A DNA stretch of 64,000 bases from Thermoprotei archaeon. Its GTDB lineage: Archaea; Thermoproteota; Thermoprotei; Thermoproteales; B15-G16. Of the stretch, positions 1-64,000 are shown piece by piece (position 1 is the first letter of the stretch; every line of letters starts with the position of its first letter). The DNA lies in NCBI GenBank assembly GCA_003649205.1, contig QMRC01000007.1:1-64000 (forward strand), read 5' to 3'. The notes beneath the pieces were generated by a model. The model searched no databases, had not been told where the DNA came from, and was given only the letters and a program-made list of their open reading frames with translations. Both the position numbers and the translations under genes were made by a program.

Positions 1-26
1 ATTGGGCCTATGTAGTTTAGGGTAGT

Positions 27-1688
27 TTAGGTTTGGGTCTCTAGTAGTGCTCTTAATCTTGCTATCTCACGTTCCTTCTCTTCAAGTGCTCTCTTGAGTT
101 CTTCATTCTCGTGCTCTAGTCTACTTACCTTTCTCCTAAGCTCCTCTATCTCAGCTATCTTCTCCTTTAGTGCTCTCTCCCGTTCCTCAAGTTCACGTCT
201 CTTAGCATCTAGCTTCTCTCTAAGTTCTATGAGCGCCGCTTCTTTAGATGCTAGTAATCTCTGATAACCAGCTAGTTCACGCTCCTTCTCAAGGAGCTTT
301 CTCTCCCATTCAATTAATCTACGTTCTTCATCAGCTAGCTTGTGGAATAGTGGTTCTAGCTCTTCCTTGATCTTCTTCTCTCTTTCACGAATAGCCTCCT
401 CAAGTTCTCTCAACTTCTTCTCCTTCTCACTTCTCTCCTTCTCTAATCTCTCGATTTCATGCTTTAGCGCATCGAGGAGTAACTCACGTTTCCTGAGTAC
501 TGCTTCGCGATCACTAAGCTCCTTATCACGCTTCGATACCTCTGCCATTAGGTTCATTAACTTAGCTTCACGATCTCTTAACTCAGCTTCAAGCTTCTTC
601 AGGTACTCCTCTTTCTCTCTAACTCTATCTAGCTCCATCTTTAGGCTCTCAACTCTCATAGCTTCAGCCTCGACCTTAGCTCTTAACCTCTCTAGAGAGG
701 ACTCATACTCCTTGAGCTGCTCCTCACGCTTCTTAAGCTCCTCTTCCTTAACTCTTAACTCATCGAATCTCCTCTGTAGCTCCATTACTCTACTCTCGTA
801 CTCTCGAATCATATCCTCTAGTCTAGTAATTAAGCTAGCAATAGTTCCGGCACTTGAACCCAGTTCCTTTGATCTAATCTCCATTACTTCACGAAGCTCC
901 CTAGCAATACTCACTAGGTTTTCTTCTCTTGTAGTGATCTCCCTCTCCTTCTCCTCAAGCTTTTTCCTAGCTTCCTCAATCTCTCTTTCCCTTTCCTCAA
1001 TTTCCTTAACCTTAGCTTCAAGTGATCTCTTTTCCTCCTCGATCTTGCTCTGAAGCTCATCGAGAACCAGCTTCTGCTTCATTAATTCCTCTCTAGTTCT
1101 TGTGAGTTCTGTATAGAGCTCAATTACCTTCCTGGTTTGTTCCTCCAGTGAGGATGCTCTACTACTTACTTCGGTGAGTGCATTCAAGACCTTCTCTGAT
1201 AGCTCTAGGAGTTGTTTCCCCGAATCCTCGAATTTTGTAGCTCTTGCCTCTAAGTCCCTATACATGTTCTCGAGTGATGCCTTCATATCCTCAATGCTCT
1301 TGCTTGCCTCAGCTACTGCATCTCTCAACTTGACAACCAGATCTGTCATAAGCTTCTCATGAGTAGCTAGTGCTTTGCTCCTCTCCTCAATGACTTTCTG
1401 AAGTGAGTCAACAGTTCTTGCCCTAAGCTCGAGAATTCTCCTCTGTTCATCAAGTGCCTTCACTGCTTCGTGAATGATCTTCCTCTCTTCCTCGATTACT
1501 TGCCTTATGTCGGTTCTAGCTCCCTGTAATTCTTCACCAACCTTCTTCGATATAGCTTCAAGTCGATCCCTAAGTACTGAGACATTCTTCACAAGCTCAC
1601 CAATGTTACTACTGATCTTCTTCTCCAATGCATCTAATCTAGCTAGTACTGATGTAACTACATCAACTTTCTTACCAAATATTGGCAT
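27..1688 (-). CDS. Long coiled-coil protein, function unknown
   Basis: This 553-residue protein is almost entirely heptad-rich and charged (long Glu/Lys/Arg/Leu runs from about residue 15 to the end), so it should form a long parallel or antiparallel coiled coil. No Walker motif, zinc hook, signal peptide or membrane segment is visible, so it is not an SMC or Rad50 ATPase. The N terminus starts with a short hydrophobic, basic stretch (MPIFGKK) that could be an anchor or partner-binding tag. It is followed on the same strand by sequence outside the window and preceded, 94 bases upstream, by a second coiled-coil gene. A structural or scaffold role is plausible given the arcade cluster nearby, but that is inference only. 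Confidence 0.8.
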   Translation of the reverse strand: MPIFGKKVDVVTSVLARLDALEKKISSNIGELVKNVSVLRDRLEAISKKVGEELQGARTDIRQVIEEERKIIHEAVKALDEQRRILELRARTVDSLQKVIEERSKALATHEKLMTDLVVKLRDAVAEASKSIEDMKASLENMYRDLEARATKFEDSGKQLLELSEKVLNALTEVSSRASSLEEQTRKVIELYTELTRTREELMKQKLVLDELQSKIEEEKRSLEAKVKEIEEREREIEEARKKLEEKEREITTREENLVSIARELREVMEIRSKELGSSAGTIASLITRLEDMIREYESRVMELQRRFDELRVKEEELKKREEQLKEYESSLERLRAKVEAEAMRVESLKMELDRVREKEEYLKKLEAELRDREAKLMNLMAEVSKRDKELSDREAVLRKRELLLDALKHEIERLEKERSEKEKKLRELEEAIREREKKIKEELEPLFHKLADEERRLIEWERKLLEKERELAGYQRLLASKEAALIELREKLDAKRRELEERERALKEKIAEIEELRRKVSRLEHENEELKRALEEKEREIARLRALLETQT

Positions 1689-1782
1689 GTACTCACCACG
1701 GTAAAGCTTACTGAGGTAGGTTATATTCCCTACTCACAGGAAAAATGTAGTAATACTCCTTGCTAGGTACTTATAATGTAGC

Positions 1783-2439
1783 TTACTCACCCTTCTCTTC
1801 ACTTCTCCTCTCTTCAGTAGCTTTCTGTGTTGTCTCTACTAGCTTTCTCACAGCTAGTGATATGTCTTGAACAATCATTCTCAAGTCAGATACCGTGCTT
1901 AGGGTTTCATCTCGGAACTTACTTATGAAGGATTCCAGCATGAGTACTCTCTCTGAGAGATTGCTCTCCGATGAAGATATCGTGTGAGCTATTGTCTTTA
2001 CATCAAATGCTAGATCACGAACTGTTTCCTCAAGTGATCTGTAACCTGCCTGTATACTACTAACCTCATTTCTTATACTTAGTACATACTTCTCCATCAG
2101 TGATGTGAAACCACGTAAGTTAGCTAGGAAGAGTTCCTGAGTTTGACCAATATCTTCAGGTAATTTCTTCACGATATTCTCAAGCTCACTTACTCTCTGG
2201 GATAGAGCCTTAATCGTATCCTCTAACTGGTTGACTCTGGTATCTACGTGCTCTCTAACCTTACTCATCTCATTACTTAGCTTCTCTATGCTCTCATGGA
2301 TATTCTTTAGCTCTGTCGTAAGTACGTCAATAGATAGCTTTAGTGCTGTTAAGCTATTGCTGATATCACGTAGTAGTACCGGAAGTAACCTCAGTAATTG
2401 CTCCTCAATGACAACTACTCTACGTCTTCTCTCCTCCAT
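1783..2439 (-). CDS. Coiled-coil protein, function unknown
   Basis: This 218-residue protein is predicted mostly helical with heptad repeats through residues 15-110 and again near 140-200, and an acidic/basic tail. It has no recognisable catalytic motif or membrane segment. The pattern of hydrophobic residues spaced 3-4 apart in the middle resembles a helical bundle or receptor-like signalling helix without its membrane part. It is read in the same direction as the larger coiled-coil gene downstream, and the two may be a pair. I do not recognise the family. Confidence 0.75.
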   Translation of the reverse strand: MEERRRRVVVIEEQLLRLLPVLLRDISNSLTALKLSIDVLTTELKNIHESIEKLSNEMSKVREHVDTRVNQLEDTIKALSQRVSELENIVKKLPEDIGQTQELFLANLRGFTSLMEKYVLSIRNEVSSIQAGYRSLEETVRDLAFDVKTIAHTISSSESNLSERVLMLESFISKFRDETLSTVSDLRMIVQDISLAVRKLVETTQKATEERRSEEKGE

Positions 2440-2500
2440 TATCTCGAAATCTCTGAACGTGGCATAGGTTAAAAGTGTAACTAGTGATTAAAGGTGATTG

Positions 2501-2548
2501 GTGATGAAGGAGGTTTAATCGGATTAGTGAAGAGGACCCCATTACTGA
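2501..2548 (+). ncRNA. Box C/D sRNA candidate 1
   Basis: All four boxes are present with canonical spacing: C GTGATGA (2501-2507), a 12-nt D' guide, D' CGGA (2520-2523), a 3-nt spacer TTA, C' GTGAAGA (2527-2533), an 11-nt guide GGACCCCATTA, and D CTGA (2545-2548). Length is 48 nt, typical of archaeal C/D guide RNAs for 2'-O-methylation. The 3' end runs antisense over the stop codon of the THUMP-SPOUT gene (2542-2544). The central D'-spacer-C' block is nearly identical to those of the sRNAs at 3815 and 37504. Targets were not identified. Confidence 0.72.
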
Positions 2549-3657
2549 CTTCTCTTCTTTCTCGGCCTTTCCGGGAACTTCTCTAAGGCACCTGCCTCTT
2601 CGAGTGCTGATATGAAGGCTATAACTGTCGATACTAGTGCGTAGTCTGTTGCTATGGTTACTTGAGGACATAGATCAACTACGAGGTCTGCAAACCTAAA
2701 AATTCCCACCGGTATACCCTCTCTAGCACCTATGAAGACGTTGACCACTGGGTACTCTCTAAATAGTCTAGCTAGTTCATGCTTTACATGAGTTATGTAC
2801 TCGCCCTTTGGATCTGTAACGATTATTGCTTCGTTTCGGTGTTCTCTAACGAATTGGTACATGTCGTATATGTATACAGGTACTTTGTGGACTGGTCTCC
2901 CGTAGCTTCTAACTTGAATTTGGTATCTAGATTCTATTCCTTCAAAGAGTCCTCGTAGGAATGTCTCTAACTCAATACCTGAAACAGGTCTGTAGTGAGC
3001 GATGTAGAGCTCACCTACCTCAAATGTCTGTACAGCTCTACCGATCCTCACACCCATCTTGTAAACTCCATCTAGAGGACCTGTGTAAGGCATCTGGATT
3101 ATTCGGAGCTTTCTCAAGATAGGTAATATTACGGGTTTTCCTGGAGTTATCTTCCTGTACTCTTCTGAACCGGGTATGATGCTTATAGCTGCTAGGTCAC
3201 GAAATATCTCAACGTAGATAGCCTTATCAGGTCTATCGAGATTAACATCACAACCAGTTACTTCCTGTACCTTCCTTCCTGCAACAACATTTACATCTAT
3301 TGAAGTGAAGGGATGGGTCCCTCTTCTAGTGGTCCTGATAGCGAAGGTTTCATCTGAACTCAATCTGCTTGAAGCCACTTCAGCACACTTAGTGGCTATT
3401 TCATCTAAGTTAGCTTTTACAACTGCGTATACAGGTAGTACTCGTGAAGCTTCGGGTATCTGCTCCTTAATCAATGCTGCACACTCATCTGGATCAAGAC
3501 CTAGAACAAATACGACGCCGGGAAAGTTTCCTGGTTTCGCTACTACCTCTCCCTCTCCCTTCAGCACATCCTCTATGTGGGACGCAGCTACCTCCTCCAA
3601 CCCCTTAGGTGTCTTCACTATTACACACAGCTCTCTGTACTTCTCAAACCAGCTCAT
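2542..3657 (-). CDS. THUMP-SPOUT RNA methyltransferase-like protein
   Basis: This is a 371-residue protein if it starts at ATG 3657; an in-frame extension to 3687 would run through a box C/D sRNA gene and is less likely. The N-terminal half (VIVKTPKGLEEVAASHIE onward) has the ferredoxin-like and THUMP layout used for RNA binding, including FAIRTTRRGTHPF and a GRKVQ segment. The C-terminal part (PVVNVFIGAREGIPVG, then VDLCPQVTIATDYAL) looks like the trefoil-knot SAM site of SPOUT methylases. It therefore probably methylates tRNA or rRNA, but which base is unknown. The last residues are basic (RPRKKRSQ). Confidence 0.7.
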   Translation of the reverse strand: MSWFEKYRELCVIVKTPKGLEEVAASHIEDVLKGEGEVVAKPGNFPGVVFVLGLDPDECAALIKEQIPEASRVLPVYAVVKANLDEIATKCAEVASSRLSSDETFAIRTTRRGTHPFTSIDVNVVAGRKVQEVTGCDVNLDRPDKAIYVEIFRDLAAISIIPGSEEYRKITPGKPVILPILRKLRIIQMPYTGPLDGVYKMGVRIGRAVQTFEVGELYIAHYRPVSGIELETFLRGLFEGIESRYQIQVRSYGRPVHKVPVYIYDMYQFVREHRNEAIIVTDPKGEYITHVKHELARLFREYPVVNVFIGAREGIPVGIFRFADLVVDLCPQVTIATDYALVSTVIAFISALEEAGALEKFPERPRKKRSQ

Positions 3658-3661
3658 GGTA

Positions 3662-3710
3662 TCAGTCTCCTGGAACTCAATCATCAATCATCTTCGTCCA
3701 GCTTCATCAC
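3662..3710 (-). ncRNA. Box C/D sRNA candidate 2, abutting the THUMP-SPOUT start codon
   Basis: Reading the minus strand: C GTGATGA (3710-3704), a 13-nt guide AGCTGGACGAAGA, a degenerate D' TGAT, C' TGATGAT, a 14-nt guide TGAGTTCCAGGAGA and D CTGA (3665-3662). The D box ends four bases before the ATG at 3657 of the same-strand THUMP-SPOUT gene. The C and D boxes are perfect and the length (49 nt) fits, but D' is poor, so this is one of the weaker members of the set. Confidence 0.5.
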
Positions 3711-3814
3711 CAAGTAGGTAAGTACTTTATAGACCCTAGTTTCTTTTTCTATCTTCGGGCGATGATTGGAGGGGTTGACATGATCCGTGATTGAGGAAGA
3801 GACGAGATGAGCCC

Positions 3815-3865
3815 TCAGCTAAGTTTGCTGACTCGTCACTAATCCGTGCTCCAGACCATCATCAT
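3815..3865 (-). ncRNA. Box C/D sRNA candidate 3, directly after the arcadin-4 stop
   Basis: On the minus strand: C ATGATGA (3865-3859), a 12-nt guide TGGTCTGGAGCA, D' CGGA (3846-3843), spacer TTA, C' GTGACGA (3839-3833), a 14-nt guide GTCAGCAAACTTAG and D CTGA (3818-3815). The C box begins two bases after the stop codon of the Rad50-like arcadin-4 gene on the same strand, so it could be processed from the arcade transcript. Targets were not identified. Confidence 0.72.
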
Positions 3866-3866
3866 C

Positions 3867-6374
3867 TCATGCCTTACTCCTAGCTGTCACTGATACAGTG
3901 ACTTCTAAACCTTTCTTCTCCAATGAGTAGATACAGTACGATAGGTTTAGTGACTTAGCTACCTCTGGAAGTACCTCTCTAACTCTTACATCCTGTGTTG
4001 CTAGTACTATCTGTGCACCTGTTTCAGATGCTGTCTTCAGAAGCTGTTTGAGTAACTCAAATCTTAGATCCAAGTCTATGTTTGGTGTTGGGTCATCAAG
4101 TAGTATGAAACCTACGTTGCTCTTCATTAATTGTGAAGTAGCTAGTATGAATGAGAACATAAGTAGCATTCTCTGACCTTCACTTAACTTTGAAAGTAAT
4201 GGTACCTTCGAACCATCAGGTCTTAGACCGTAGAAGTGGTATATGCTTCTGACGTACTCTAGACCTGAAACGTGCTCAACCTCCATGTCTACACCAGTAA
4301 TATCTCCGTACCTGTATGTTGATGTGAAGAACTTAGAAACCACTTCACCTATGCTCCTGATCAACCTAGCTCTAACCTTTGCCTGTACTTCACGGTATAG
4401 TTGCTTAACTTCGAGGAGCTTCTTCCTCAGCTCCTCTAATCTCGATATCTTCGTCAATACCTCCCTATCCTCTAGCGTGCTGATTCTCTTAGCTATATCC
4501 TCTAGCTCGAGAACTTCCTTACTTACTCGACTCAATTCCTCATTTACCTCAGTTAACCTCTTACTCCGCTCTAGCAACCTGTTTAGGCGCTCCTCTAACT
4601 TACTTGGTGAGAACTCAAGTTCTCTAAGTTTTCTCGATACCTCATCCATCTTAGCCTCGTACTGCTTAACCTTCTCCCTTAGCTCTATGTACTCGAGTGC
4701 CTTCTCTATGTACTCCATACGTGCTCTAAGTGTCTTTATGAACTCAGCGATAATGTTCATTTTCCTCTTCAGGCTCTCTCTAGAACTTTCGAGATTACTT
4801 ACCTTCTCATACAATTCATCCATTCTCCTACGTATAGTCGATATCTGTGCTTCTATCTCAGCTACTCTCGTAAGAGCTTCCTCCATACTTCGAAGTTTTG
4901 GAAGTACTAAACGATACTCCTCTACTAGCTTAGTTAGCTCAGGTGCCTTCGATTTAGCTTCCTCAAGTTTCCTAGCTACTTCACTAATCTTCTTCTCAAT
5001 ACTATTACTCATGTCTCTACTTAATTCGCGATCACAGATAGGGCAGCTCACCTTGGTGCTCCTCATTAAGTCAGCTAGGACCTTCTTGAGGACCTCAAGT
5101 AGTGATTCCATGAATCGCTCCTCACTAGACATGTAGCTTATCTGACGCTCAAGCTCAAGTACCTTACTACTAACTTCTTCAGAGGTCCCGTACTTCTTAA
5201 CTAACTCACCGTACTCACCCTTAATCTTCTCTAATGATGCCAGTTGACGTTGTAGACTAGCTAACTCAACCCTTAACCTCTCTAACTCACCTCTGTACGT
5301 AGCTAATTCCTTAGAAATTGATAGAAGATCTTCGCTAAGCTCGTACCTCTTCTCCTCAAGTTTCTTTATGACATTCTCGATAGTATCAACTACATCACGG
5401 ATATTCGTAGGTGTAACCTCTAACTGAGCTAATTCAGAGCTTTCTCTATGCATTAGTAGCTCATCGAGTTTAACTACGATGTTCTCTAGCAGAGCTTTAA
5501 CTTCCTCAGCTAAGATGAGGGGGCTTGGTTCCTCAGCTATCTCCTTAGCTAACTTATCTAGCTTCTCACTCAAACTCTCATACTGAGCCTTAATGTGAAG
5601 TAGCTCACTCATTAGCTTCCTGTATTCGGATTCACGTCTCCTCAACTCAGCAACCTCACGCTTTAAGGATGCAACCTCATTTTCTAGAGAGGATCGTAAC
5701 TTCTCTAACTCACTAATCCTGAGCTTAAGCTCGTTTAATCTCTTAAGCAAACCCTCGTAACCACCGTACTTACTCACTACCTTGATCAGAGTATCGTAAT
5801 CACGAACTCTCTCCTTGAACTCCTGTATCTTCTTCTCAACTATTGAGATTGGGAATTGACGAAAGAGGTTTTCTAGCTCTTCAACACCAAATACCTTGTC
5901 TATAGCTAAGCTCCTTCTAGCTGGCGTTCCGTAGATTAAATCCTCGAGAACTCTATGACTAACGTAGACGTGCCTCATGAAGTCCTCAACATCTATATTC
6001 AATAGCTTAGTTACATTGAGTGTTACCTCACTCTCACCCTCTACTATGAGTGTTGCATAGGTGAGATGTGAAGTAGGTCTCTTACCCCTACGTCTTCTCC
6101 TCTCAACTACCAACTCCTTACCTTCCTCATCCTGTAGAACTAGCTTAACGTAAAGCTCATCACTGTAATCGTTTATTAAATCCTCCAACTTAGCTACGTG
6201 CTCCTTCACCTCATACGTTGTACCATAGAGAGCATACTGAATAGCTGAGAGTATACTGGTCTTACCAGTACCTACAGGTCCTACAAATACTACAACGTCG
6301 TAGTTCAGATCTATACTGTACCTATCCCTAAAGCATCTAAAACCACTTAGCTCAAGTAACTTAAGCCTGAACAT
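3867..6374 (-). CDS. Arcadin-4: Rad50/SMC-like ATPase of the arcade cluster
   Basis: This 835-residue ATPase has an N-terminal Walker A (GPVGTGKTS, about residues 32-40), a long coiled coil, a zinc-hook CPIC at residues 444-447, a return coiled coil, and a C-terminal ABC signature (LSEGQRMLLMF) with Walker B (GFILLDDPTP). It is separate from the canonical Rad50 encoded at 49-51 kb. Its place, overlapping a small gene by TAATG and downstream of arcadin-2 and crenactin, matches arcadin-4 of the Pyrobaculum arcade cluster, which is also Rad50/SMC-like. The Walker B Asp is followed by Asp instead of the usual Glu (LLDDPTP), so hydrolysis may be slow or altered. Confidence 0.85.
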   Translation of the reverse strand: MFRLKLLELSGFRCFRDRYSIDLNYDVVVFVGPVGTGKTSILSAIQYALYGTTYEVKEHVAKLEDLINDYSDELYVKLVLQDEEGKELVVERRRRRGKRPTSHLTYATLIVEGESEVTLNVTKLLNIDVEDFMRHVYVSHRVLEDLIYGTPARRSLAIDKVFGVEELENLFRQFPISIVEKKIQEFKERVRDYDTLIKVVSKYGGYEGLLKRLNELKLRISELEKLRSSLENEVASLKREVAELRRRESEYRKLMSELLHIKAQYESLSEKLDKLAKEIAEEPSPLILAEEVKALLENIVVKLDELLMHRESSELAQLEVTPTNIRDVVDTIENVIKKLEEKRYELSEDLLSISKELATYRGELERLRVELASLQRQLASLEKIKGEYGELVKKYGTSEEVSSKVLELERQISYMSSEERFMESLLEVLKKVLADLMRSTKVSCPICDRELSRDMSNSIEKKISEVARKLEEAKSKAPELTKLVEEYRLVLPKLRSMEEALTRVAEIEAQISTIRRRMDELYEKVSNLESSRESLKRKMNIIAEFIKTLRARMEYIEKALEYIELREKVKQYEAKMDEVSRKLRELEFSPSKLEERLNRLLERSKRLTEVNEELSRVSKEVLELEDIAKRISTLEDREVLTKISRLEELRKKLLEVKQLYREVQAKVRARLIRSIGEVVSKFFTSTYRYGDITGVDMEVEHVSGLEYVRSIYHFYGLRPDGSKVPLLSKLSEGQRMLLMFSFILATSQLMKSNVGFILLDDPTPNIDLDLRFELLKQLLKTASETGAQIVLATQDVRVREVLPEVAKSLNLSYCIYSLEKKGLEVTVSVTARSKA

Positions 6375-6577
6375 TACTTACTGAGAACCTCCTGAATCAT
6401 CTCCTCAACTCTCTTTCTCACACCCTCTAAACCCTTCTCACGATACAGTAGGTAGAACTCCTTAGCAAGAGAAGCTACCTCACCTCTATCTTTAAACTCC
6501 TCATCAAGTACCTCAAGGACTAACCTAAGTAACGTAGTACTTCGCTCACGTCTACCCTTCTTAACCACTTTCACCAC
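6374..6577 (-). CDS. Arcadin-3-like small helical protein
   Basis: This 67-residue protein is basic at the N terminus (MVKVVKKGRRER) and helical throughout. Its stop overlaps the arcadin-4 ATG (TAATG), and its start overlaps the end of arcadin-2 by 17 bases, so translation is probably coupled. Size and position between arcadin-2 and arcadin-4 match arcadin-3 of the known arcade operon. The assignment rests on synteny, since the sequence is too short to recognise alone. Confidence 0.65.
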   Translation of the reverse strand: MVKVVKKGRRERSTTLLRLVLEVLDEEFKDRGEVASLAKEFYLLYREKGLEGVRKRVEEMIQEVLSK

Positions 6578-7340
6578 CTTCCTTCGACCTCTTCCTCAAA
6601 ACCTCAACCCATGGATGATCTTTAAGGTACTCCTCCCAAAAGGTAGCACCTGAAGGTACTTCCTGAGAGACCTCAGCTGCTACCTCAACACCAGCTGCAG
6701 TCGGAGCTGTGGGTACATAGCTAGATAACTCTCTCCTAATCCTACTCAATTCCCTCTCAAGAATATCGGTAACCATTCTCCTAACATCATCTGGATGTAG
6801 TAGTGACCTCTCAATAGCCGAGATAGTACGTCTAAGCTCACTAACCTCCTTCATCAAGTTCTCAAGCCTATACTCAATATTTGCAATTCTCTCCTCAAGC
6901 TCCTCTAACCTCCTGAGATCAACAGCCGCAACCTTAGGTCTAGTAATAGGTTTTGCAGGGACTAACTCCTCTACACTACCCTTATCAAGATCGTAAACCA
7001 GTAAACCAATACCTAACTCCTTGATCAACCTACCATCTACAAGAAACCTATAGGTTATGGGTATAGCTACATAGATCTTATCTACGAAATCCCTCAACTT
7101 AGCAACACACTTCGTAGCTATTTCCCTACTAATTTCATCTCTTGAAACTCCTCTAGTCACTACGTAAATAGCAACCTTGTTCTTACCCTCCAAAAACACT
7201 AGGGTATTAGACCTCACATCAGAGAGAAGTTCAGGATTTTGGGAAATAAACTCATTAATGTCGAGAGGAACTAGGTTACGCTCTTCCCTAACCCACTTAC
7301 TAATTACGTACTTAGCCCACTCTAGCTCAGTCAATGACAT
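6561..7340 (-). CDS. Arcadin-2-like crenactin partner
   Basis: This 259-residue protein has a mixed alpha/beta N-terminal domain (about 1-130), a coiled coil (about 135-205), a low-complexity Ala/Val/Pro linker and a short amphipathic tail with the motif DHPWVEVL (241-248). In Pyrobaculum, arcadin-2 uses a C-terminal helix to bind crenactin and control filament assembly, so the conserved tail probably does the same here. The gene starts 16 bases after the crenactin stop. The same tail motif appears in the zinc-finger protein at 56025-56522. Confidence 0.75.
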   Translation of the reverse strand: MSLTELEWAKYVISKWVREERNLVPLDINEFISQNPELLSDVRSNTLVFLEGKNKVAIYVVTRGVSRDEISREIATKCVAKLRDFVDKIYVAIPITYRFLVDGRLIKELGIGLLVYDLDKGSVEELVPAKPITRPKVAAVDLRRLEELEERIANIEYRLENLMKEVSELRRTISAIERSLLHPDDVRRMVTDILERELSRIRRELSSYVPTAPTAAGVEVAAEVSQEVPSGATFWEEYLKDHPWVEVLRKRSKEGGESG

Positions 7341-7356
7341 CGACTACATACACCAA

Positions 7357-8655
7357 CTACTTCCAACTATACCAACCCTCAAGTCTAGACCAATCCCACT
7401 TGTAATCACCTGGTAGTGCAAATCCATACACAATACATCCTCTCCAAACACTGTACTGTGGATCCTTGACCAGTGATATACTGACCTTACCCCTCATCTC
7501 AGGTAACTTCTCAGAGATCATAAGCTCTATTTTCGTTGCTGAGTCACAAGCTACATCACGTAGGTTAGGTGGTACACTCCACATGAATGCTCCACCACTG
7601 AGAATTATTCTCTCGAAGAGCCTTGACCTAATCTCAACAGGACAAACTCTAATAGCCTCAATTATCGCTGATGCTAGGTCTAATGTACCATATAGCTTCT
7701 GATCACCGATGACTATGTCCTCTATAACTAGTCTACCCTGTGATATGTAGCTCATGAACTCTTCATGACTTGGATTAAACACTATCTCACCAATGAGAAA
7801 CCTCATCCACGAATTATCACCAAGATCTATCTCAGTAACTGGATCTATCTTGACCTTAGCTCTAAACCTTTCCTTCTCCTCCTTAGCCTTCTTAATAGCC
7901 TCCTTTAAGTTCTTAGGGACTAAACCGATTTCACGCTTTACCTTCTCAACAACATACTCTTCACGAGCTAAATCACCATAACCACAATCCTTCAGTATCT
8001 CCCTAGTTATGGCATTTGCCTCAGCACCACCTCTATTTAGTGCCACAATAGCTTTCCTAATTGGGTAGTACGAGATTGGGCATATCTGTATGTTACCGTG
8101 ACCGCACTCAACAACAAGACATGTCAAGGCTTTCTCAGCTATAGCTACCGCTAGTGGCTGAGGTATTATGGTCATTGCCTTAATTAGCCTGTTGTCAAAC
8201 TCGCTATCTAGCTCCTTATGTAGTTCAAACAGCTTCTCGTACATGTACTTAGGTGCTAATGCTGAGAGAGCTGCAACAACGTAGTATCCTTTGAAGTTCG
8301 GATCTCTTGAAGCTACTGGGTAGAACTCCTCAAAGCCATACCTCGTAACTGCCTTAATTACCTTCCAAGCATCTTCGTCATCTATCTTAACTATTCCATC
8401 CCTCATAGGGTACACTAGGTTCTTAACTAAGTCCTCTCTAGAACCTAGGAACTTCGGTATCTCCTCATCACCAACAATAACGTCTCTCTCTATCTTGAAT
8501 ATCTCGTGAATAGCTGTCTTCTCCCTAATGAGGAGACCTCTGTTCTGTATCATTCTTGGATTCTCACCTATGGTTATTGGACCGTACTTGAAGTAACCTG
8601 TACCATAGTCCTCCGCATATACGTACTTCTTCCTATACTGAAGCTCAGCACCCAC
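7357..8655 (-). CDS. Crenactin, archaeal actin homologue
   Basis: This 432-residue actin-fold ATPase should polymerise into cytoskeletal filaments in the cytoplasm. Visible actin motifs are phosphate 1 (EDYGTGYFKYG, residues 15-25), phosphate 2 (VVECGHGNIQ, 181-190) and the adenosine motif (ILSGGAFMW, 350-359). The insert-rich region 225-290, with a charged helix, is typical of crenactins rather than MreB. It lies upstream of arcadin-2, -3 and -4 and 51 bases downstream of the PCNA gene on the same strand. Arcadin-1, which sits beside crenactin in Pyrobaculum, is not evident here. Confidence 0.92.
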   Translation of the reverse strand: MGAELQYRKKYVYAEDYGTGYFKYGPITIGENPRMIQNRGLLIREKTAIHEIFKIERDVIVGDEEIPKFLGSREDLVKNLVYPMRDGIVKIDDEDAWKVIKAVTRYGFEEFYPVASRDPNFKGYYVVAALSALAPKYMYEKLFELHKELDSEFDNRLIKAMTIIPQPLAVAIAEKALTCLVVECGHGNIQICPISYYPIRKAIVALNRGGAEANAITREILKDCGYGDLAREEYVVEKVKREIGLVPKNLKEAIKKAKEEKERFRAKVKIDPVTEIDLGDNSWMRFLIGEIVFNPSHEEFMSYISQGRLVIEDIVIGDQKLYGTLDLASAIIEAIRVCPVEIRSRLFERIILSGGAFMWSVPPNLRDVACDSATKIELMISEKLPEMRGKVSISLVKDPQYSVWRGCIVYGFALPGDYKWDWSRLEGWYSWK

Positions 8656-8706
8656 TCACCTCACCCCCACGTGGGTAACTAGCTAAATGACTTATACTCA
8701 CCTCAA

Positions 8707-9594
8707 CTACTCAACACGTGGTGCTAACATAAATAGTACGCGGCCACCACCAGGGATCTCGAATGTCAAGGTTATTGGTTTTGCTGTAGAGAACCTTATC
8801 TCAACTATGTCAGATACATCAGCCATCCTCTTGACAAAATCTATTAGGTAGTCTAGACCGTACATGGCTTCGGCTTCTTCAGTTACCTCGTACTCGAGAA
8901 ATGCCTCACTTGAGGATGGGTACCTAGCTTCCAGTGCCTTACCTCCCTCAGCAAGTGCCTTTATAATGAACTCATCGGGTGAGGCTATGAACTTCACAGC
9001 ATCAGCTATTGTGTCCGCATCTCTCAGAATTTCATCAAGTACTTCACTAGTCATCTTGACCCTAGCTGTGTACGGTATCTTTGGCTCAGGAATCTCCTCA
9101 CTAGCAACCTCAATAATTGGTATACCGAATCTCCTAACTGGAGTCTTCTTACCGGAGAGAATGATGTGGAGTCTACGTTCCTTAACCTCCATAGTCACCG
9201 TTTGCTTAGCCTTACCCCTCTTCATAATCTTGCTCAGTATATCCATGAGGATCCCTGCCCTAACAACTCCATCACACTCATACTCATCAAATACTGTGCT
9301 AGGTAGGTAGAGATCTACCAGAGCTACCTTCGATGGGTCAAGTGCTCTCAATGTCAGCGCATCTGGTGTGAAGACGAAAGTAGCTTCGTGAAGTATGCTG
9401 GCTAGTGCCTGTATCATGTACTTCCAGTCCTTTGCACTACCGAAGACGAACCTAGCGTAGGTACCTTCAGGAACCTCCTCTTTAGGTTTCTCTTCAGTAA
9501 CCTCACTAACCTCCTCAGTAACCTCTCCACTAACCTCCTCACCAACTTCCTCTGAACCTACTTCCTCACCAATACGCTCCTCGCCTTCAAACAT
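8707..9594 (-). CDS. pcn: PCNA sliding clamp with acidic N-terminal extension
   Basis: Residues 45-295 form a complete archaeal PCNA (RFVFGSAKDWKYMIQAL, then EATFVFTPDALTLRALDPS, and the interdomain/back region near GLDYLIDFVKRM), the DNA polymerase processivity ring. The first 44 residues are unusual: a Glu/Val/Gly-rich, strongly acidic stretch with repeats of the EEVGEEV type. No Met, GTG or TTG start lies near residue 44, so the extension appears real. The tail might mimic DNA or bind a basic partner, which is inference. The gene is the first of the minus-strand run leading into crenactin. Confidence 0.92.
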   Translation of the reverse strand: MFEGEERIGEEVGSEEVGEEVSGEVTEEVSEVTEEKPKEEVPEGTYARFVFGSAKDWKYMIQALASILHEATFVFTPDALTLRALDPSKVALVDLYLPSTVFDEYECDGVVRAGILMDILSKIMKRGKAKQTVTMEVKERRLHIILSGKKTPVRRFGIPIIEVASEEIPEPKIPYTARVKMTSEVLDEILRDADTIADAVKFIASPDEFIIKALAEGGKALEARYPSSSEAFLEYEVTEEAEAMYGLDYLIDFVKRMADVSDIVEIRFSTAKPITLTFEIPGGGRVLFMLAPRVE

Positions 9595-9607
9595 AATAAC
9601 ACCTAAG

Positions 9608-9623
9608 CTAAACTAGAGTTTAG
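9608..9623. promoter_or_regulatory. Palindrome upstream of PCNA
   Basis: A 7-bp perfect inverted repeat CTAAACT-AG-AGTTTAG lies 14-29 bases upstream of the PCNA ATG, in the promoter-proximal position for an archaeal gene. It could be an operator or simply an AT-rich core promoter. There is no direct evidence of a regulator. Confidence 0.35.
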
Positions 9624-9668
9624 AACGTAAAAGTTTTGTCGGTTATAATTATCTGTAGGTATGTTGTG

Positions 9669-9716
9669 GTGATGAACTTCTCCACACTGATTGATGAGGA
9701 GAAGGAGGTAGGCTGA
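9669..9716 (+). ncRNA. Box C/D sRNA candidate 4, D box fused to the next start codon
   Basis: Boxes are perfect: C GTGATGA (9669-9675), an 11-nt guide ACTTCTCCACA, D' CTGA (9687-9690), C' TTGATGA (9691-9697), a 15-nt guide GGAGAAGGAGGTAGG and D CTGA (9713-9716). The last base of the D box is the A of the ATG of the downstream 132-residue gene. The two guides share complementary purine/pyrimidine runs (CTTCTCC and GGAGAAG), so the RNA could also fold on itself. Targets were not identified. Confidence 0.75.
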
Positions 9717-10114
9717 TGATCAAGTGGGTTAGACCTGACGTTGGTGAACTGTATGAGGGGCCCTTTAGGATAGGTACAGTAACTGTTATCGATAGCTTAC
9801 TTCTCCTGTGTCTAGACATATTCACTGAACTCAGTAGGGAACCTAGCGATGTAGATCAAGTACTTGAGTTATCATCAGGCCACAAGTTACTTTATCTGAA
9901 GATACCTAGTGAACTACTTACTGAGCTAGGTGTAGGTAAGTGTAGTGGTGAGATCGTGATCTACAGTAATGGTAGGGGTACTGTACAAGGTATTTCAGTG
10001 AGATTACTACTCCCCAAGTCTGTAGTTGATGTGGTGAGTAGTGAGTTCCTGAGAAAAGTACTTGAGTTCAGGAATGTAGTAGTTTCGTGGTTGAGAAGTA
10101 GGTATGGTGAGTAA
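9716..10114 (+). CDS. Hypothetical protein
   Basis: This 132-residue protein of mixed alpha/beta character has a beta-rich middle part and an amphipathic C-terminal helix. I do not recognise the family. It is translated right after, and overlapping by one base, a box C/D sRNA, and overlaps the following 182-residue gene by 11 bases, so the two proteins are probably made together. It is transcribed divergently from PCNA and the arcade cluster. Confidence 0.7.
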   Translation: MIKWVRPDVGELYEGPFRIGTVTVIDSLLLLCLDIFTELSREPSDVDQVLELSSGHKLLYLKIPSELLTELGVGKCSGEIVIYSNGRGTVQGISVRLLLPKSVVDVVSSEFLRKVLEFRNVVVSWLRSRYGE

Positions 10115-10652
10115 TGTTTACCTACTAATCTACAGGTTACCTAATCCACAGTACGTGAGGAAGTTAGATGAGAGTAGTAGGAGAGAACTTGAGGTAATTA
10201 ACTTAAGAGTTGAGAGATTAGTGAGAAGTCTAGGTATTGAGTGTAGTGATGGGGCTATTCTCTCACTAGAATCCGAAGACAGGATTCGTGAAGTAATGTC
10301 TCAAGTCAAGACAATGTACATAAACTTCATGGAGAAATACGAGGTAGCTGTAGACTTCGTGTATGCGGTGCTCGCACTTGATGAAGAGGATTTGAAGCAA
10401 TTAAAACCAGTAGTAACCTATAGTCTCCAGTTACGTACGCAGAAGCTAATTGAGAGAATTAGGAGGTTAATTGAGAGAGTTAAGTCGCTTAACCCTAAGC
10501 AGAGAAGGAGGTTCAGAAATACATACCGTGAGATAGAGAGGGAGTACCAGACACATGTCCTACTACATTACAGGTTAGGTATAAAGTACAGTGAACTCAG
10601 TACACTTCACGAGGAGATGAACGTGCTTAGGGGGCTCTTCGCAGGTATATAG
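10104..10652 (+). CDS. Hypothetical helical protein
   Basis: This 182-residue protein is helical and basic in the middle (KLIERIRRLIERVKSLN, then PKQRRRFRNTYREIE), which suggests nucleic-acid or protein binding. It has no membrane segment and no catalytic motif that I recognise. It overlaps the upstream 132-residue gene by 11 bases, indicating coupled translation. It ends two bases before an antisense box C/D sRNA. Confidence 0.7.
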   Translation: MVSNVYLLIYRLPNPQYVRKLDESSRRELEVINLRVERLVRSLGIECSDGAILSLESEDRIREVMSQVKTMYINFMEKYEVAVDFVYAVLALDEEDLKQLKPVVTYSLQLRTQKLIERIRRLIERVKSLNPKQRRRFRNTYREIEREYQTHVLLHYRLGIKYSELSTLHEEMNVLRGLFAGI

Positions 10653-10654
10653 CA

Positions 10655-10705
10655 TCAGCTAGGTATCCCTTCATCACCAATCTGGTCGGTGGTTCAAATC
10701 ATCAC
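10655..10705 (-). ncRNA. Box C/D sRNA candidate 5 with a tRNA T-arm guide
   Basis: On the minus strand: C GTGATGA (10705-10699), a 14-nt guide TTTGAACCACCGAC, D' CAGA (10684-10681), spacer TTG, C' GTGATGA (10677-10671), a 12-nt guide AGGGATACCTAG and D CTGA (10658-10655). The complement of the D' guide reads GTCGGTGGTTCAAA, which has the register of a tRNA from position 46 to 59 (C48, G52-G53, TTC54-56). The D' guide therefore probably targets the T arm of one or more tRNAs. By the N+5 rule with CAGA as D', the modified base would be near position 50; a CCGA D' would instead give position 55. Confidence 0.75.
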
Positions 10706-10723
10706 CATATAGAGAGTTTATGT

Positions 10724-10867
10724 ACAGTGGTATTAAAGGTATTCACAGTATGGATATGTGTGGTCTAGGTACGTGAATGTACATTACGTAGCTATTGAGT
10801 AGGTATAGGTTCTAAATACCACTGTGATAACTTCGTGACACAGACATATCTAGACAACATTACGTAG
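10724..10867. repeat. Inverted and direct repeats in an intergenic region
   Basis: Between the sRNA at 10655 and the gene at 10927, an 11-bp inverted repeat ACAGTGGTATT (10724-10734) pairs with AATACCACTGT (10815-10825). A direct repeat ACATTACGTAG occurs at 10781-10791 and 10857-10867, each followed by ATTGAG with a 2-base offset. The pieces could be operators, an unrecognised RNA or the remnant of a small element. I see no gene in this stretch. Confidence 0.45.
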
Positions 10868-10926
10868 ATTGAGCATAGTGATTCGAGATCGTTAGCAAGA
10901 TAGTGTAACTGAAACCCCTAAATACC

Positions 10927-11331
10927 ATGAAGTCCAGTACCTGCCTATACAGGAACTATAGTGATGTTGTAAAGCTCGTGCTCTCATCACTTCAATACCT
11001 CATAAAGACTGCTAGAGGAAGCTGTGTAACTGTTAACTGCAAGAAGGTTGCTGTACTAGCTAATGTAGAGCCACAACCAGTACTACTCACAGTAATCAAG
11101 GATGTTCTCGAGAAGTTGAGAGAGAAGGGTCTTGTAGAGAAGTACATTACATCGAGTCAGGTAAAGTACCGAGTAAATAAGGAGAGTCCATTATGGAGAG
11201 TATGCAAGCAAGCAAGGTCAGTAGATGAAGTCTATGAGTTCATTAAGAACTATGAAAAGCCAAAGGTGGAGGCATACCTAGCTAAGGACGTACTAGAGGA
11301 GGTAGAGGGAGAAGTAGCAAGGAAATCGTGA
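10927..11331 (+). CDS. Winged-helix-like small protein
   Basis: This 134-residue protein has the alternation of helices and a short beta wing (LTVIKDVLEKLREKGLVEKY, then VKYRVNKESPLWRV) expected of a winged-helix DNA-binding domain in residues 20-90. The C-terminal tail is acidic. It is preceded by the repeat-rich intergenic region at 10706-10926 and could act there, but that is inference. No closer family was recognised. Confidence 0.6.
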   Translation: MKSSTCLYRNYSDVVKLVLSSLQYLIKTARGSCVTVNCKKVAVLANVEPQPVLLTVIKDVLEKLREKGLVEKYITSSQVKYRVNKESPLWRVCKQARSVDEVYEFIKNYEKPKVEAYLAKDVLEEVEGEVARKS

Positions 11332-11382
11332 GGTTAAAACAAAAACTCATAGATTTTTAACGTTTACATTACACTTCTCGGT

Positions 11383-11538
11383 TTAAGCCTGTGTCTTTAT
11401 ACCCTTCCTAAATGTTGCTCCACACCTTGGGCACTTGAATAGACCGATGACTACACCCTTCCTTCCTTTTGGTGCTAGTACCCATGTCTTTATTGGAGCC
11501 TCAACCTCTGCACCACACTTTGGACAGGTGTATGGCAT
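11383..11538 (-). CDS. Cren7-like chromatin protein with a zinc-ribbon
   Basis: This 51-residue protein starts at ATG 11538, preceded by the SD-like run GGGGGTG; an upstream in-frame start at 11601 is less likely. Its core ([18 protein letters not shown], residues 18-35) is the signature of Cren7, the crenarchaeal DNA-bending chromatin protein. Unlike Sulfolobus Cren7, it adds CPKC at residues 5-8 and CPRC at 36-39, which together form a four-cysteine zinc site replacing the usual DPETGKYFR loop. It should bind duplex DNA non-specifically. A basic tail (FRKGIKTQA) follows. Confidence 0.82.
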
Positions 11539-11943
11539 ATCTCGCACCCCCTTGGGTTTGTTCCTCCGTGGTGTAATGATGCAGTACATGGTAAAAAACA
11601 TATGATAATGTTATGTTACTTGTGAAGAGACTTCACGTTTCTGATCTCTAGGTGATGTAATGTTGTTTTGAGCTGCGTATCTAGGGTCTATCAATGAAAA
11701 AGTTGTGTATCTACTTGGAAAGAGAATATATTCCATGTACAGATTTGCACTCTAGGATTTCCCTAAGAACTATTTCAAGTCGAAAAGAGAAATTTTTCCT
11801 CTCTTTGTGATATTAACCTCAGATTATGTGAGAAGCTACTCAGTTACGTCATTGATAGCTTGTGAGTGGGAACTTGAGTAAAGTATTTATCAAGGTATCC
11901 TCATGATGTAGGAAGGTGACTAGGTACTAGTAGGGTGTACATC
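11539..11943. other. Intergenic promoter region between Cren7-like gene and PEP synthase
   Basis: This 405-base stretch separates two divergent genes. I see no convincing gene in it. It holds AT-rich promoter sequence for the Cren7-like gene near 11590-11620 and the PEP synthase promoter near 11877-11890. A minus-strand segment around 11820-11870 has two CTGA boxes but lacks good C and C' boxes. Confidence 0.6.
11877..11890 (+). promoter_or_regulatory. Promoter (BRE/TATA) of PEP synthase
   Basis: A purine-rich GAGTAAAG followed by TATTTAT (11884-11890) is a good archaeal BRE/TATA. Transcription would start around 11910-11915, giving a leader of about 30 bases before the ATG at 11944, with a GGGTG motif seven bases upstream of that ATG. 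Confidence 0.55.
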
Positions 11944-14409
11944 ATGAGTGTTGATAAGTCAAAGAAGATAATCCTCTGGTTCGAGGAGCTAACTAAGGAG
12001 GATGTACCATTAGTTGGTGGTAAGTGTGCAAACCTTGGTGAGATGACAAGAGCAGGGCTACCAGTACCACCGGGATTCGCTGTATCAGCATATGCCTACA
12101 AGCGATTCATTGAGGAGACAGGTATCAAGGACAAGATCTACGAGATACTGAGGGAAGTCATTAAGGAGAAGAAACCTGAAGAGTACGAGGAGGCATCTAG
12201 GAGGATTAGGGAATTAATCGAGAAGACACCGATGCCAAAGGACATCGAGGAAGAGATTAGAAGAGCTTACCGCGAGCTCTGTAGGAGACTAAATATGGAG
12301 AAAGTTCCTGTTGCTGTGAGGAGTAGTGCAACAGCTGAGGACCTACCAGACGCATCATTTGCAGGACAGCAGGAAACGTACCTAAACGTAATTGGTGAAG
12401 ATGAAGTTATCGAGAAGGTCAAGAAGTGTTGGTCAAGTCTCTTCACACCAAGAGCAATATTCTATAGAGAGCAGAAGGGATTCGCTCACGAGAGAGTCCT
12501 GATATCGGTAGCCGTCCAGAAGATGGTTAATGCTAAGGCAGCTGGTGTGATGTTCACGATACACCCAGTTACTGGTGAAGAGGATAAGCTAGTTATTGAG
12601 GCTAACTGGGGTCTCGGTGAGACTGTTGTCAGTGGTAGAGTTACTCCAGATGAGTGGGTTGTAGATAAGAAGACCTTAGAGATAGTTGAGAGGAGGGTAT
12701 CTGAGAAGAAGGTAGCTATCTTCAGAGATCCAAAGACAGGTAAGTCAATTGAAGTAGAGTTACCACCAGAGAAGGCTAAGGCACCATGTTTAACAGATGA
12801 AGAGGTTAAGGAGTTAGCTAAGTACGGTATTGCAATTGAGAAGCACTACGGTAGAGCAATGGACGTTGAGTGGGCTATCGACCAAGACCTACCATTCCCA
12901 CAGAACGTATTCATAGTACAGGCAAGACCTGAGACTGTATGGAGTGTGAGAGGTGTCAAGAAGGCTGAGGAGAAGCCAGTTGCAGCTGCAGCTGCTAAGA
13001 TCGTGACTAAAGGTCTACCAGCAAGTCCTGGTATCGCGATTGGTACAGCTAAGGTATGTCTATCAGTTGAGGATGCACAGAAGCTAATGCAGAAAGGCGA
13101 TGTACTAGTAACAACAATGACGAACCCAGACTGGGTACCATACATGAGGATTGCTGCCGCCATCGTGACAGATGAAGGTGGTATGACATGTCACGCAGCT
13201 ATCGTGAGTAGAGAGCTAGGTATACCATGTATTGTTGGTACAGGTAATGCAACGAAGGTGATGAAGACAGGCCAGATGTACACAGTTGATGCTAAGACAG
13301 GTGTAGTGTATGAAGGTGTTGTTGCTGAGCTAGCTAAGCCAGCTGAGAAGAAAGTCGAGAAGGTTGAGGCGATGCCAGCAATCGAGATAGTACTAGCACC
13401 ACCAACAGCAACTAAGATCTACATGAACCTAGGTGTACCTGAGAAGATCGATGAGTACAAGAACTTACCATTTGATGGTATTGGCCTAATGAGGATCGAG
13501 TTCATACTAGCAAGCTACATAGGTGATCACCCACTGTACCTAATTGAGATTGGACAAGAAGAGAAGTTCGTAAGTAAGCTAGCTGAGGGCATTGCTTACG
13601 TAGCTAGAGCAATCTACCCGAGACCAGTAGTCGTGAGATTCAGTGACTTCAAGACGAATGAGTACAGACAGTTAAGAGGTGGTGAGAAGTACGAGCCAGA
13701 AGAACGTAATCCAATGATTGGTTGGAGAGGTGTAGCAAGGTACATCTCACCACAGTACGTTAAGGCATTCAAGCTAGAGGTCAGAGCGATTAAGAAGGTT
13801 AGGGAGGAGTACGGTCTCAAGAACGTATGGGTAATGGCGCCATTCGTGAGGACTCTATGGGAGGCTGAGAGATTCATTGAGTTACTAGCTGAGGAAGGTC
13901 TAGAGAGCGGTAGGGACTTCAAGATCTGGGCAATGGCTGAGGTACCAAGCGTGATCTTCCTAGCAGATGAGTTCTGTAAGTACTTTGATGGATTTAGCAT
14001 AGGTAGTAACGATCTAACACAGCTAATCCTAGGTACCGATAGAGACAGTGAGATACTAGTTAGCATCGATCCAAGGTACTTCGATGAGAGAGACCCAGCA
14101 GTGCTAAGAGCAATAGCACACCTAATCAAGGTAGCACATAGACATGGTAGAACTGTTAGCATCTGTGGACAAGCACCATCAGTGTATCCTGAATTTGTAG
14201 AGTTCCTAGTGAGGTGTGGAATTGACAGCATATCAGTGAACCCAGATGTGGTAATACAGACTAGGAAGCTAGTAGCATCTGTCGAGAGAAAGATAATGCT
14301 AGAGAGACTTGAGGATCTAGAGCGTAGAGTCGTGAGAAGACTACTGAGGACAAGAGTAACTGGTAGAAAGGTAGCGAAAGCACCCTGGGAATGGGAACCT
14401 GAGTGGTAA
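11944..14409 (+). CDS. ppsA: Phosphoenolpyruvate synthase
   Basis: This 821-residue enzyme makes PEP from pyruvate and ATP (water, AMP, phosphate) in gluconeogenesis, or runs in reverse in some archaea. The ATP-grasp domain comes first ([12 protein letters not shown], then [20 protein letters not shown]), then the phosphohistidine swivel domain with catalytic His417 in [11 protein letters not shown], then the PEP-binding TIM barrel ([17 protein letters not shown] region, [11 protein letters not shown] and ICGQAPS). I chose ATG 11944 over the in-frame GTG 11935 because homologues begin just before [10 protein letters not shown]. Codon use is optimised (many GAG, AAG, CCA), suggesting high expression. 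Confidence 0.95.
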
Positions 14410-14430
14410 TTTCGGTAAACTCTATTCCTA

Positions 14431-14445
14431 CTCTTTTTCCCTCCT
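14431..14445 (+). terminator. Pyrimidine-rich terminator after PEP synthase
   Basis: A CTCTTTTTCCCTCCT run begins 22 bases after the PEP synthase stop. Archaeal termination often uses such T-rich tracts without a hairpin. Confidence 0.4.
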
Positions 14446-14540
14446 CGCTATAGCTTCTAGATACTACGCTACCCTTCTCTTCCACTACAACTGATTAATC
14501 TTAATTGCTATCCTGGTCCCTAATTACTTAGGGGAATTTC

Positions 14541-14669
14541 ATGAGAGAGAGAATAGGGTACCTTAGAGAAATTGAGCGAGAACGTATTGGTAGAATTTAC
14601 CCTAGAGGTGAAGTAAAGCCTTATGGCTATAAGGTTGAAGTTAAGGTTGGTGAGGGGAGAGAAACATAG
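14541..14669 (+). CDS. Possible 42-residue protein overlapping the next gene
   Basis: ATG 14541 opens a 42-codon frame ending at TAG 14667-14669, which overlaps the start of the retropepsin-like gene by 47 bases in another frame. The predicted product is charged (MRERIGYLREIERERIG, then PYGYKVEVKVGEG). The start sits in a plausible context after an AT-rich, GGGGAATTTC stretch. It may be a real small protein or the shifted N terminus of the following gene. Confidence 0.35.
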   Translation: MRERIGYLREIERERIGRIYPRGEVKPYGYKVEVKVGEGRET

Positions 14670-15054
14670 CATTGACGTCGTTGCTCTAGTCAATAGTGGT
14701 TATGAAACTAGAGAACCTGAGCTATTGGTACCAAGAGAAGTAGCTGAACAGCTAGATCTACTACCTAGACTTCCCTCTGGCTCTGAGATTAAGGAGTATG
14801 TCCTTGCCGATGGTACTGTAGTGAGGTTGATTAGAGTACCTAAGGCTGCTAGGGTGTTTGTTGTTGAGGAAGATAGGATTGTTGGTGGTATTGAGTCTAA
14901 TGTCGTCATCAGTGATAGAGCTGAGGAGGTCTTAATTAGCGATAAGTTAGCTGGGAAATTGAGTATTGTTGCTCTTGACTTTGGAGAGGGATTGTGGTGT
15001 TTTAGAGATGAATTAGGTAGAAAGGTTAGGTACTCACGTACTCGTACTAGGTGA
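14623..15054 (+). CDS. Retropepsin-like (clan AA) protein with altered active site
   Basis: This 143-residue protein has the retropepsin-like aspartyl protease layout seen in small archaeal proteins: a beta strand followed by an ALVNSGYE motif where active proteases have A-[LI]-[VL]-D-T-G, then VVISDRAEEVLISDKLAG and a FGEGLWCFRDELG C-terminal strand. Here the catalytic Asp appears as Asn (NSG), so the protein may be inactive or act as a binder. It overlaps the next gene's GTG start by four bases. Confidence 0.6.
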   Translation: MAIRLKLRLVRGEKHSIDVVALVNSGYETREPELLVPREVAEQLDLLPRLPSGSEIKEYVLADGTVVRLIRVPKAARVFVVEEDRIVGGIESNVVISDRAEEVLISDKLAGKLSIVALDFGEGLWCFRDELGRKVRYSRTRTR

Positions 15055-15566
15055 AGATGTGCGCTTCAAGTGAAGAACTGCTAAGCACTATACCTAGGGT
15101 ACCTGGTATTTATGTCCTAATTGTGAAGGTACTAACGACAATATGTCTACGTGTTAGATCCCTCGGTGTTGTTGAGGTGCCTGAGGGATATGTAGTGTAT
15201 GTTGGTTCTGCTTGGGGTTTTGGTGGTTTGAAGAGTAGACTCAGTAGACATCTCAGAAAGAGTAAGTCCGTTAAGTGGCATATAGACTACATCACGTGTA
15301 GTTACTTTACGAGAGTTGAAGCTATTGTCTATGCTGAACGTGCGGGAAGAGAACTAGAGCATGTACTCGCTACAGAGTTCTCGAAGTTCTTTAAACCTTT
15401 GGCTAGAGGTTTTGGATCTAGTGACTGTAGGTGTGTAGCGCACGCATTTATAGCTGGTCAAGATCTTGAGCAAGTACTTACTACGGTGGTGGCGACGTTT
15501 AGGAAGCATGGTCTTAATCCTATGTTAGTCACTATAGCTACGGCTACCAACTCTAAGTCTTCATAA
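15051..15566 (+). CDS. GIY-YIG domain protein (DUF123 type)
   Basis: This 171-residue protein carries GIYVLIVKV followed by GYVVYVGSAWGFGGLKSRLSRHLR and WHIDYIT, the pattern of the archaeal DUF123 branch of GIY-YIG nucleases. Members occur alone or fused to endonuclease III; the exact substrate is unsettled. The tail has a Cys pair (SSDCRCVAHAF). A GTG at 15051 overlaps the previous stop (GTGA); ATG at 15057 is an equally possible start. It is co-transcribed with the retropepsin-like gene. Confidence 0.8.
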   Translation: MKMCASSEELLSTIPRVPGIYVLIVKVLTTICLRVRSLGVVEVPEGYVVYVGSAWGFGGLKSRLSRHLRKSKSVKWHIDYITCSYFTRVEAIVYAERAGRELEHVLATEFSKFFKPLARGFGSSDCRCVAHAFIAGQDLEQVLTTVVATFRKHGLNPMLVTIATATNSKSS

Positions 15567-15605
15567 GTTCGTCTACGCAGTTGTATATCTGGAGGTGAAT
15601 GCTTA

Positions 15606-16550
15606 GTGAGAAAGGTGGTATTGGATACTGATCCAGGTATAGACGATGCACTAGCTATTGCACTATTGCTGAATTCTTCTGAGGTTGAGGTTTTAGCTAT
15701 AACAACAGTAGCTGGAAACACTACAGCAGACAAGACTACGAGGAACGCATTGAGAATTCTTGAGGTTCTCAAACGTAGGGATGTACCTGTAGCTAGGGGT
15801 TCAGAGAAACCACTCGTTAGAGAACTCGTGACGGGTGAGGTATATCATGGTAGTGATGGTCTTGGTGATACAGGTATGTTCCCAGAACCTACACAGAGAC
15901 CTGTTGGTAAGGATGCTAGTGAGTTAATAGTTGACCTAGTTCTAGGTGAACCACCGCATTCAGTGACCTTGGTAGCTATTGGCCCTCTAACGAATGTAGC
16001 TAAGGCAGTGTTAAGATGCCCTGAAATAGCTAAGAGATTGAGAGAAGTAGTCATTATGGGTGGATGCTACGGACTAACACCATATGCATACGGTAATGCA
16101 ACACCTGTCTCGGAGTTCAACTTCTATGTCGATCCCGAGGCAGCACACATCGTACTTAACTCAGGTGCAAGAATCAAACTCTTTGGACTTGACGTAACGC
16201 ACAACCCGAGAACTGCAATAACGACGGAGAAGTTGAGTGAGATAGAGAGATACAACACGTTCTTCGCTAAGTACATAGCTAAGGTGGCTAAGCCACGAGT
16301 AAACATGTACATGCACTTCTTCCTTCATGACCCATTGACAGTAGCTTCAGTAGTTGACGATAGAATTGTACAAAAGTCCATTACAGGGAGGGTTTACATT
16401 GAGACTCACGGTGAGTTAACTCGAGGACAATCTATTGTAGAGAGGAGACCTTGGATTAAGGTAGAGCCAAATGCAGAGATTGTAGTTGAGGTTGATGAGG
16501 AGAGGTTCATGAGCTTGTTCATGGATCGTGTTGTGCGTGTAGAGTTGTGA
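15606..16550 (+). CDS. Nucleoside hydrolase (inosine-uridine type)
   Basis: This 314-residue enzyme starts with VLDTDPGIDDALA, the calcium-binding DxDxxxDD loop of nucleoside hydrolases, and also contains VTLVAIGPLTNVAKA, VIMGGCYG, SEFNFYVDPEAAHIVL and HDPLTVA with the catalytic-region residues of the family. It cleaves ribonucleosides to base and ribose for salvage. Start is GTG 15606, preceded by GGAGGTGA. It lies 39 bases after the GIY-YIG gene. Confidence 0.93.
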   Translation: MRKVVLDTDPGIDDALAIALLLNSSEVEVLAITTVAGNTTADKTTRNALRILEVLKRRDVPVARGSEKPLVRELVTGEVYHGSDGLGDTGMFPEPTQRPVGKDASELIVDLVLGEPPHSVTLVAIGPLTNVAKAVLRCPEIAKRLREVVIMGGCYGLTPYAYGNATPVSEFNFYVDPEAAHIVLNSGARIKLFGLDVTHNPRTAITTEKLSEIERYNTFFAKYIAKVAKPRVNMYMHFFLHDPLTVASVVDDRIVQKSITGRVYIETHGELTRGQSIVERRPWIKVEPNAEIVVEVDEERFMSLFMDRVVRVEL

Positions 16551-16791
16551 ATTACAGGTATAGTCAATTCACGTGAGACAAAGCACTCCTATACACAAAA
16601 TCATCAAAAGTTAAACACATACCAGTTCCCTACCTGAAATCAGTATTAATCTAATTTCCTTCATACACTCGACAAGACTATAGTTGTTTATGTCTCTCAC
16701 ATCGAAGTACTTACCCTGAAGTACACCGTATACGTAGGTCATTGTGGTTACGAATAAGTAGGGTTTCCTAGTCGCTGTAGTGGGGATAGGC

Positions 16792-17274
16792 ATGGTAGGT
16801 ATTATGGAAGCTATCCTGTACTACATAGCACATAGATGTTGGAATGTAGGGTATAGGCCCATCAATACACTGGTGTTGAAGCCTATTGCTGTACGTGATT
16901 TCACTGAGAGAGTACTCGGTACCTCAGTTGGCGTAGATGAGGTGGTGAAGGCACTAACAGAGCTAGGAGTGAATACTGTTGATCCGAAGACAGGTACTGT
17001 AGTGAGGAATGAACATGTGATTAAGCTACTTAAATCGCTGGACTTCAAGATACCTTGTCCTTGGTGTAGTGAGAAGTTTAGCGAGGTGAAGGACCTTGTT
17101 AAGCACGTGGCGTCTGCACACAGTACGCAGATAGTTGTCGAAGGTAACTCATGTAAAGTCTGCAGTAGGAAATTCCGCGGCATCAATGAAGTATGTCAGC
17201 ACTACCTGAAAAAGCACCTCAATGTAAATTCCATAGCTGAAGCCATTAAGGCAATAGCACCAAGTATCACGTAG
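16792..17274 (+). CDS. Two-finger C2H2 zinc protein
   Basis: This 160-residue protein (ATG 16792; GTG 16780 and ATG 16804 are alternatives) has a winged-helix-like N-terminal region and two C2H2 fingers at the C terminus: CPWCSEKF...H....H from residue 89 and CKVCSRKF...H....H about 28 residues later. It is probably a nucleic-acid binding or protein-contact module. The stop codon directly abuts the antisense box C/D sRNA at 17275. Confidence 0.75.
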   Translation: MVGIMEAILYYIAHRCWNVGYRPINTLVLKPIAVRDFTERVLGTSVGVDEVVKALTELGVNTVDPKTGTVVRNEHVIKLLKSLDFKIPCPWCSEKFSEVKDLVKHVASAHSTQIVVEGNSCKVCSRKFRGINEVCQHYLKKHLNVNSIAEAIKAIAPSIT

Positions 17275-17324
17275 TCAGTCCCAATCGCCTTCATCCTCCT
17301 TTCAGAGTCGGGATTGTCCATCAT
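17275..17324 (-). ncRNA. Box C/D sRNA candidate 6, abutting the C2H2 gene stop
   Basis: On the minus strand: C ATGATGG (17324-17318), a 12-nt guide ACAATCCCGACT, D' CTGA (17305-17302), spacer AAGG, C' AGGATGA (17297-17291), a 12-nt guide AGGCGATTGGGA and D CTGA (17278-17275). D begins immediately after the stop codon of the convergent gene. The C box has one mismatch to the consensus. Targets were not identified. Confidence 0.72.
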
Positions 17325-17362
17325 CCAAAATACATTCCTTAGGGGCTACATAATATCTATTG

Positions 17363-18604
17363 CTAAGGTCCGAAGTGACCAATAGATGTCTGGACTATGA
17401 CGTACTTGAGGCCTACGTCATTTAGTAGCTTCTTTATTTCTAACATCTCACTTGGTGGTGGTCTCACAAGGTCTCTTCTCCTAAAAGCGGGGAAGTAGTC
17501 GAGAACGCATACCTGTACCTCAGGATCCCAGGAAGCTAATTTCTCACCCATCTTTACAATTTCCTCCCTACTTATCAGTGCTGAATTGTAGACAAATCCA
17601 ACACCTAGGTAAACCCTATCCCTGTAGTGATCGATAATGTACTTCACAGCATTCCAAGCTGTCTGTAGGTACTTCTCAGCAAGTTCTCGATCTGCAATTC
17701 CTGTAATCCTCATGTAGGTATCAACGTAGAGCGCCTTTGGTTCTACTCCAATGTTGTTACAGCCAGCTTCTACCAATTCATCGATGTAGTCAGGTGTCAA
17801 GACTGTTCCATTACTGTCCAGGTGCAATCTCGCCTTCTTGTCTGGATTCAGTCTACGGAGTTCTCTAAAGTACTCAACTAACCACTTCCTATTTATCGTC
17901 GGTTCACCACCACTAATAGCGAGACCATTGACACCATACTTCCTCCTGTAGTAGGTCACTAATCTAGCTGCTTCCTTAGGGGTCATCGGTGTTGAGGTAT
18001 TGTCATACGTAACGAAGTAATTCTGACACTGTGGACACCTGAGATTACATCCACCAACCCAGATCGCTACCTCGATATACCTACCCTTCCTCTTCTCCCA
18101 CCAAGGAGTACCTTTACCACCTACGGGATGAGGTTGTGGACCGTGAACAACTCTAAGAGGTTCTTTACCCTTGACATCAGTACTCACCTTCATACCTTCT
18201 CTAACAGGTGTTATACAGCTTCTCTCAAGTTCACCATTTATAACTACAGCACAGGCCCAACAGCTACCAGTTCTACACGGTGCATTAACTACCTTCTCAC
18301 CTCTTTCAGGAAATACTGTAACTCGGTAGCCTAATAGCTCAAGTGCTCTCAACACGGTTATCCCTTCAGGAACTTGAACTTCAACACCATCAACCTCAAT
18401 TCGTATCAACTTTCTCTCCTCTTCAACCTCTTCAATAACCTTAGCCTCGTATGGACAAGCCCAGTAACACGAGAGACACCCAGTACAGTAACCAACACCA
18501 GCGCTATAGCATATGTTGACTGATGTACAGAAACCACATCGATGACATCTATCTGGTAACGTACGTACTCTAAGGAACCTCATGATCATGTACTCATTAA
18601 TCAC
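17363..18604 (-). CDS. Radical SAM enzyme with added 4Fe-4S and 2Fe-2S domains
   Basis: This 413-residue enzyme has a PflA-like radical SAM core from about residue 178 (GGCNLRCPQCQ, with C186, C190, C193; then ISGGEPTIN). Before it come two clusters of cysteines (C20, C23, C26, C32 and C40, C43, C46, C50) that look like a 4Fe-4S ferredoxin, and a 2Fe-2S ferredoxin-like domain (CRTGSCWAC, C110-C118, C130). The added clusters could feed electrons to the radical site. The substrate is unknown. An ATG at MIMRFLRV (a few codons in) is an alternative start. Confidence 0.75.
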   Translation of the reverse strand: MINEYMIMRFLRVRTLPDRCHRCGFCTSVNICYSAGVGYCTGCLSCYWACPYEAKVIEEVEEERKLIRIEVDGVEVQVPEGITVLRALELLGYRVTVFPERGEKVVNAPCRTGSCWACAVVINGELERSCITPVREGMKVSTDVKGKEPLRVVHGPQPHPVGGKGTPWWEKRKGRYIEVAIWVGGCNLRCPQCQNYFVTYDNTSTPMTPKEAARLVTYYRRKYGVNGLAISGGEPTINRKWLVEYFRELRRLNPDKKARLHLDSNGTVLTPDYIDELVEAGCNNIGVEPKALYVDTYMRITGIADRELAEKYLQTAWNAVKYIIDHYRDRVYLGVGFVYNSALISREEIVKMGEKLASWDPEVQVCVLDYFPAFRRRDLVRPPPSEMLEIKKLLNDVGLKYVIVQTSIGHFGP

Positions 18605-18837
18605 GTAGAGGAAATTAGGTTTACTGGTCTCTAGATGATAGGGTCATCGAAGTCCCCCACCTCAATGCTAATTTATGAGAGGTTAGAAATTGTGAGGTGA
18701 TCAGACATGAGTATCTAACTACGCACTCTCCTACTACACACATAGCTCTACACAGCATTACATGGAGGGCTAACTTAGCTACCCTAGGATAATGTTTACA
18801 AACTTTTTACACCATACCGATGTTCGGTGGAATCTAG

Positions 18838-19446
18838 GTGAACATACCGTACCTAATCGAGTACCTAGGGTTGAACTTAATAGCTCCAAGACAAGGTATC
18901 AGGATTGTTATTGCTGAGCGACGTAGCTTAATATTTGGTTTCGTAACTGTGTTAATTGCAGCAATTATTGAGAGCTGTGTTGGTTCTACGGTATTTGTGT
19001 TGAAGCTTCTTCGTCATGTACCTATGGTCTATGCTTTTGCTGGTCCTTTAGTACCTACACTTGCTGTTCTTGTTGGTATTTTTGCTGTGTTCCTTATCTG
19101 GATCATTACTGGTGGTCTTGTGTACCTCTTCGCTAGGTTACTTGGTGGTAAAGGTGATTTTGAGGCTACTTTAGCTGCTGGATCTCTCCTGTGGCTACCT
19201 GTATTTCTCCTTGGTCTCTCTGGTCCTATTGCTGCTTTTGTCAACTACTTAGCTGCTATTGGTCTGTTCCTTACCTTGAGGTGCATCGCGTTTGTCTGGG
19301 GTATTGTTATCTGCTGTATTGCTCTATCTGAGGTTCATAGGTTTAGTGTTGGTAGAGCTCTTCTCTCAATGCTTCTTCCTGTAATCGTTTTCATGTCATT
19401 CCTACTTGGTCTTACGGTTATTCCGTTTATGGGGGTGTGGTGGTAG
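18838..19446 (+). CDS. Yip1-like multi-spanning membrane protein
   Basis: This 202-residue protein has five to six hydrophobic segments and the Yip1-type GLVYLFARLLGGKGDFEATLAAG loop, so it sits in the membrane. Function is unknown in archaea. The start is GTG 18838; TTTTTAC about 30 bases upstream is a candidate TATA. It overlaps the next gene's start by 10 bases. Third codon positions are notably T-rich compared with neighbours. Confidence 0.75.
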   Translation: MNIPYLIEYLGLNLIAPRQGIRIVIAERRSLIFGFVTVLIAAIIESCVGSTVFVLKLLRHVPMVYAFAGPLVPTLAVLVGIFAVFLIWIITGGLVYLFARLLGGKGDFEATLAAGSLLWLPVFLLGLSGPIAAFVNYLAAIGLFLTLRCIAFVWGIVICCIALSEVHRFSVGRALLSMLLPVIVFMSFLLGLTVIPFMGVWW

Positions 19447-20300
19447 TGAGGTATCTTTCGGAAGTTCTCGGTTTGCTAGTTATTATTGGTCTCGTACTGA
19501 GTATTGTAACACCTGTCTTAGTTTCTCTACAGGTACCAGCTAGACCTTGTTTCTCGATTCGTGGTTTGCTTAGGGAGTTTGGATTGGAGAATTTGATGTT
19601 GTTCAAGTACTTTGGTAGGAAGTTAATTGAGTCTGGTACTTTAGAGATTTTGAATGATACCTATGTCTTTATAGTTGTCTCTGGTGGTGGTGTTGAGGTT
19701 CGTACTCATGATGGTGATGTTGCTGTATATGGGGTGTATGGTATAGCTTTTCCGTCCTTTAAAGTACATCGTGGGAGCTATAGCGTTAGATACGATGTTG
19801 AGAATAGAGTTCTCGATGTTAGGGTTGAGGGGTGTTCTATCGAGCTTTCTCTACCTCGACATCTAGTGACAAATGTTGTTGTGTATCTCTCTGGTGGCGG
19901 TGCGAAGTTAGTTCTCGATTCACCTACTTTGAGGAAGTTCGTAGTTAGGGTTTCTGGTGGTGCTCTTGACTTTGAGATTGGTGGTGTGGAAGGTTGCTAT
20001 GCTAAGTTCTTGATTGAGGGTGGTTCTGTTAGGGGTTCTATTGCGTATGCTAAGTACAGTGGTGTATCGGAGCTATTGCTTAGGGTTAGGGGTGGTGCTG
20101 TTGACATCTACGTCTCTATTCCTAGAGATACCAAGCTGTGTTACACCTCTAGTCTAAGTGGTGGTGTCGTGAATGTTGAGCTAAATGGTGTTGACCTCTC
20201 ATCGCCGTACTATGAAATTGGTTATGAATCTGCTACCTCTAAGCTACATATTGATGCTGAGATTGCCGGTGGTATTGTGAATGTAGAGGTAAGTAGGTAG
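19437..20300 (+). CDS. Secreted or membrane-anchored adhesin-like beta protein
   Basis: This 287-residue protein begins with a hydrophobic segment (GLLVIIGLVLSIVTPVLVSL) that should be a signal anchor, then a long beta-rich region with repeated SGGG and GG turns, resembling the DUF4097-type beta solenoid found in bacterial/archaeal envelope proteins. It would face outside. It overlaps the Yip1-like gene and is followed by the broken regulator gene, the usual DUF4097 partner pattern. Codon use is T-rich. Confidence 0.65.
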   Translation: MVVVRYLSEVLGLLVIIGLVLSIVTPVLVSLQVPARPCFSIRGLLREFGLENLMLFKYFGRKLIESGTLEILNDTYVFIVVSGGGVEVRTHDGDVAVYGVYGIAFPSFKVHRGSYSVRYDVENRVLDVRVEGCSIELSLPRHLVTNVVVYLSGGGAKLVLDSPTLRKFVVRVSGGALDFEIGGVEGCYAKFLIEGGSVRGSIAYAKYSGVSELLLRVRGGAVDIYVSIPRDTKLCYTSSLSGGVVNVELNGVDLSSPYYEIGYESATSKLHIDAEIAGGIVNVEVSR

Positions 20301-20308
20301 AGTTAGTC

Positions 20309-20923
20309 ATGGTTGAAGAGCTTCTAATTAGTGAAGAGAGGTTTCTCTTAGCTAGGAGGATCTTGGAGGTACTTACTTGTGATCCTAAGCTACAGATATT
20401 AAAGGTTCTTCTGAGAAGGGTGAGATCTCTGCTAAGGATTTATCTGCTGCTGTTGGTACAAAGTTATCTACCGTACTATCTCACCTATAAATGGGAGGGC
20501 AGGTTGAGGGTTAGGAAGCTCAATCTCGTCATTTCTTGAGCTCTTTCTCCACCTGGAGGGTGTCTTCATGATGAGCTTAGGAAGGAGCTTGCTTGCAGAT
20601 ACGTTGAGATGGAGAGAGCTAGCGTTAGTCTAACACTAGCTATATCGGTTAGAGATGTCGCTAACGTACTTGGTGTAGATCTGAGTACAGCTATTGAGGT
20701 TAAGATCTTATTAACATACATACTGAAAGAGTTATTGAGCATTTGAGTAGGTACGTAGTAGAGGTACTGAAGTCTAAAGGTAAAGCTAGCTTAAGGGATC
20801 TAGCTAAGGAGCTTAACATCCATCACTCACTACTGGATTGTTCTCGTAGCTCAGTCCTTAGTCAGTAAGGGTATAGTGTCTGTTGATGGAGGAGGTTATG
20901 TTAGGTTAATCTCTACCTACTGA
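20309..20923 (+). pseudogene. Shattered ArsR-type two-domain regulator
   Basis: Translated pieces alternate between two frames: SEERFLLARRILEVL (frame A), SEKGEISAKDLSAAVGTKL (B), KWEGRLRVRKL (A), SRHFLSSFSTW (B), LHDELRKELACRYVEMERA (A), KSKGKASLRDLAKELNI (B), VLVAQSLVSKGIVSVDGGG (A). Together they rebuild an ArsR-like winged helix followed by a second HTH domain. At least six single-base shifts are needed, the first a 1-base loss near 20408-20412. It follows the Yip1/adhesin pair and may have been their regulator. Sequencing error is possible but nearby genes are intact. Confidence 0.75.
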
Positions 20924-21671
20924 ACTTAGCTATGTACTCCTCTATGAACTCCCTATACACCTCATTGAACTTACCTCTATACACCTCTACCTTCTCTAAC
21001 TCTTCACACATTCTCTCACTAACCTTAATCGCAATGTCTATGTCCTTTGAGAATCTCTTCACTATATCGTCAGGTACTGTAGCTTTGTTCCTGAATTCTC
21101 TCACATCACCCATAGATCTGTACGTAACCTCGTATGCATCAACCACGTTCTGTAGACCAGCTAATGCGGTCACGAATCTAGCTGTGAAGACCATGAAACA
21201 GGCTCTACCAAATTTCCTAGGTGGTTCCCTAAGTATGTCTATGGCCTTCTCGTAGACTGTTCTCAGTTTTGGTAGCAAATCAATTACCTTGTTTATACAC
21301 CTGTGAACTAGGTCATGAAGTCCTCGATCAACAATTAGACCTCCTTTCTTCACTAAAGCGGCTAACATCAACGCATTTATTGATCCACGGTATATGTTCC
21401 TGAGAAACCTCTTAATACTCATGAAGACTACTTCACCATACTCATACGGTCTAGCTTTAGGTACCACGATACTCAGATCAACTTCTGGACTAAGCATGAT
21501 GACCCTGTAATCACTTGTTGCTGTAGCATAGCCTCGAACGTAGCTATTCACTGGATATACTACGTACCTCTTAAACCCGAGATCACTAGCGTACTTAGCC
21601 ACAGCACTCACGACATATTCACGAATATCCTCAGGTACTAGTACTTGCGCGAAGTCCATATCAATGCTCAT
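20913..21671 (-). CDS. Nucleotidyltransferase-like protein, degenerate
   Basis: This 252-residue protein has an N-terminal region (NSYVRGYATATSDYRVIML, then PEVDLSIVV) that resembles the G-S-x-A-Y-G-x-A-x-x-x-S-D-Y-D motif of predicted YcgL-type nucleotidyltransferases, followed by helices. The canonical Asp triad is only partly kept (SDYR, EVDLSIVV), so activity is uncertain. It converges with the broken regulator, sharing 11 bases at the 3' ends. Confidence 0.55.
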   Translation of the reverse strand: MSIDMDFAQVLVPEDIREYVVSAVAKYASDLGFKRYVVYPVNSYVRGYATATSDYRVIMLSPEVDLSIVVPKARPYEYGEVVFMSIKRFLRNIYRGSINALMLAALVKKGGLIVDRGLHDLVHRCINKVIDLLPKLRTVYEKAIDILREPPRKFGRACFMVFTARFVTALAGLQNVVDAYEVTYRSMGDVREFRNKATVPDDIVKRFSKDIDIAIKVSERMCEELEKVEVYRGKFNEVYREFIEEYIAKFSR

Positions 21672-21787
21672 AATCTAAGAGCTGAAATTATTACTTTACG
21701 CTATGTCAACTCCCACCTAACCCCTAGTAGTAACTCATAGTACTGGATTGACAGTACAACGTAATAACTACCCCCAATGAGATAACT

Positions 21788-22777
21788 ATGATGCAGTACC
21801 TAAAGGACTTAGGTGAGTACTACGTCGTTGAGCAGATACTTAATTTAATAAAGAGCTCGAGAGCATCCTACTTACCCCCTGGTGATGATGCTGTAGCGCT
21901 GAAGCTAGGTAACTACTTCGTGGTAGTTAATGTAGATACCTTGATTGCTCGTTACTGTATGCTTCCAGGCATGACACTTTACGACCTTGGTTGGAGGGTT
22001 GTAACAGCTTCTGCAAGTGATTTAGCATCGAAATTAGCTCAACCAAAGATCTTCCTCATCTCCATCTCCATGCCGGGTACTACACCCCTAGAGGATGTTC
22101 TTGACTTTACTAGAGGAGCTATTGATGCTTCGAGATACTATGGTGCTGAGTTGTGTGGTGGAGACACAAATGAGTCAAGTGACATAGTGGTCTCAGCAGT
22201 TGGTATAGGATTGACAGACATTGAACCTCTACCTCGTAGTGGTTTGAGACCTGGTGATGTAGTTGCTGTGACCGGAGCCTTTGGGTATACAGGCCTGGTA
22301 TTCAAGGCTTACTACAGTGGTGTAGAGTTAGATCGCTTACCAAGGAAATTCATTGAGAAAACCTACAGACCTAGAGCTAGGGTTGATATTGTACCTGTAC
22401 TGCGAGAGATTAGGAGTTACTTAACTGCTTCATCTGATTCAAGTGATGGTCTAGTACGTACACTGTACAACTTGGCTGAGGCTAGTGGAGTATCCATAGT
22501 TTTAGATAGGTTACCTATTAGTGATGAGGTATCTGAGGTATGTGCTCAGTTTGGTTTCTCTCCAGAGGAAGTTGTTCTGTACGGTGGTGAGGAGTTTGAG
22601 TTGGTTCTCGGTATTAGACCTAGTAGTATTGATGAAGTGATTAGGCGTTTTCACTCCATAGGTACTGAGTTGCTCGTTGTGGGAAGAGCTACTGAGGGTA
22701 GAGGTGTTGTGTATCTGAAGTCAGGTAGTGAGGTCAGGAAGTTACCTCTCTCAGGTTGGGAGTACTTTAGGAAATAG
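21788..22777 (+). CDS. thiL: Thiamine-monophosphate kinase
   Basis: This 329-residue enzyme phosphorylates thiamine monophosphate to the active cofactor diphosphate. Motifs are PGDDAVAL, VVNVDTL, ELCGGDTNESSD and SSDSSDGLVRTLYN, which place ATP, magnesium and substrate in PurM-fold proteins of the AIR synthase family. Two ATGs stand together at the start. It is convergent with the Clp1-like kinase gene, ending three bases before it. Confidence 0.93.
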   Translation: MMQYLKDLGEYYVVEQILNLIKSSRASYLPPGDDAVALKLGNYFVVVNVDTLIARYCMLPGMTLYDLGWRVVTASASDLASKLAQPKIFLISISMPGTTPLEDVLDFTRGAIDASRYYGAELCGGDTNESSDIVVSAVGIGLTDIEPLPRSGLRPGDVVAVTGAFGYTGLVFKAYYSGVELDRLPRKFIEKTYRPRARVDIVPVLREIRSYLTASSDSSDGLVRTLYNLAEASGVSIVLDRLPISDEVSEVCAQFGFSPEEVVLYGGEEFELVLGIRPSSIDEVIRRFHSIGTELLVVGRATEGRGVVYLKSGSEVRKLPLSGWEYFRK

Positions 22778-22780
22778 CTT

Positions 22781-24094
22781 CTAGAGTAGGTACGTATTTG
22801 ACTTCTCAATCTCGTCAAAAGATTCACTGAGTCTAATGAAACCAACATCTATACCTCTAATCGGCTTCTCTCTATGTAATCTAGCTCTAATCCTGAGTAC
22901 GAGATTTCTGTAGTCGATGCCATCGATGATACCTACACCGATGTACCTGTCCTCATCCTCAAGTAATCCAACTAGTAGACCTCTCTCCTGTCCCCGAGTA
23001 AATATGTGAACTTCCTCAACACCAAGTACATGTGCCACAGCACTAGTGTTAACTCTATGTGTCTTATCTAGAACTACGACACCGTACTTACCATCTCTTG
23101 AGATACCAACGTACAGCACCTTACCCCTTAGTACCTTCCTCACTTCAGGTAGCTTACTATTTACAGGAACCGTAGAGAGAAGCTTAGAGCCATACACTAT
23201 GTCTAGCGTAGTTGCTTTCAATGCTATGGTCTTCGCCTTTGAGAAGTACCTTGCATACATGTTCTCCCTGTGCTTCCTCCTATCACTTCTTGTTCGGATT
23301 CTCGCACTTGGTGGCGACGGTAGTCTATACACCTCTGAACATAGCTTCTGAACTTCACTCACTAGCTCCTGTAGCTCACCTACCCTTCTCTCCATTATTA
23401 TCACAGCACTTGGCTTCGTAGCTTCTACGATCTTTACCTTGAAGTTAATTGCGGACCTACCCTCTACCCAACCATCAGTATTCACCACAACTACATCTAG
23501 CCCAAGCTCATCACATTCCTCTAGTAATGCCCTCAATCCTCTTACGTACTTTGGTATCAGTGATGCTGGTGCTACATGACCTATGAAGTAGAGATCATAC
23601 GGTTCATACTCTCTTATACTGAGCTTTGGTTCACGAGGTAGTGCTAGAGCTAAGGTAGTTGGAATAGCTACGTCATTCTGACCAACATCACCGTCAACAA
23701 TAGCCGTGGTCAAGCCCTTACTGAGAGCTAAGTTCGTTAACCAAGCTGTAACAGTTGACTTACCGCTATCCGTAGCACCAATGATCAGGAACCTACCTCT
23801 TGTATACCTCGTGAATAAGGTACTGAGTGCTGAGTACCAGAAATCCACAACCTCACTCTCCGGAGGAACTACAGATACTGAACCTCCAGGTCCTACAATG
23901 AACCGAACCTCACTACTCGTAAGTACCTTGAAGCCATATGACCTAGCATAAGGAATAACAACCGTAGAACTCTCACCAAACTCAATACCTACACCCATTA
24001 ACTTACCTGAGATAACCTTAATCGTTACAGGACCCTCAACCCTAATTACAGTACCCTTGCTGTACCTCTCAGTAACCTCCTTAACAGTACTCAT
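22781..24094 (-). CDS. Polynucleotide 5'-hydroxyl kinase, Clp1/Grc3 family
   Basis: This 437-residue enzyme has a P-loop GATDSGKST (106-114), DGDVGQNDVAIPTTLAL, and a C-terminal beta domain. Archaeal Clp1 kinases phosphorylate RNA and DNA 5'-hydroxyl ends, for example in tRNA splicing or repair. It starts nine bases from the PRTase gene upstream on the same strand and is probably translated together with it. It fits the family length. Confidence 0.87.
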   Translation of the reverse strand: MSTVKEVTERYSKGTVIRVEGPVTIKVISGKLMGVGIEFGESSTVVIPYARSYGFKVLTSSEVRFIVGPGGSVSVVPPESEVVDFWYSALSTLFTRYTRGRFLIIGATDSGKSTVTAWLTNLALSKGLTTAIVDGDVGQNDVAIPTTLALALPREPKLSIREYEPYDLYFIGHVAPASLIPKYVRGLRALLEECDELGLDVVVVNTDGWVEGRSAINFKVKIVEATKPSAVIIMERRVGELQELVSEVQKLCSEVYRLPSPPSARIRTRSDRRKHRENMYARYFSKAKTIALKATTLDIVYGSKLLSTVPVNSKLPEVRKVLRGKVLYVGISRDGKYGVVVLDKTHRVNTSAVAHVLGVEEVHIFTRGQERGLLVGLLEDEDRYIGVGIIDGIDYRNLVLRIRARLHREKPIRGIDVGFIRLSESFDEIEKSNTYLL

Positions 24095-24103
24095 ACACTA
24101 CCC

Positions 24104-24871
24104 TCAGCACTGTTCTCTCTTGAACCTACGGTACCTACTGAGGTACTCTAGAACCTCCTCATCACTTAAATCATACCAATTCCTATACGCATCAGCAACA
24201 GCAAAACCAAACACATCACTTCTAACATTCACGACGCAAAGTAAATCAACCTCACTACTCAACATCTTGAGTGATGAAGCTGATGCAGTTGGCGTAGCAA
24301 CGATAACCTTACCAGCACCTAACTTCTTGAGAAACCTAGCAGCAACAAGCATAGTGTACCCACTCGCAATACCATCATCTACAACAATCACTGACCTACC
24401 TCTTAAATCAGGATAAGGTCTACCACCTCGAAAAACCTGTTCCCTCCTCCTAATCTCCTTCAAGGTCTTCTCAATACCCTCCCTAACATCTGCCTCAGAG
24501 AAACCAAGGTACTGAACAAGAGCTTCATTGAGTACGTAGGTACCATCGGGAGCTACTGCACCATAACCAGCTTCCGGATTCCAGGGTATGAGAATCTTCC
24601 TACAGATAACGAGATCTAGCTCAATACCTAGCTCCGTAGCCACTACATAGGCAACAGGAACACCACCACAAGGTATCGCGAATACTATGGAGTTCTCCGG
24701 TATCTCGACTTCACTTCTAAGTAATCCAGCTAGCTTCCTACCAGCATCCTCCCTATCTTCAAATACATGGTAGAGACCAAGTAGTGACTTATCGTAAACT
24801 AGCTTCCTACCTAACTCCCGTACAGTAGATAGCAATTGCTCAAGCTCCAATCTAACAGGGTACCTAGACAC
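24104..24871 (-). CDS. Phosphoribosyltransferase of the COG1926 type
   Basis: This 255-residue protein contains FAIPCGGVPVAYVVATELG, AGYGAVAPDGTYVLNE and the PRPP-binding VIVVDDGIASGYTMLVAA. These are marks of predicted phosphoribosyltransferases related to ComF/COG1926, whose substrate is unsettled. It lies upstream of and in tandem with the Clp1-like kinase, and downstream of apgM on the same strand. Confidence 0.85.
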   Translation of the reverse strand: MSRYPVRLELEQLLSTVRELGRKLVYDKSLLGLYHVFEDREDAGRKLAGLLRSEVEIPENSIVFAIPCGGVPVAYVVATELGIELDLVICRKILIPWNPEAGYGAVAPDGTYVLNEALVQYLGFSEADVREGIEKTLKEIRRREQVFRGGRPYPDLRGRSVIVVDDGIASGYTMLVAARFLKKLGAGKVIVATPTASASSLKMLSSEVDLLCVVNVRSDVFGFAVADAYRNWYDLSDEEVLEYLSRYRRFKREQC

Positions 24872-24917
24872 AACCTACAACCTCACTATGAGGTAGTGAG
24901 GGAAAGGAGCAACACCT

Positions 24918-26204
24918 TCACTTTCTCAACATTCCCACTAGAGACAGCACTCTAGGTAGTAGCTCCCATCCATGCTCTAGTACACCCAAGCTACCCTTCT
25001 GGCAACACTCCTTCTCTGTAAATCTCGTTACTTGATCTGGTTCTATGCTAGGTGCTCTAACTAGTATTGGTACTGGATCATCTGTATGAGCCTTGACCGT
25101 GTACGGTGTTGCGTGATCTGACGTAACTAGTATTGCTACTTCATCTAGGTTTACATGCCCTATCAGCGGTTTAACATAGTACTGATCAATTAGCTCAATA
25201 GCTCTTGCCTTACGCTCTAGACTACCGTCGTGACCTGGCTCATCTGGTCCCTTAAGATGTACGTAGACTACATCACACCTCTCAAGTAGCTCTAAAGTAG
25301 CTTCAAGTCTCTGAGCGTAGTCACGTACCTTGTCTTCAGTGGGTGGTGGGACCTCAGCAACTTCCATACCCAATAGCTTAGCAATACCCTTCTCAACAGG
25401 CATCTCAGCTACAGCACCGAACTTTAGACCGCCATAGACCTCACTTAGCTTCGGTACTTTAGGAAGTGCAGCACCAGCATCTCTGAGAAGTATGGCATTT
25501 GCCTTTAACTTTCCAAGTCTTTCTCTCCTAACATTGACAGGGTGCTTACTCAGTATTGTGATAGCTAGTCTTGTGAATCTATTAACTAACTCAGCTGTTA
25601 CCCTAGCTTCACGTGAATCGTCAAGTGGTTTACACTCTGCAATTCTTTTCTCATAAGTCTTAGCTGCAACACTTATTTTACCGCATCTCACATATGCTGG
25701 ATCTGTATTTGAAACGTTGTCTGATAATCTATGGGATCTACTACCAATTACAACCACTGCTCTATGACCAACCGTTGCTATAACGCGAGCATAGCCATCG
25801 TACATACCTAGCTCAAGTCCATCAAGTGCCCTCGCTAGCTCTCTAGCCTCATCACTAGCCAAGTCTCTCCCACATCTCCTATCAAGGATTTCAAGTATAT
25901 CCTCTCTAATGGTTGCGAAATTAGCTCTAAAGGCAACCTCAAAACCTTCTCGAATCTCGATACCAGCACCTAGAGCCTCAATCGGTCCCCTGCCTGTGTA
26001 GTACTTCTCCGGATCGTAACCAAGTATGGAGAATACTGCAGTATCGCTCTCCGGTGCAATCCCTCTACCTATCGTGTACATACAGCCACAGACACCTTCC
26101 TTAGCTAGTCTATCCAAGTTCTCTTTCTTAGCTACTTCAAGTGCTGTTGGCGAATCCACTACTCTATCTGGGGCTCCATCAATGACCAGGTAAATGAGCT
26201 TCAT
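24918..26204 (-). CDS. apgM: Cofactor-independent phosphoglycerate mutase, archaeal type
   Basis: This 428-residue enzyme interconverts 3- and 2-phosphoglycerate in glycolysis/gluconeogenesis. LIYLVIDGAPDR and ESDTAVFSILGYDPEKYYTGRGP hold the metal site and catalytic Ser of the alkaline phosphatase fold, and HLKGPDEPGHDGS and VTSDHATPYTVKAHTDDPVP the remaining metal ligands. I chose ATG 26204 because a strong SD-like GAGGTGAGG sits just upstream; ATG 26234 adds ten non-conserved residues. It is divergent from the aminotransferase gene. Confidence 0.93.
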   Translation of the reverse strand: MKLIYLVIDGAPDRVVDSPTALEVAKKENLDRLAKEGVCGCMYTIGRGIAPESDTAVFSILGYDPEKYYTGRGPIEALGAGIEIREGFEVAFRANFATIREDILEILDRRCGRDLASDEARELARALDGLELGMYDGYARVIATVGHRAVVVIGSRSHRLSDNVSNTDPAYVRCGKISVAAKTYEKRIAECKPLDDSREARVTAELVNRFTRLAITILSKHPVNVRRERLGKLKANAILLRDAGAALPKVPKLSEVYGGLKFGAVAEMPVEKGIAKLLGMEVAEVPPPTEDKVRDYAQRLEATLELLERCDVVYVHLKGPDEPGHDGSLERKARAIELIDQYYVKPLIGHVNLDEVAILVTSDHATPYTVKAHTDDPVPILVRAPSIEPDQVTRFTEKECCQKGSLGVLEHGWELLPRVLSLVGMLRK

Positions 26205-26256
26205 GAACCTCACCTCACGACAAGGTTTCTCCACTTAGGTACTATCGTGGTCTAAG

Positions 26257-26264
26257 TTATATAG
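26257..26264 (+). promoter_or_regulatory. TATA box of the aminotransferase gene
   Basis: TTATATAG lies about 24-27 bases upstream of ATG 26284, the spacing expected for a leaderless archaeal transcript starting at that ATG. Confidence 0.6.
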
Positions 26265-26283
26265 TGTGACTCCTGTTACCGCT

Positions 26284-27522
26284 ATGTGGGTAAATATGGG
26301 TAACTCAATCATCCTCAGTAGGTTGCGTAGATCAGTTACTGAGTTAAGTGTTAGGGCGACGTATAGGTATTTGGAGAGAGCTACTGAACTAGCTGCTAGT
26401 GGTGTTGAGGTTATTTCCCTCGGTATTGGTCAACCAGATTTCTCTCCTCCTGGGTACGTAATTGATGCGTTGAAGGAAGCCTGTGATAAGGGGATGTTTA
26501 GGTATGTTTCTTCACAAGGTACTGAGAGCTTTAAGAGAGCTGTTTCAGAGTTCCTGAAGTGTGAGTTAGGTGTTGATGTGAAACCTGACGAGGTTTTAGC
26601 TGTGCCCGGTGCATCTGCTGGTATCTTCATGGGGTTATATGCACTGCTCAATCCCGGTGATGAAGTTATTGTGTTGGATCCAGCATTTCCACAATACTTC
26701 GATGTTGTTAAGGTTCTTGGTGGTAGGGTTGTTCCAGTTAAATTAAGGGAGTTATCTGATGAATTTGTCGTGGATATCGATAATGTTGTTAGTGCTATTA
26801 CGGATAGAACTAAGGTCATCATCTTGAACACGCCACATAACCCCACAGGTATGGTTATTCCTGAGTCTACAATGATGAAGTTACTTGATGTGGCTAGAGA
26901 ACACGGAATTATTGTGCTAAGTGACGAGGTTTATGATCACTTCGTGTACGAGGGTAAACACACTAGCTGCCTACATCATCCTGAATGGAGAGACTTCTGC
27001 ATCTATGTCAATAGTCTCTCAAAGACCTTCGCTATGACCGGTTGGAGAGTAGGTTTTGTCGTAGCTAGAAGAGAAGTAATTCAGAAATTGAGTGCACTTG
27101 CCAACAACATATACAGCTGCTTACCTCCGTTCATCATGTATGCTGCTGAGGTAGCGCTTAGATCTGGTCTAGACTGGTTTAAGGAGGTATTACGGGAGTA
27201 CAGAAGACGTAGGGACTTAGCACTTAGTGAGTTACGTAAGGTCTCAGGTATTAGGTGTGTTAGACCTCGAGGAGCTTTCTACCTGTACCCAAATCTAAGT
27301 GATATCCTCAGTGAGTTGGGGCTATCTATTGGAGATTTCGTTGAGTTGCTGATAGTTAAGAAAGGTGTTGTTACGTTACCAAGTACTGTCTTCTCCATTG
27401 CTGGTGATGTTGAGCATATTCGCATGTCGTTTACTGTACCTGTTGAGAAGTTATTGTCCGGTCTCGCTAGGTTTAAAGATTTCATTGATGAGTTGAGGAG
27501 TATGAGAGGTAGAGTTAAGTAG
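26284..27522 (+). CDS. PLP-dependent aminotransferase, class I
   Basis: This 412-residue enzyme transfers amino groups, most likely from aspartate or aromatic/branched amino acids to 2-oxo acids. ISLGIGQPDFSPP, ILNTPHNPTGMV, LSDEVYDHFVYEG and VNSLSKTFAMTGWRVGF (PLP-lysine) are the usual class I motifs. ATG 26284 fits the TATA at 26257, implying leaderless transcription; ATG 26296 is the other choice. Third codon positions are T-rich. Confidence 0.92.
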   Translation: MWVNMGNSIILSRLRRSVTELSVRATYRYLERATELAASGVEVISLGIGQPDFSPPGYVIDALKEACDKGMFRYVSSQGTESFKRAVSEFLKCELGVDVKPDEVLAVPGASAGIFMGLYALLNPGDEVIVLDPAFPQYFDVVKVLGGRVVPVKLRELSDEFVVDIDNVVSAITDRTKVIILNTPHNPTGMVIPESTMMKLLDVAREHGIIVLSDEVYDHFVYEGKHTSCLHHPEWRDFCIYVNSLSKTFAMTGWRVGFVVARREVIQKLSALANNIYSCLPPFIMYAAEVALRSGLDWFKEVLREYRRRRDLALSELRKVSGIRCVRPRGAFYLYPNLSDILSELGLSIGDFVELLIVKKGVVTLPSTVFSIAGDVEHIRMSFTVPVEKLLSGLARFKDFIDELRSMRGRVK

Positions 27523-27546
27523 CTCTATTCACTTAGCCACTACTCA

Positions 27547-27596
27547 GTGATGAGAGGGACGTATTGATGATCTGTGATTGTAGGTGGAGCAGCTGA
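27547..27596 (+). ncRNA. Box C/D sRNA candidate 7 with two 16S rRNA guides
   Basis: C GTGATGA (27547-27553), a 10-nt guide GAGGGACGTA, D' TTGA (27564-27567), spacer TGATCT, C' GTGATTG (27574-27580), a 12-nt guide TAGGTGGAGCAG and D CTGA (27593-27596). The first guide is complementary to TACGTCCCT and the second, through GGAGCAG, to CTGCTCC; as I recall, archaeal 16S rRNA reads TACGTCCCTGCTCCTTG just before the 1390 primer site. Both guides would therefore act at neighbouring bases near the decoding region. The D box ends two bases before the ATG of the next gene. Confidence 0.72.
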
Positions 27597-27598
27597 TC

Positions 27599-27889
27599 AT
27601 GACCAAGGATGAGAAGCTTCTAAATGATATGAAGAGAACCCTGAGGAATATGCTCAAGAACTTTCGCCTATACTTTGACAAGTATGATAGGTTGAACTCA
27701 GAGGGTAGAGCACTACTCTGTAAGGTTGCTAGGATTGCTGCTGAGATACGACCTGAACTACTACCTAGGTTTAGGTATGTACTGAAAAGTGGTTCACTTA
27801 ATGACTTCATCAAGCTTGCGAGAGAGATACTTGGTGAGGAGGAGATTGAATCTTTCACTAACGAGTATGGTGTCACTAGCTATCAGTGA
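27599..27889 (+). CDS. Small helical protein framed by two sRNAs
   Basis: ATG 27599 gives a 96-residue helical protein (MTKDEKLLNDMKRTLRNMLK at the start, acidic end). A GTG at 27584 would extend it into the sRNA at 27547, which is less likely. It has no recognised family, no membrane segment and an ordinary codon use. Its stop is overlapped by the antisense sRNA at 27883. Its neighbours are the aminotransferase (upstream) and the amino-acid permease (convergent). Confidence 0.6.
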   Translation: MTKDEKLLNDMKRTLRNMLKNFRLYFDKYDRLNSEGRALLCKVARIAAEIRPELLPRFRYVLKSGSLNDFIKLAREILGEEEIESFTNEYGVTSYQ

Positions 27890-27931
27890 CCGAGGTTTTC
27901 CTCATCCATCAGGTCGGGACTTCCTCATCAC
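27883..27931 (-). ncRNA. Box C/D sRNA candidate 8, overlapping the 96-residue gene stop
   Basis: On the minus strand: C GTGATGA (27931-27925), a 12-nt guide GGAAGTCCCGAC, D' CTGA (27912-27909), C' TGGATGA (27908-27902), a 15-nt guide GGAAAACCTCGGTCA and D CTGA (27886-27883). The two internal boxes touch. The D box and part of the last guide lie antisense over the end of the small helical gene. Targets were not identified. Confidence 0.75.
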
Positions 27932-27958
27932 TGGAGAATCAATAGATTCGAGGTTAAC

Positions 27959-28648
27959 TTATACCTTCCTCAGGTAGCCAGGTAGTACGTACCTCTTCTC
28001 CACTATGTGACTTAGCTTAACTAGTGTGTAGCATATGAGGAGGTATATGAGTGCTGTCATTGCGTAAATCTCTAATGCTCTGAAGGTCCATGCAACCATG
28101 TACTCAGCTCTTCTCGTTAACTCCGGTACACCTATGATAGATGCGAGAGAGGTTTCCTTAATCAACGTCACAACTTCATTCATTAGTGCAGGTATGGCGT
28201 TTCTCAGTGCTTGAGGTACGAGTACCTTCATGTATGCTTGGTACCTAGAGAGCCCATCAACGAGTGAAGCCTCTAATTGATCCCTTGGTAATGCCTGAAG
28301 TACTGACCTCAAGATCTCAGCTTGATAAGCGCCACTGTTGAGACCTAGAGCTATGATACAGGCTGAGAGAGGGTTTAGTTTAATGCCTATGGAGGGTAAA
28401 CCGAAGTATATGAAGAGGAGCTGGACGAGTAGTGGTGTACCTCGGAAGAACTCTATGTATGCTGAGGCTATTGCCGAGACTAATCTACTACCTAGTAACC
28501 TACACATAGTGAGTACAGTACCGATCACAAATCCTATACCGAACCCACTTAAGCTAATTAGCAGAGTATAGTTAGCTCCCTTTACAAGATATGGAAAGAC
28601 CTGTGTAAAAAGTTGTAGGGTATTCATGACTCTCCACCTCTTACTCAC
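27959..28648 (-). CDS. Polar amino-acid ABC transporter permease
   Basis: This 229-residue integral membrane protein is a HisM/GlnP-type permease: about five transmembrane segments and the coupling EAA loop (SLVDGLSRYQAYMKVLVPQA). It is translated with the binding protein, whose end it overlaps by eight bases. No ATP-binding subunit gene is in the window, so the ATPase must be elsewhere or shared. Confidence 0.9.
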   Translation of the reverse strand: MSKRWRVMNTLQLFTQVFPYLVKGANYTLLISLSGFGIGFVIGTVLTMCRLLGSRLVSAIASAYIEFFRGTPLLVQLLFIYFGLPSIGIKLNPLSACIIALGLNSGAYQAEILRSVLQALPRDQLEASLVDGLSRYQAYMKVLVPQALRNAIPALMNEVVTLIKETSLASIIGVPELTRRAEYMVAWTFRALEIYAMTALIYLLICYTLVKLSHIVEKRYVLPGYLRKV

Positions 28649-29465
28649 CTGTTAACCACTTACTGATCTCCTCATCGAATATCTCATTCAGCTTACCTGT
28701 TGTACGGAGCTTCTCAAGTACCTTATTGATGAAGTACTTGAACTCTTCATCACCAGGTGGTAGCGCAATAGCTGTGAACTTCTCACTACCTGGAACAACG
28801 AATGCTATCTCTAGCTCAGGGAATTTCCTACATAGTACCTCAGCAAAGATGTTCCCTATTACAATTGCATCTACATCACCTCTCTTCAATGCCATGACCA
28901 TCTCAGGGTAAACCCTGTCATACGACTTGACTGTCGCCTTACCAGCCTTCTCAAGAACTTCCTTAGCCCACTCCTCTTGAACAGTACCCAGCTGAACACC
29001 AATGACTTTACCATAGAGATCCTCAACAGACCTAATACCACTACCCTTGAGAACTACAACAACACTACAACCCATGTAGTAAGGTATTGAAAAGTCAACA
29101 ACCTTCTCACGCTCTGCAGTAATCGACATATCTGCTATGACCATATCAACCATACCCTTCCTAAGTGCTTCAACTAAAGCTGCGAACTTCATGTCCTTGA
29201 CCTCAAGCTCAACACCAAGCTCCTTAGCAATTTCCTCAGCAATCCTAATGTCTATACCACAGTACTTACCTGCCTCAACGTACTCGAAGGGTGGCCAATC
29301 AGCTGATGTACCTACAATAAGCTTTCCACGCTGCTTAATGAGTTCAAGCCTAGATTTCGCAGTCTCTACAGGAACAGTAGCCGGCTTTAATAATGCTGTG
29401 CCAATGAGTAGACCAAGTACTAACCCTATGATTAGACCCACAGCAACATGTACTGAATACCTCAT
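28641..29465 (-). CDS. Amino-acid binding protein of an ABC transporter
   Basis: This 274-residue protein has an N-terminal anchor (HVAVGLIIGLVLGLLIGTAL) and a SBP_bac_3 domain: KLIVGTSADWPPFEYVE, GIDIRIAEEIAKELG, VVDFSIPYYMG and IGVQLGTVQEEWA. It should sit outside the membrane and deliver polar amino acids to the permease downstream. The upstream region has a likely TATA (minus-strand CTTATTAAAG about 35 bases before the ATG). Confidence 0.92.
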   Translation of the reverse strand: MRYSVHVAVGLIIGLVLGLLIGTALLKPATVPVETAKSRLELIKQRGKLIVGTSADWPPFEYVEAGKYCGIDIRIAEEIAKELGVELEVKDMKFAALVEALRKGMVDMVIADMSITAEREKVVDFSIPYYMGCSVVVVLKGSGIRSVEDLYGKVIGVQLGTVQEEWAKEVLEKAGKATVKSYDRVYPEMVMALKRGDVDAIVIGNIFAEVLCRKFPELEIAFVVPGSEKFTAIALPPGDEEFKYFINKVLEKLRTTGKLNEIFDEEISKWLTGE

Positions 29466-29854
29466 GGTCTCACTCTGCTCTCATTGTAGTGAATCTTTAA
29501 TAAGTATTGTTGCTTTACTAAGGATTTTGATTATGTAAACGAAGCTTTGTTTTTAAATTGCTAAATTTCAATTAACGTAGGTTATAGAGATCCAAACCAT
29601 ATACTTCGGCTGAGCACATTATTTGTCATTGATCAAATGTTCTTCCAGGCCAGTGCTTAAGTTAGTACCTAGCTTCAGAGCTATGTTTAATGTTCCTTAA
29701 ATGAGCTTTCTACTAACATCCCCACTTTTCTCAACTTTAACCGATTCAGTGAAGCTGGAGGTTACAGCATGTATCTAGGTGCTACGTTGGACCTAAATCA
29801 CGTGATAAAGAGCTAGGGAACTGAGAAACATGGGACTTAAGATGCTGTTGTGTG
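29466..29854. other. Intergenic stretch without a gene
   Basis: Both flanking genes lie on the minus strand. The first 80 bases contain the promoter of the binding-protein gene. The rest is AT-rich; I found no convincing open frame, sRNA boxes or strong repeat. Confidence 0.6.
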
Positions 29855-31252
29855 CTATGTCAAGTCTCTAACCACATTAACTACCTTCAAGAACTTCCTA
29901 TACATCCTAAGCAGTGGTTCTCTGAGTTCACTACTCGGCTCAACAACCTCGTACTTGACAACCTTCTCAACAGCATCCTTGAAACTACTGAATAACTTAG
30001 TTCCAACACCAGCTATAATTGCCGATCCAAGAGCTTCACATTCAGGTATAGTAACCCTCTTCACCTCTCTACCAAGTACTGAGCTAATTACTTTACATAG
30101 CGCTCTTCCTCTAGATACACCACCACCTAAGTAAACATCACCAATGTAATGACCTAATTCACCAAGATAGTCGACGATGTACTTAGTCAGGAAGCTCAAT
30201 CCTGCATAGAGACCTAGAGTGAGGTTAGGTATCGATGGTAGGAGGTTACTCAGTACAACGAACTTAGTAGGGTCCCAACCGACATCTCTCATAACTAGGT
30301 ACGGAGGTACTACGTAGGTACTTAGCTCAGCTACCTCCCTCATCAAGTACCTCTCGAGCAAATCATCGATTGCGCTCATGCTAAGTGATGACATGTTGTT
30401 TAACCACTCAATGAAGCCACCAAAGAGCACAATGACTAAACCACAAAGCCAAAGTCCATTGATTACATGTGGTGTGTTAACTAGTACATGAGGTGCAATA
30501 ACTTCCCTAGCACAATAATCAACTCCAGCACTAAACCCAGTCCTAATGAATAGCAATCCATCATTGATGATCCCGCAGCCAATAGCTGAGGCAAGGTAGT
30601 CGAAACACCCCTTAACAACAGCTATACCTTCAGGTAATCCCAAATCCTTAGCAATATCCCTTCTTAACCCACCAACAGTGAATCCGATAGGTAGTACCTC
30701 ACCGAAGTAATCTCGATCAACACCTAACCTCTCGAGCACAGAATAGTCAATAGCTAGAGGGCCGTCTGCTATTACTGTGTGCACCGCTCTACCCGTGAAC
30801 AGAAACGTCAAGTAATCATGTAAGTGGAAGAACTTAACACCTCTCCTAGCTAAATTCGGGTATCTCCTTAAGATCCAGAGCACCTTAGCTTCAAACATAG
30901 CAGGGCTACACTGCTTACCACTTACCTCACTTAGCTCCTTAGCCTCATTAACTGCAGGTGCCTCAAACCAAAGTAACGTAGGTTCAAGAACCTCCCCATT
31001 CTCAGAGCAAGGTATTACTGTTGGTGCTTGACCACTAATACACATAGCGACTATCCTCTGAAGATCTATATCTTGCTCTCTCAGTGTCTTCATAGCTCTA
31101 ACCAAAGCATCGTACACATCACGTACATTCCTAGTGTACCTAAATGTGTGATCCGTACACGTGGTAGTGATCTTCGATCCATCAATTGAAGCACACACTA
31201 CCTTCACTCTAGAGGTACCGACATCAATTCCAAGTACGAGTTCAGTAACCAT
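29855..31252 (-). CDS. FGGY-family carbohydrate kinase
   Basis: This 465-residue kinase has the two ASKHA-fold domains: LVLGIDVGTSRVKVV (phosphate 1), then ADGPLAIDYSVLE and GFSAGVDYCAREV, and IGDVYLGGGVSRG and ALGSAIIAG (adenosine, phosphate 2). It should phosphorylate a sugar or polyol such as xylulose or glycerol; the substrate is not readable. ATG 31252 is preferred over GTG 31264. It is divergent from the TatD-like gene. Confidence 0.88.
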   Translation of the reverse strand: MVTELVLGIDVGTSRVKVVCASIDGSKITTTCTDHTFRYTRNVRDVYDALVRAMKTLREQDIDLQRIVAMCISGQAPTVIPCSENGEVLEPTLLWFEAPAVNEAKELSEVSGKQCSPAMFEAKVLWILRRYPNLARRGVKFFHLHDYLTFLFTGRAVHTVIADGPLAIDYSVLERLGVDRDYFGEVLPIGFTVGGLRRDIAKDLGLPEGIAVVKGCFDYLASAIGCGIINDGLLFIRTGFSAGVDYCAREVIAPHVLVNTPHVINGLWLCGLVIVLFGGFIEWLNNMSSLSMSAIDDLLERYLMREVAELSTYVVPPYLVMRDVGWDPTKFVVLSNLLPSIPNLTLGLYAGLSFLTKYIVDYLGELGHYIGDVYLGGGVSRGRALCKVISSVLGREVKRVTIPECEALGSAIIAGVGTKLFSSFKDAVEKVVKYEVVEPSSELREPLLRMYRKFLKVVNVVRDLT

Positions 31253-31309
31253 CGAGAAGTACACTTAACCTCTTTAACCTCTTATCACTTTCCCCTGTAG
31301 TGAGAACCT

Positions 31310-32155
31310 ATGGAGTTGGTAATCACGGATAATCACCTCCACGTAAATCCTGTAAGAGGACGAGGACCTAGAGAAGTTGCAAAACTATTTCTAAGAGAAG
31401 GAGGTAGAGGAGCTGTTGTAGTGGCACTACTTAGCTGGCACTATGGGATCGCCCTAAGAGGTAGAGACGACATTACTCGATTCTATGACCTTGTTGTGAA
31501 GTCATGTGATGTATTTCGTGAGGTCGGTATTGTAGCTGTATCAATTGTTGGACTTCACCCAGCTGAGTACACTAAGTTAATCCAACTAGGTGTTAAGCCG
31601 AGTAAAGCTATGTCAATAATGGAGCTAGGTATAGAGATAGCTGCAGAGTACGTGAAATCAGGTAGAGCTGTTGGAATTGGTGAAGTAGGTCTTCCACACT
31701 GGTACGTTGATAAGAACACCTATTCACAGCTATGGAACTTACTCCTTCACGCACTAACCATTGCTAAGGATCTAGACTGCGTTATTCACCTTCACCTACC
31801 TAGAGACCTAGCTGTTGTCAGTAAGGTTGGTCAAGTAGTTAAGTCTCTTGGCTTAGAGAAGTCGAGAGTAATTCTCCATCACTCACTACCTGAAGTCAAT
31901 AGACCTGAAGTAGAGTTTTTTACACCATCCATACCAGCTAAGTGGAGTGACTTAGTTAGAGCCACTAGGTGTAGACCAGTGTATCTAGTAGAGAGTGATT
32001 ACCTAGATGACCCGAGTAGACCGGGCTGTGTTGTTGAGCCTTGGGTACTTGCCAGGCGTGTGAAGAGGTTACTCAATGAAGGTTTTGTAGATTTTAACTA
32101 CCTTGATACTGTTCTCAGGAAGAACTTTGAGAAGGTTTACAGAGTTTCCCTCTAG
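31310..32155 (+). CDS. TatD-like metal-dependent hydrolase
   Basis: This 281-residue TIM-barrel protein contains ITDNHLHVNP at the N terminus (metal His pair), VGIGEVGLPHW (bridging Glu), VIHLHLP and VILHHSLPE, all consistent with the TatD/amidohydrolase group of deoxyribonucleases. The final Asp ligand corresponds to VESDYLDDP. The substrate could be DNA or a small molecule. It converges with the VIT-like gene and shares four bases with it. Confidence 0.83.
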   Translation: MELVITDNHLHVNPVRGRGPREVAKLFLREGGRGAVVVALLSWHYGIALRGRDDITRFYDLVVKSCDVFREVGIVAVSIVGLHPAEYTKLIQLGVKPSKAMSIMELGIEIAAEYVKSGRAVGIGEVGLPHWYVDKNTYSQLWNLLLHALTIAKDLDCVIHLHLPRDLAVVSKVGQVVKSLGLEKSRVILHHSLPEVNRPEVEFFTPSIPAKWSDLVRATRCRPVYLVESDYLDDPSRPGCVVEPWVLARRVKRLLNEGFVDFNYLDTVLRKNFEKVYRVSL

Positions 32156-32796
32156 CTGATGAACCTAGTTAGTGCCAGTACCAGTAGACCTGCTAGCAGG
32201 GTATAGAGACCATAGGTTAGAGGTCTTCTACCTGTGTACTTACCCAATAGAGCACCAACTACATACAACATAGCTAGTGCTATGGCTATTGACATCACTA
32301 TGGCATAGGTGTTCGGTATGATGCCGTGTACTGCTAACATGAATGGTACCGTTATCAGTAGAGCTGTTACAAAAGGACAGAAACCACTTAAAACCGCGGA
32401 GTACATAGCAGCAAACTTCTCAGCTCTCTCAATAGCTGTCTTCCTAAGTTTCGTCAGTAGAACATGCTCTAATTCAGTAATTCTTCTACTTCTCTCAGCC
32501 CACTCAGTAATCAGTGTGCTGACTGTACCTGAGAGTCCAGAACCAACAGCTGCACCAATACCTAGGCCAAGCAGTATCTCAGGTCTCTCACTAGCACCAG
32601 CAACGTAGGAAAACAGCACAGCACCTAAGAGAGTTAAGGTTATGTCAAAGGTATTTGAGACAGCATATCTCCTAGCAACTTCTGAAGCTCTAGTAATTCT
32701 CAGGTAGAATTTAACAGTATGCAAGTTACGTCTCATAAATGAAACTAATCGTCTAAGTACCTTCAGTACCAAGCTACGTGACAATCCCCTCACCAC
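32152..32796 (-). CDS. VIT1/CCC1-like membrane protein
   Basis: This 214-residue protein has about five transmembrane segments and a VIT-type layout: FDITLTLLGAVLFSYVAG, then GIGAAVGSGLSGTVSTLITEWAERS. In the iron/manganese vacuolar transporter family, similar motifs sit at the ends of the helices. A role in metal export or storage is plausible, but substrate residues are not certain here. The feo genes lie 24 kb away. Confidence 0.7.
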   Translation of the reverse strand: MVRGLSRSLVLKVLRRLVSFMRRNLHTVKFYLRITRASEVARRYAVSNTFDITLTLLGAVLFSYVAGASERPEILLGLGIGAAVGSGLSGTVSTLITEWAERSRRITELEHVLLTKLRKTAIERAEKFAAMYSAVLSGFCPFVTALLITVPFMLAVHGIIPNTYAIVMSIAIALAMLYVVGALLGKYTGRRPLTYGLYTLLAGLLVLALTRFIS

Positions 32797-32875
32797 GTAG
32801 AGATTCCGAGTAGCGAGGTTAAGAACATTAATTGAGGAAACGAGATTTTCGTCAGCCTCACATAGTTAAGTCTCT

Positions 32876-32924
32876 TCAGCTCCTCTGACTCACATCACAT
32901 ACTCAGACCGGGCGTCTTCATCAC
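32876..32924 (-). ncRNA. Box C/D sRNA candidate 9
   Basis: On the minus strand: C GTGATGA (32924-32918), an 11-nt guide AGACGCCCGGT, D' CTGA (32906-32903), spacer GTAT, C' GTGATGT (32898-32892), a 12-nt guide GAGTCAGAGGAG and D CTGA (32879-32876). All boxes are near-perfect. It stands alone between the VIT-like and methyltransferase genes, on their strand. Targets were not identified. Confidence 0.78.
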
Positions 32925-32982
32925 ACAGTATACTCAATGAGGTATTCGGTACTTAATCTCTCTTCTCTAATTTACTCAGTAC

Positions 32983-33606
32983 CTACTCCTTTCGCGACAC
33001 ATACACCCTATACCCAGCTTCAGAACCAACAACATCACAATTGCCAAATACCTGAAGCATTCTCTCCATTAACCTCCTACCACCCTTATTGTGTCGAGCA
33101 ACGAGCTGCAGCAATCCACCTCTCTCTAGGTACTGTGGAGCCTCATCAATTACTCTATAACACACATCAAGGCCAGCAGATATCGGAGGGTTGCATAGTA
33201 TTGCATTGAACTTCTCTCCTCTAACTGGCTCATATAGATCTCCCTCTCTAACCTCAGCATTGTGAATATCATTTAGCTTTAAGTTCTCTCGAGCTAGTTT
33301 CACGGCTAGCTTATTGATATCCGTCAAGATCACGTAGCCTCTAGGAGCTAACTTAGCAGCAACTATACCAATTACACCGTATCCACATCCAAGATCGAGG
33401 ATTCTCCATCCATCCTCAATTATCATGTACTTGAGTAGTACCTCAGTACCCTTATCCAATTTCCTTGCTGAGAATATGCCAGGCGCTGATATTAACTTGA
33501 CGTAGATACCCCTAATCTGCACCTCAATAGTGTACCTCCTACCTGTATCCCTAGGTCTCTTCGAGTAGTAATGGTAGTGAGACATCTCAATCCCTACATC
33601 TTCCAT
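32983..33606 (-). CDS. Class I SAM methyltransferase, RsmC-like
   Basis: This 207-residue protein has the SAM motif DLGCGYGVIGIVAAK, acidic post-I residues (VILTDINKLAVKLAREN) and a CNPPISAG motif IV, the pattern of N2-guanine/N6-adenine-type methylases related to RsmC. It probably modifies rRNA. It overlaps the upstream 125-residue gene by 13 bases; the ATG at 33585 (MSHYHYY) is an alternative start. Confidence 0.85.
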   Translation of the reverse strand: MEDVGIEMSHYHYYSKRPRDTGRRYTIEVQIRGIYVKLISAPGIFSARKLDKGTEVLLKYMIIEDGWRILDLGCGYGVIGIVAAKLAPRGYVILTDINKLAVKLARENLKLNDIHNAEVREGDLYEPVRGEKFNAILCNPPISAGLDVCYRVIDEAPQYLERGGLLQLVARHNKGGRRLMERMLQVFGNCDVVGSEAGYRVYVSRKE

Positions 33607-33971
33607 CTGGGTCTCAACTTAACGATACCTAGCGTTGAGCATATTTCAATGCACCAACCTGCTAGTAATTTAGCAATTTCAATTCTAGCTTCTTCCTCCG
33701 TATACGATACTCCTCTACAGGTCTCTAGCACGTGCTTAGCTACCTCACCATCGACTCTACTGTAGAACTTATTCGTTAGTATCTGCAGTAGCTCAGCGAG
33801 CGACACGGTACCTGATTCAACAATTTTCTTTACGTACTCTAGATCCTCTCCTCTCGGTACTACATCATCTACATGTGCTTCACCTTTTCTCTTCCTTGCT
33901 TCCTCTAAGTACTTGATTAGTGGTGTGTAGTCTCCAACTACTGATCCATTTGCGAAGAGTGGTAATGTCAC
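33594..33971 (-). CDS. Hypothetical helical protein
   Basis: This 125-residue protein is mainly helical with a charged N-terminal half; the C-terminal part (AKLLAGWCIEICSTLGI) is more hydrophobic. I do not recognise a family. It overlaps the start of the methyltransferase, so the two may be functionally tied, perhaps as RNA-modification partners; this is inference. Confidence 0.7.
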   Translation of the reverse strand: MTLPLFANGSVVGDYTPLIKYLEEARKRKGEAHVDDVVPRGEDLEYVKKIVESGTVSLAELLQILTNKFYSRVDGEVAKHVLETCRGVSYTEEEARIEIAKLLAGWCIEICSTLGIVKLRPRWKM

Positions 33972-34010
33972 GTTGAGTACACCTCTGCACCTAGAGTAAT
34001 ACAGTATGGC

Positions 34011-34019
34011 TTAAAATAT
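34011..34019 (+). promoter_or_regulatory. TATA box of the B12/radical-SAM-like gene
   Basis: TTAAAATAT lies about 25 bases upstream of ATG 34040, compatible with leaderless transcription. Confidence 0.5.
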
Positions 34020-34039
34020 AGTCTTCGCGTGTATGCTTG

Positions 34040-35644
34040 ATGAAGGTTCTTCTAGTTGATTGTTTGGGTTGGGGTAGTGTTGGTAGGGTTGCTACTGTTG
34101 ACGTTATTGGTACTGGTCCTAGTATTGTTGCTTCCATACTCGAGAGCTACGGTATTTCTGTTGACTACTCCTCACCTACAGGTTTACCTAGTTCTCTACA
34201 TGAGTACACTGGTTTCATGATCTCTGGTATGGTTAGTGACGTTAAAACCATTAGATGTGTTATAAGTAAGCTCCGTAAGGAAAATCCTCATGCTATCATT
34301 GTACTTGGTGGTCCTATTTCAGCTGCTAAGGATATTGTTGCTGATCTAGGTGTTGACTTCGCTATTGTCGGTGAAGCTGAGTACGTTCTCCCGAAACTAA
34401 TTGAGTACGGTCTTTTCAGTAATGATGAGGGTGATGTAGCTGAGAGATGTTGTGAAGAGAAGCTACCTAACTTAATCATTGTTAGGGATGGCAGTGTCGT
34501 GTACTCAGGACCTATTAGGTGGTGCTCTATTGACGAGATCACTAGGTTCAGTCTATCTCAGAACTTTATCTCTAGGTATCCTGGTATCACTTGGTCTAGA
34601 GTATACGTTGAGGTTCTTAGAGGATGCAGTAATTTCCTTAGACCTAGAATTCAGCTACCTGATGGTAGGGAGTGCATTGAGTGTGGTCTATGTAGATCTC
34701 CAAGGTTATCGGATAGGTTAAGGTGTCCCGTAGGTATACCACCAGGTTGTGGTTACTGTTCTGTTCCTACACTGTATGGACCTGCTAGGAGTAAACCTGT
34801 TGAGTACATTGTTGAGGAAATTAGAAAGCTGGTTTCCGTTGGTGTTCAGCGTGTTGTACTGAGTGCATCTGATATACTTGACTATGGTAGGGACTGGTTG
34901 GTTAGTCCTGAACCTCTAACTGATCCGAGAAAACCTATGCCCAATGTAGAGGCTCTAGAGGCTCTATTCTCCAGTGTTTTCGACTTACCTGAAGTCCGTA
35001 GTAGGAAGTGTGTTGTGATGATTGAGAACATTAAGGCTAATCTCGTAAATGAGGAAGTTGCTAAGGTACTTGGTAAGTACTTTAGAGGTACTTCTGTTCA
35101 CATAGGTTGCGAAACTGGTTCTGAAGAGCATGCAATCTCCATAGGTAGACCATGTACACCAACTGAAGTGCTTCAAGCTGTTAAACTACTTAAGAGGTAT
35201 GGCTTAAGACCGTACGTCTACTTCATACATGGTCTACCTGGTCAAGACCTGAAGATAGCTAGGAGAACGGCTAAGTTGATAACTAAGCTAGGTAGGGTGG
35301 GTGTAGAGAAGATTACTGTGTATAGGTTTCAGCCGCTACCTGCAACAGCATTTGAGAAGTTCCCTAGAGCACCACCAGCTAGTAAGTCTATGGTTGGTAG
35401 GATAATTGTTGATGCTAGTAAGTTCGTGAATAGATTCTCAAAGAGGAAGATGATTGGTAAGGAGTTAGAGGTAGTTGTTGCATCTCGTTGGAGAGACGGT
35501 ATACACTATGTGACCTACCCTATCTACCATGGTCCTGTAACATTAGTGAAGGTGAATCGAGAACTTAAACCAGGTACAAGACTTAAGGTAAGGATCATTA
35601 AGGTACTTAGTGATAGAGTTGTCTTAGGTACAGTTATCGAGTGA
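34040..35644 (+). CDS. Radical SAM protein with B12-like N-terminal and TRAM-like C-terminal domain
   Basis: This 534-residue protein has a Rossmann-like N-terminal domain (GTGPSIVASILESYGI, then FMISGMVSDVKTI and IIVLGGPISAAKDIVADLG) as in B12-binding radical SAM enzymes. A radical SAM barrel follows with an iron-sulfur site of unusual spacing (CPVGIPPGCGYCSVP). The end (VNRELKPGTRLKVRIIKVL) looks like a TRAM RNA-binding domain. It could modify RNA or a protein. Extra Cys at CIECGLC may hold another cluster. ATG 34040 follows TTG 34037. Confidence 0.72.
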   Translation: MKVLLVDCLGWGSVGRVATVDVIGTGPSIVASILESYGISVDYSSPTGLPSSLHEYTGFMISGMVSDVKTIRCVISKLRKENPHAIIVLGGPISAAKDIVADLGVDFAIVGEAEYVLPKLIEYGLFSNDEGDVAERCCEEKLPNLIIVRDGSVVYSGPIRWCSIDEITRFSLSQNFISRYPGITWSRVYVEVLRGCSNFLRPRIQLPDGRECIECGLCRSPRLSDRLRCPVGIPPGCGYCSVPTLYGPARSKPVEYIVEEIRKLVSVGVQRVVLSASDILDYGRDWLVSPEPLTDPRKPMPNVEALEALFSSVFDLPEVRSRKCVVMIENIKANLVNEEVAKVLGKYFRGTSVHIGCETGSEEHAISIGRPCTPTEVLQAVKLLKRYGLRPYVYFIHGLPGQDLKIARRTAKLITKLGRVGVEKITVYRFQPLPATAFEKFPRAPPASKSMVGRIIVDASKFVNRFSKRKMIGKELEVVVASRWRDGIHYVTYPIYHGPVTLVKVNRELKPGTRLKVRIIKVLSDRVVLGTVIE

Positions 35645-35651
35645 GTTAACA

Positions 35652-35700
35652 TCAGCATAGACGAGTCTCGTCACTACTCTGTAACCTACCCTCTCATCAC
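35652..35700 (-). ncRNA. Box C/D sRNA candidate 10 with a 16S rRNA guide
   Basis: On the minus strand: C GTGATGA (35700-35694), a 12-nt guide GAGGGTAGGTTA, D' CAGA (35681-35678), spacer GTA, C' GTGACGA (35674-35668), a 12-nt guide GACTCGTCTATG and D CTGA (35655-35652). The D' guide is complementary to TAACCTACCCTC, which I recall as part of the 5' domain of archaeal 16S rRNA (ACGTGGCTAACCTACCCTC). By the N+5 rule the second C of TAACC would be methylated. It begins seven bases after the upstream gene's stop. Confidence 0.78.
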
Positions 35701-35752
35701 TTCTAGCAGGATCTGAAGTAGTTTAAGGAACAAGTAGAAACACAACACGTAT

Positions 35753-35771
35753 ATATTCGAATTTCGAATAT
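35753..35771. promoter_or_regulatory. Perfect palindrome in the SPASM gene promoter
   Basis: ATATTCGA-ATT-TCGAATAT is a perfect 8-bp inverted repeat. It overlaps the likely TATA (TATATA at 35750-35755) and ends 10 bases before ATG 35781, so bound protein would block the start of a leaderless transcript. It is a good operator candidate. Confidence 0.6.
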
Positions 35772-35780
35772 TTAAGGTTG

Positions 35781-37151
35781 ATGAACATAACAAAGCTCTT
35801 CATAGACCTCATGACACATAAAGCTACTACAACTCTAGCCACCTACTTACTCAAACCACTGATCAAGTACTTCGACCCCATTAGCTGTTCTCAAACTGGT
35901 CTCTTAACTATGTTCTTTGAGAGGTTAACTGATGAAGGTGTTAAGTGGTTAATTAAGGTAGGTTCTCGTATACTAGGTTCTTCAGCACCTGAAGATCTTG
36001 ATGGTAGGAATAGGTACCTAGTAAATGGTGTAGCTATCGTCCTAGATTCAATAGCTAGGTTTGGAGTACGAAAACCGCTTGTAACTTCTAGACCACTAAT
36101 GGTTGTGTGGAATTTCACTAATCTATGTAATTTAAGATGTAAACACTGTTATCAGGATGCTAGTAGGAGGCACCCTAATGAACTAAGTGTTGAGGAGAAG
36201 TTAGATCTGGTAGATATGTTATGTAGAGACAGAGTACCTCTCCTAGCATTTTCAGGTGGTGAACCTCTTGCTGCTCCTGAATTCTTTGAGGTAGCTGAGT
36301 ACGCTGCTAATAGGGGTCTCTTCGTATCAATAGCTACCAACGGTACATTAATAACTGAAGAAGTTGCTAAACGATTGAAGAAGCTAGGAGTTAACTATGT
36401 TCAGGTTAGTGTAGATGCTGCTACGCCTAGCAAGCATGACCTCTTTCGTGGCATTCCAGGTGCGTGGGAATTAGCTATTCGTGGTGTTAAGAATCTAGTG
36501 AAGTACGGCATCTTCACGTGCATAGCAATGACAGTAACTAAATTTAACGTAGATGAGGTGCCTAAGGTAATTGAATTAGCTAAAAAGCTCCACGTACCTA
36601 GAGTTGCTCTTTACAACTTCATTCCAGTTGGTAAGGGTACGGAGATAGTGAAGTGGGACCTGAGCCCTATTGAGCGTGAGAGATTACTATACTACATACT
36701 TCGTGAATTTATGAAGGGTGGTATTGAGGTCATGACAACAGCACCACAGTACGGTCGTGTAATAGCTTCATTACTGGAGGAGTACGGATATCTGCCGAAG
36801 GTAGCTGCAGCGCATTTCTACAGTGGTAGTAGTGAGTGGGGTAAGGTAGTTGAGTTCATAGGTGGTTGTGGTGCTGGTAGAGTCTACCTAGGCATTGAGC
36901 CTGATGGTACTGTTACGCCCTGTGTCTTTCTTAAGATACCTGTTGGTAATGTTCGTCAGTCACGGATTAGGGATATCTGGATGAAATCTCAAGTACTTTG
37001 GGATCTTAGAGATAGGGATAAATTGAAGGATCCATGTGGTTCCTGCCCCTACAAACACGTCTGTGGTGGTTGTAGAGCTAGAGCATATGCATATTTCCAA
37101 GACTACCTAGCACCTGACCCTGGATGTTTCAGAGCTAGTAAATACCTCTAA
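35781..37151 (+). CDS. Radical SAM enzyme with SPASM domain
   Basis: This 456-residue enzyme has about 105 residues of unassigned N-terminal helical sequence, then the radical SAM site CNLRCKHCY (C116, C120, C123) with FSGGEPL, and a SPASM domain whose cysteines are seen in GGCGAG, TPCVF, PCGSCPYKHVCGGCRARAY and PGC. Relatives modify peptides, tungstopterin or haem precursors (AhbC/AhbD type). The N-terminal extension is unusual. Its promoter carries a palindrome at 35753. It ends 20 bases before a convergent small Cys-rich gene. Confidence 0.82.
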   Translation: MNITKLFIDLMTHKATTTLATYLLKPLIKYFDPISCSQTGLLTMFFERLTDEGVKWLIKVGSRILGSSAPEDLDGRNRYLVNGVAIVLDSIARFGVRKPLVTSRPLMVVWNFTNLCNLRCKHCYQDASRRHPNELSVEEKLDLVDMLCRDRVPLLAFSGGEPLAAPEFFEVAEYAANRGLFVSIATNGTLITEEVAKRLKKLGVNYVQVSVDAATPSKHDLFRGIPGAWELAIRGVKNLVKYGIFTCIAMTVTKFNVDEVPKVIELAKKLHVPRVALYNFIPVGKGTEIVKWDLSPIERERLLYYILREFMKGGIEVMTTAPQYGRVIASLLEEYGYLPKVAAAHFYSGSSEWGKVVEFIGGCGAGRVYLGIEPDGTVTPCVFLKIPVGNVRQSRIRDIWMKSQVLWDLRDRDKLKDPCGSCPYKHVCGGCRARAYAYFQDYLAPDPGCFRASKYL

Positions 37152-37171
37152 TCAGTAATCTAGCTCAAGAA

Positions 37172-37441
37172 CTATACTCTTGCTCTGGATCTATAAGGGC
37201 AAGTCTCACTCCTACAAAATATTTTACAAAATTCCTTAGCAAACTCCTCATTTATTCCCTTAAATCCGGTTCTCGTACCATCACACGTACATACCTTCCA
37301 CTTCCCTCGAAAACCAACGTAGATATAACCAGTGCTAGTTATTGGTGATGGTATCTTCCTACATCTCGTAATGCACTCAGGGCACCACTCAAATCTTCCA
37401 CCTAAGGTAATGACCTTCTGAGCAGTGTGCTTCACACCCAT
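37172..37441 (-). CDS. Small cysteine-rich protein
   Basis: This 89-residue protein (ATG 37441; GTG 37450 is possible) has nine or more Cys, as CPEC, CTC, C-x3-C and CPY near the end, consistent with a zinc or iron-sulfur protein. It has no recognised family. It lies next to and convergent with the SPASM enzyme, so it could be its substrate or partner, which is inference. Confidence 0.6.
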   Translation of the reverse strand: MGVKHTAQKVITLGGRFEWCPECITRCRKIPSPITSTGYIYVGFRGKWKVCTCDGTRTGFKGINEEFAKEFCKIFCRSETCPYRSRARV

Positions 37442-37503
37442 AAGAAACACCTTGATTTAGCATTTACACCCTGTATTAAAGGGTGTCCTCATTACAGTGC
37501 TCC

Positions 37504-37547
37504 TCAGGTCCCGCCATAATCTTCACTAATCCGTCCGGGTTCATCAC
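37504..37547 (-). ncRNA. Box C/D sRNA candidate 11
   Basis: On the minus strand: C GTGATGA (37547-37541), a short 7-nt guide ACCCGGA, D' CGGA, spacer TTA, C' GTGAAGA, a 12-nt guide TTATGGCGGGAC and D CTGA (37507-37504). It shares the CGGA-TTA-GTGAAGA centre with the sRNA at 2501. A second possible C box lies just 5' (GATGATG), which would lengthen the first guide to 14 nt. Targets were not identified. Confidence 0.65.
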
Positions 37548-37595
37548 ATCATCGGACCTAGCTGAGTGATTAAACCTTAAGGTCTGTTATAAGGG

Positions 37596-38447
37596 TCACT
37601 CCTCGTAGATATATGCATCGACACAAATCTTGTAGACATATGGTGCGTAGGGATGGACAATCCTTCTACTTAGTATCTTGACTGCTCTACCTAGCTTCTC
37701 AGCTTCCTTTCTAATGAGTTCCTCAGCTTCATCAAATAACCTATCCTCAGGAGCCCAGTGGTAAAAGTGTAGGATACCACCTTCAGGCTTAAGACACTTG
37801 ATAGCTATGTCGAGGTACTGGTAGGCACCTTTTGGAAGTGGCATGAGGACACGATCGCAGATACCGTACCAGTAAGGACATACGTCACGAACATCGCCTA
37901 GGACAGGGACAACACGATCCTCAACCCTATTCAACGCAACGTTCTCGACCATGTACTGGTAAGCATGTGGGTTAATCTCAACAGAAACTATTCTGTAAAC
38001 TCTAGGCTGAACCCTACATATTATGAGAGCATAGGGTCCGACACCAGCAAACATGTACATAATGACCTCACCAGGACGGACCTGCTTTGCAATCCTCAAT
38101 CTCTCAGTAGAGTCCCTAGGTGAGAAGTAAGCCTTCGTAGGATCAACCTTAATCCTACAACCATACTCCTTATGAATAACCTCAGTACTACCAGAACCAG
38201 CAATAACCTCGTACTCACGCAACCTATACACACCCTTCCTCTCAGAACACTTCCTCAAGACAACACGAACATGCTTATGAACCTTCATCAAAGCCTCACC
38301 AATAACGTGCTTCCAAGGCTCAAGCTCATCAGGAATCTCGATAATAGCAACAGCACCCTCCCTAGAACCAATAATATCAAAACTACGAGGTACAAGAGGA
38401 AGTAAATCATCAGGAATCTTACCCCTCAATAGCTCACGAAGTCTCAC
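37596..38447 (-). CDS. Trm5/Taw2-type tRNA methyltransferase
   Basis: This 283-residue enzyme has the Trm5-class arrangement: an N-terminal region with [16 protein letters not shown], then [18 protein letters not shown] motif [30 protein letters not shown] and motif [15 protein letters not shown]. Trm5 makes m1G37 in tRNA, while Taw2 acts in wybutosine synthesis; sequence does not settle which. GTG 38447 is the start. It is divergent from the pilin-like gene. Confidence 0.85.
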
Positions 38448-38539
38448 AAGGACCCCCTATAAGCTAATCTGAATCAGAGTATCGGGGAACTAAAATGCTA
38501 TTCGACATAGTTATCCTACTAGAAAACCATGTGAAGAAC

Positions 38540-38782
38540 ATGAGGAACGTAAAGAGAAGAAAAAGAGGTTCACTACTAGTTGAAGAAGCAATACTCATAG
38601 GAGTAGCAGCCATAGTACTAGTCATACTACTCACAATGCTCACAAAAATATTGGGAATAGTTAAGGGGACACTAAACACAACAAACCAATCACTTGAACA
38701 ATTCATAGTGAATGTACTAAAGGAATTGGATAAGATAGGAGCAGCACTAGGGCTACCAACACCAACGAATAGCACAGGCTAA
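38540..38782 (+). CDS. Type IV pilin-like protein
   Basis: ATG 38540 (rather than 38495) gives an 80-residue protein with a class III signal: a basic leader ending in KRRKRG, cleavage after Gly10, and mature SLLVEEAILIGVAAIVLV with Glu at position +5, the mark of archaeal prepilin peptidase substrates. The rest is a short helical tail. It could be a pilin, a minor pilin or an adhesin stalk. No pilus ATPase or membrane protein genes are nearby, so it is an orphan. Confidence 0.72.
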   Translation: MRNVKRRKRGSLLVEEAILIGVAAIVLVILLTMLTKILGIVKGTLNTTNQSLEQFIVNVLKELDKIGAALGLPTPTNSTG

Positions 38783-38859
38783 ATAGCAACATTAAAAACA
38801 CATAGATACAGTACTTCAATAGCCCCGAAGACCGCACACCTACGAGAGTCCACTAGGAC

Positions 38860-40845
38860 TCAATGAGTAGGTGTGTGGCTAGGGGCTACACCCCTCTTCT
38901 TAACGTACTCTGCGTAAAGCCGTTTAAGCCTAATCATCCTACCTTTTGCTTCTCTCAAGCTAGTTAACCTACTGTAGATCACCATATCGACATAGTACCT
39001 AGCAATAGGACATACAAGTAGGCATTTCTGGCAACCTACACATTTGCTGGGTATTACTGTGAAGGGTAGTTCAATAGCTTCGTAATCACAGTTCAAATAG
39101 CAGTGACCACACGCTCCGCAGTTCAAGGTCATGATTAGTACCTTGAGTACATTGAGAGCTGTATCGAGGTCTCTATAGCTAATGACTACGTACCCCCTGG
39201 AGTTCACCGTGCCCTGTACCTCATCTGATGCGAAATACACCTCATCTACCCTACGATTGACCATCATCCTGAGCACTGATCGTAGATTTACCTCAAGTGA
39301 ATAAGAGTTCCACCTCTTCACAGGTATTGACAATTCGAGTACTTCTTCACTTCTCTGGACTGTTTTCAGGAAGGGATTTAGTTCTTCGAGACTCACAGTT
39401 GGGTATATGTACCTGATACCTAGCATCTTCGTCACTCGCTGTAGTTCTTGGTGAAGTAAGAAGAATCTCCAAAGATGTCTACTACGAGCAATTTCTCTCT
39501 CCTTCTCTGTAGAGAACATCACGTTAATTATCTTCTCCATGTACTTCTTCCAGAAGCTCATCAGTTCACTGTAGTGCATCTCACTCATCTTCAGCTCCAG
39601 ACATGTCCTATGTGGACACATGACACAGCTAATTCTCTCAAAGCCCCTGTAGTAATCTGGGTGAAGTGGAGTGCGTGCTCTATACCATAGGTACAGGTAC
39701 TCAAGGAGCTTAGGAAAGTTGTAGGGTATGCAGTGCGATAGTACACCAGCTTCAGAGTCAATGTACGTTGGCGGTCTTACACTTCGTCTAAAGGTCTCGT
39801 ATCTTCTGGAACCAGTGTAGCTAACTACCTTATCCAAACCATACTTCTCCTTAATTAGCTTAAACATCGGAACTAATTTCCACAGTGGTGTGCACCACCT
39901 AAATCCACGAACTGGAATACCTAGAGTCTCGAGGTAACTCAGTAACTTATCGAGTGAGTACTCCACGACCTCAAGTGAGAAACCTAGTCGAGAACATACC
40001 CTGTACACGAAATCACGAGTAACCTCAGTATCGGCATACGGTATGTGTACGTAAATCACCAAAGGATCTGAATCAACTTCCTCAAGTAAGTGAAGTGTTA
40101 GTAAGCTATCCTTACCTCCAGAAAATCCAACTACACCACGTCTACCCTCTTCACACTCCAACCACTTCACAGCACGTCTAACCTTCTCAACAAGAAACTC
40201 AATGTAATCCTCATTAAATTCATACAATTCACGGTAAGTCCTCCTAACTCTATCCAATGAAGAGAGTACCTCCTCAGGATATGCAGGAGACCAAATCTTT
40301 ATCGGAACAAATCCTCTCTCAGTACGAAGAGCAACACCACACAACCTACCATCTCTAGTAACAGCAACGAAGTACCTACAACCCTCAACACTAACCCTAT
40401 AGCTACTAAATGTCCTCATCCTCTCATCACTAATAACGGTATTGCAGATACCACGAATATAGAGTAGAGCAGCACCTAACTTACCAGGAACGACATTGAA
40501 GCTTAGGGTCTTCAAATCATAGTTGATAGTACACAGTATCTCTCCATTAACCATGAACTCGTAGACGTGGTCAAGTACAGGGTCATTACCAACATTAACT
40601 ATGGTTAAGTGCTCCCTACAGATTCCCTCAAAGAGATACGCTACATCACTACCAAAGACATCACAGCAAGCTCTTGACATGACCTCAAGATCACGACTAG
40701 TAATAGGTCTCGGATCAACCCAGAACCTGAATCTCTTCGAAACATCAATGAGATCATCACAGTACCTCCTACCATAACTCATCTTGAAAAAGTAAACATT
40801 CAGACTAGGGCTGTAGTAGAGCTTGAGGGGCCCTCTATCACTCAT
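38860..40845 (-). CDS. PAPS-reductase-like ATP-PPase with a ferredoxin tail
   Basis: This 661-residue protein has the PP-loop GFSGGKDSLLTL (240-251), characteristic of adenylyl/phosphoadenylyl-sulfate reductases and other ATP-pyrophosphatases, and a C-terminal bacterial-type ferredoxin (CGHCYLNCDYEA and CVGCQKCLLVCP). The N-terminal 220 residues are unassigned; the middle adds CVMCPHRTCLE. Archaeal proteins of this shape are annotated as PAPS reductases without proof; a sulfur-transfer or tRNA-thiolation role is equally possible. A same-strand box C/D sRNA ends four bases before its ATG. Confidence 0.8.
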   Translation of the reverse strand: MSDRGPLKLYYSPSLNVYFFKMSYGRRYCDDLIDVSKRFRFWVDPRPITSRDLEVMSRACCDVFGSDVAYLFEGICREHLTIVNVGNDPVLDHVYEFMVNGEILCTINYDLKTLSFNVVPGKLGAALLYIRGICNTVISDERMRTFSSYRVSVEGCRYFVAVTRDGRLCGVALRTERGFVPIKIWSPAYPEEVLSSLDRVRRTYRELYEFNEDYIEFLVEKVRRAVKWLECEEGRRGVVGFSGGKDSLLTLHLLEEVDSDPLVIYVHIPYADTEVTRDFVYRVCSRLGFSLEVVEYSLDKLLSYLETLGIPVRGFRWCTPLWKLVPMFKLIKEKYGLDKVVSYTGSRRYETFRRSVRPPTYIDSEAGVLSHCIPYNFPKLLEYLYLWYRARTPLHPDYYRGFERISCVMCPHRTCLELKMSEMHYSELMSFWKKYMEKIINVMFSTEKEREIARSRHLWRFFLLHQELQRVTKMLGIRYIYPTVSLEELNPFLKTVQRSEEVLELSIPVKRWNSYSLEVNLRSVLRMMVNRRVDEVYFASDEVQGTVNSRGYVVISYRDLDTALNVLKVLIMTLNCGACGHCYLNCDYEAIELPFTVIPSKCVGCQKCLLVCPIARYYVDMVIYSRLTSLREAKGRMIRLKRLYAEYVKKRGVAPSHTPTH

Positions 40846-40849
40846 CTAC

Positions 40850-40897
40850 TCAGTCACCGAGCGTTCTTCATTAATCTGTACACTGACACCTCATCAT
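40850..40897 (-). ncRNA. Box C/D sRNA candidate 12, just before the PAPS-reductase-like ATG
   Basis: On the minus strand: C ATGATGA (40897-40891), a 12-nt guide GGTGTCAGTGTA, D' CAGA (40878-40875), spacer TTA, C' ATGAAGA (40871-40865), an 11-nt guide ACGCTCGGTGA and D CTGA (40853-40850). The D box ends four bases before ATG 40845 on the same strand, the same spacing as the sRNA at 3662. Targets were not identified. Confidence 0.75.
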
Positions 40898-41055
40898 CAC
40901 TAGCATAGAAACAGCATTAAGTACCATATAGACTTTACTCAAGGGAATGTTGGCTATTGACCCTCAGCACTGGAAGAGCAGTCCGGAAACAATTAAGATC
41001 TAGTGAAATGCAGTAAAAAGGTTGAGAATTAAGGATGTGGGGAGGTTAAAGACAT

Positions 41056-42894
41056 CTATGGAGTTGCTACTTTGCTGATTCTCTCGTATATCTGCTTTGC
41101 TAACCTAGCTACTTCCTCAGCTCTATACTTTGCACCAGGTATTGCTCTAGTTAGGTAAGCTCCGCTCTCCGCTCTCTTAGCTGCCTCCTTTGGATCCATA
41201 CCTAGACATGCAGCTACTGCTGCTGGTACTGTTACGTTTATCACTGTATGCCCAATGTATGCTAGTTCCTGAGCTAGTACTGAACCAATTGTAAGTGCCC
41301 ACATGTAATCTGGGTCTTCTCTACCAACACCCTTTAGTACGTATTCAGGTATTGCCTTAGCGAATAGGTTCTCGATCTTGTACTTCTTCTCTCCAATGGT
41401 TATCTCGTAGGATACGTATGAGTCAAAGCCCCAGTACTTCTTCGTGAATGGATCGTGTCTTCTTGCTTGTGGTCTCAGCTCGATGAACTTTATCTCAACC
41501 TTCTTTCCGAGCATCTTGGAGAAGAGCTCTGAACCTCTCTTCTCAACAAGTTCCTTTCTCTCTTCATCGAGTGCTTTAGCAGCTTCTTCGAGACTCTTAC
41601 CTGCCTTCAACATCTCGTACACCTTGATGGCTCTCCTGTAGATTGCTGCATCTCTTACAGGTTCACCAGCAATTATCATTGCTCTGGTAACCGGTCCTCT
41701 CCTAACTTCCTCAGCCTTTCTAGCTATGGTATTTGCTGCACAAAGCGCCATCTCTGGGTCGAAGAATGACTCTTCCTTATACTTCCTAATCTCTTCAGCA
41801 ACCTTATGGACATCACCTTTGTACTTCATCAGTAATCTAATAGCTGGTACAGCATCACCGCAGAGGTGTCCTAGCGGTGGGTTCACTGGACCTCCTGAGA
41901 ATCCACCACCAATCATGGCTGCTTCCTTGAGACCTGCGAAGATCTCGTTAAGGGCCATTGCGCCGATTACGGTGAATGCTGGTAGGTCCTTGAATATTAG
42001 ACCAAAGTCACCTATCACTCTAGCTGTATCTAGCTCCTCATCTGTACCCCTAATGTGTAGCTTTGGCGGTAGCTTAGCTGCTTCCATAGCTCCCTTACCA
42101 GCCATGTACGCTGAGTCAACAGTGCCGAAGGGTCCATATTCCTCACCTAGGAATGCGTCTGGGTGAACTATCTCGAGAGCTACTGTGGCACCTATGAGTG
42201 CTGCCCAGAGTGGACTTGGCGTTATGCCAGCACCCTCAAATGCCCTCAACATAGCCTCCGTACCTATCTTAGCCGCATTGTAGGCTATCTCTGGGAATGC
42301 TATGTCCTCACCAAGTACGCTATGTCCATATGGTGAACCACCTGATACGAATGGTGGCAGTTTAGCGCCATCTACCTTAGTTAGCTTCTTCTCTAGTAGT
42401 GCCTCATACACTGCCTTATATGCTGGGTATGCTGTTAATCTATTTGAGAACTTATTGGTTACGAGTGTTATTCCTCCACCTCTAGGTAGACCTACTTTAA
42501 TTCTCGCCATTGCACCTAGCTTTCTATTAGCCATTGGTACACCCGCTCTAGCTCCTGAACCAGCGAAGTAGCACAGTGCTGCTGCTATGAGTGCTGCGTT
42601 CTCCGGTGCTGCACCAGCCTCCATAGCTGCCTTGATTGCTTTCTCCAGGACATCATCTAGTGGTATTGTAGGTGCTTCAGCATCACTAATCTTAATGTCG
42701 ATACCTCTTAGAATTTCTTCAGCTACTGCATTAGCTGCACAGAGAACGGCTATTGCTAGTGAACCCCAACCCTTAGCACCTGCCTCTAGTCTATCATTAG
42801 TCATTAGGTCAGGCTTGAAGGTTGTAGCCATTAGCGTCGCTGCTACTACTCTTTCTCTTTCTGGTAGACTCAAAATTAGACACCCCCTAATCAT
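41056..42894 (-). CDS. Large protein of unknown function next to LarC
   Basis: This 612-residue protein starts at ATG 42894, 20 bases downstream of a TATA (leaderless). It is soluble, rich in Ala and Gly, with glycine loops (GAGARAGVPMAN, PRGGGITLVTNK, GGGFSGGPVNPPLGHLCGD) and conserved-looking His, Cys and Asp residues that could hold a metal. Codon use is strongly optimised (PEP-synthase-like), suggesting high expression. I do not recognise a family. LarC, which builds nickel-pincer cofactor, lies upstream on the same strand, so a nickel-dependent enzyme is possible, which is inference. Confidence 0.75.
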   Translation of the reverse strand: MIRGCLILSLPERERVVAATLMATTFKPDLMTNDRLEAGAKGWGSLAIAVLCAANAVAEEILRGIDIKISDAEAPTIPLDDVLEKAIKAAMEAGAAPENAALIAAALCYFAGSGARAGVPMANRKLGAMARIKVGLPRGGGITLVTNKFSNRLTAYPAYKAVYEALLEKKLTKVDGAKLPPFVSGGSPYGHSVLGEDIAFPEIAYNAAKIGTEAMLRAFEGAGITPSPLWAALIGATVALEIVHPDAFLGEEYGPFGTVDSAYMAGKGAMEAAKLPPKLHIRGTDEELDTARVIGDFGLIFKDLPAFTVIGAMALNEIFAGLKEAAMIGGGFSGGPVNPPLGHLCGDAVPAIRLLMKYKGDVHKVAEEIRKYKEESFFDPEMALCAANTIARKAEEVRRGPVTRAMIIAGEPVRDAAIYRRAIKVYEMLKAGKSLEEAAKALDEERKELVEKRGSELFSKMLGKKVEIKFIELRPQARRHDPFTKKYWGFDSYVSYEITIGEKKYKIENLFAKAIPEYVLKGVGREDPDYMWALTIGSVLAQELAYIGHTVINVTVPAAVAACLGMDPKEAAKRAESGAYLTRAIPGAKYRAEEVARLAKQIYERISKVATP

Positions 42895-42911
42895 TCTGTG
42901 CAATGTCACGG

Positions 42912-42920
42912 AATATAAAG
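42912..42920 (-). promoter_or_regulatory. TATA box of the large unknown gene
   Basis: Minus-strand CTTTATATT is followed after about 25 bases by ATG 42894, the spacing of a leaderless archaeal promoter. It gives the gene its own promoter within the LarC-unknown pair. Confidence 0.55.
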
Positions 42921-42983
42921 GTTAACCAATACTAGTAATACTCTTTCATTGAATTAGTAATGCTTTCCCAATTCAATTCAGGT

Positions 42984-44249
42984 TCAACCTATTCCCGTAT
43001 CTAATTCCTGAAGCTTAGCCCTTACCTGTCGTATAACCTCCTCATAAACGTCCTTTATCGCTAATCCAGTTTCCTCGGCAATCCTTCTCAAGTCCTCGTA
43101 CTCTGGCTTAGCTCTAAGTAATTGGCCTGATGGGGCTCTCGATATCTTAACTGTTACAGTGAATTTTCTTCCTTTAATAACAACATCAATAGGGACCTTA
43201 ACTCTAGACGCAACAACTCTCGACAATTCACTAACGCGAACACCTAACGTACCTACCTCCCTCATCAGTAACTCAACTAAATCCCTGTAGTTACCTACAT
43301 CAGCAAGAACCTTAATCACGTGTACTGGTCTATTCTTCTTACCTAAGCCAGGTAGCACAACGACGTCAATAGCACCTTGAGACAGCAACTTATTGACAAG
43401 GTACCCAATGAATTCACCGGGTACATCATCTACATTCGTCTCCAGAACAACCACCCTATCTTCACAGATATCGGCAATTGAGCCTTCAACCACTCTAAGT
43501 ACATTTGGTCTACCTTCAACATCTCTTGCACCAGCTCCATAACCAACTCTCTCAACTCTCATACCTGGGTAGAAATCAACAATGTGCTTTGTCAAGTGTA
43601 CTAATAGAGCTGCACCGGTAGGTGTAGTTAATTCATACGGTACATCCGCCATTGAGTACCTGTAGTTATGCCTTCTCAAGATCTCAAGAGTGGCGGGTGC
43701 TGGTACAGGTAGGAGACCATGTTCGCACTTCACGAAACCACTACCAAGCGCAGGTGGTGTAGTGTAGACTCTATATCCCTCGCAAAATACACCCATCTCA
43801 TCGAGTAGCTTAGCACTACAAACAATATCGAACACCGTATCTAGCGATGCTAGTTCATGTAGGTGAACTTCATCAACACTAATCCCATGTACCATAGCTT
43901 CAGCTTCAACGAGCTCCTTCACAACAGCAATAGCGTATTCCCTAGCTCTCGTGGATAGGTTAGTGGCACTACAGCACTTATTAACTAACTCAATAACCTC
44001 CCTACCACTCCTCTCCTCTTCACTACTGGGACATAGAACCTCAACTCTCTTTGCTCTTAACCCAGACTTACGAACATCATATATCTTAACGCCAAAATCA
44101 CTACATCCAGAAACATCTCTAACGGCATCTACCACGAGATTAACAATATCTGTAAGCCCCGTGAGATCAAGTAGTGCACCAACAAGCATATCACCTGAAA
44201 CACCTGCAACACGAGGATCAAGCAACAATACCTTAACCACATCATGCAC
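42984..44249 (-). CDS. larC: LarC-type nickel insertion protein
   Basis: This 421-residue protein has LLLDPRVAGVSGDMLVGALLDL, HLHELASLDTVFDIVCSAKLLDEMG, GSGFVKCEHGLLPVPAPATLEIL and a C-terminal VLETNVDDVPGEFIGYLVNKLL, all signatures of LarC. It inserts nickel into the pincer cofactor of lactate racemase-type enzymes. LarA, LarB and LarE are not in the window. It lies directly upstream of a large unknown protein on the same strand. Confidence 0.9.
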   Translation of the reverse strand: MHDVVKVLLLDPRVAGVSGDMLVGALLDLTGLTDIVNLVVDAVRDVSGCSDFGVKIYDVRKSGLRAKRVEVLCPSSEEERSGREVIELVNKCCSATNLSTRAREYAIAVVKELVEAEAMVHGISVDEVHLHELASLDTVFDIVCSAKLLDEMGVFCEGYRVYTTPPALGSGFVKCEHGLLPVPAPATLEILRRHNYRYSMADVPYELTTPTGAALLVHLTKHIVDFYPGMRVERVGYGAGARDVEGRPNVLRVVEGSIADICEDRVVVLETNVDDVPGEFIGYLVNKLLSQGAIDVVVLPGLGKKNRPVHVIKVLADVGNYRDLVELLMREVGTLGVRVSELSRVVASRVKVPIDVVIKGRKFTVTVKISRAPSGQLLRAKPEYEDLRRIAEETGLAIKDVYEEVIRQVRAKLQELDTGIG

Positions 44250-44346
44250 CTCACGTGAATTCTGAGCAATTGTACAGTAAACAACACACTTAACAGTAAC
44301 TCTACATAGGTGGTACTAATCAAGAGAGTTGACGTCATGTAACTTA

Positions 44347-44400
44347 GTGATGAGTCGCCGGGCCACATAACTGAACTATGATGTCTTCGGGACTGGCTGA
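44347..44400 (+). ncRNA. Box C/D sRNA candidate 13
   Basis: C GTGATGA (44347-44353), a 17-nt guide GTCGCCGGGCCACATAA, D' CTGA (44371-44374), spacer ACT, C' ATGATGT (44378-44384), a 12-nt guide CTTCGGGACTGG and D CTGA (44397-44400). It stands between divergent larC and nurA, 33 bases before the nurA frame. The D' guide is longer than usual. Targets were not identified. Confidence 0.75.
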
Positions 44401-44433
44401 TCACTTTCACTTACCTCTCCCTGTATCTACTCT

Positions 44434-45873
44434 GTGATTTCAGACTTTAATCCAATGAACTTGGTAAGAAGCTTAGGGTATGTAATGAGCACTGACCTCT
44501 TCTTCGATCTCTTCGTCAAGGAGGTTGAGGAGAAGCTCACTAATGGGAATTCAGGTACTGAATTCACTATGAAGCCGAAGATACCTACCATTCTCTTCAA
44601 CGAGATCAAGAAGCTATGGGTAAGCGAACTCCCCAAGAGAACAACTAACTGCTCCATAGTAGCTGTTGATGGTGGTATAAGGTCACTAGGTCTAGAAGGT
44701 GGTAGAGAGGTAGTTATAACGAGGGCTATAGCAGTAACTAGTTCAGGTGCTAGAGCAAGACAATTAAGAGTTGAGTTAAGTAAGCTACAGGGTTTTGCTC
44801 TAAAGCTCTCACTACTTACGCAGGTAGAGTGCTCTGTTGCTCTTGAAGCTCTAGAGAAGGTACCTAATGTGGATTACTTACTTCTCGATGGTTCACTATA
44901 CTATAGAGTAGTCCATGCACTTCACAGAATTCTTAGACCTAGGGAGATAGCAGATACTTACTACCTACCTGAGCTAATCATGACCGTGACCTACGTAGCT
45001 ACCTTACTCAAGCGATGTCGCGAGCTCAACGTAGTGCCGCTATTCATAACGAAGGACTCATCATCACGAATGTTGAAGGACTACGTAATCAGCAACATAA
45101 TCTACGAGCAGCTGTACGAGAACAAGCTCCTTACAGACCTAGAGGACATCACCACGGAACTACTTTTAAAAGCACGAAACCTGTACTCAGTTACCTGGGT
45201 AAAACACTACAGAGCAAATCTCGAAAAACTTCAACAACACCTAAGAGCGGCACCTACGAATGTAGCGGAAGAACTTATACACTGTATTGAGCTATGGCTT
45301 CAACCGCACATCACAGACGTAGACTTAATTCGCTCAACAGTAACCACTATAGGTTTCTCAAGACCGCTCAACATAGGTCTCATAGATATCCACTTAGATA
45401 ACTTACTACAGGTACTTGAGAGGAGTAAGAAGAGAGTACTTGACAGGATCAGTGATGCACTCAAGATGAGAATCAATGAGGTACTAGGTAATGAGAGTTA
45501 CTGGTACACCCTACTGATGAATGCTCTCAAGACAATACCAACTCTCTACATGACGTACATACGTGTGACACCAGACGATACACCACTAGCAATTGAGATA
45601 CCTAACTTCAGATCCAGTATGGGATTCGTAGAGTTCCGAAGTAGGAGATTAAGTAGTGAACTCGAGATACTAGATCCACTTAGTATAGTTGTCAGTGGTT
45701 ACAGGAATTCAACAGTCTACAATGTATGGCTCTACTTAGCACATCAGTACGCAACCTTCAGATCAACTCAGTTCAGAAGCTACGTAAAGTACCTCGAAGC
45801 ACATCTCTCAAAGTATGGTCTTATCCTTCGAAAGAAGAGAAGAGAGAAGATGGTGGTGGCTCCTCTTGAGTGA
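44434..45873 (+). CDS. nurA: NurA nuclease
   Basis: This 479-residue nuclease carries the NurA core: IVAVDGGIRSLGLEGG (catalytic Asp), YLLLDGSLYYR, PLFITKDSSSRML and FSRPLNIGLIDIHLDNLL. NurA resects DNA ends with HerA, Mre11 and Rad50. GTG 44434 is used; ATG 44455 is an alternative. Its stop overlaps the probable HerA start (TTG 45866). Family length is about 330-480 residues. Confidence 0.9.
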   Translation: MISDFNPMNLVRSLGYVMSTDLFFDLFVKEVEEKLTNGNSGTEFTMKPKIPTILFNEIKKLWVSELPKRTTNCSIVAVDGGIRSLGLEGGREVVITRAIAVTSSGARARQLRVELSKLQGFALKLSLLTQVECSVALEALEKVPNVDYLLLDGSLYYRVVHALHRILRPREIADTYYLPELIMTVTYVATLLKRCRELNVVPLFITKDSSSRMLKDYVISNIIYEQLYENKLLTDLEDITTELLLKARNLYSVTWVKHYRANLEKLQQHLRAAPTNVAEELIHCIELWLQPHITDVDLIRSTVTTIGFSRPLNIGLIDIHLDNLLQVLERSKKRVLDRISDALKMRINEVLGNESYWYTLLMNALKTIPTLYMTYIRVTPDDTPLAIEIPNFRSSMGFVEFRSRRLSSELEILDPLSIVVSGYRNSTVYNVWLYLAHQYATFRSTQFRSYVKYLEAHLSKYGLILRKKRREKMVVAPLE

Positions 45874-47899
45874 GGAGGTTGGTTATGTAGTTGGTGAGGT
45901 CACTCCCCTAGAATTTACCTTCGCTGTAAACCCCAAGACACCAGTACCTCTCTACGAGTATGTGTACTGTGAGCTAGAGGATGTACCACCTGGTGAGACC
46001 AAGCTCCATAGAGTAAAGGTCATAGCACAGGTACATGAGGTGTATCGTGTTGGTGTTGGTCTTGGCAAGAATGTACCCTATGATGTGGCTAAGAACTTAG
46101 CAGCTAGCGGTGTTGAGGTTGAGGAGATTCACCTAGCTAAGGCTAGGGTACTTGGGTATGTGTGGAGAGGTAGATTGGTAACTCCGAGGAGACCACCGAG
46201 AGCGAATACTAAGGTCTTTAGAGCACCAACTGAGCTAGTTAAGGAGCTTTACAGCGTTCCAGAGGATAGAGCACTTCACATAGGGTACCTTGTTGCTAGA
46301 CCTGAAGTACCTGTCTACCTAGATGTTGAGGGCTTGAAGAGGCACTTAGCGATAATAGCAGCTACAGGTAGTGGGAAGACTTGGTGCGCAGTGTTATTGA
46401 TTGAAGAGCTGTTGAAGAAGGGTGCCACGATAGTTGTCATAGATCCTCATGGTGAGTACGTTAAGTTGAAGGAGAAGGTTCACGTCCTAGATCCCAGACT
46501 TAGGGATAGAGTTCTTGTACTTAAAGCTTCACGAACGCAGGAAGGTGATAAGCTCTATAGAATAAAGCTCCTTCAACTAGATTCAGAAACTCTCTCAAGT
46601 ATAGCGGGTATACCACAGAATGCTCACAAGATAAGACACTGTGTGAGAGCAGCATTCAACATAGTTAAGGCAATTGCTAAGTACGTGAATAGGCCTGAGC
46701 TAGTTAACATAGGTAACTTGTTGAAGGTGCTTAGTTTCTGGAGGAGAGAACGAAATGTATCAAAGTCGAGGAAGTCAGGTAACCTATCTCCTGAACCTAT
46801 AGTTAGGAAGATGCTTCAGGAATTATTTAATCTAGGTAATTCAGATAGTGAGTTAGTTAGGAAGCTCAGTAAGTACATTGAGGATCTGTACGCAGCAACG
46901 TACCGTGATGTATCACCTTGTCTTGATGCTATCAGGTACCTAAGGTCACTTAAGAGGTATGGGGTCTACACCTCAACAACTACACCACTACACGAAATTC
47001 TTCAACCAGCTCACGTAACGATACTGAACCTCAGTGGTGTTAAGGAGGAAATACAGGACCACATCGTCTACAATGTCCTAACCAGGATATTCAATGCTAG
47101 AGTCAGGTACGTCAGAGACCTACCTGGTGAAAGGTATGAGTACCCTGTTGTCGTCTTCATTGAGGAAGCACATAGATTCGCACCACCTAAACACCGTAGT
47201 AGAAGAACTTGGAGTCAAGAGATAATCACGAGGATTGCTTCTGAAGGTAGGAAGTTCGGTGTCTACTTAGTGGTCATAACTCAGAGACCATCGAAGATAG
47301 ACTCAGATGTGCTGTCTCAATGTCAGAATCAGATCGTCCTCAAGATAGTTAATCCGAAAGATCAAGAAGCTATTAAGGATGCTAGTGAAGTGCTCTCACA
47401 GGACTTACTCATGAACTTACCTAGCCTCAACACCGGTGAAGCTATTGTTGTTGGTCCATTAACTAAAGCACCCGTAATAGTCAGGTTGAGGGATCGTATA
47501 TTACCCTACGGTGGTTCAGATATCGTGGTTAGTGAGGTATGGAGTAGAGCATTGACCTCAGTACTTCCAGATACCTCAAGTGAAGTACATGTACTTAGGA
47601 AGCTAGGTATCAACGTTGATCAAGGTACATTGAGGAAGGTAATGCCCTACCTACCGTATGTCACGTACGAGATTGATCCACTAACATTGACTATCCTCGG
47701 TAAGGTAAGTCTTGGACGTGAAGCGTATGTCGAGTATAGACTCGGTGAAGGTACATGGTACTGTTCAGCATGTAGACATAGCATTCAACCATGTGTACAC
47801 GTACTAGCACTCCTGCTAAAAGTTATAGCTTCTAAGGATATAAAATTACTTGAGAGAGAAGTGGTGCAGAACAATGGTAACGATAGCACACCTAGCTGA
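45866..47899 (+). CDS. herA: HerA helicase with a SWIM-like C-terminal tail
   Basis: This 677-residue FtsK-like hexameric translocase has Walker A AATGSGKTW (about 164-172), DPHGEYVKL, Walker B VVVFIEEAHRF (about 427) and arginine-finger region ITQRPSKIDSDVLSQCQNQ. After the usual core, a C-terminal extension holds WYCSACRHSIQPCVHVLAL, with C633, C636, C643, H645 and Ala648, a SWIM-like C-H-x-x-A signature rarely noted in HerA. TTG 45866 overlaps the nurA stop; GTG 45815 would create a 59-base overlap. It works with NurA, Mre11 and Rad50. Confidence 0.85.
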   Translation: MSEEVGYVVGEVTPLEFTFAVNPKTPVPLYEYVYCELEDVPPGETKLHRVKVIAQVHEVYRVGVGLGKNVPYDVAKNLAASGVEVEEIHLAKARVLGYVWRGRLVTPRRPPRANTKVFRAPTELVKELYSVPEDRALHIGYLVARPEVPVYLDVEGLKRHLAIIAATGSGKTWCAVLLIEELLKKGATIVVIDPHGEYVKLKEKVHVLDPRLRDRVLVLKASRTQEGDKLYRIKLLQLDSETLSSIAGIPQNAHKIRHCVRAAFNIVKAIAKYVNRPELVNIGNLLKVLSFWRRERNVSKSRKSGNLSPEPIVRKMLQELFNLGNSDSELVRKLSKYIEDLYAATYRDVSPCLDAIRYLRSLKRYGVYTSTTTPLHEILQPAHVTILNLSGVKEEIQDHIVYNVLTRIFNARVRYVRDLPGERYEYPVVVFIEEAHRFAPPKHRSRRTWSQEIITRIASEGRKFGVYLVVITQRPSKIDSDVLSQCQNQIVLKIVNPKDQEAIKDASEVLSQDLLMNLPSLNTGEAIVVGPLTKAPVIVRLRDRILPYGGSDIVVSEVWSRALTSVLPDTSSEVHVLRKLGINVDQGTLRKVMPYLPYVTYEIDPLTLTILGKVSLGREAYVEYRLGEGTWYCSACRHSIQPCVHVLALLLKVIASKDIKLLEREVVQNNGNDSTPS

Positions 47900-49202
47900 T
47901 GCGCATCTAGGCTTTAGACAGTATGGGCTACCTGAAAGAGCTAGTGACTTCGCTAAATCATTCCACAGGGCAGTCGATGAGATAGTGGAGAGGAGAGCTG
48001 ACATAGACCTAGTACTGATAGTTGGTGATCTATTCCACAGCAAGAGACCTAGTCCAGAGACAATTCGTGAAGCTGTTATTGGTCTTAAGAAGCTCAGAGA
48101 AGCGAATATACCGGTCATAGTGACAAGAGGCAATCACGACGCGCCATACTCGCAAGGCAGCAACAATGTGTTGACTCTCCTCTCTGAGCTAGGTTTAGTC
48201 AAGTACATAGATTATGGAAGAGTAGAGATTAGTGGGATCGAAATCATAGCATGTGGTTGTACACCAACAGCGTATACAAGAGCACTAGAGAACTACTTGA
48301 GACAAGTAGTTAGCTTAGAGAAGGGACAACGTATCCTCCTACTTCACCAGGTTATTGAGGGTATAGAGCAAAATTACCCAAATGACCCGTATGTAGTACC
48401 ATTAGATGTAGTTAAGGAATTTGCTACGAAATTCAACTACATAGCTCTAGGTCATGTACATACCTTCGCACTGAAGCACCCTCAATTACCTGCATACTAC
48501 TCCGGATCACTAGATATCTGGGATATCTCTGAATTCGAGACATACATCATGAAGTCTAGCAAGACCTTAGTTAAGGAACGTGACATGAGTGAGAAGGGTT
48601 TCCTCATAGTTCATGTAGATGGTGGAATTGAGGTAGAGAGAGTAAGACTTAGACCTAGTAGGAGGATGATTAGAGCAGTTCTCGCTTACAGTAATGAGGT
48701 GAAGCCTAGTGAAGTAATGAGGGATCTTATATCGGTAGCTCACGAGCTAGATAGGGAAGATGCTGTTGTTGTGATCGAGTTGCTAGGTAATCTAGTACCT
48801 GGTTCGAGTAGGCATGAGCTAAATTTGAAGGAGGTGAGGAAGTACTTTAGAAGAGTTCTCAAACTCGATATCAGGAATAGGCTGGGTGTAGTTACGTCGA
48901 CTACAGATGGTAAAGTAGTAGACATATCGTCACTGAGTTTAGAGTCGCTTCTCAGGAGTTCATTCCTGAAATACTTCAGCAACGTAGCTAAGTCAATTGC
49001 TCTAGATCCTCAGTTCCTAAGTGAGTTAGCTATGAAATTGCTCGATCTCCTAGCTCAAGGTAAGACTAGAGAAGCCCTCTACGTATTGTATAGAGAGTTG
49101 GGTGTTGATACAGGTACTGTATCGATTCCGAGTATCAGTACCTCTACTTCAGCTCCCTCTAGAAGGGGTAGGGAATCCACGATATTAGATTGGTTGAGGT
49201 GA
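47874..49202 (+). CDS. mre11: Mre11 nuclease
   Basis: This 442-residue phosphoesterase has AHLADAHLGF, LIVGDLFHSK, VIVTRGNHDAP, LLLHQVIEG and IALGHVHTF, the five metal motifs of Mre11. It pairs with Rad50 to open and trim DNA breaks. ATG 47874 overlaps the end of herA by 26 bases. The C-terminal part contains the Rad50-binding helices and a Ser/Thr-rich tail. Confidence 0.95.
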   Translation: MVTIAHLADAHLGFRQYGLPERASDFAKSFHRAVDEIVERRADIDLVLIVGDLFHSKRPSPETIREAVIGLKKLREANIPVIVTRGNHDAPYSQGSNNVLTLLSELGLVKYIDYGRVEISGIEIIACGCTPTAYTRALENYLRQVVSLEKGQRILLLHQVIEGIEQNYPNDPYVVPLDVVKEFATKFNYIALGHVHTFALKHPQLPAYYSGSLDIWDISEFETYIMKSSKTLVKERDMSEKGFLIVHVDGGIEVERVRLRPSRRMIRAVLAYSNEVKPSEVMRDLISVAHELDREDAVVVIELLGNLVPGSSRHELNLKEVRKYFRRVLKLDIRNRLGVVTSTTDGKVVDISSLSLESLLRSSFLKYFSNVAKSIALDPQFLSELAMKLLDLLAQGKTREALYVLYRELGVDTGTVSIPSISTSTSAPSRRGRESTILDWLR

Positions 49203-49212
49203 GGGACTTACC

Positions 49213-51633
49213 TTGATCATTAGGTTAGAGGTAGAGAACTGGAGGTCCTACATAAGGGCCAGTGCTACGTTTACTGAAGGAATAACGTTTGTACATGGTG
49301 TTAATGGTGCTGGTAAGACATCTCTCCTAGAAGCTATAGCATATGCTCTCTACGGTTCTAGGTGGTTAAGGTTAGCGAGGAGGGAAGGTGAGGAGAGGTT
49401 AAGTGATCTCCAGAGGAGGGGTTCCAGTATTACTAAGGTTAGGTTGTGGTTTAGAGCACCTAGTGGTGAGGTGTATGTTGTTCAGAGGTGTATCGTGGGT
49501 GGTAGATCTCAACGAGATAGTACGTACCTAATGGATTCTAGAGGTAGGAGATTAGCTATTGGTGATGAGGAGGTTACTGAAGCTATTGAGAGGATAACTG
49601 GTATATCCTGTAGGGCGTTTAGGGAACTCCTCTACGTTAGGCAGGGTGAGCTGAAGGATATTCTAAAGGAGAGACGGAGAGAGAAGCTGGATGAGCTACT
49701 TAGGATCAAGGATCTGGAGAAGGCTAAGGACTCTATGAGGGATGTTATCTCGAAGCTAGATACAGCACTTAGGTTAACGATCCAGGAACTAAGTCAGGTA
49801 GAGCACCTCATTCGTGAGTACGAGAATAGGGTTCTAGATATCTCTAAGAAGATGGATGGGTTAGTTAAGTTGATTGAGGAGTATAGGACTAGAGTTAGTT
49901 CCATTGAGAGTAGACTTGAGGAGATGAAGAAACGTGAGGAGGAGTTGAGGAGTTATCGTGAGAGGATTCAGAATCTAAGACTCGAGGTAGCTAACTTAAG
50001 GACTGTTAGGGAGAGGTACATTTCTGAGATAAGGGTTCTAGAGGGTGAGCTTCAACGGGTTAAGGAGTTAAGGGATGAAGTTGAGAGGTTAGCTCGAGAA
50101 TTGCAGAGAGCATCTGAACTTGAGCAGAGATTACGTAGCTTGAGAGAACAGGAGAAGCAATTGCTCAATCTCCTCGGTGAGTACACGTACCTACTCAACC
50201 AAGTTAAGGAGTATGAAAAGCTGCTTAGTGAGGTCAATAGGCTTAGAGATGAGTATGAGAAGTGCAGTCAGGAGCTTAGATTGCTAGAGAGTGAGAGGAG
50301 TAAGCTACTTCAACAACTCTCATTAATTAGGAAGTTTGAGGAGGAGTATAGTGAACTACTTAAGCGTAGAGCTCAGCTAGAGCAGGAACTGAGTATTCTA
50401 CGTAATTTTGTAGATAATTTGGAGGGATCTAGGGTAGCTACGTGCCCTCTCTGTGAAAGAGAGATTAGTAGTGAGTACAGGGAATTGATTCTAAAGAGAA
50501 AGAGGAAGAGAATTGAGGAGTTGAAGAATACTCTAACTGACTTATCTAAGCGTATTCAGGAGATTGAGCAGTCACTTAAGCAACGAGATGAGCTTCTCTC
50601 TAGACTACTGAATGTCGAGCAGTGTATAGCTAGTGCTCGATCTAGGTTGCAGGAACTGGAGAGTAAGCTACGTGAGCTAAGTGATCTACAGAAGCAGGTA
50701 CAGAGTATGTATGAGAAGATTAAGACTCTTGAGGGTAAGTTAAGTGAGTTAGAGAGAATTCGAGATGACATAACTCAGCTAGAGCGTGAAGCTGGTAGAG
50801 TACAGGAACTGAGAGAGAGATTGAGTTCTTTAATGCAGGAGCTATCTAGGGAGCGTGTACTCGAGCAGAAAATAGCGGAGCTAAGGGAGAGGGTAAGTGA
50901 GGTTACGGAACTAATTGAGTGTAAAGAACGTGAGGTTAAGTCTCTACTCACTAAATTCAATGAGGAGGAGTACACTAACTTACAGAGTAGTATTCAGCAT
51001 CTTGAGGAGGAGCTTGTGAGGTCTAAATCAGAGCTAAGTAGGCTAGAGGGTGAACTAAAGTCCTACCATGAACAACTATCCGAAGCCAAGAGGAAGTTAA
51101 GTGAACTCGAGAAGAGACGAGAAGAGTTAATCAGGAAGAGGCAGAACCTCGAGCGGGTACTCGCAGTAGCCTCTCTGATAAGGAGGTCGTACGACGAGAT
51201 CAAGCCAATGCTTAGGTCATTGGTCATCGAAGCAATAAACATGGAAGCAGAGAACCTGTTCAATCAACTTAAACACAAGAAAAACTATGAGAGTATCGAG
51301 ATATCACCTGATTACGAGGTGTATATACGTGATAGATCAGGTGCTAAGTACCTTATCGACTACTGTTCTGAAGGTGAGAAGACACTCATAGCACTGGTCC
51401 TCAGATATGCACTAGCAAAGGTACTCATAGGTGAAACACCCATATTAATTCTTGACGAACCAACAGAACACCTAGATAGAGAGCATAGAGCAAGACTCAT
51501 CAGGTGGTTAAGCACCTGTGAGTGGGCTAGACAACTAATAGTGACATCTCACATAGATGAGTTCAGTCAAGTAGCAAACAACGTAGTGGAGGTAAGAGTA
51601 AGAGAAGACGGCGTATCAGAGGTAATTCAGTGA
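49213..51633 (+). CDS. rad50: Rad50 ATPase
   Basis: This 806-residue protein has Walker A GVNGAGKTS (29-37), long coiled-coil arms around the zinc hook CPLC at 411-414, the signature YCSEGEKTLIALVLRYALA and Walker B ILILDEPTEHLD. It bridges DNA ends with Mre11. The TTG at 49213 is preceded by GGTGAGGG and follows the mre11 stop after 10 bases. It is distinct from the arcadin-4 Rad50-like protein. Confidence 0.94.
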   Translation: MIIRLEVENWRSYIRASATFTEGITFVHGVNGAGKTSLLEAIAYALYGSRWLRLARREGEERLSDLQRRGSSITKVRLWFRAPSGEVYVVQRCIVGGRSQRDSTYLMDSRGRRLAIGDEEVTEAIERITGISCRAFRELLYVRQGELKDILKERRREKLDELLRIKDLEKAKDSMRDVISKLDTALRLTIQELSQVEHLIREYENRVLDISKKMDGLVKLIEEYRTRVSSIESRLEEMKKREEELRSYRERIQNLRLEVANLRTVRERYISEIRVLEGELQRVKELRDEVERLARELQRASELEQRLRSLREQEKQLLNLLGEYTYLLNQVKEYEKLLSEVNRLRDEYEKCSQELRLLESERSKLLQQLSLIRKFEEEYSELLKRRAQLEQELSILRNFVDNLEGSRVATCPLCEREISSEYRELILKRKRKRIEELKNTLTDLSKRIQEIEQSLKQRDELLSRLLNVEQCIASARSRLQELESKLRELSDLQKQVQSMYEKIKTLEGKLSELERIRDDITQLEREAGRVQELRERLSSLMQELSRERVLEQKIAELRERVSEVTELIECKEREVKSLLTKFNEEEYTNLQSSIQHLEEELVRSKSELSRLEGELKSYHEQLSEAKRKLSELEKRREELIRKRQNLERVLAVASLIRRSYDEIKPMLRSLVIEAINMEAENLFNQLKHKKNYESIEISPDYEVYIRDRSGAKYLIDYCSEGEKTLIALVLRYALAKVLIGETPILILDEPTEHLDREHRARLIRWLSTCEWARQLIVTSHIDEFSQVANNVVEVRVREDGVSEVIQ

Positions 51634-51657
51634 TACGTGCAATAACAATACAATAAA

Positions 51658-51671
51658 GTGCAATTCTGCAC
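51658..51671. promoter_or_regulatory. Short inverted repeat after rad50
   Basis: GTGCA-ATTC-TGCAC lies between the rad50 stop and the start of the membrane protein. It could be an operator or attenuator for the downstream half of the operon. An AT-rich CAATAAAG sits just before it. Confidence 0.3.
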
Positions 51672-51735
51672 ATTGAAAGAGCAACAACTCAACAGGTTAA
51701 GTACCTCTACTCCAACTCCTTCTCCGGGAACACTC

Positions 51736-52455
51736 ATGGGTAAGGTAGTGGTTATTAAGGAGAAGAGCGAGAGCATACCATCGATATTCTTGAAGTCAGT
51801 AGTGGGTGTAGTCTGCTTCGTACTATTACTCACGATATCACCAGTGCTAGCAATGCTATCTCTCGGCTCAGCCGCTACCTTCATAGCTTTGAAAAAGATA
51901 GTAGGTAGAAAGAGGAAAAGAGAAGATACAGTACCTGAAGACGAAGATACAGAAGCGCTGAAACTCAACACAAAGAGGAGTAGGGCATTTCACTCAGTAA
52001 TCAGGCTGAAGCCAGTGAACTTAAGTAAGCTACATAGACTAGACATGAAGGTGACACTCCTCGTACTTGATCCCAAAGCAAACTACATACTGGTACCTAG
52101 AGGACTAGAGTTAACCTGTATAGCACTCATGAAAGTACAGACACAGCAACCGCTTGACAGGGATACTATAGCGAAGATCTGCCTCAGTACAGATTGTGAA
52201 GTCGAGCCCTCCGAAGTAGTAACACTAGATCACGTAGGTAATAGCAAGATACCGCTCACACACTACGTACTGGTAGTTAGGTCTAGGAAGGTAACACCAG
52301 TAGTGACATCAAACACCGTAGCTGAGTTAATTAGCAGAGTTAGTCTCGCAATCTCAACACTAACCTCAACAATCATGAGTAGAGACCCCCAAGCAGTGAT
52401 CGAAGTTCTACCAGCTAGTAGAGTTATTGAGGAACAGCTACTGATGAGGTGGTGA
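51736..52455 (+). CDS. Membrane protein of unknown function, pair with a HerA-like protein
   Basis: This 239-residue protein (ATG 51736; GTG 51658 is possible) has one or two membrane segments at the N terminus (IFLKSVVGVVCFVLLLTISP, then LAMLSLGSAATFIAL), a basic stretch KIVGRKRKRED, and a soluble C-terminal domain with mixed alpha/beta pattern. The next gene starts one base after its stop (TGACATG), so they are surely made together. No homologue was recognised. Confidence 0.7.
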   Translation: MGKVVVIKEKSESIPSIFLKSVVGVVCFVLLLTISPVLAMLSLGSAATFIALKKIVGRKRKREDTVPEDEDTEALKLNTKRSRAFHSVIRLKPVNLSKLHRLDMKVTLLVLDPKANYILVPRGLELTCIALMKVQTQQPLDRDTIAKICLSTDCEVEPSEVVTLDHVGNSKIPLTHYVLVVRSRKVTPVVTSNTVAELISRVSLAISTLTSTIMSRDPQAVIEVLPASRVIEEQLLMRW

Positions 52456-52456
52456 C

Positions 52457-53785
52457 ATGAGGATCACCATAGGTTACGAAATTCAGGGTAACGTAGCAGT
52501 ACGTGAAGCAATGCTAGATCTTAGAGGTGGAGACGTAATCGGTATCTTCGGTAAGTGTGGTAGTACTACAGTCAAGCAGTTAATCACATCACTTAGTGAT
52601 CTGTCAGAGGAAATAACCTCCACAGTGATTCTAGATAGTGAAGGTACTCTCCGAAACCTCAAAGCACTAAACGAGTACAGGTACACAGTTCTTGGATGGA
52701 ATGCATCACTACCTCTAATAGAAGTAATTCCCCCAGGAAAAGACCTCTCATCTAGACTCCTCATGGTAACTGACATCATTGCAGCAGCACTGAATCTCAG
52801 CGATATCGAGGCACACATACTTCACAACGCACTCATGAAGTACCTAACAAGCAGTAGTCACGAGCTAGATAACCTAATGAAAGCTCTCTCGGAAGAGTAC
52901 ATGAAGTTAAGTCCTGTAGAGAGAACGAGAGCATACAACATACTCTCACTAATGAGGGACCTAAAGTACGGTAGACTAGGAGCTACTTTCTCTGAACTAC
53001 ACCACACAGTAAATTTAGAAGAGAGTATGCTCTACGTAGATACAGCACTAATACCTCCAAGCTACAGACCTCTCATACTATCACTCCTGATGTACTACCT
53101 GTATAGTAGAGGTGCTAGGGGTAAGATCATAGTGATACTGAACTTCGGCACTTACCTAAGTGATGTATCGATGAGATCAAAGAGCTTCAGTACCCTACTC
53201 ACTACGTTACTGATAAACAACGTGACGGTAATACATTCAAACTCAATACTAGAGCTCCCTACGTACTTAAGAGAATACATCACATACATAATCCAGCACA
53301 GGGTAAACACAAGTACTGAAGCAAGAGCTCTAGCAGATTTCTACAAGCTACCTGAAGAAACATTAACGAAGTTGAGAGATCACGAAGCATACCTAGTCGG
53401 TAGAGGTCTATGCCTCAAGATTGCGCTATGGCATGACATAGTTGAGGAGTTACCTACCTCTAGGTTACCCAGAGAATTACTTACACCCCGTGAACCAGCA
53501 GCCCAACCACTGATAAGGGAGGTATTCGGTGATAGAGCAGAGCTAGTGTACGAGGTACTGAACTACCTAAGGAGAGGTGCAGTTACTAGAGATGAGCTAC
53601 TCTCCTTCCTAACTGAAGGTATGGGTCTCGATACCACATCAGCGGCCAAGCTAATCAATGAGCTATGTGTTCACGGTCTTGTAGAGGACTTCATTGCGAG
53701 AGATGGTAGGTACTGGATTAGGCTCTCCATTAGGGGTCTTGTCTCTGTTGATGAGTATGAGGAGTGGAGAGCAAGAGAGACGTAG
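52457..53785 (+). CDS. Probable HerA/FtsK-like protein lacking a P-loop
   Basis: This 442-residue protein follows the HerA layout: an N-terminal beta strand, the segment GIFGKCGSTTVKQLI (29-43) where a P-loop would be, but with GS-TTV in place of GSGKT, and KIIVILNFGTYL where Walker B would be, without acidic residues. A winged-helix region follows (about 350-430, RRGAVTRDELLSFLTEGMG). It is therefore probably an inactive ATPase that binds DNA or a partner. It is encoded one base after a membrane-protein gene and before radA. Confidence 0.65.
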   Translation: MRITIGYEIQGNVAVREAMLDLRGGDVIGIFGKCGSTTVKQLITSLSDLSEEITSTVILDSEGTLRNLKALNEYRYTVLGWNASLPLIEVIPPGKDLSSRLLMVTDIIAAALNLSDIEAHILHNALMKYLTSSSHELDNLMKALSEEYMKLSPVERTRAYNILSLMRDLKYGRLGATFSELHHTVNLEESMLYVDTALIPPSYRPLILSLLMYYLYSRGARGKIIVILNFGTYLSDVSMRSKSFSTLLTTLLINNVTVIHSNSILELPTYLREYITYIIQHRVNTSTEARALADFYKLPEETLTKLRDHEAYLVGRGLCLKIALWHDIVEELPTSRLPRELLTPREPAAQPLIREVFGDRAELVYEVLNYLRRGAVTRDELLSFLTEGMGLDTTSAAKLINELCVHGLVEDFIARDGRYWIRLSIRGLVSVDEYEEWRARET

Positions 53786-53799
53786 TGGAGGTGATTTTG

Positions 53800-54219
53800 A
53801 TGAATATTAGATGGGACTCTAGTGGACTAGGATTTACATGGACTATAGGTATTGTAGGTACAGGTATCCTACGTGGTAGGGTAAGGAGGGTCAGTACTAG
53901 GAATGGCGTACGAATAGTGCGGTCAGTGTACCTTGTACCAAAGAGGTCGTTAAGAGATGATGCTGGTGAGGAATTACTTACAGAGTGGTATGAACCGCAG
54001 GAATTCAGTAAGCTAGTCGACGCAGAACTCAAGTTGCTCTCCATAGTGCTTGAAGAAAGAAGTAGATCAGGCGACCCTGTTCAGGAGATTAAGCTCGCAC
54101 TTGCTGACTTGGAGAAGCTCCTCAATCAAGTTGCCCTCCTTAAAGCTAGATTGGAGAAGTTATTGGAGGTGGTGAGTTATGGGAGGAAGGAGGAGAACTC
54201 AAACCACAACTCAAACTAG
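53800..54219 (+). CDS. Coiled-coil protein upstream of radA
   Basis: This 139-residue protein (ATG 53800, preceded by GGAGGTGAT) has a beta-rich N-terminal part (GLGFTWTIGIVGTGILRGRV) and a C-terminal coiled coil (IKLALADLEKLLNQVALLKA and beyond). It overlaps radA by 41 bases, so the two are translationally linked. No family was recognised; a RadA accessory role is inference. Confidence 0.65.
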   Translation: MNIRWDSSGLGFTWTIGIVGTGILRGRVRRVSTRNGVRIVRSVYLVPKRSLRDDAGEELLTEWYEPQEFSKLVDAELKLLSIVLEERSRSGDPVQEIKLALADLEKLLNQVALLKARLEKLLEVVSYGRKEENSNHNSN

Positions 54220-55222
54220 CTCACAGGTTCAGCAGGTAAGTGAACAGAGATCTGGAGTACAGGAGCTTAAGGTAGTCAGGATACCAATCGAGGAGTTACC
54301 TAACACGACGAGAGCTACCATAGAGAAGTTGAAGAGTGCAGGTATCTACAGCGTTCAGCATCTCTCAATGTTTACGGTAGATGAGCTAGTTATGTACGAT
54401 GTGACGCCGGAGACAGCAGCTAGGTTACTGAGAAAAGCAAGAGCACTACTCAAGAGTGAACCACGAGTATTCTCACTCAAGGAGTTCTCAAACTACAAGA
54501 GTTCACTACCTAGAGTGAGGATTCACGTAAATGCTATAGACAACATGTTGGGAGGAGGTCTAGAACCTAGAGCTATCTACGAATTTGCTGGTGAATTCGG
54601 TGCTGGCAAGACACAGCTTTGTCATCAACTAGCTGTCACAGTTCAACTAAGCTACGATAGAGGTGGCGTAGCAGGAGCGGCGCTGTACATAGATACTGAA
54701 GGTACCTTTACACCCTCTAGAATAAAGTCAATAGCAGAGAGATTTGGGCTAGATCTCGACTACGTATTCTCAAACATCTACGTAACACAACCGAAGACTG
54801 TTGACGATTTACTTGAGTGTATTAGGACAGATGTCGTTAGGTACGTAGAGGACCACAACGTCAAGCTAATAATAGTTGACTCATTAATAGGTCTCTTCAG
54901 AGCTGAGTACCCTGGAAGGGAGAATCTAGCTCTAAGACAGCAGAGACTGAACTACGCTCTAGACTGGCTCTCGAGAGTAGCCAAGACCTACAACATCTTC
55001 GTAGTGATCACGAATCAGGTAATGGATGTACCAATGGGATTTGGTTCACAGAAACCAGCTGGTGGAAACATCATGGCACATGGTGCAACACATAGATTCC
55101 TACTATACAAAGTCGGTAGGGAATCAGGTCTAAGAGCAATGGAAGTGCTTGACTCACCAGCACTACCTGAGGGACTTACTGTCAAGTTCAGAATAACTGA
55201 AAGAGGGTTAGAGGATGTCTAG
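54179..55222 (+). CDS. radA: RadA recombinase
   Basis: This 347-residue recombinase has an N-terminal helix-hairpin-helix domain (TRATIEKLKSAGIYSVQHL), Walker A GEFGAGKTQ (138-146), the DTEGTFTPSRI segment, Walker B LIIVDSLIGLFRAEYPGR and the ITNQVMDVPMG loop. It forms filaments on single-stranded DNA for strand exchange. ATG 54179 lies inside the preceding gene. The extended N-terminal tail (QTTTQTSSQ) is disordered. The SWIM protein starts eight bases before its stop. Confidence 0.95.
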   Translation: MGGRRRTQTTTQTSSQVQQVSEQRSGVQELKVVRIPIEELPNTTRATIEKLKSAGIYSVQHLSMFTVDELVMYDVTPETAARLLRKARALLKSEPRVFSLKEFSNYKSSLPRVRIHVNAIDNMLGGGLEPRAIYEFAGEFGAGKTQLCHQLAVTVQLSYDRGGVAGAALYIDTEGTFTPSRIKSIAERFGLDLDYVFSNIYVTQPKTVDDLLECIRTDVVRYVEDHNVKLIIVDSLIGLFRAEYPGRENLALRQQRLNYALDWLSRVAKTYNIFVVITNQVMDVPMGFGSQKPAGGNIMAHGATHRFLLYKVGRESGLRAMEVLDSPALPEGLTVKFRITERGLEDV

Positions 55223-55556
55223 AGTAGACATACCACCAAAGATACTGCAGAAGTTCAGAGAGATGTTTCCGAATAAGAGTACATCGTGGATAAGGAGGTG
55301 CATAGCGAGATTACCAGATGTCGTTGAGGGTAAGGTAAGAGGTGTCTGGTTTGTTCGTGGTAATGCTAAGCTTGGTGATGCGTATTCACAGTACATAGTG
55401 AAGTACATTGCTGGTAAGTACATGTGTAGCTGTATGGAGAGAGAAAGACCGTACCACAGTAGGAGAAGAAAGGAGCTGTGCACACATGTTGGTGCGGTAA
55501 TCCTGTATAGGTTACTGAAGGGTGAGACTATATGCGAGACAGAGGTCTCATCCTGA
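55215..55556 (+). CDS. SWIM-domain protein, Sws1/Shu2-like
   Basis: This 113-residue protein has C71-x-C73, a basic loop, then C89-x-H91-x-x-A94 (CTHVGA), the extended SWIM signature C-x-C...C-x-H-x-x-A of Sws1 and Shu2. These proteins work with Rad51 in eukaryotes, and archaeal SWIM proteins occur near RadA. It overlaps radA by eight bases and the next gene by 25 bases. Its N-terminal region has a short basic helix. Confidence 0.82.
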   Translation: MSRVDIPPKILQKFREMFPNKSTSWIRRCIARLPDVVEGKVRGVWFVRGNAKLGDAYSQYIVKYIAGKYMCSCMERERPYHSRRRKELCTHVGAVILYRLLKGETICETEVSS

Positions 55557-56023
55557 TCTACGGTAATCCAAAGAGGATACTGAAGAAGCTAGTAACAGCA
55601 CTACAGAGAGAATCTGCACTACTGTTAACCGATAGCGAGAACTATGCAGCAGTACCATATGAGGAAAGCGATCTCAAGATAGCTATTGTCGATGTATTAG
55701 AGCATGTACCTGAGGTACTGAGTAAGGAAGCTAGAAAGGTAAACGTAGTGTGCACACCATCAATACTCAGCAAGGTTGTTAGAGAGTTCTACAGCTACGT
55801 AAGGAGTTCACCTAGTGGAAGTTACCTAGGAATATACTACGTCAAGCTACTTAGAGAGGTTCTCGAAAGAATTCGAGCAATAACGTACTCGAGAAGGTTA
55901 CTCACAATTGTCGTAGCACCTTCACGAATAAATCCAGTAACAGGTCAGGAGTACCCTGTACTACATTGGTTAGTTCAGAGGTACTTCGATGAGGTACTTC
56001 ATGAACAACACGTGATGGTGTGA
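55532..56023 (+). CDS. Small protein, possible degenerate RecA-fold partner
   Basis: This 163-residue protein starts with a beta strand and LILIYGNPKRILKKLVTAL, where an intact P-loop would be GPPGSGKT-like, then LLLTDSENYAAV and IAIVDVL strands. This resembles a RecA fold that has lost nucleotide binding, as in Psy3 and Csm2 of the yeast Shu complex. The assignment is inference. It overlaps the SWIM gene by 25 bases and is translated with it. Confidence 0.5.
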   Translation: MRDRGLILIYGNPKRILKKLVTALQRESALLLTDSENYAAVPYEESDLKIAIVDVLEHVPEVLSKEARKVNVVCTPSILSKVVREFYSYVRSSPSGSYLGIYYVKLLREVLERIRAITYSRRLLTIVVAPSRINPVTGQEYPVLHWLVQRYFDEVLHEQHVMV

Positions 56024-56024
56024 G

Positions 56025-56522
56025 GTGATTGATCTGTCTAAGGCGGGGAAGAACAACACAGTCGACATATACATATGTCCAATATGTGGTAAGACTTTCA
56101 GCAAGGAAAGCAGTTTAGCGCATCACATAACTAGAGCACATGGAACATACAAGCTAATTGTTGATGCAGGTAAATTCATCACTAGATTAGAGAAGGTTGA
56201 GAGAACACTCGCTAGAGTAGAGAGAGCAGTATCTCAACTACTTGAGCAAATTAAAACCCTAAATGGTAAGCTTGAGGAAGTCTCAACATCGATATCCGAG
56301 CTACAGAAGCAATTACAGGAGGTACCTCAGATAACGGTCATGGCTCCTAAAGTAACACTTGTAACTCAAGAAGCTAAGGCACTGAAGACCGAATTAGCTA
56401 CATCAATCAAGAGACTTGACCTACATAGCGCAGACACCATAGAGATACCAGACTACATCCTGGACAATCCATGGTTAAAAGTTCTCCAGCAAAAACCAAG
56501 AGAAGGCAACTTAAATTCCTAA
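56025..56522 (+). CDS. C2H2 zinc-finger coiled-coil protein with an arcadin-2-like tail
   Basis: This 165-residue protein (GTG 56025) has one C2H2 finger (C18, C21, H34, H39), a coiled coil (about 50-105), a linker and the C-terminal motif DNPWLKVL (147-154). The tail matches DHPWVEVL of the arcadin-2-like protein, as does its distance from the coiled coil. It is the last gene of the repair operon, converging with feoB after 18 bases. Confidence 0.72.
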   Translation: MIDLSKAGKNNTVDIYICPICGKTFSKESSLAHHITRAHGTYKLIVDAGKFITRLEKVERTLARVERAVSQLLEQIKTLNGKLEEVSTSISELQKQLQEVPQITVMAPKVTLVTQEAKALKTELATSIKRLDLHSADTIEIPDYILDNPWLKVLQQKPREGNLNS

Positions 56523-56540
56523 ATTTTGAACAATATCTCT

Positions 56541-58715
56541 TTACGAGTATAGAAACGTAAGTGATGCCAGCACTAGATATACGAGCTGTGAAGCTACTAG
56601 TCCAATACCAATCATGTAAAGGATCACTGACAATGTCAACCTTACACTACGTGACTCCTGATATATCACAGCTATTGTTGGTAGACAAGGTACGTAAAGC
56701 GTGAAGAAAACCAGAAACGCCATCAAGCTAGGTAGAGTGAAGCCAAGTGCTCTCAATGCTTCATCAATACTCACTCCACCATATAGTAATGACGTAGCCT
56801 CCAAGAAGGCCTCCTTCGCTATAAATCCATGAAGTAGTGCAAAACCTACCTTCCACGCTTTTTCAGCGTCAAGACCATACAGCACAGAAATTACTGGAGC
56901 TAGTAGCTTCCCAAGTAATGCACCATAGGTCTTCTCAATACCTACACCATACCCCTCTGGACCATAGCTCAGCAACATCCACGTGACGATACTCAAGCCA
57001 ACTATTATGATACCTGCCTTCCTTAGGAAGTGCTTACTGTAATCCCAAGTCAACCACCACAGTACCTTACCTGAAGGTCTGTGAATTGGAGGTAGCTCAA
57101 TAACCAGTTCCGGTGGCTCCTTCCTACGGTACACGACTCTCCTAGTGAGAATTGATGTGAGGAGTGCTACAAGGAAGGATATGGCGTAGAGCGATAGAAG
57201 TGCAAGTGCTTGCCCTAGTGGGTTCTTAATGTATGTAGTGACAAATGCTAAGATAACAACTAACCTTGCTTGACAAGGAATGAATGGTACAGAAACTATC
57301 AATTGCCTCCTCTCCTCTTCCTCAAGTGCTGTCCTAGATGCCAGTACAGCAGGTAGGTTACATCCGAGACCTATCATGAATGGGTAAATAGCTCTACCAC
57401 TTAACCCAAATCTACTGAAGAAGTTGTGGAATGAGATAGCGAAGCGTGGTGCTAATCCACTATCCTCTAGCGTAGCTATGAGTAGAGAGATCAACATTAT
57501 CAGTGGCAGGAATGAGAGAATAGCACCAACACCTGGAATAACACCATCAACTATTAACGACGTCACTTGTGGTCCAAGACACGTCTTGAGAAGTGGTTCA
57601 AGAAGTGTACTTAGGTACGTAAATCCTAGACCAAGCAATCCCGATATGCTGTACTCCTCAATTAACTCAGCTAATTCACTAAACCCTAAGTAGCTAAGAA
57701 GTACATTGAATGGAAATCCCGTATTCACAGCAAATATCAGAGAGAACAGTATGAGAAGGGATATGAAACTGACTACAGGACCCATCAGTGGGTGCTGAAT
57801 TAACCTATCGAGAAGCGCAGTAGCTAACTCAGTTAGGCTAAGTTCCTCGTACCTACGTGCTTTCTTCTCAACACGAACAACGACATCGCCTAGGAGAGAG
57901 TCTATGAACTTGAATCTCTGAGCTACAAATAACTCCATTAACTCTCTACCATAGGTTCTAGCTAATGACTCGCGAATCCTCCTAACTCCATGAACTACCT
58001 CATCTTCACCAAGTAACTCAAGCTCCTTCTCCAGCTCTGGATCACCTTCGAGAAGTCTAATAGCCAACCACCTAAGAGGGTACTTCCTGGAGAGAGCTGA
58101 CTTAGACAGTACCCTCTCCACATCGGATATAGTAGACTCAAGAAAAGACCCATAGTTAACCCTAATAGGCTCTCTCCTACACCTCCTACCCTCGGCAACA
58201 TCAATTATCGCATCGAGTAATTCTCTCAAGCCATATCCCTTAATAGCGGATACAGGAACTACAGGAACAGAGAGCTTACTTTCAAGTCTATCTACGTGGA
58301 TGTGAATGCCTAAACTATGTGTGAGGTCTGATTTCGTCAACGCAATGACGACTTTAGGCGTTAACTCAAGTACCTGAATAGCTAGGTACATTGTCCTCTC
58401 TACAGCTGTTGAATCAACGAGCACCAAAACGAGATCAGGTTTCTCCTCCACGATGTACTTCCTAGCAATAACCTCTTCAGTGGTGGAAGCTGATAAACCG
58501 TAGATACCGGGTAGATCAACAAATCGAATAATCTTGCCCTTATATTCACGAACTCCCTCCTTTCTCTCAACGGTTGTTCCAGGCCAATTAGCTACATGAG
58601 ATATCTCACCAGTGAGTACGTTAAATAGCGTTGACTTACCAACATTTGGCTGCCCAATAACGCCAACAACTATCTCACGTTCTCTTCCACTGTTCTTACC
58701 CGTGGTAACCACCAT
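56541..58715 (-). CDS. feoB: Ferrous iron transporter FeoB
   Basis: This 724-residue transporter (ATG 58715; an upstream ATG at 58787 reaches into feoA) has a G domain (GQPNVGKST 21-29, WPGTTVERKEG, DLPGIYGLS, TKSDL) then a helical spacer and about ten membrane segments with GLGCNLPA and FIAKEAFLEA-like Gate motifs. It imports Fe(II). It follows feoA by 37 bases, and a DtxR-type regulator precedes feoA. Confidence 0.95.
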   Translation of the reverse strand: MVVTTGKNSGREREIVVGVIGQPNVGKSTLFNVLTGEISHVANWPGTTVERKEGVREYKGKIIRFVDLPGIYGLSASTTEEVIARKYIVEEKPDLVLVLVDSTAVERTMYLAIQVLELTPKVVIALTKSDLTHSLGIHIHVDRLESKLSVPVVPVSAIKGYGLRELLDAIIDVAEGRRCRREPIRVNYGSFLESTISDVERVLSKSALSRKYPLRWLAIRLLEGDPELEKELELLGEDEVVHGVRRIRESLARTYGRELMELFVAQRFKFIDSLLGDVVVRVEKKARRYEELSLTELATALLDRLIQHPLMGPVVSFISLLILFSLIFAVNTGFPFNVLLSYLGFSELAELIEEYSISGLLGLGFTYLSTLLEPLLKTCLGPQVTSLIVDGVIPGVGAILSFLPLIMLISLLIATLEDSGLAPRFAISFHNFFSRFGLSGRAIYPFMIGLGCNLPAVLASRTALEEEERRQLIVSVPFIPCQARLVVILAFVTTYIKNPLGQALALLSLYAISFLVALLTSILTRRVVYRRKEPPELVIELPPIHRPSGKVLWWLTWDYSKHFLRKAGIIIVGLSIVTWMLLSYGPEGYGVGIEKTYGALLGKLLAPVISVLYGLDAEKAWKVGFALLHGFIAKEAFLEATSLLYGGVSIDEALRALGFTLPSLMAFLVFFTLYVPCLPTIAVIYQESRSVRLTLSVILYMIGIGLVASQLVYLVLASLTFLYS

Positions 58716-58752
58716 GAGTTTGACATATACAACATTTAATAAACATTTCCAC

Positions 58753-58986
58753 TTACTTGAGCACTTCAACCAGAATCTTCTTAGCAATACCCCTACTCAG
58801 GGCAATCTCAACACCTCTAACCTCAATCACGAGAGGTCCCCTACCACTATTGTCAAGAACCTTAACCTCACTACCAGGTACCAACCCCATCTGCATAAGT
58901 CTTCTATTAATTCCGTAACCTACATCGAGAGCAATGACCCTACATCGAGTACCTGGAGGTACCATATCTAAAGCAGTTGTAGTCAT
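58753..58986 (-). CDS. feoA: FeoA
   Basis: This 77-residue SH3-like protein has CRVIALDVGYGINRRLMQMGLVPGSEVKVL, the family hallmark. It assists FeoB. It overlaps the regulator gene by four bases (ATGA), and feoB follows. Confidence 0.93.
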   Translation of the reverse strand: MTTTALDMVPPGTRCRVIALDVGYGINRRLMQMGLVPGSEVKVLDNSGRGPLVIEVRGVEIALSRGIAKKILVEVLK

Positions 58987-59678
58987 GGAGACCTCACCTC
59001 AGACACAATGAGTAGCCTAGCATGTTCAACAGGTAACTTAACGAGACGACAAGTACCATTACTCTTAATCTCAAGCTCGAGAAATCTCCGACCAACACCT
59101 CGAATACTAAATACACACCCAGTAACAAGTCCAAGCCTAGTAAGCTCATGTAGTGCCCTTGTCAGCTCACCTAGTATCCTAACAACAGTAAACACCTTAC
59201 CTACACTTACCGTGCTAATCTCAGCTAGATTACTACCACATCTCTTCTCCTCTCCTCTACCAGGTACAGGGTTGCCATGTGGACAGGATACTGGGTAATG
59301 TAGATAACTATCAATCCTCCTAATGACCTCGCTTGGAACATGCTCTAGTGAATGAGCAACAACGTGTGTGCTGTATAGATCAAGACCAAGCACTCTATAG
59401 AGGAAGCATTCCGAGACCCTGTGCTTGTATAGTACACCTAGCGCTATTTCACGACCCCTATCAGTTAACTTCGCACCACCATACCTAGTCCACTCAACGT
59501 ACCCAAGCTCATGGAGCTTCTTCAACATCTTAGATGCTGTTGAATACGTAACCTCTAGCTCACTAGCTAAGTGTGAAGTCCTGACAATACCATAAATCTC
59601 TTCGAGACGGTACATTGTCGATAAGTAATCCTCAATAGTGTTTCTAGTCTGAGAGCTAATGTTGTGTAGCGAGGTCAT
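58983..59678 (-). CDS. DtxR/MntR-type metal-dependent regulator
   Basis: This 231-residue regulator has a winged helix (TIEDYLSTMYRLEEIYG and YSTASKMLKKLHELGYVEW), a dimerisation/metal region (HRVSECFLYRVLGLDLYSTHVVAHSLEHVPSEV) and a C-terminal SH3-like domain. With iron bound it should repress the feo operon, which it heads. ATG 59678 fits a TATA at 59703-59710; an earlier start at 59702 would lie within the TATA. Confidence 0.9.
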   Translation of the reverse strand: MTSLHNISSQTRNTIEDYLSTMYRLEEIYGIVRTSHLASELEVTYSTASKMLKKLHELGYVEWTRYGGAKLTDRGREIALGVLYKHRVSECFLYRVLGLDLYSTHVVAHSLEHVPSEVIRRIDSYLHYPVSCPHGNPVPGRGEEKRCGSNLAEISTVSVGKVFTVVRILGELTRALHELTRLGLVTGCVFSIRGVGRRFLELEIKSNGTCRLVKLPVEHARLLIVSEVRSP

Positions 59679-59702
59679 CCATGGGTTAGATATGGGAAAC
59701 AA

Positions 59703-59710
59703 CTTATAAG
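59703..59710 (-). promoter_or_regulatory. TATA box of the DtxR-feoAB operon
   Basis: CTTATAAG (palindromic, so readable on the minus strand) lies about 26-30 bases before ATG 59678, directly after the MFS stop codon, giving a leaderless or nearly leaderless transcript. The DtxR-type regulator probably acts near here. Confidence 0.6.
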
Positions 59711-59711
59711 G

Positions 59712-60923
59712 TTACTCTAGGTTTAGCGAAGTTCTCTTCTCACTAAGTACAGAAACCATGAATGCCAGTGAGCAAGCAGATATAGCAAATGCTATGGTTG
59801 CTCTGTAGTTGAGAACTTCAGCTAGAAATCCACCAATAATAGAACCTATCGTGGCAGCTAAGCTAAGTGATGTATTTAGGAGACCTAGTGCTGTACCCCT
59901 TATGCTAGCACCTACTACTCTAATTAATGAAATCTCAGCACCAACAAGTAGTAAAGACCAACCCACACCTAGAAGCACCTGAATAGGTATCACCAGTACA
60001 GCTGTTGGTGTGAGCATGTAACCTACGAAGACTAGTAGTGAGAAGAGTGTACCGAGAGTAAGGGTTCTAAGACCATACCTATAAGCAAGTTCTGAAGCTC
60101 TCTTCATGAATAGTGCTGACACCAAAGTGCTAACAGCAGCAGAGATGCCAATCACAACATTGTTACCACCTAAGTACCTTATGTAGAGTGGGTATATTGC
60201 CCATACAGCACAGGCACCGGTATGCCTCAAGAATATGGTTATGTAAATTGATGTCGCTATCCTAGACTTAATTACGGTTCCTAATGCGCTAAGAAAGCTA
60301 GTATTGAGACCTTCGTTCGCTTTACCATAATTGAGTGAATAGGTTCTGGATGATATGATTAAGGATATGAGAGGTACTGAGAGCAGTAGTGCAGAGAGGG
60401 TGAAGGTCATAGCTAGACTAAATAACTCAGCAACTATACCACCAACAATACTACCGATGAAGGACCCCATGGAGTAAAATAACTCTATGATACCTATACC
60501 CCTAGTAATGCCGAAGAATTCAACAGCAATAGTACGAATTAGTGGAGCTAGTGAAGCCATAGCGATACCTTGAAATATTCTAGCAAAGAGCATTGAGAGA
60601 AATGAAGCATTTAAAACGATGACTGTACATGAGAGTATATTAAGTGAGATAGCTAACATCAGTAACCACCTAGCTCCCTTCACTCTATCAGTAATCCAAC
60701 CGAGGAAAACAGCAAAGAAAGAAGTCACTATGTAGAACGTTGAAAAGATAATACCGATGCCGAGTTCAGTGATACCACTATCCTTAGCATAGAGAGGTAG
60801 AAAGTCAAAGAAAACAGCGTACATGAATGCTGTTGTGAATGCAATAAGCACTATACCAACTCTCTCACTTAGAAATTCCAATCCATACCTCTTCAGCAAC
60901 CATATTACATTTGTAAAGCCCAT
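59712..60923 (-). CDS. Major facilitator superfamily transporter
   Basis: This 403-residue protein has about 12 membrane segments with the MFS loop 2-3 motif AVFLGWITDRVKGARWLL and weaker repeats in the second half (SVLSEKRTSLNLE tail). It exports or imports a small solute, unknown. It lies upstream of the regulator-feoAB group on the same strand but has a separate end; a siderophore or metal role is not supported. Confidence 0.88.
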   Translation of the reverse strand: MGFTNVIWLLKRYGLEFLSERVGIVLIAFTTAFMYAVFFDFLPLYAKDSGITELGIGIIFSTFYIVTSFFAVFLGWITDRVKGARWLLMLAISLNILSCTVIVLNASFLSMLFARIFQGIAMASLAPLIRTIAVEFFGITRGIGIIELFYSMGSFIGSIVGGIVAELFSLAMTFTLSALLLSVPLISLIISSRTYSLNYGKANEGLNTSFLSALGTVIKSRIATSIYITIFLRHTGACAVWAIYPLYIRYLGGNNVVIGISAAVSTLVSALFMKRASELAYRYGLRTLTLGTLFSLLVFVGYMLTPTAVLVIPIQVLLGVGWSLLLVGAEISLIRVVGASIRGTALGLLNTSLSLAATIGSIIGGFLAEVLNYRATIAFAISACSLAFMVSVLSEKRTSLNLE

Positions 60924-61004
60924 GAAGGTTCAAGGACTTAGGTTAGTACCTGTGTAAAATTTAAAAATTGCCCAAATGACAGCGGAGAATACACTAGGTG
61001 ATAC

Positions 61005-63566
61005 TTACACACCTCCTACTACTCGACTTATGATGCTCCTTCTCTTCAGTACGTAGCAGATGAGTATGGTAGCAATAGCTATGAGAGCTATGATAACGAA
61101 CATTGTTATCTTGACTTCAGCTTTCTCGACAACTACATTAACTACCTTACTTGTACTTAATTCTCTACCTTCCTGAGTCCAAAAGATGTCGAATTCAATG
61201 GGGTTTTTCCCGATTGGTATAGCATCACTGACATCTATCTCCATAGCTACAACTCTACTCTCCTCTGGACCCACATCTCCGACCAATATCGTTGTCGTGC
61301 CTGTGATGTAGGGAGATACCAAGCTAATTCTCACATCTCTACACATAACCTTACCCAAGTTTTTAAGCACTAAAAGCAATTTCACACCTCTCATACCTGG
61401 TTTTAAAACCTTTGGACTCTTAATCTCAATACTCCACCTAGCCTTCCCATACACCAGGAGTGGGACAGGAATCGACTTATTAATCACGTAACTACCTCTT
61501 ACATCCAGATGTAGCTCATGTAGTCCCTCATAACCTTCTGAAATATCCATTACGAAGGTCACAGTCACAGTATTGCCAACAGGTAGGTAGGGTATTGTAT
61601 ATGTATCTGAGCCAGCGTAGGTTGGTTTAGTCACATTACCTCTAAGTACTAGCTTCAAGTTCTTAGCTGGGTAATTACCTATGTTCGTTACTGTAACCTG
61701 AATCCTAACTGCTCTATCTCCATCGAAGATAGGTGTTGGTATCGTTAGTACGTGTGCTACAGCTATCTCAGCTAAACCTCTGACCTCAAATCCTACTGGT
61801 GTTAGGACTCTGTAGCTCTTACCCCACTTATCTTCGTACAGGATACTTAGATAGAGCTGTACTGCACCATAGACTACAGGTTGAATGAAGAGCCTAAATG
61901 CTGTAGTTACTGTCTCATTTTCTCTCAGTACAGGGTAGAAGTATCTACCTGGGCTAGCTAACGATACGTACTTCTCAGAGCCAGGAGCAGGTGTCAGTAC
62001 TATCGTTACATTGTATGCACTTCCCAAACCAACATTACTGACAACTATCACCACTCTATTCACTCTATTCGGCTCAAGTGTCGAATTGAGTACAGCGTAC
62101 GTTATGTATGGTTTTCCTCTCTCAAGGCTAATCAAGCTAAGGGTTATCGTATTGACGTAGGTACTACCTCTCGAATCCCTATAGGTGATGATAGCCCTTA
62201 AGTTCTGAACCCCAAATCTCTCTGTAGGTACGTAGAGCCCAATCTCTATCCTCTTGCTTGATCCAGGAGGTACCGTACCAACATCAATGACCGTAGGCCC
62301 TAATACAGCTAATTGAGGTGTTGGTTGAAGGTTAAGTACAACATCGTGAGCAGTATCGCCACCAACATTCTTGACCTCGAGGTAAACCCTCTGAACCTCA
62401 CCTGGACTTACCTGCCTTGGCTCCATCTCAAGCACTATCAGTGGTGCTTCAGCTCTCACAATGACGAATCCTAGAGTAACAGTCTCTAGATGTGATCTAT
62501 CGAGGTCATCAGTATAGTGTACCGTAAGTGCTACGTCAGCACCACCAATGGCATTAGGATCAGCGTATAGACCTAACTTCACAGAAGCTATTGCTTCAGG
62601 AGGTATATCACCAACATAGAGCTTACTCCGGCCAACAACTGTTAGCTTTGGCGAATGAGTTATAACCTCGATCGTCACATTCTTTGCTGTACCTGGCCCC
62701 CTATTCTCCACTAGTACATCCACAACTTCTTGAACACCAGCTTTGAGTGAGGTCTTCGATGTGTAGATTACTAGCTCTGGCGTAGGTACCTCAGCTATCT
62801 TAAACCCCATGGTGTAGGTCATGTAAAACCTACCAGAGGTGTCGTAGTACGTAATTCTTATAGTTACTGAGGTTGTATCACCTGATCGTGAGCTAGGGTA
62901 TATTGAGAAACGTACCTCAGCTACTTGATCCTGATCTAGTACAGCAAACCTACCTACAACACTCTCCGTGGTTACCGTAACGGAGGGATCTGCTGTGTAA
63001 ACTTCAATTGCTACATCCCTAGCAGTAGCTGTACCATTATTTTCTATCAAGACCGTAACCTCATTCTCAACCTCTTTAGTAAGTGTACGTGGTCTATAAT
63101 CAATGACTACTAGATCGGGTTCACCAGCTATAGATATTGTGAGTTCCGTACTCCAGATAAGTGAGGTGCAGTTCTTGAGGTACCTAATTTCTAGGGGTAG
63201 TACGTACGTTGTTAACTTAGCCTCATCTGGAACCCTAAAGGTGAATGTGAAGGTTACTACACGTGGATAAACAACGGTCCCATTGTAGGTATCTACCACA
63301 TAGTACTCATACCCATAGAGCTTCGTTAAGTTTAGCCTAGCAGTTACGTTGTTAATAGGTGTAGGTGACAGGCACTTTATCATAACCTCTAAAGTAGCTA
63401 AGGCACCCCTTCTCACAGGTGCTGTCCAATAACAATCCACAACACACCAATCATCAACATCCTCACTCCTCACTGCATAAGTACTCGGTAGTACAGTAAG
63501 GAATATCGTAGTGATTAATACAATGAGTAGTGCGAGTAGTGCTCGGTGAATTGAGGAGTTACACAT
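61005..63566 (-). CDS. Large surface protein with CARDB/COG1361-like repeats
   Basis: This 853-residue protein has a signal peptide (residues 1-31), four to six repeated beta-sandwich domains of the CARDB/NEW3 type (patterns like VLVENRGPGTAKNVTIEVIT and LEVKNVGGDTAHDVVLNL), and a C-terminal membrane segment (ITMFVIIALIAIATILICYVL) with a basic tail. It should be anchored in the membrane with the repeats outside. An ABC-2 permease ends one base upstream of its ATG. In other archaea such proteins pair with ABC-2 exporters. Confidence 0.87.
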   Translation of the reverse strand: MCNSSIHRALLALLIVLITTIFLTVLPSTYAVRSEDVDDWCVVDCYWTAPVRRGALATLEVMIKCLSPTPINNVTARLNLTKLYGYEYYVVDTYNGTVVYPRVVTFTFTFRVPDEAKLTTYVLPLEIRYLKNCTSLIWSTELTISIAGEPDLVVIDYRPRTLTKEVENEVTVLIENNGTATARDVAIEVYTADPSVTVTTESVVGRFAVLDQDQVAEVRFSIYPSSRSGDTTSVTIRITYYDTSGRFYMTYTMGFKIAEVPTPELVIYTSKTSLKAGVQEVVDVLVENRGPGTAKNVTIEVITHSPKLTVVGRSKLYVGDIPPEAIASVKLGLYADPNAIGGADVALTVHYTDDLDRSHLETVTLGFVIVRAEAPLIVLEMEPRQVSPGEVQRVYLEVKNVGGDTAHDVVLNLQPTPQLAVLGPTVIDVGTVPPGSSKRIEIGLYVPTERFGVQNLRAIITYRDSRGSTYVNTITLSLISLERGKPYITYAVLNSTLEPNRVNRVVIVVSNVGLGSAYNVTIVLTPAPGSEKYVSLASPGRYFYPVLRENETVTTAFRLFIQPVVYGAVQLYLSILYEDKWGKSYRVLTPVGFEVRGLAEIAVAHVLTIPTPIFDGDRAVRIQVTVTNIGNYPAKNLKLVLRGNVTKPTYAGSDTYTIPYLPVGNTVTVTFVMDISEGYEGLHELHLDVRGSYVINKSIPVPLLVYGKARWSIEIKSPKVLKPGMRGVKLLLVLKNLGKVMCRDVRISLVSPYITGTTTILVGDVGPEESRVVAMEIDVSDAIPIGKNPIEFDIFWTQEGRELSTSKVVNVVVEKAEVKITMFVIIALIAIATILICYVLKRRSIISRVVGGV

Positions 63567-63567
63567 G

Positions 63568-64000
63568 CTACTCTAACCTCATCTTCAATAGGAACATCGA
63601 GAATATGAGGACAGTAACTGTGTACACGATCAATGCTGTGAACTCTGTAGATACATCAGCTAGTGTAGCACCCTTAATCATTATCTTGTAGAAGGCTTCA
63701 GCAAAGTAATAGGATGGGAGTGTATAGCTTATGAGCTTAATCTCCTTGGGGAAGAGTGCTACTGGTTTGAAGAATCCAGAGAAGAGTAGACATGGTATGA
63801 AGAAGAATATCGCTGTCTGCTGTGCCTGTAGCTGATTTCGTGAAATTGCTGATATTACAAGCCCTATACTCAGTGATGTTAGTAAGAAAACAATACAGAT
63901 CAGAATTAGGTCAGTTATTGGTCCCTTGATGTGTACATCAAATACTGAGATCCCTATGAATAGTGTGAAGAATAGATCGCCAAGTGTAGCTATGAAGTAC
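63568..64000 (-). CDS. ABC-2 type permease, C-terminal part (cut by the window end)
   Basis: The last 143 codons are readable, with about four membrane segments (LFFTLFIGISVF, LILICIVFLLTS, IFFFIPCLLFSGFF and ALIVYTVTVLIFSMFLL) and the ABC2-type SRNQLQAQQ and LPSYYFAEAFYK segments. The stop TAG is one base before the ATG of the surface-protein gene, so the two form an operon. The ATPase gene, if any, is outside the window. Confidence 0.85.
   Translation of the reverse strand, partial: YFIATLGDLFFTLFIGISVFDVHIKGPITDLILICIVFLLTSLSIGLVISAISRNQLQAQQTAIFFFIPCLLFSGFFKPVALFPKEIKLISYTLPSYYFAEAFYKIMIKGATLADVSTEFTALIVYTVTVLIFSMFLLKMRLE

What the first reader, a model, noticed from the sequence alone, without database searches (positions are those of the whole stretch)
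56025..56522. Repair-operon protein shares the arcadin-2 tail
The zinc-finger coiled-coil protein ends in DNPWLKVL, and the arcadin-2-like protein in DHPWVEVL, each after a coiled coil and followed by a basic KEG/REG end. Arcadin-2 binds crenactin through its C terminus. The tail suggests that this protein also docks on crenactin, linking recombination repair (it closes a NurA-HerA-Mre11-Rad50-RadA operon) to the cytoskeleton.
Basis: partly seen in the sequence, partly recalled or inferred. Interest (0 to 1): 0.85.

Follow-up and report, generated by a model that had tools for sequence, protein, structure and literature searches.

The report
Archaeal zinc-finger adaptor for crenactin
A zinc-finger, coiled-coil protein at the end of a DNA-repair-type gene row in an archaeon of Pyrobaculum's order ends in the same kind of short tail with which arcadin-2 grips the actin-like protein crenactin, and dozens of other proteins, many with DNA-binding-type domains and mostly from crenactin-bearing archaea, end in it too, so such proteins are predicted to tie DNA to an archaeal actin.

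Summary
The protein at 56025-56522 (C2H2 finger, long helix, linker) ends IPDYILDNPWLKVL. A matrix from 27 distinct arcadin-2 tails of other genomes ranks it first of 204 window ORFs (33.3 bits; own arcadin-2 19.3; third 1.5); 0 of 200,000 random or shuffled tails reach it. The five other full-length family members found among 5.8 billion proteins keep the tail. It shares the core of the co-crystallised Pyrobaculum calidifontis peptide 187-203.

New: the tail ends many other proteins with HTH, ribbon-helix-helix, C2H2 or AbrB-like starts, up to five bearers per genome, five here; 9 of 49 tail loci hold a RadA paralogue within a few genes; one operon type ends in a tail protein with either a C2H2 or an AbrB-like domain. 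Tails track crenactin across the phylum.

Corrections: the RadA is a paralogue; NurA-HerA-Mre11-Rad50 are absent from the one orthologous locus with readable flank.

Best reading: a ParR-like adaptor, DNA or repair machinery at one end, crenactin's groove at the other. Docking and DNA binding are inferred.

The parts
56025..56522 (+). C2H2 zinc-finger / coiled-coil / arcadin-2-type-tail protein, 165 aa, GTG start
   Evidence: (PF00096 E 1.7e-6, 28.6 bits, above cut-off 25.2)
56070..56141 (+). C2H2 zinc finger, residues 16-39
   Evidence: C18 C21 H34 H39 invariant in the seven aligned rows
56142..56321 (+). long helix, predicted coiled coil, residues 40-99
   Evidence: AlphaFold model, block pLDDT 84-98; sub-threshold hits to coiled-coil families
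56445..56486 (+). arcadin-2-type tail IPDYILDNPWLKVL, residues 141-154
   Evidence: matrix score 33.3 bits, rank 1 of 204 ORFs; P142 N148 P149 W150 V153 L154 invariant
7357..8655 (-). crenactin, 432 aa, predicted partner of the tail
   Evidence: 4cj7 E 2.1e-150; 57% identical over 412 aa to the L147 (P. calidifontis) crenactin
6561..7340 (-). arcadin-2 (Rkd2), 259 aa
   Evidence: NF053561 E 6.8e-11, below curated cut-off
6597..6638 (-). arcadin-2 tail WEEYLKDHPWVEVL
   Evidence: 19.3 bits, rank 2
3867..6374 (-). arcadin-4 (Rkd4), Rad50/SMC-like
   Evidence: NF053563 E 4.2e-138, 461.6 bits, below curated cut-off 860
54179..55222 (+). RadA paralogue, 347 aa
   Evidence: apart from the one-per-genome RadA in the tree
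55215..55556 (+). SWIM-like protein, 113 aa (CxC...CxH motif; label recalled)
   Evidence: relatives in L089 and L090 (E 5.1e-26, 1.3e-16); no Pfam family at E 0.1
55532..56023 (+). 163-aa protein, operon member, fold unknown
   Evidence: AlphaFold model unusable, pLDDT 40
53764..54219 (+). 151-aa operon protein
   Evidence: relatives in L089 and L090; profile match to the L098/L102 counterparts E 1.6e-9, probability 96
52457..53785 (+). CedD/HerA-like protein, 442 aa, P-loop looks degenerate by eye
   Evidence: NF053655 CedD E 0.0049, far below cut-off; BLAST to L090, L098, L102; profile to HerA 4d2i E 0.0043
51658..52455 (+). 265-aa protein with a hydrophobic hairpin (membrane protein, by eye)
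   Evidence: weak: hhalign probability 44
44434..51633 (+). NurA, HerA, Mre11 and Rad50 genes upstream in the same row
   Evidence: Pfam hits; gaps -59 to 24 nt

Best explanation
The window's zinc-finger coiled-coil protein carries an arcadin-2-type tail at its C terminus and most likely works as an adaptor: the tail is predicted to dock in the hydrophobic groove of crenactin while the zinc finger would hold DNA (or a partner on DNA) and the helix would bring several tails together. Shown by calls: the tail, its conservation in the other full-length family members, its core shared with the co-crystallised arcadin-2 peptide, its presence at the end of many other proteins with DNA-binding-type N-termini, mostly in crenactin-bearing genomes, and the recurrent neighbourhood with RadA paralogues. 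From the literature (passages): that peptide binds the crenactin groove at nanomolar affinity, competes with the D-loop and depolymerises filaments, and ParR of bacterial plasmids uses the same groove of ParM. Inferred: docking of this tail, DNA binding by the finger, multimerisation by the helix, and the outcome. A cluster of such proteins on DNA would either cap or recruit crenactin at the filament end that exposes the groove (ParR-like), or hold monomers ready there. In this operon the DNA would be the substrate of the RadA paralogue, so crenactin would position or move recombining or imported DNA.
For: Tail statistics. Conservation: (finger cysteines and histidines and the tail are invariant; the middle diverges). 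Crystal link: the L147 crenactin equals residues 4-432 of 4cj7, the sequence also in 5ly3; residues 187-203 of the 203-aa gene behind it read RGGIGENEWVKILRSKR; PMC5173319 (passages) gives binding, Kd 31 nM, a tryptophan contact, depolymerisation and the ParR comparison. Portability: 106 pattern places in 101 genomes against 8 for the reversed pattern; of 60 places fetched, 52 carry the tail 14-23 codons before a stop (one is an arcadin-2, four are cut or under 45 codons). Of 36 bearers aligned (of 47 at hand), N-P-W and the start M are the invariant columns; 16 match HTH_23, 6 zf-C2H2_4. RHH_1 E 4e-9 in the own-genome C16 bearer. RadA-paralogue neighbours: 9 of 49 tail loci, within three genes, plus the window, and L221 and L227 found when reading around RadA paralogues. 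Same operon type, different DNA-binding domain: window/L089/L090 against L098/L102. Co-occurrence: strict motif in 82 of 107 crenactin genomes against 5 of 193 without.
Against: No binding was measured or modelled; the tail helix has low model confidence. A single C2H2 finger may bind protein or RNA rather than DNA. Five of 26 crenactin-negative genomes in the relatives set hold a C-terminal tail outside arcadin-2 (G043, G065, G070, G079, and G069 in a frame cut by the contig edge; 54-90% complete); G070 is the only held genome of its family. Pyrobaculum-type genomes, where crenactin was studied, carry the tail almost only on arcadin-2 as far as two patterns show. The RadA closest to the window's (G003, L216) has no tail gene within 9.5 kb. 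The RadAs of L098 and L102 fall on the other side of the tree from the window's, so the two operon types may have come together separately. No direct repeats near the window gene. The co-occurrence test is not corrected for kinship and is dominated by arcadin-2 itself.
Confidence: 0.65

Rival explanations
1. Monomer-sensing regulators: the tail binds free crenactin monomers, so that crenactin controls where or whether these DNA-binding-type proteins act, as G-actin controls MRTF through RPEL motifs (recalled). No tether to filaments.
For: Most assigned bearers have domains common in transcription regulators (HTH, RHH); arcadin-2 forms a 1:1 complex with crenactin and dissolves filaments (PMC5173319, passages).
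Against: Tail genes recur near RadA paralogues (9 of 49 loci) and, in three loci, near ParB_N genes, which fits DNA handling better than general regulation; the zinc-finger gene closes its operon and is not set apart as a regulator.
Confidence: 0.2
2. The tail binds another conserved partner and arcadin-2 merely shares it; crenactin is only one of several clients of the motif.
For: Five incomplete crenactin-negative genomes keep tails.
Against: Of 15 crenactin-negative relatives at least 95% complete, none has a C-terminal tail by the pattern (two hits: G050, 98 codons before the stop, and G092, 31 codons before the stop in an unrelated context); the motif has the core N-x-W-x-x-[VI]-L of the crystallised crenactin ligand.
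Confidence: 0.1
3. Chance or simple compositional resemblance of two C-termini.
For: Short motif; found by eye first.
Against: 0 of 200,000, twice; five of five other full-length members; 106 places against 8 for the reversed pattern.
Confidence: 0.01

Closest known systems
Arcadin-2 (Rkd2, NF053561; peptide of PDB 5LY3)
   Same: C-terminal peptide with the N-x-W-x-x-[VI]-L core, behind a linker
   Different: The zinc-finger protein has no NF053561 hit, a C2H2 finger instead of the arcadin-2 N-terminus, and is not beside crenactin
ParR of ParMRC plasmid partition systems
   Same: DNA-binding-type N-terminus plus a C-terminal tail predicted for the actin groove; one bearer in this genome is ribbon-helix-helix
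   Different: C2H2 finger here, long helix between, gene 47 kb from the actin gene, no repeat array beside it
AlpA adapter of the prophage actin AlpC (Corynebacterium; search listing only)
   Same: DNA-bound adaptor that talks to an actin-like protein
   Different: Bacterial; its sequence was not compared here
WH2 / thymosin beta4 motifs of eukaryotic actin binders
   Same: Short portable peptide for the same actin groove (PMC5173319, passages)
   Different: The authors see no sequence likeness to arcadin-2, and thymosin runs the other way in the groove

Membership tests
Arcadin-2 (Rkd2) | Match to the full-length family model NF053561 | tested here: not met
   No hit at E 0.01 for the zinc-finger protein; hit E 6.8e-11 for 6561-7340
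Arcadin-2 (Rkd2) | C-terminal tail of the arcadin-2 sequence type | tested here: met
   33.3 bits with the arcadin-2 tail matrix; sequence level only
Arcadin-2 (Rkd2) | Tail binds crenactin | not testable with these tools
   No binding assay or two-chain prediction
Arcadin-2 (Rkd2) | Gene next to crenactin | tested here: not met
   About 47 kb away in the window
ParR | Ribbon-helix-helix DNA-binding domain | tested here: not met
   C2H2 finger instead
ParR | Centromere-like repeats beside the gene | tested here: not met
   No direct repeats of 12 nt or more at 55100-57000
ParR | C-terminal tail in the groove of the cognate actin | not testable with these tools
   Inferred from arcadin-2 only
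C2H2 zinc finger (PF00096) | Score above the curated cut-off | tested here: met
   28.6 bits against 25.2
Crenactin (7357-8655) | Homology to solved crenactin over the full length | tested here: met
   4cj7, query residues 6-428, E 2.1e-150
RadA (one-per-genome recombinase) for 54179-55222 | Groups with the one-per-genome RadA | tested here: not met
   Other side of a 100/100 branch; above the cut-off of NF003301 (299.1 of 259) but below TIGR02236 (277.7 of 361.15)
Shu-type (SWIM plus Rad51 paralogue) complex | SWIM domain and a degenerate Rad51 paralogue | tested here: inconclusive
   CxC...CxH motif by eye, no Pfam hit; model of the 163-aa protein unusable

The most novel reading that the evidence does not exclude
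Crenactin is a DNA-handling actin: a whole set of ParR-like adaptors, each with its own DNA-binding domain and one shared groove-binding tail, couples chromosomal loci, recombination modules built on RadA paralogues and perhaps DNA-import machinery to crenactin in Thermoproteota. The ribbon-helix-helix member of this genome, with a three-copy 12-bp repeat array upstream and like arrays at three other places, would be its ParR with parC-like sites.
Probability: 0.42. Interest if true: 0.95.

Novelty: new variant of a known kind. Interest (0 to 1): 0.87.

Why it matters
What crenactin does in the cell is unsettled (experiments called inconclusive in PMC10936438, passages). A shared, portable tail of the groove-binding type on DNA-binding-type proteins gives crenactin a set of named candidate partners and one concrete role, DNA positioning, segregation or recombination, that a peptide-binding assay can test. 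It would also give archaeal actin the kind of adaptor toolkit known for ParM and for eukaryotic actin.

Tried and rejected
Shu-complex reading of the SWIM-like gene plus the 163-aa gene: an alignment of three sequences gave a model with pLDDT 40; claim dropped, and no fold search was run on either model. Repeats at the window gene: none. Housekeeping-repair reading ('closes a NurA-HerA-Mre11-Rad50-RadA operon'): the RadA is a paralogue, and L089 has other genes upstream. Pyrobaculum-type genomes: a second pattern for the ENEW/ENQW tail in 45 genomes of the order gave 20 places, 12 of them in arcadin-2 genes, one in a short extra frame of G012 (L171), the rest internal or spurious. Membrane proteins of the two operon types: weak match only. 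Eight of 60 fetched pattern places (L086, L109, L132, L133, L142-L145) were internal or spurious and were dropped before the bearers were described; two further places (G039:C17, G041:C8) were not fetched. The matrix used 33 of the roughly 50 arcadin-2 loci at hand and only tails that fit a loose expression (31 did). Paper searches for an earlier report listed none on tail-bearing DNA-binding proteins; the library is open-access only, and I saw listings, passages of three papers (PMC5173319, PMC9723716, PMC10936438) and one abstract (PMC11868833), no whole paper.

Full report
1. The observation. The ORF at 56025-56522 (+) encodes 165 aa with one C2H2 finger (PF00096, E 1.7e-6, above its cut-off), a long helix (residues 40-99, block pLDDT 84-98), a low-confidence linker and the end IPDYILDNPWLKVLQQKPREGNLNS. 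Arcadin-2 (6561-7340 -) ends WEEYLKDHPWVEVLRKRSKEGGESG. DxPW occurs nowhere else in six frames of the 64 kb. Crenactin (7357-8655 -) is 57% identical over 412 aa to that of Pyrobaculum calidifontis. Arcadin-4 (3867-6374 -) and PCNA (8707-9594 -) flank the pair.

2. More than chance. From 33 arcadin-2 loci of other genomes (of roughly 50 at hand) 31 tails fitted a loose expression, 27 distinct 14-mers; the window was left out. The matrix was scored over the last 40 residues of all 204 window ORFs of at least 60 codons. The zinc-finger tail is first (33.3 bits), arcadin-2 second (19.3), the next 1.5; 0 of 200,000 random and 0 of 200,000 shuffled tails reach 33.3 (best 16.9 and 19.9). The zinc-finger tail is thus a better arcadin-2-type tail than that of the local arcadin-2.

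3. Link to a solved complex. In the eLife 2016 paper (PMC5173319; passages) the last 17 residues of P. calidifontis arcadin-2 (187-203) sit in the hydrophobic groove of crenactin (5LY3), the complex has Kd 31 nM, a tryptophan and other hydrophobic residues are held responsible, the peptide occupies the D-loop site and dissolves filaments, and ParR binds the groove of ParM. One fetched genome (G004, L147) encodes crenactin identical to residues 4-432 of 4cj7, the sequence also in 5ly3; the next gene is 203 aa and its residues 187-203 read RGGIGENEWVKILRSKR. The core N-x-W-x-K-[VI]-L is shared with the window's DNPWLKVL. In Pyrobaculum-type genomes the residue before W is E or Q, elsewhere mostly P.

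4. Orthologues. A profile of three sequences found ten proteins among 5.8 billion: six full-length members of the family (P0001-P0006, P0001 being the window's own), all with the tail; P0007, 119 aa on a 581-base contig, has an unrelated end; the alignments of P0008-P0010 cover 15-50% of the query and they were not read. Invariant positions lie mainly in the finger and the tail. In 81 genomes of the class the family model matches over its full length in three (own, G073, G075); 59 genomes in all have a match in the helix-and-tail part, seven more only in the finger, 66 of 81 together (one of the 59, G016, showed no tail on reading).

5. The tail is a portable module. A degenerate DNA pattern for the tail gave 106 places in 60 of 101 genomes, against 8 for the reversed pattern. 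Sixty places, chosen as not lying in a recognised arcadin-2 gene (except L107), were fetched: in 52 the tail lies 14-23 codons before a stop, in 8 it is spurious. Four of the 52 frames are cut or under 45 codons; L107 is an arcadin-2 with two tails in tandem. Of 47 full-length bearers at hand (window included) 36 were aligned: the invariant columns are the start M and N-P-W. Sixteen match HTH_23, six zf-C2H2_4. Others are ribbon-helix-helix (RHH_1 E 4e-9 for own C16; weaker: MatP_C E 0.0015 for L113, CopG antitoxin E 0.0015 for L093), AbrB/MazE-like (L098, E 0.0065, below cut-off), or unassigned: winged-helix-like by eye with no Pfam hit (L108, L221, L227), L087, L116-L119, L134. Five bearers are known in this genome: arcadin-2, the zinc-finger protein, C12 (HTH; L088), C8 (unassigned; L087) and C16 (RHH; L260). 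The sixth pattern place (C6) is a 34-codon frame and spurious.

6. Tails follow crenactin. Among 300 genomes spread over the phylum crenactin is found in 109; two marginal ones (G283, G325) were set aside as negative. The strict motif is present in 82 of 107 crenactin genomes and 5 of 193 others. Limits: the tool cut its list, so the second number could be up to 9; of the five, G065 is a real C-terminal tail, G050 is internal, G109, G127 and G204 were not read; one hit of G020 in a 21-codon frame was left out of the 82; Fisher 2.5e-44 ignores kinship and is carried largely by arcadin-2. Of the 25 crenactin genomes without the strict motif, 15 are Pyrobaculum-type (f3) and one is G011; where read, their arcadin-2 genes end in ENEW/DNEW/ENQW or, in G011, MKENPW forms. 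For tails outside arcadin-2 in the 101 relatives: 0 of 15 crenactin-negative genomes at least 95% complete, but 5 of 26 crenactin-negative genomes overall, 54-90% complete, one of them in a frame cut by the contig edge. G070 stays unexplained.

7. Neighbourhood. In the window the gene closes a row NurA, HerA, Mre11, Rad50, 265 aa, 442 aa, 151 aa, RadA-like, SWIM-like, 163 aa, zinc finger, with gaps from -59 to 24 nt. L089 and L090 keep this order from the 265-aa position to the zinc finger (the 163-aa gene is missing in L089). BLAST supports the 151-aa, RadA and SWIM-like genes in both and the 442-aa gene in L090; the rest is by position. In L098 and L102 a like front part (membrane-type, CedD-like, 125 aa, RadA paralogue) ends in an AbrB-like tail protein instead: the small proteins match by profile (E 1.6e-9), the CedD-like ones by BLAST (E 5e-8 and 1e-4), the membrane proteins only weakly. 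So a slot keeps the tail and changes the DNA-binding domain; yet the RadAs of L098/L102 lie on the other side of the tree, so this may be two assemblies of one kind rather than one inherited operon. CedD is a paralogue of CedB, needed for DNA import in Saccharolobus (PMC11868833, abstract); NF053655 CedD scores E 2.8e-18 for L098, 2.9e-8 for L102 and 0.0049 for the window protein, all below its cut-off. The P-loops look degenerate by eye.

8. RadA paralogues. With the window RadA as query, 9 of 49 tail-gene loci hold a RadA homologue within three genes of the tail gene; about one would be expected from some 38 RadA-family genes in 20 Mb (my estimate). L221 and L227 were added when reading around RadA paralogues, a biased look. 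In a 31-row tree the window RadA lies in a 15-row set (100/100, midpoint root) with ten of these twelve, apart from the one-per-genome RadA with own C2:211948. Tail linkage is scattered on the tree (7 changes, at least 5 forced, with L221 and L227 not yet labelled). L216 of G003 (a genome with a Vulcanisaeta-type set) has no tail gene nearby. Three loci (L106; L128 and L130 of one genome) also carry ParB_N genes (E 2.6e-10, 3.7e-9, 3.7e-9), and L106 a ParA-like gene (AAA_31 E 1.4e-6).

9. Explanation. The protein is neither an arcadin-2 nor a ParR by membership, but most likely works like the latter: DNA-binding-type domain, helix, C-terminal peptide for the actin groove. Docking and DNA binding are inferred. 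The alternative that free crenactin regulates these proteins is open.

10. Novelty. None of the listings shows a report of crenactin-binding tails outside arcadin-2. The closest kinds (arcadin-2 peptide, ParR) are known, so I call it a new variant of a known kind, of high interest.

Noticed in passing
own genome G000: C16:35896-35929, C15:41690-41735, C13:170-191, C11:3074-3107 (L272, L271, L270, L274): Two to four 12-bp-spaced TGGTGTACCA palindromes (some copies with one or two changes) at four places outside longer ORFs, though short frames of 64 and 102 codons cover two of them and C13 is at a contig start; the C16 array lies about 240 bp upstream of the ribbon-helix-helix tail gene. None in the window. 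The reversed-pattern control at up to two mismatches gave 3 and 3 hits, perhaps the same arrays out of phase. Binder unknown.
   Followed up: partly
L107 (G049), 4976-5722 -: An arcadin-2 with two tails in tandem, 34 residues apart, which might hold two crenactin subunits.
   Followed up: no
L106 (G046), L128 and L130 (G059): Zinc-type tail genes with a RadA paralogue, a small AAA-like ATPase, a 170-177 aa gene and a ParB_N gene nearby; possibly mobile or partition modules.
   Followed up: partly
window 16780-17274: A second protein with two C2H2-like fingers by eye (164 aa), without the tail.
   Followed up: no
window 27-2439 (-): Two coiled-coil proteins (553 and 218 aa) side by side near the arcade cluster; by eye, similar genes follow a RadA in L230 (not compared).
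   Followed up: no
window 52457-53785 and counterparts in L090, L098, L102: CedD/HerA-like protein whose Walker A motif appears lost, next to a RadA paralogue: a possible non-hydrolysing relative of DNA-import ATPases.
   Followed up: partly
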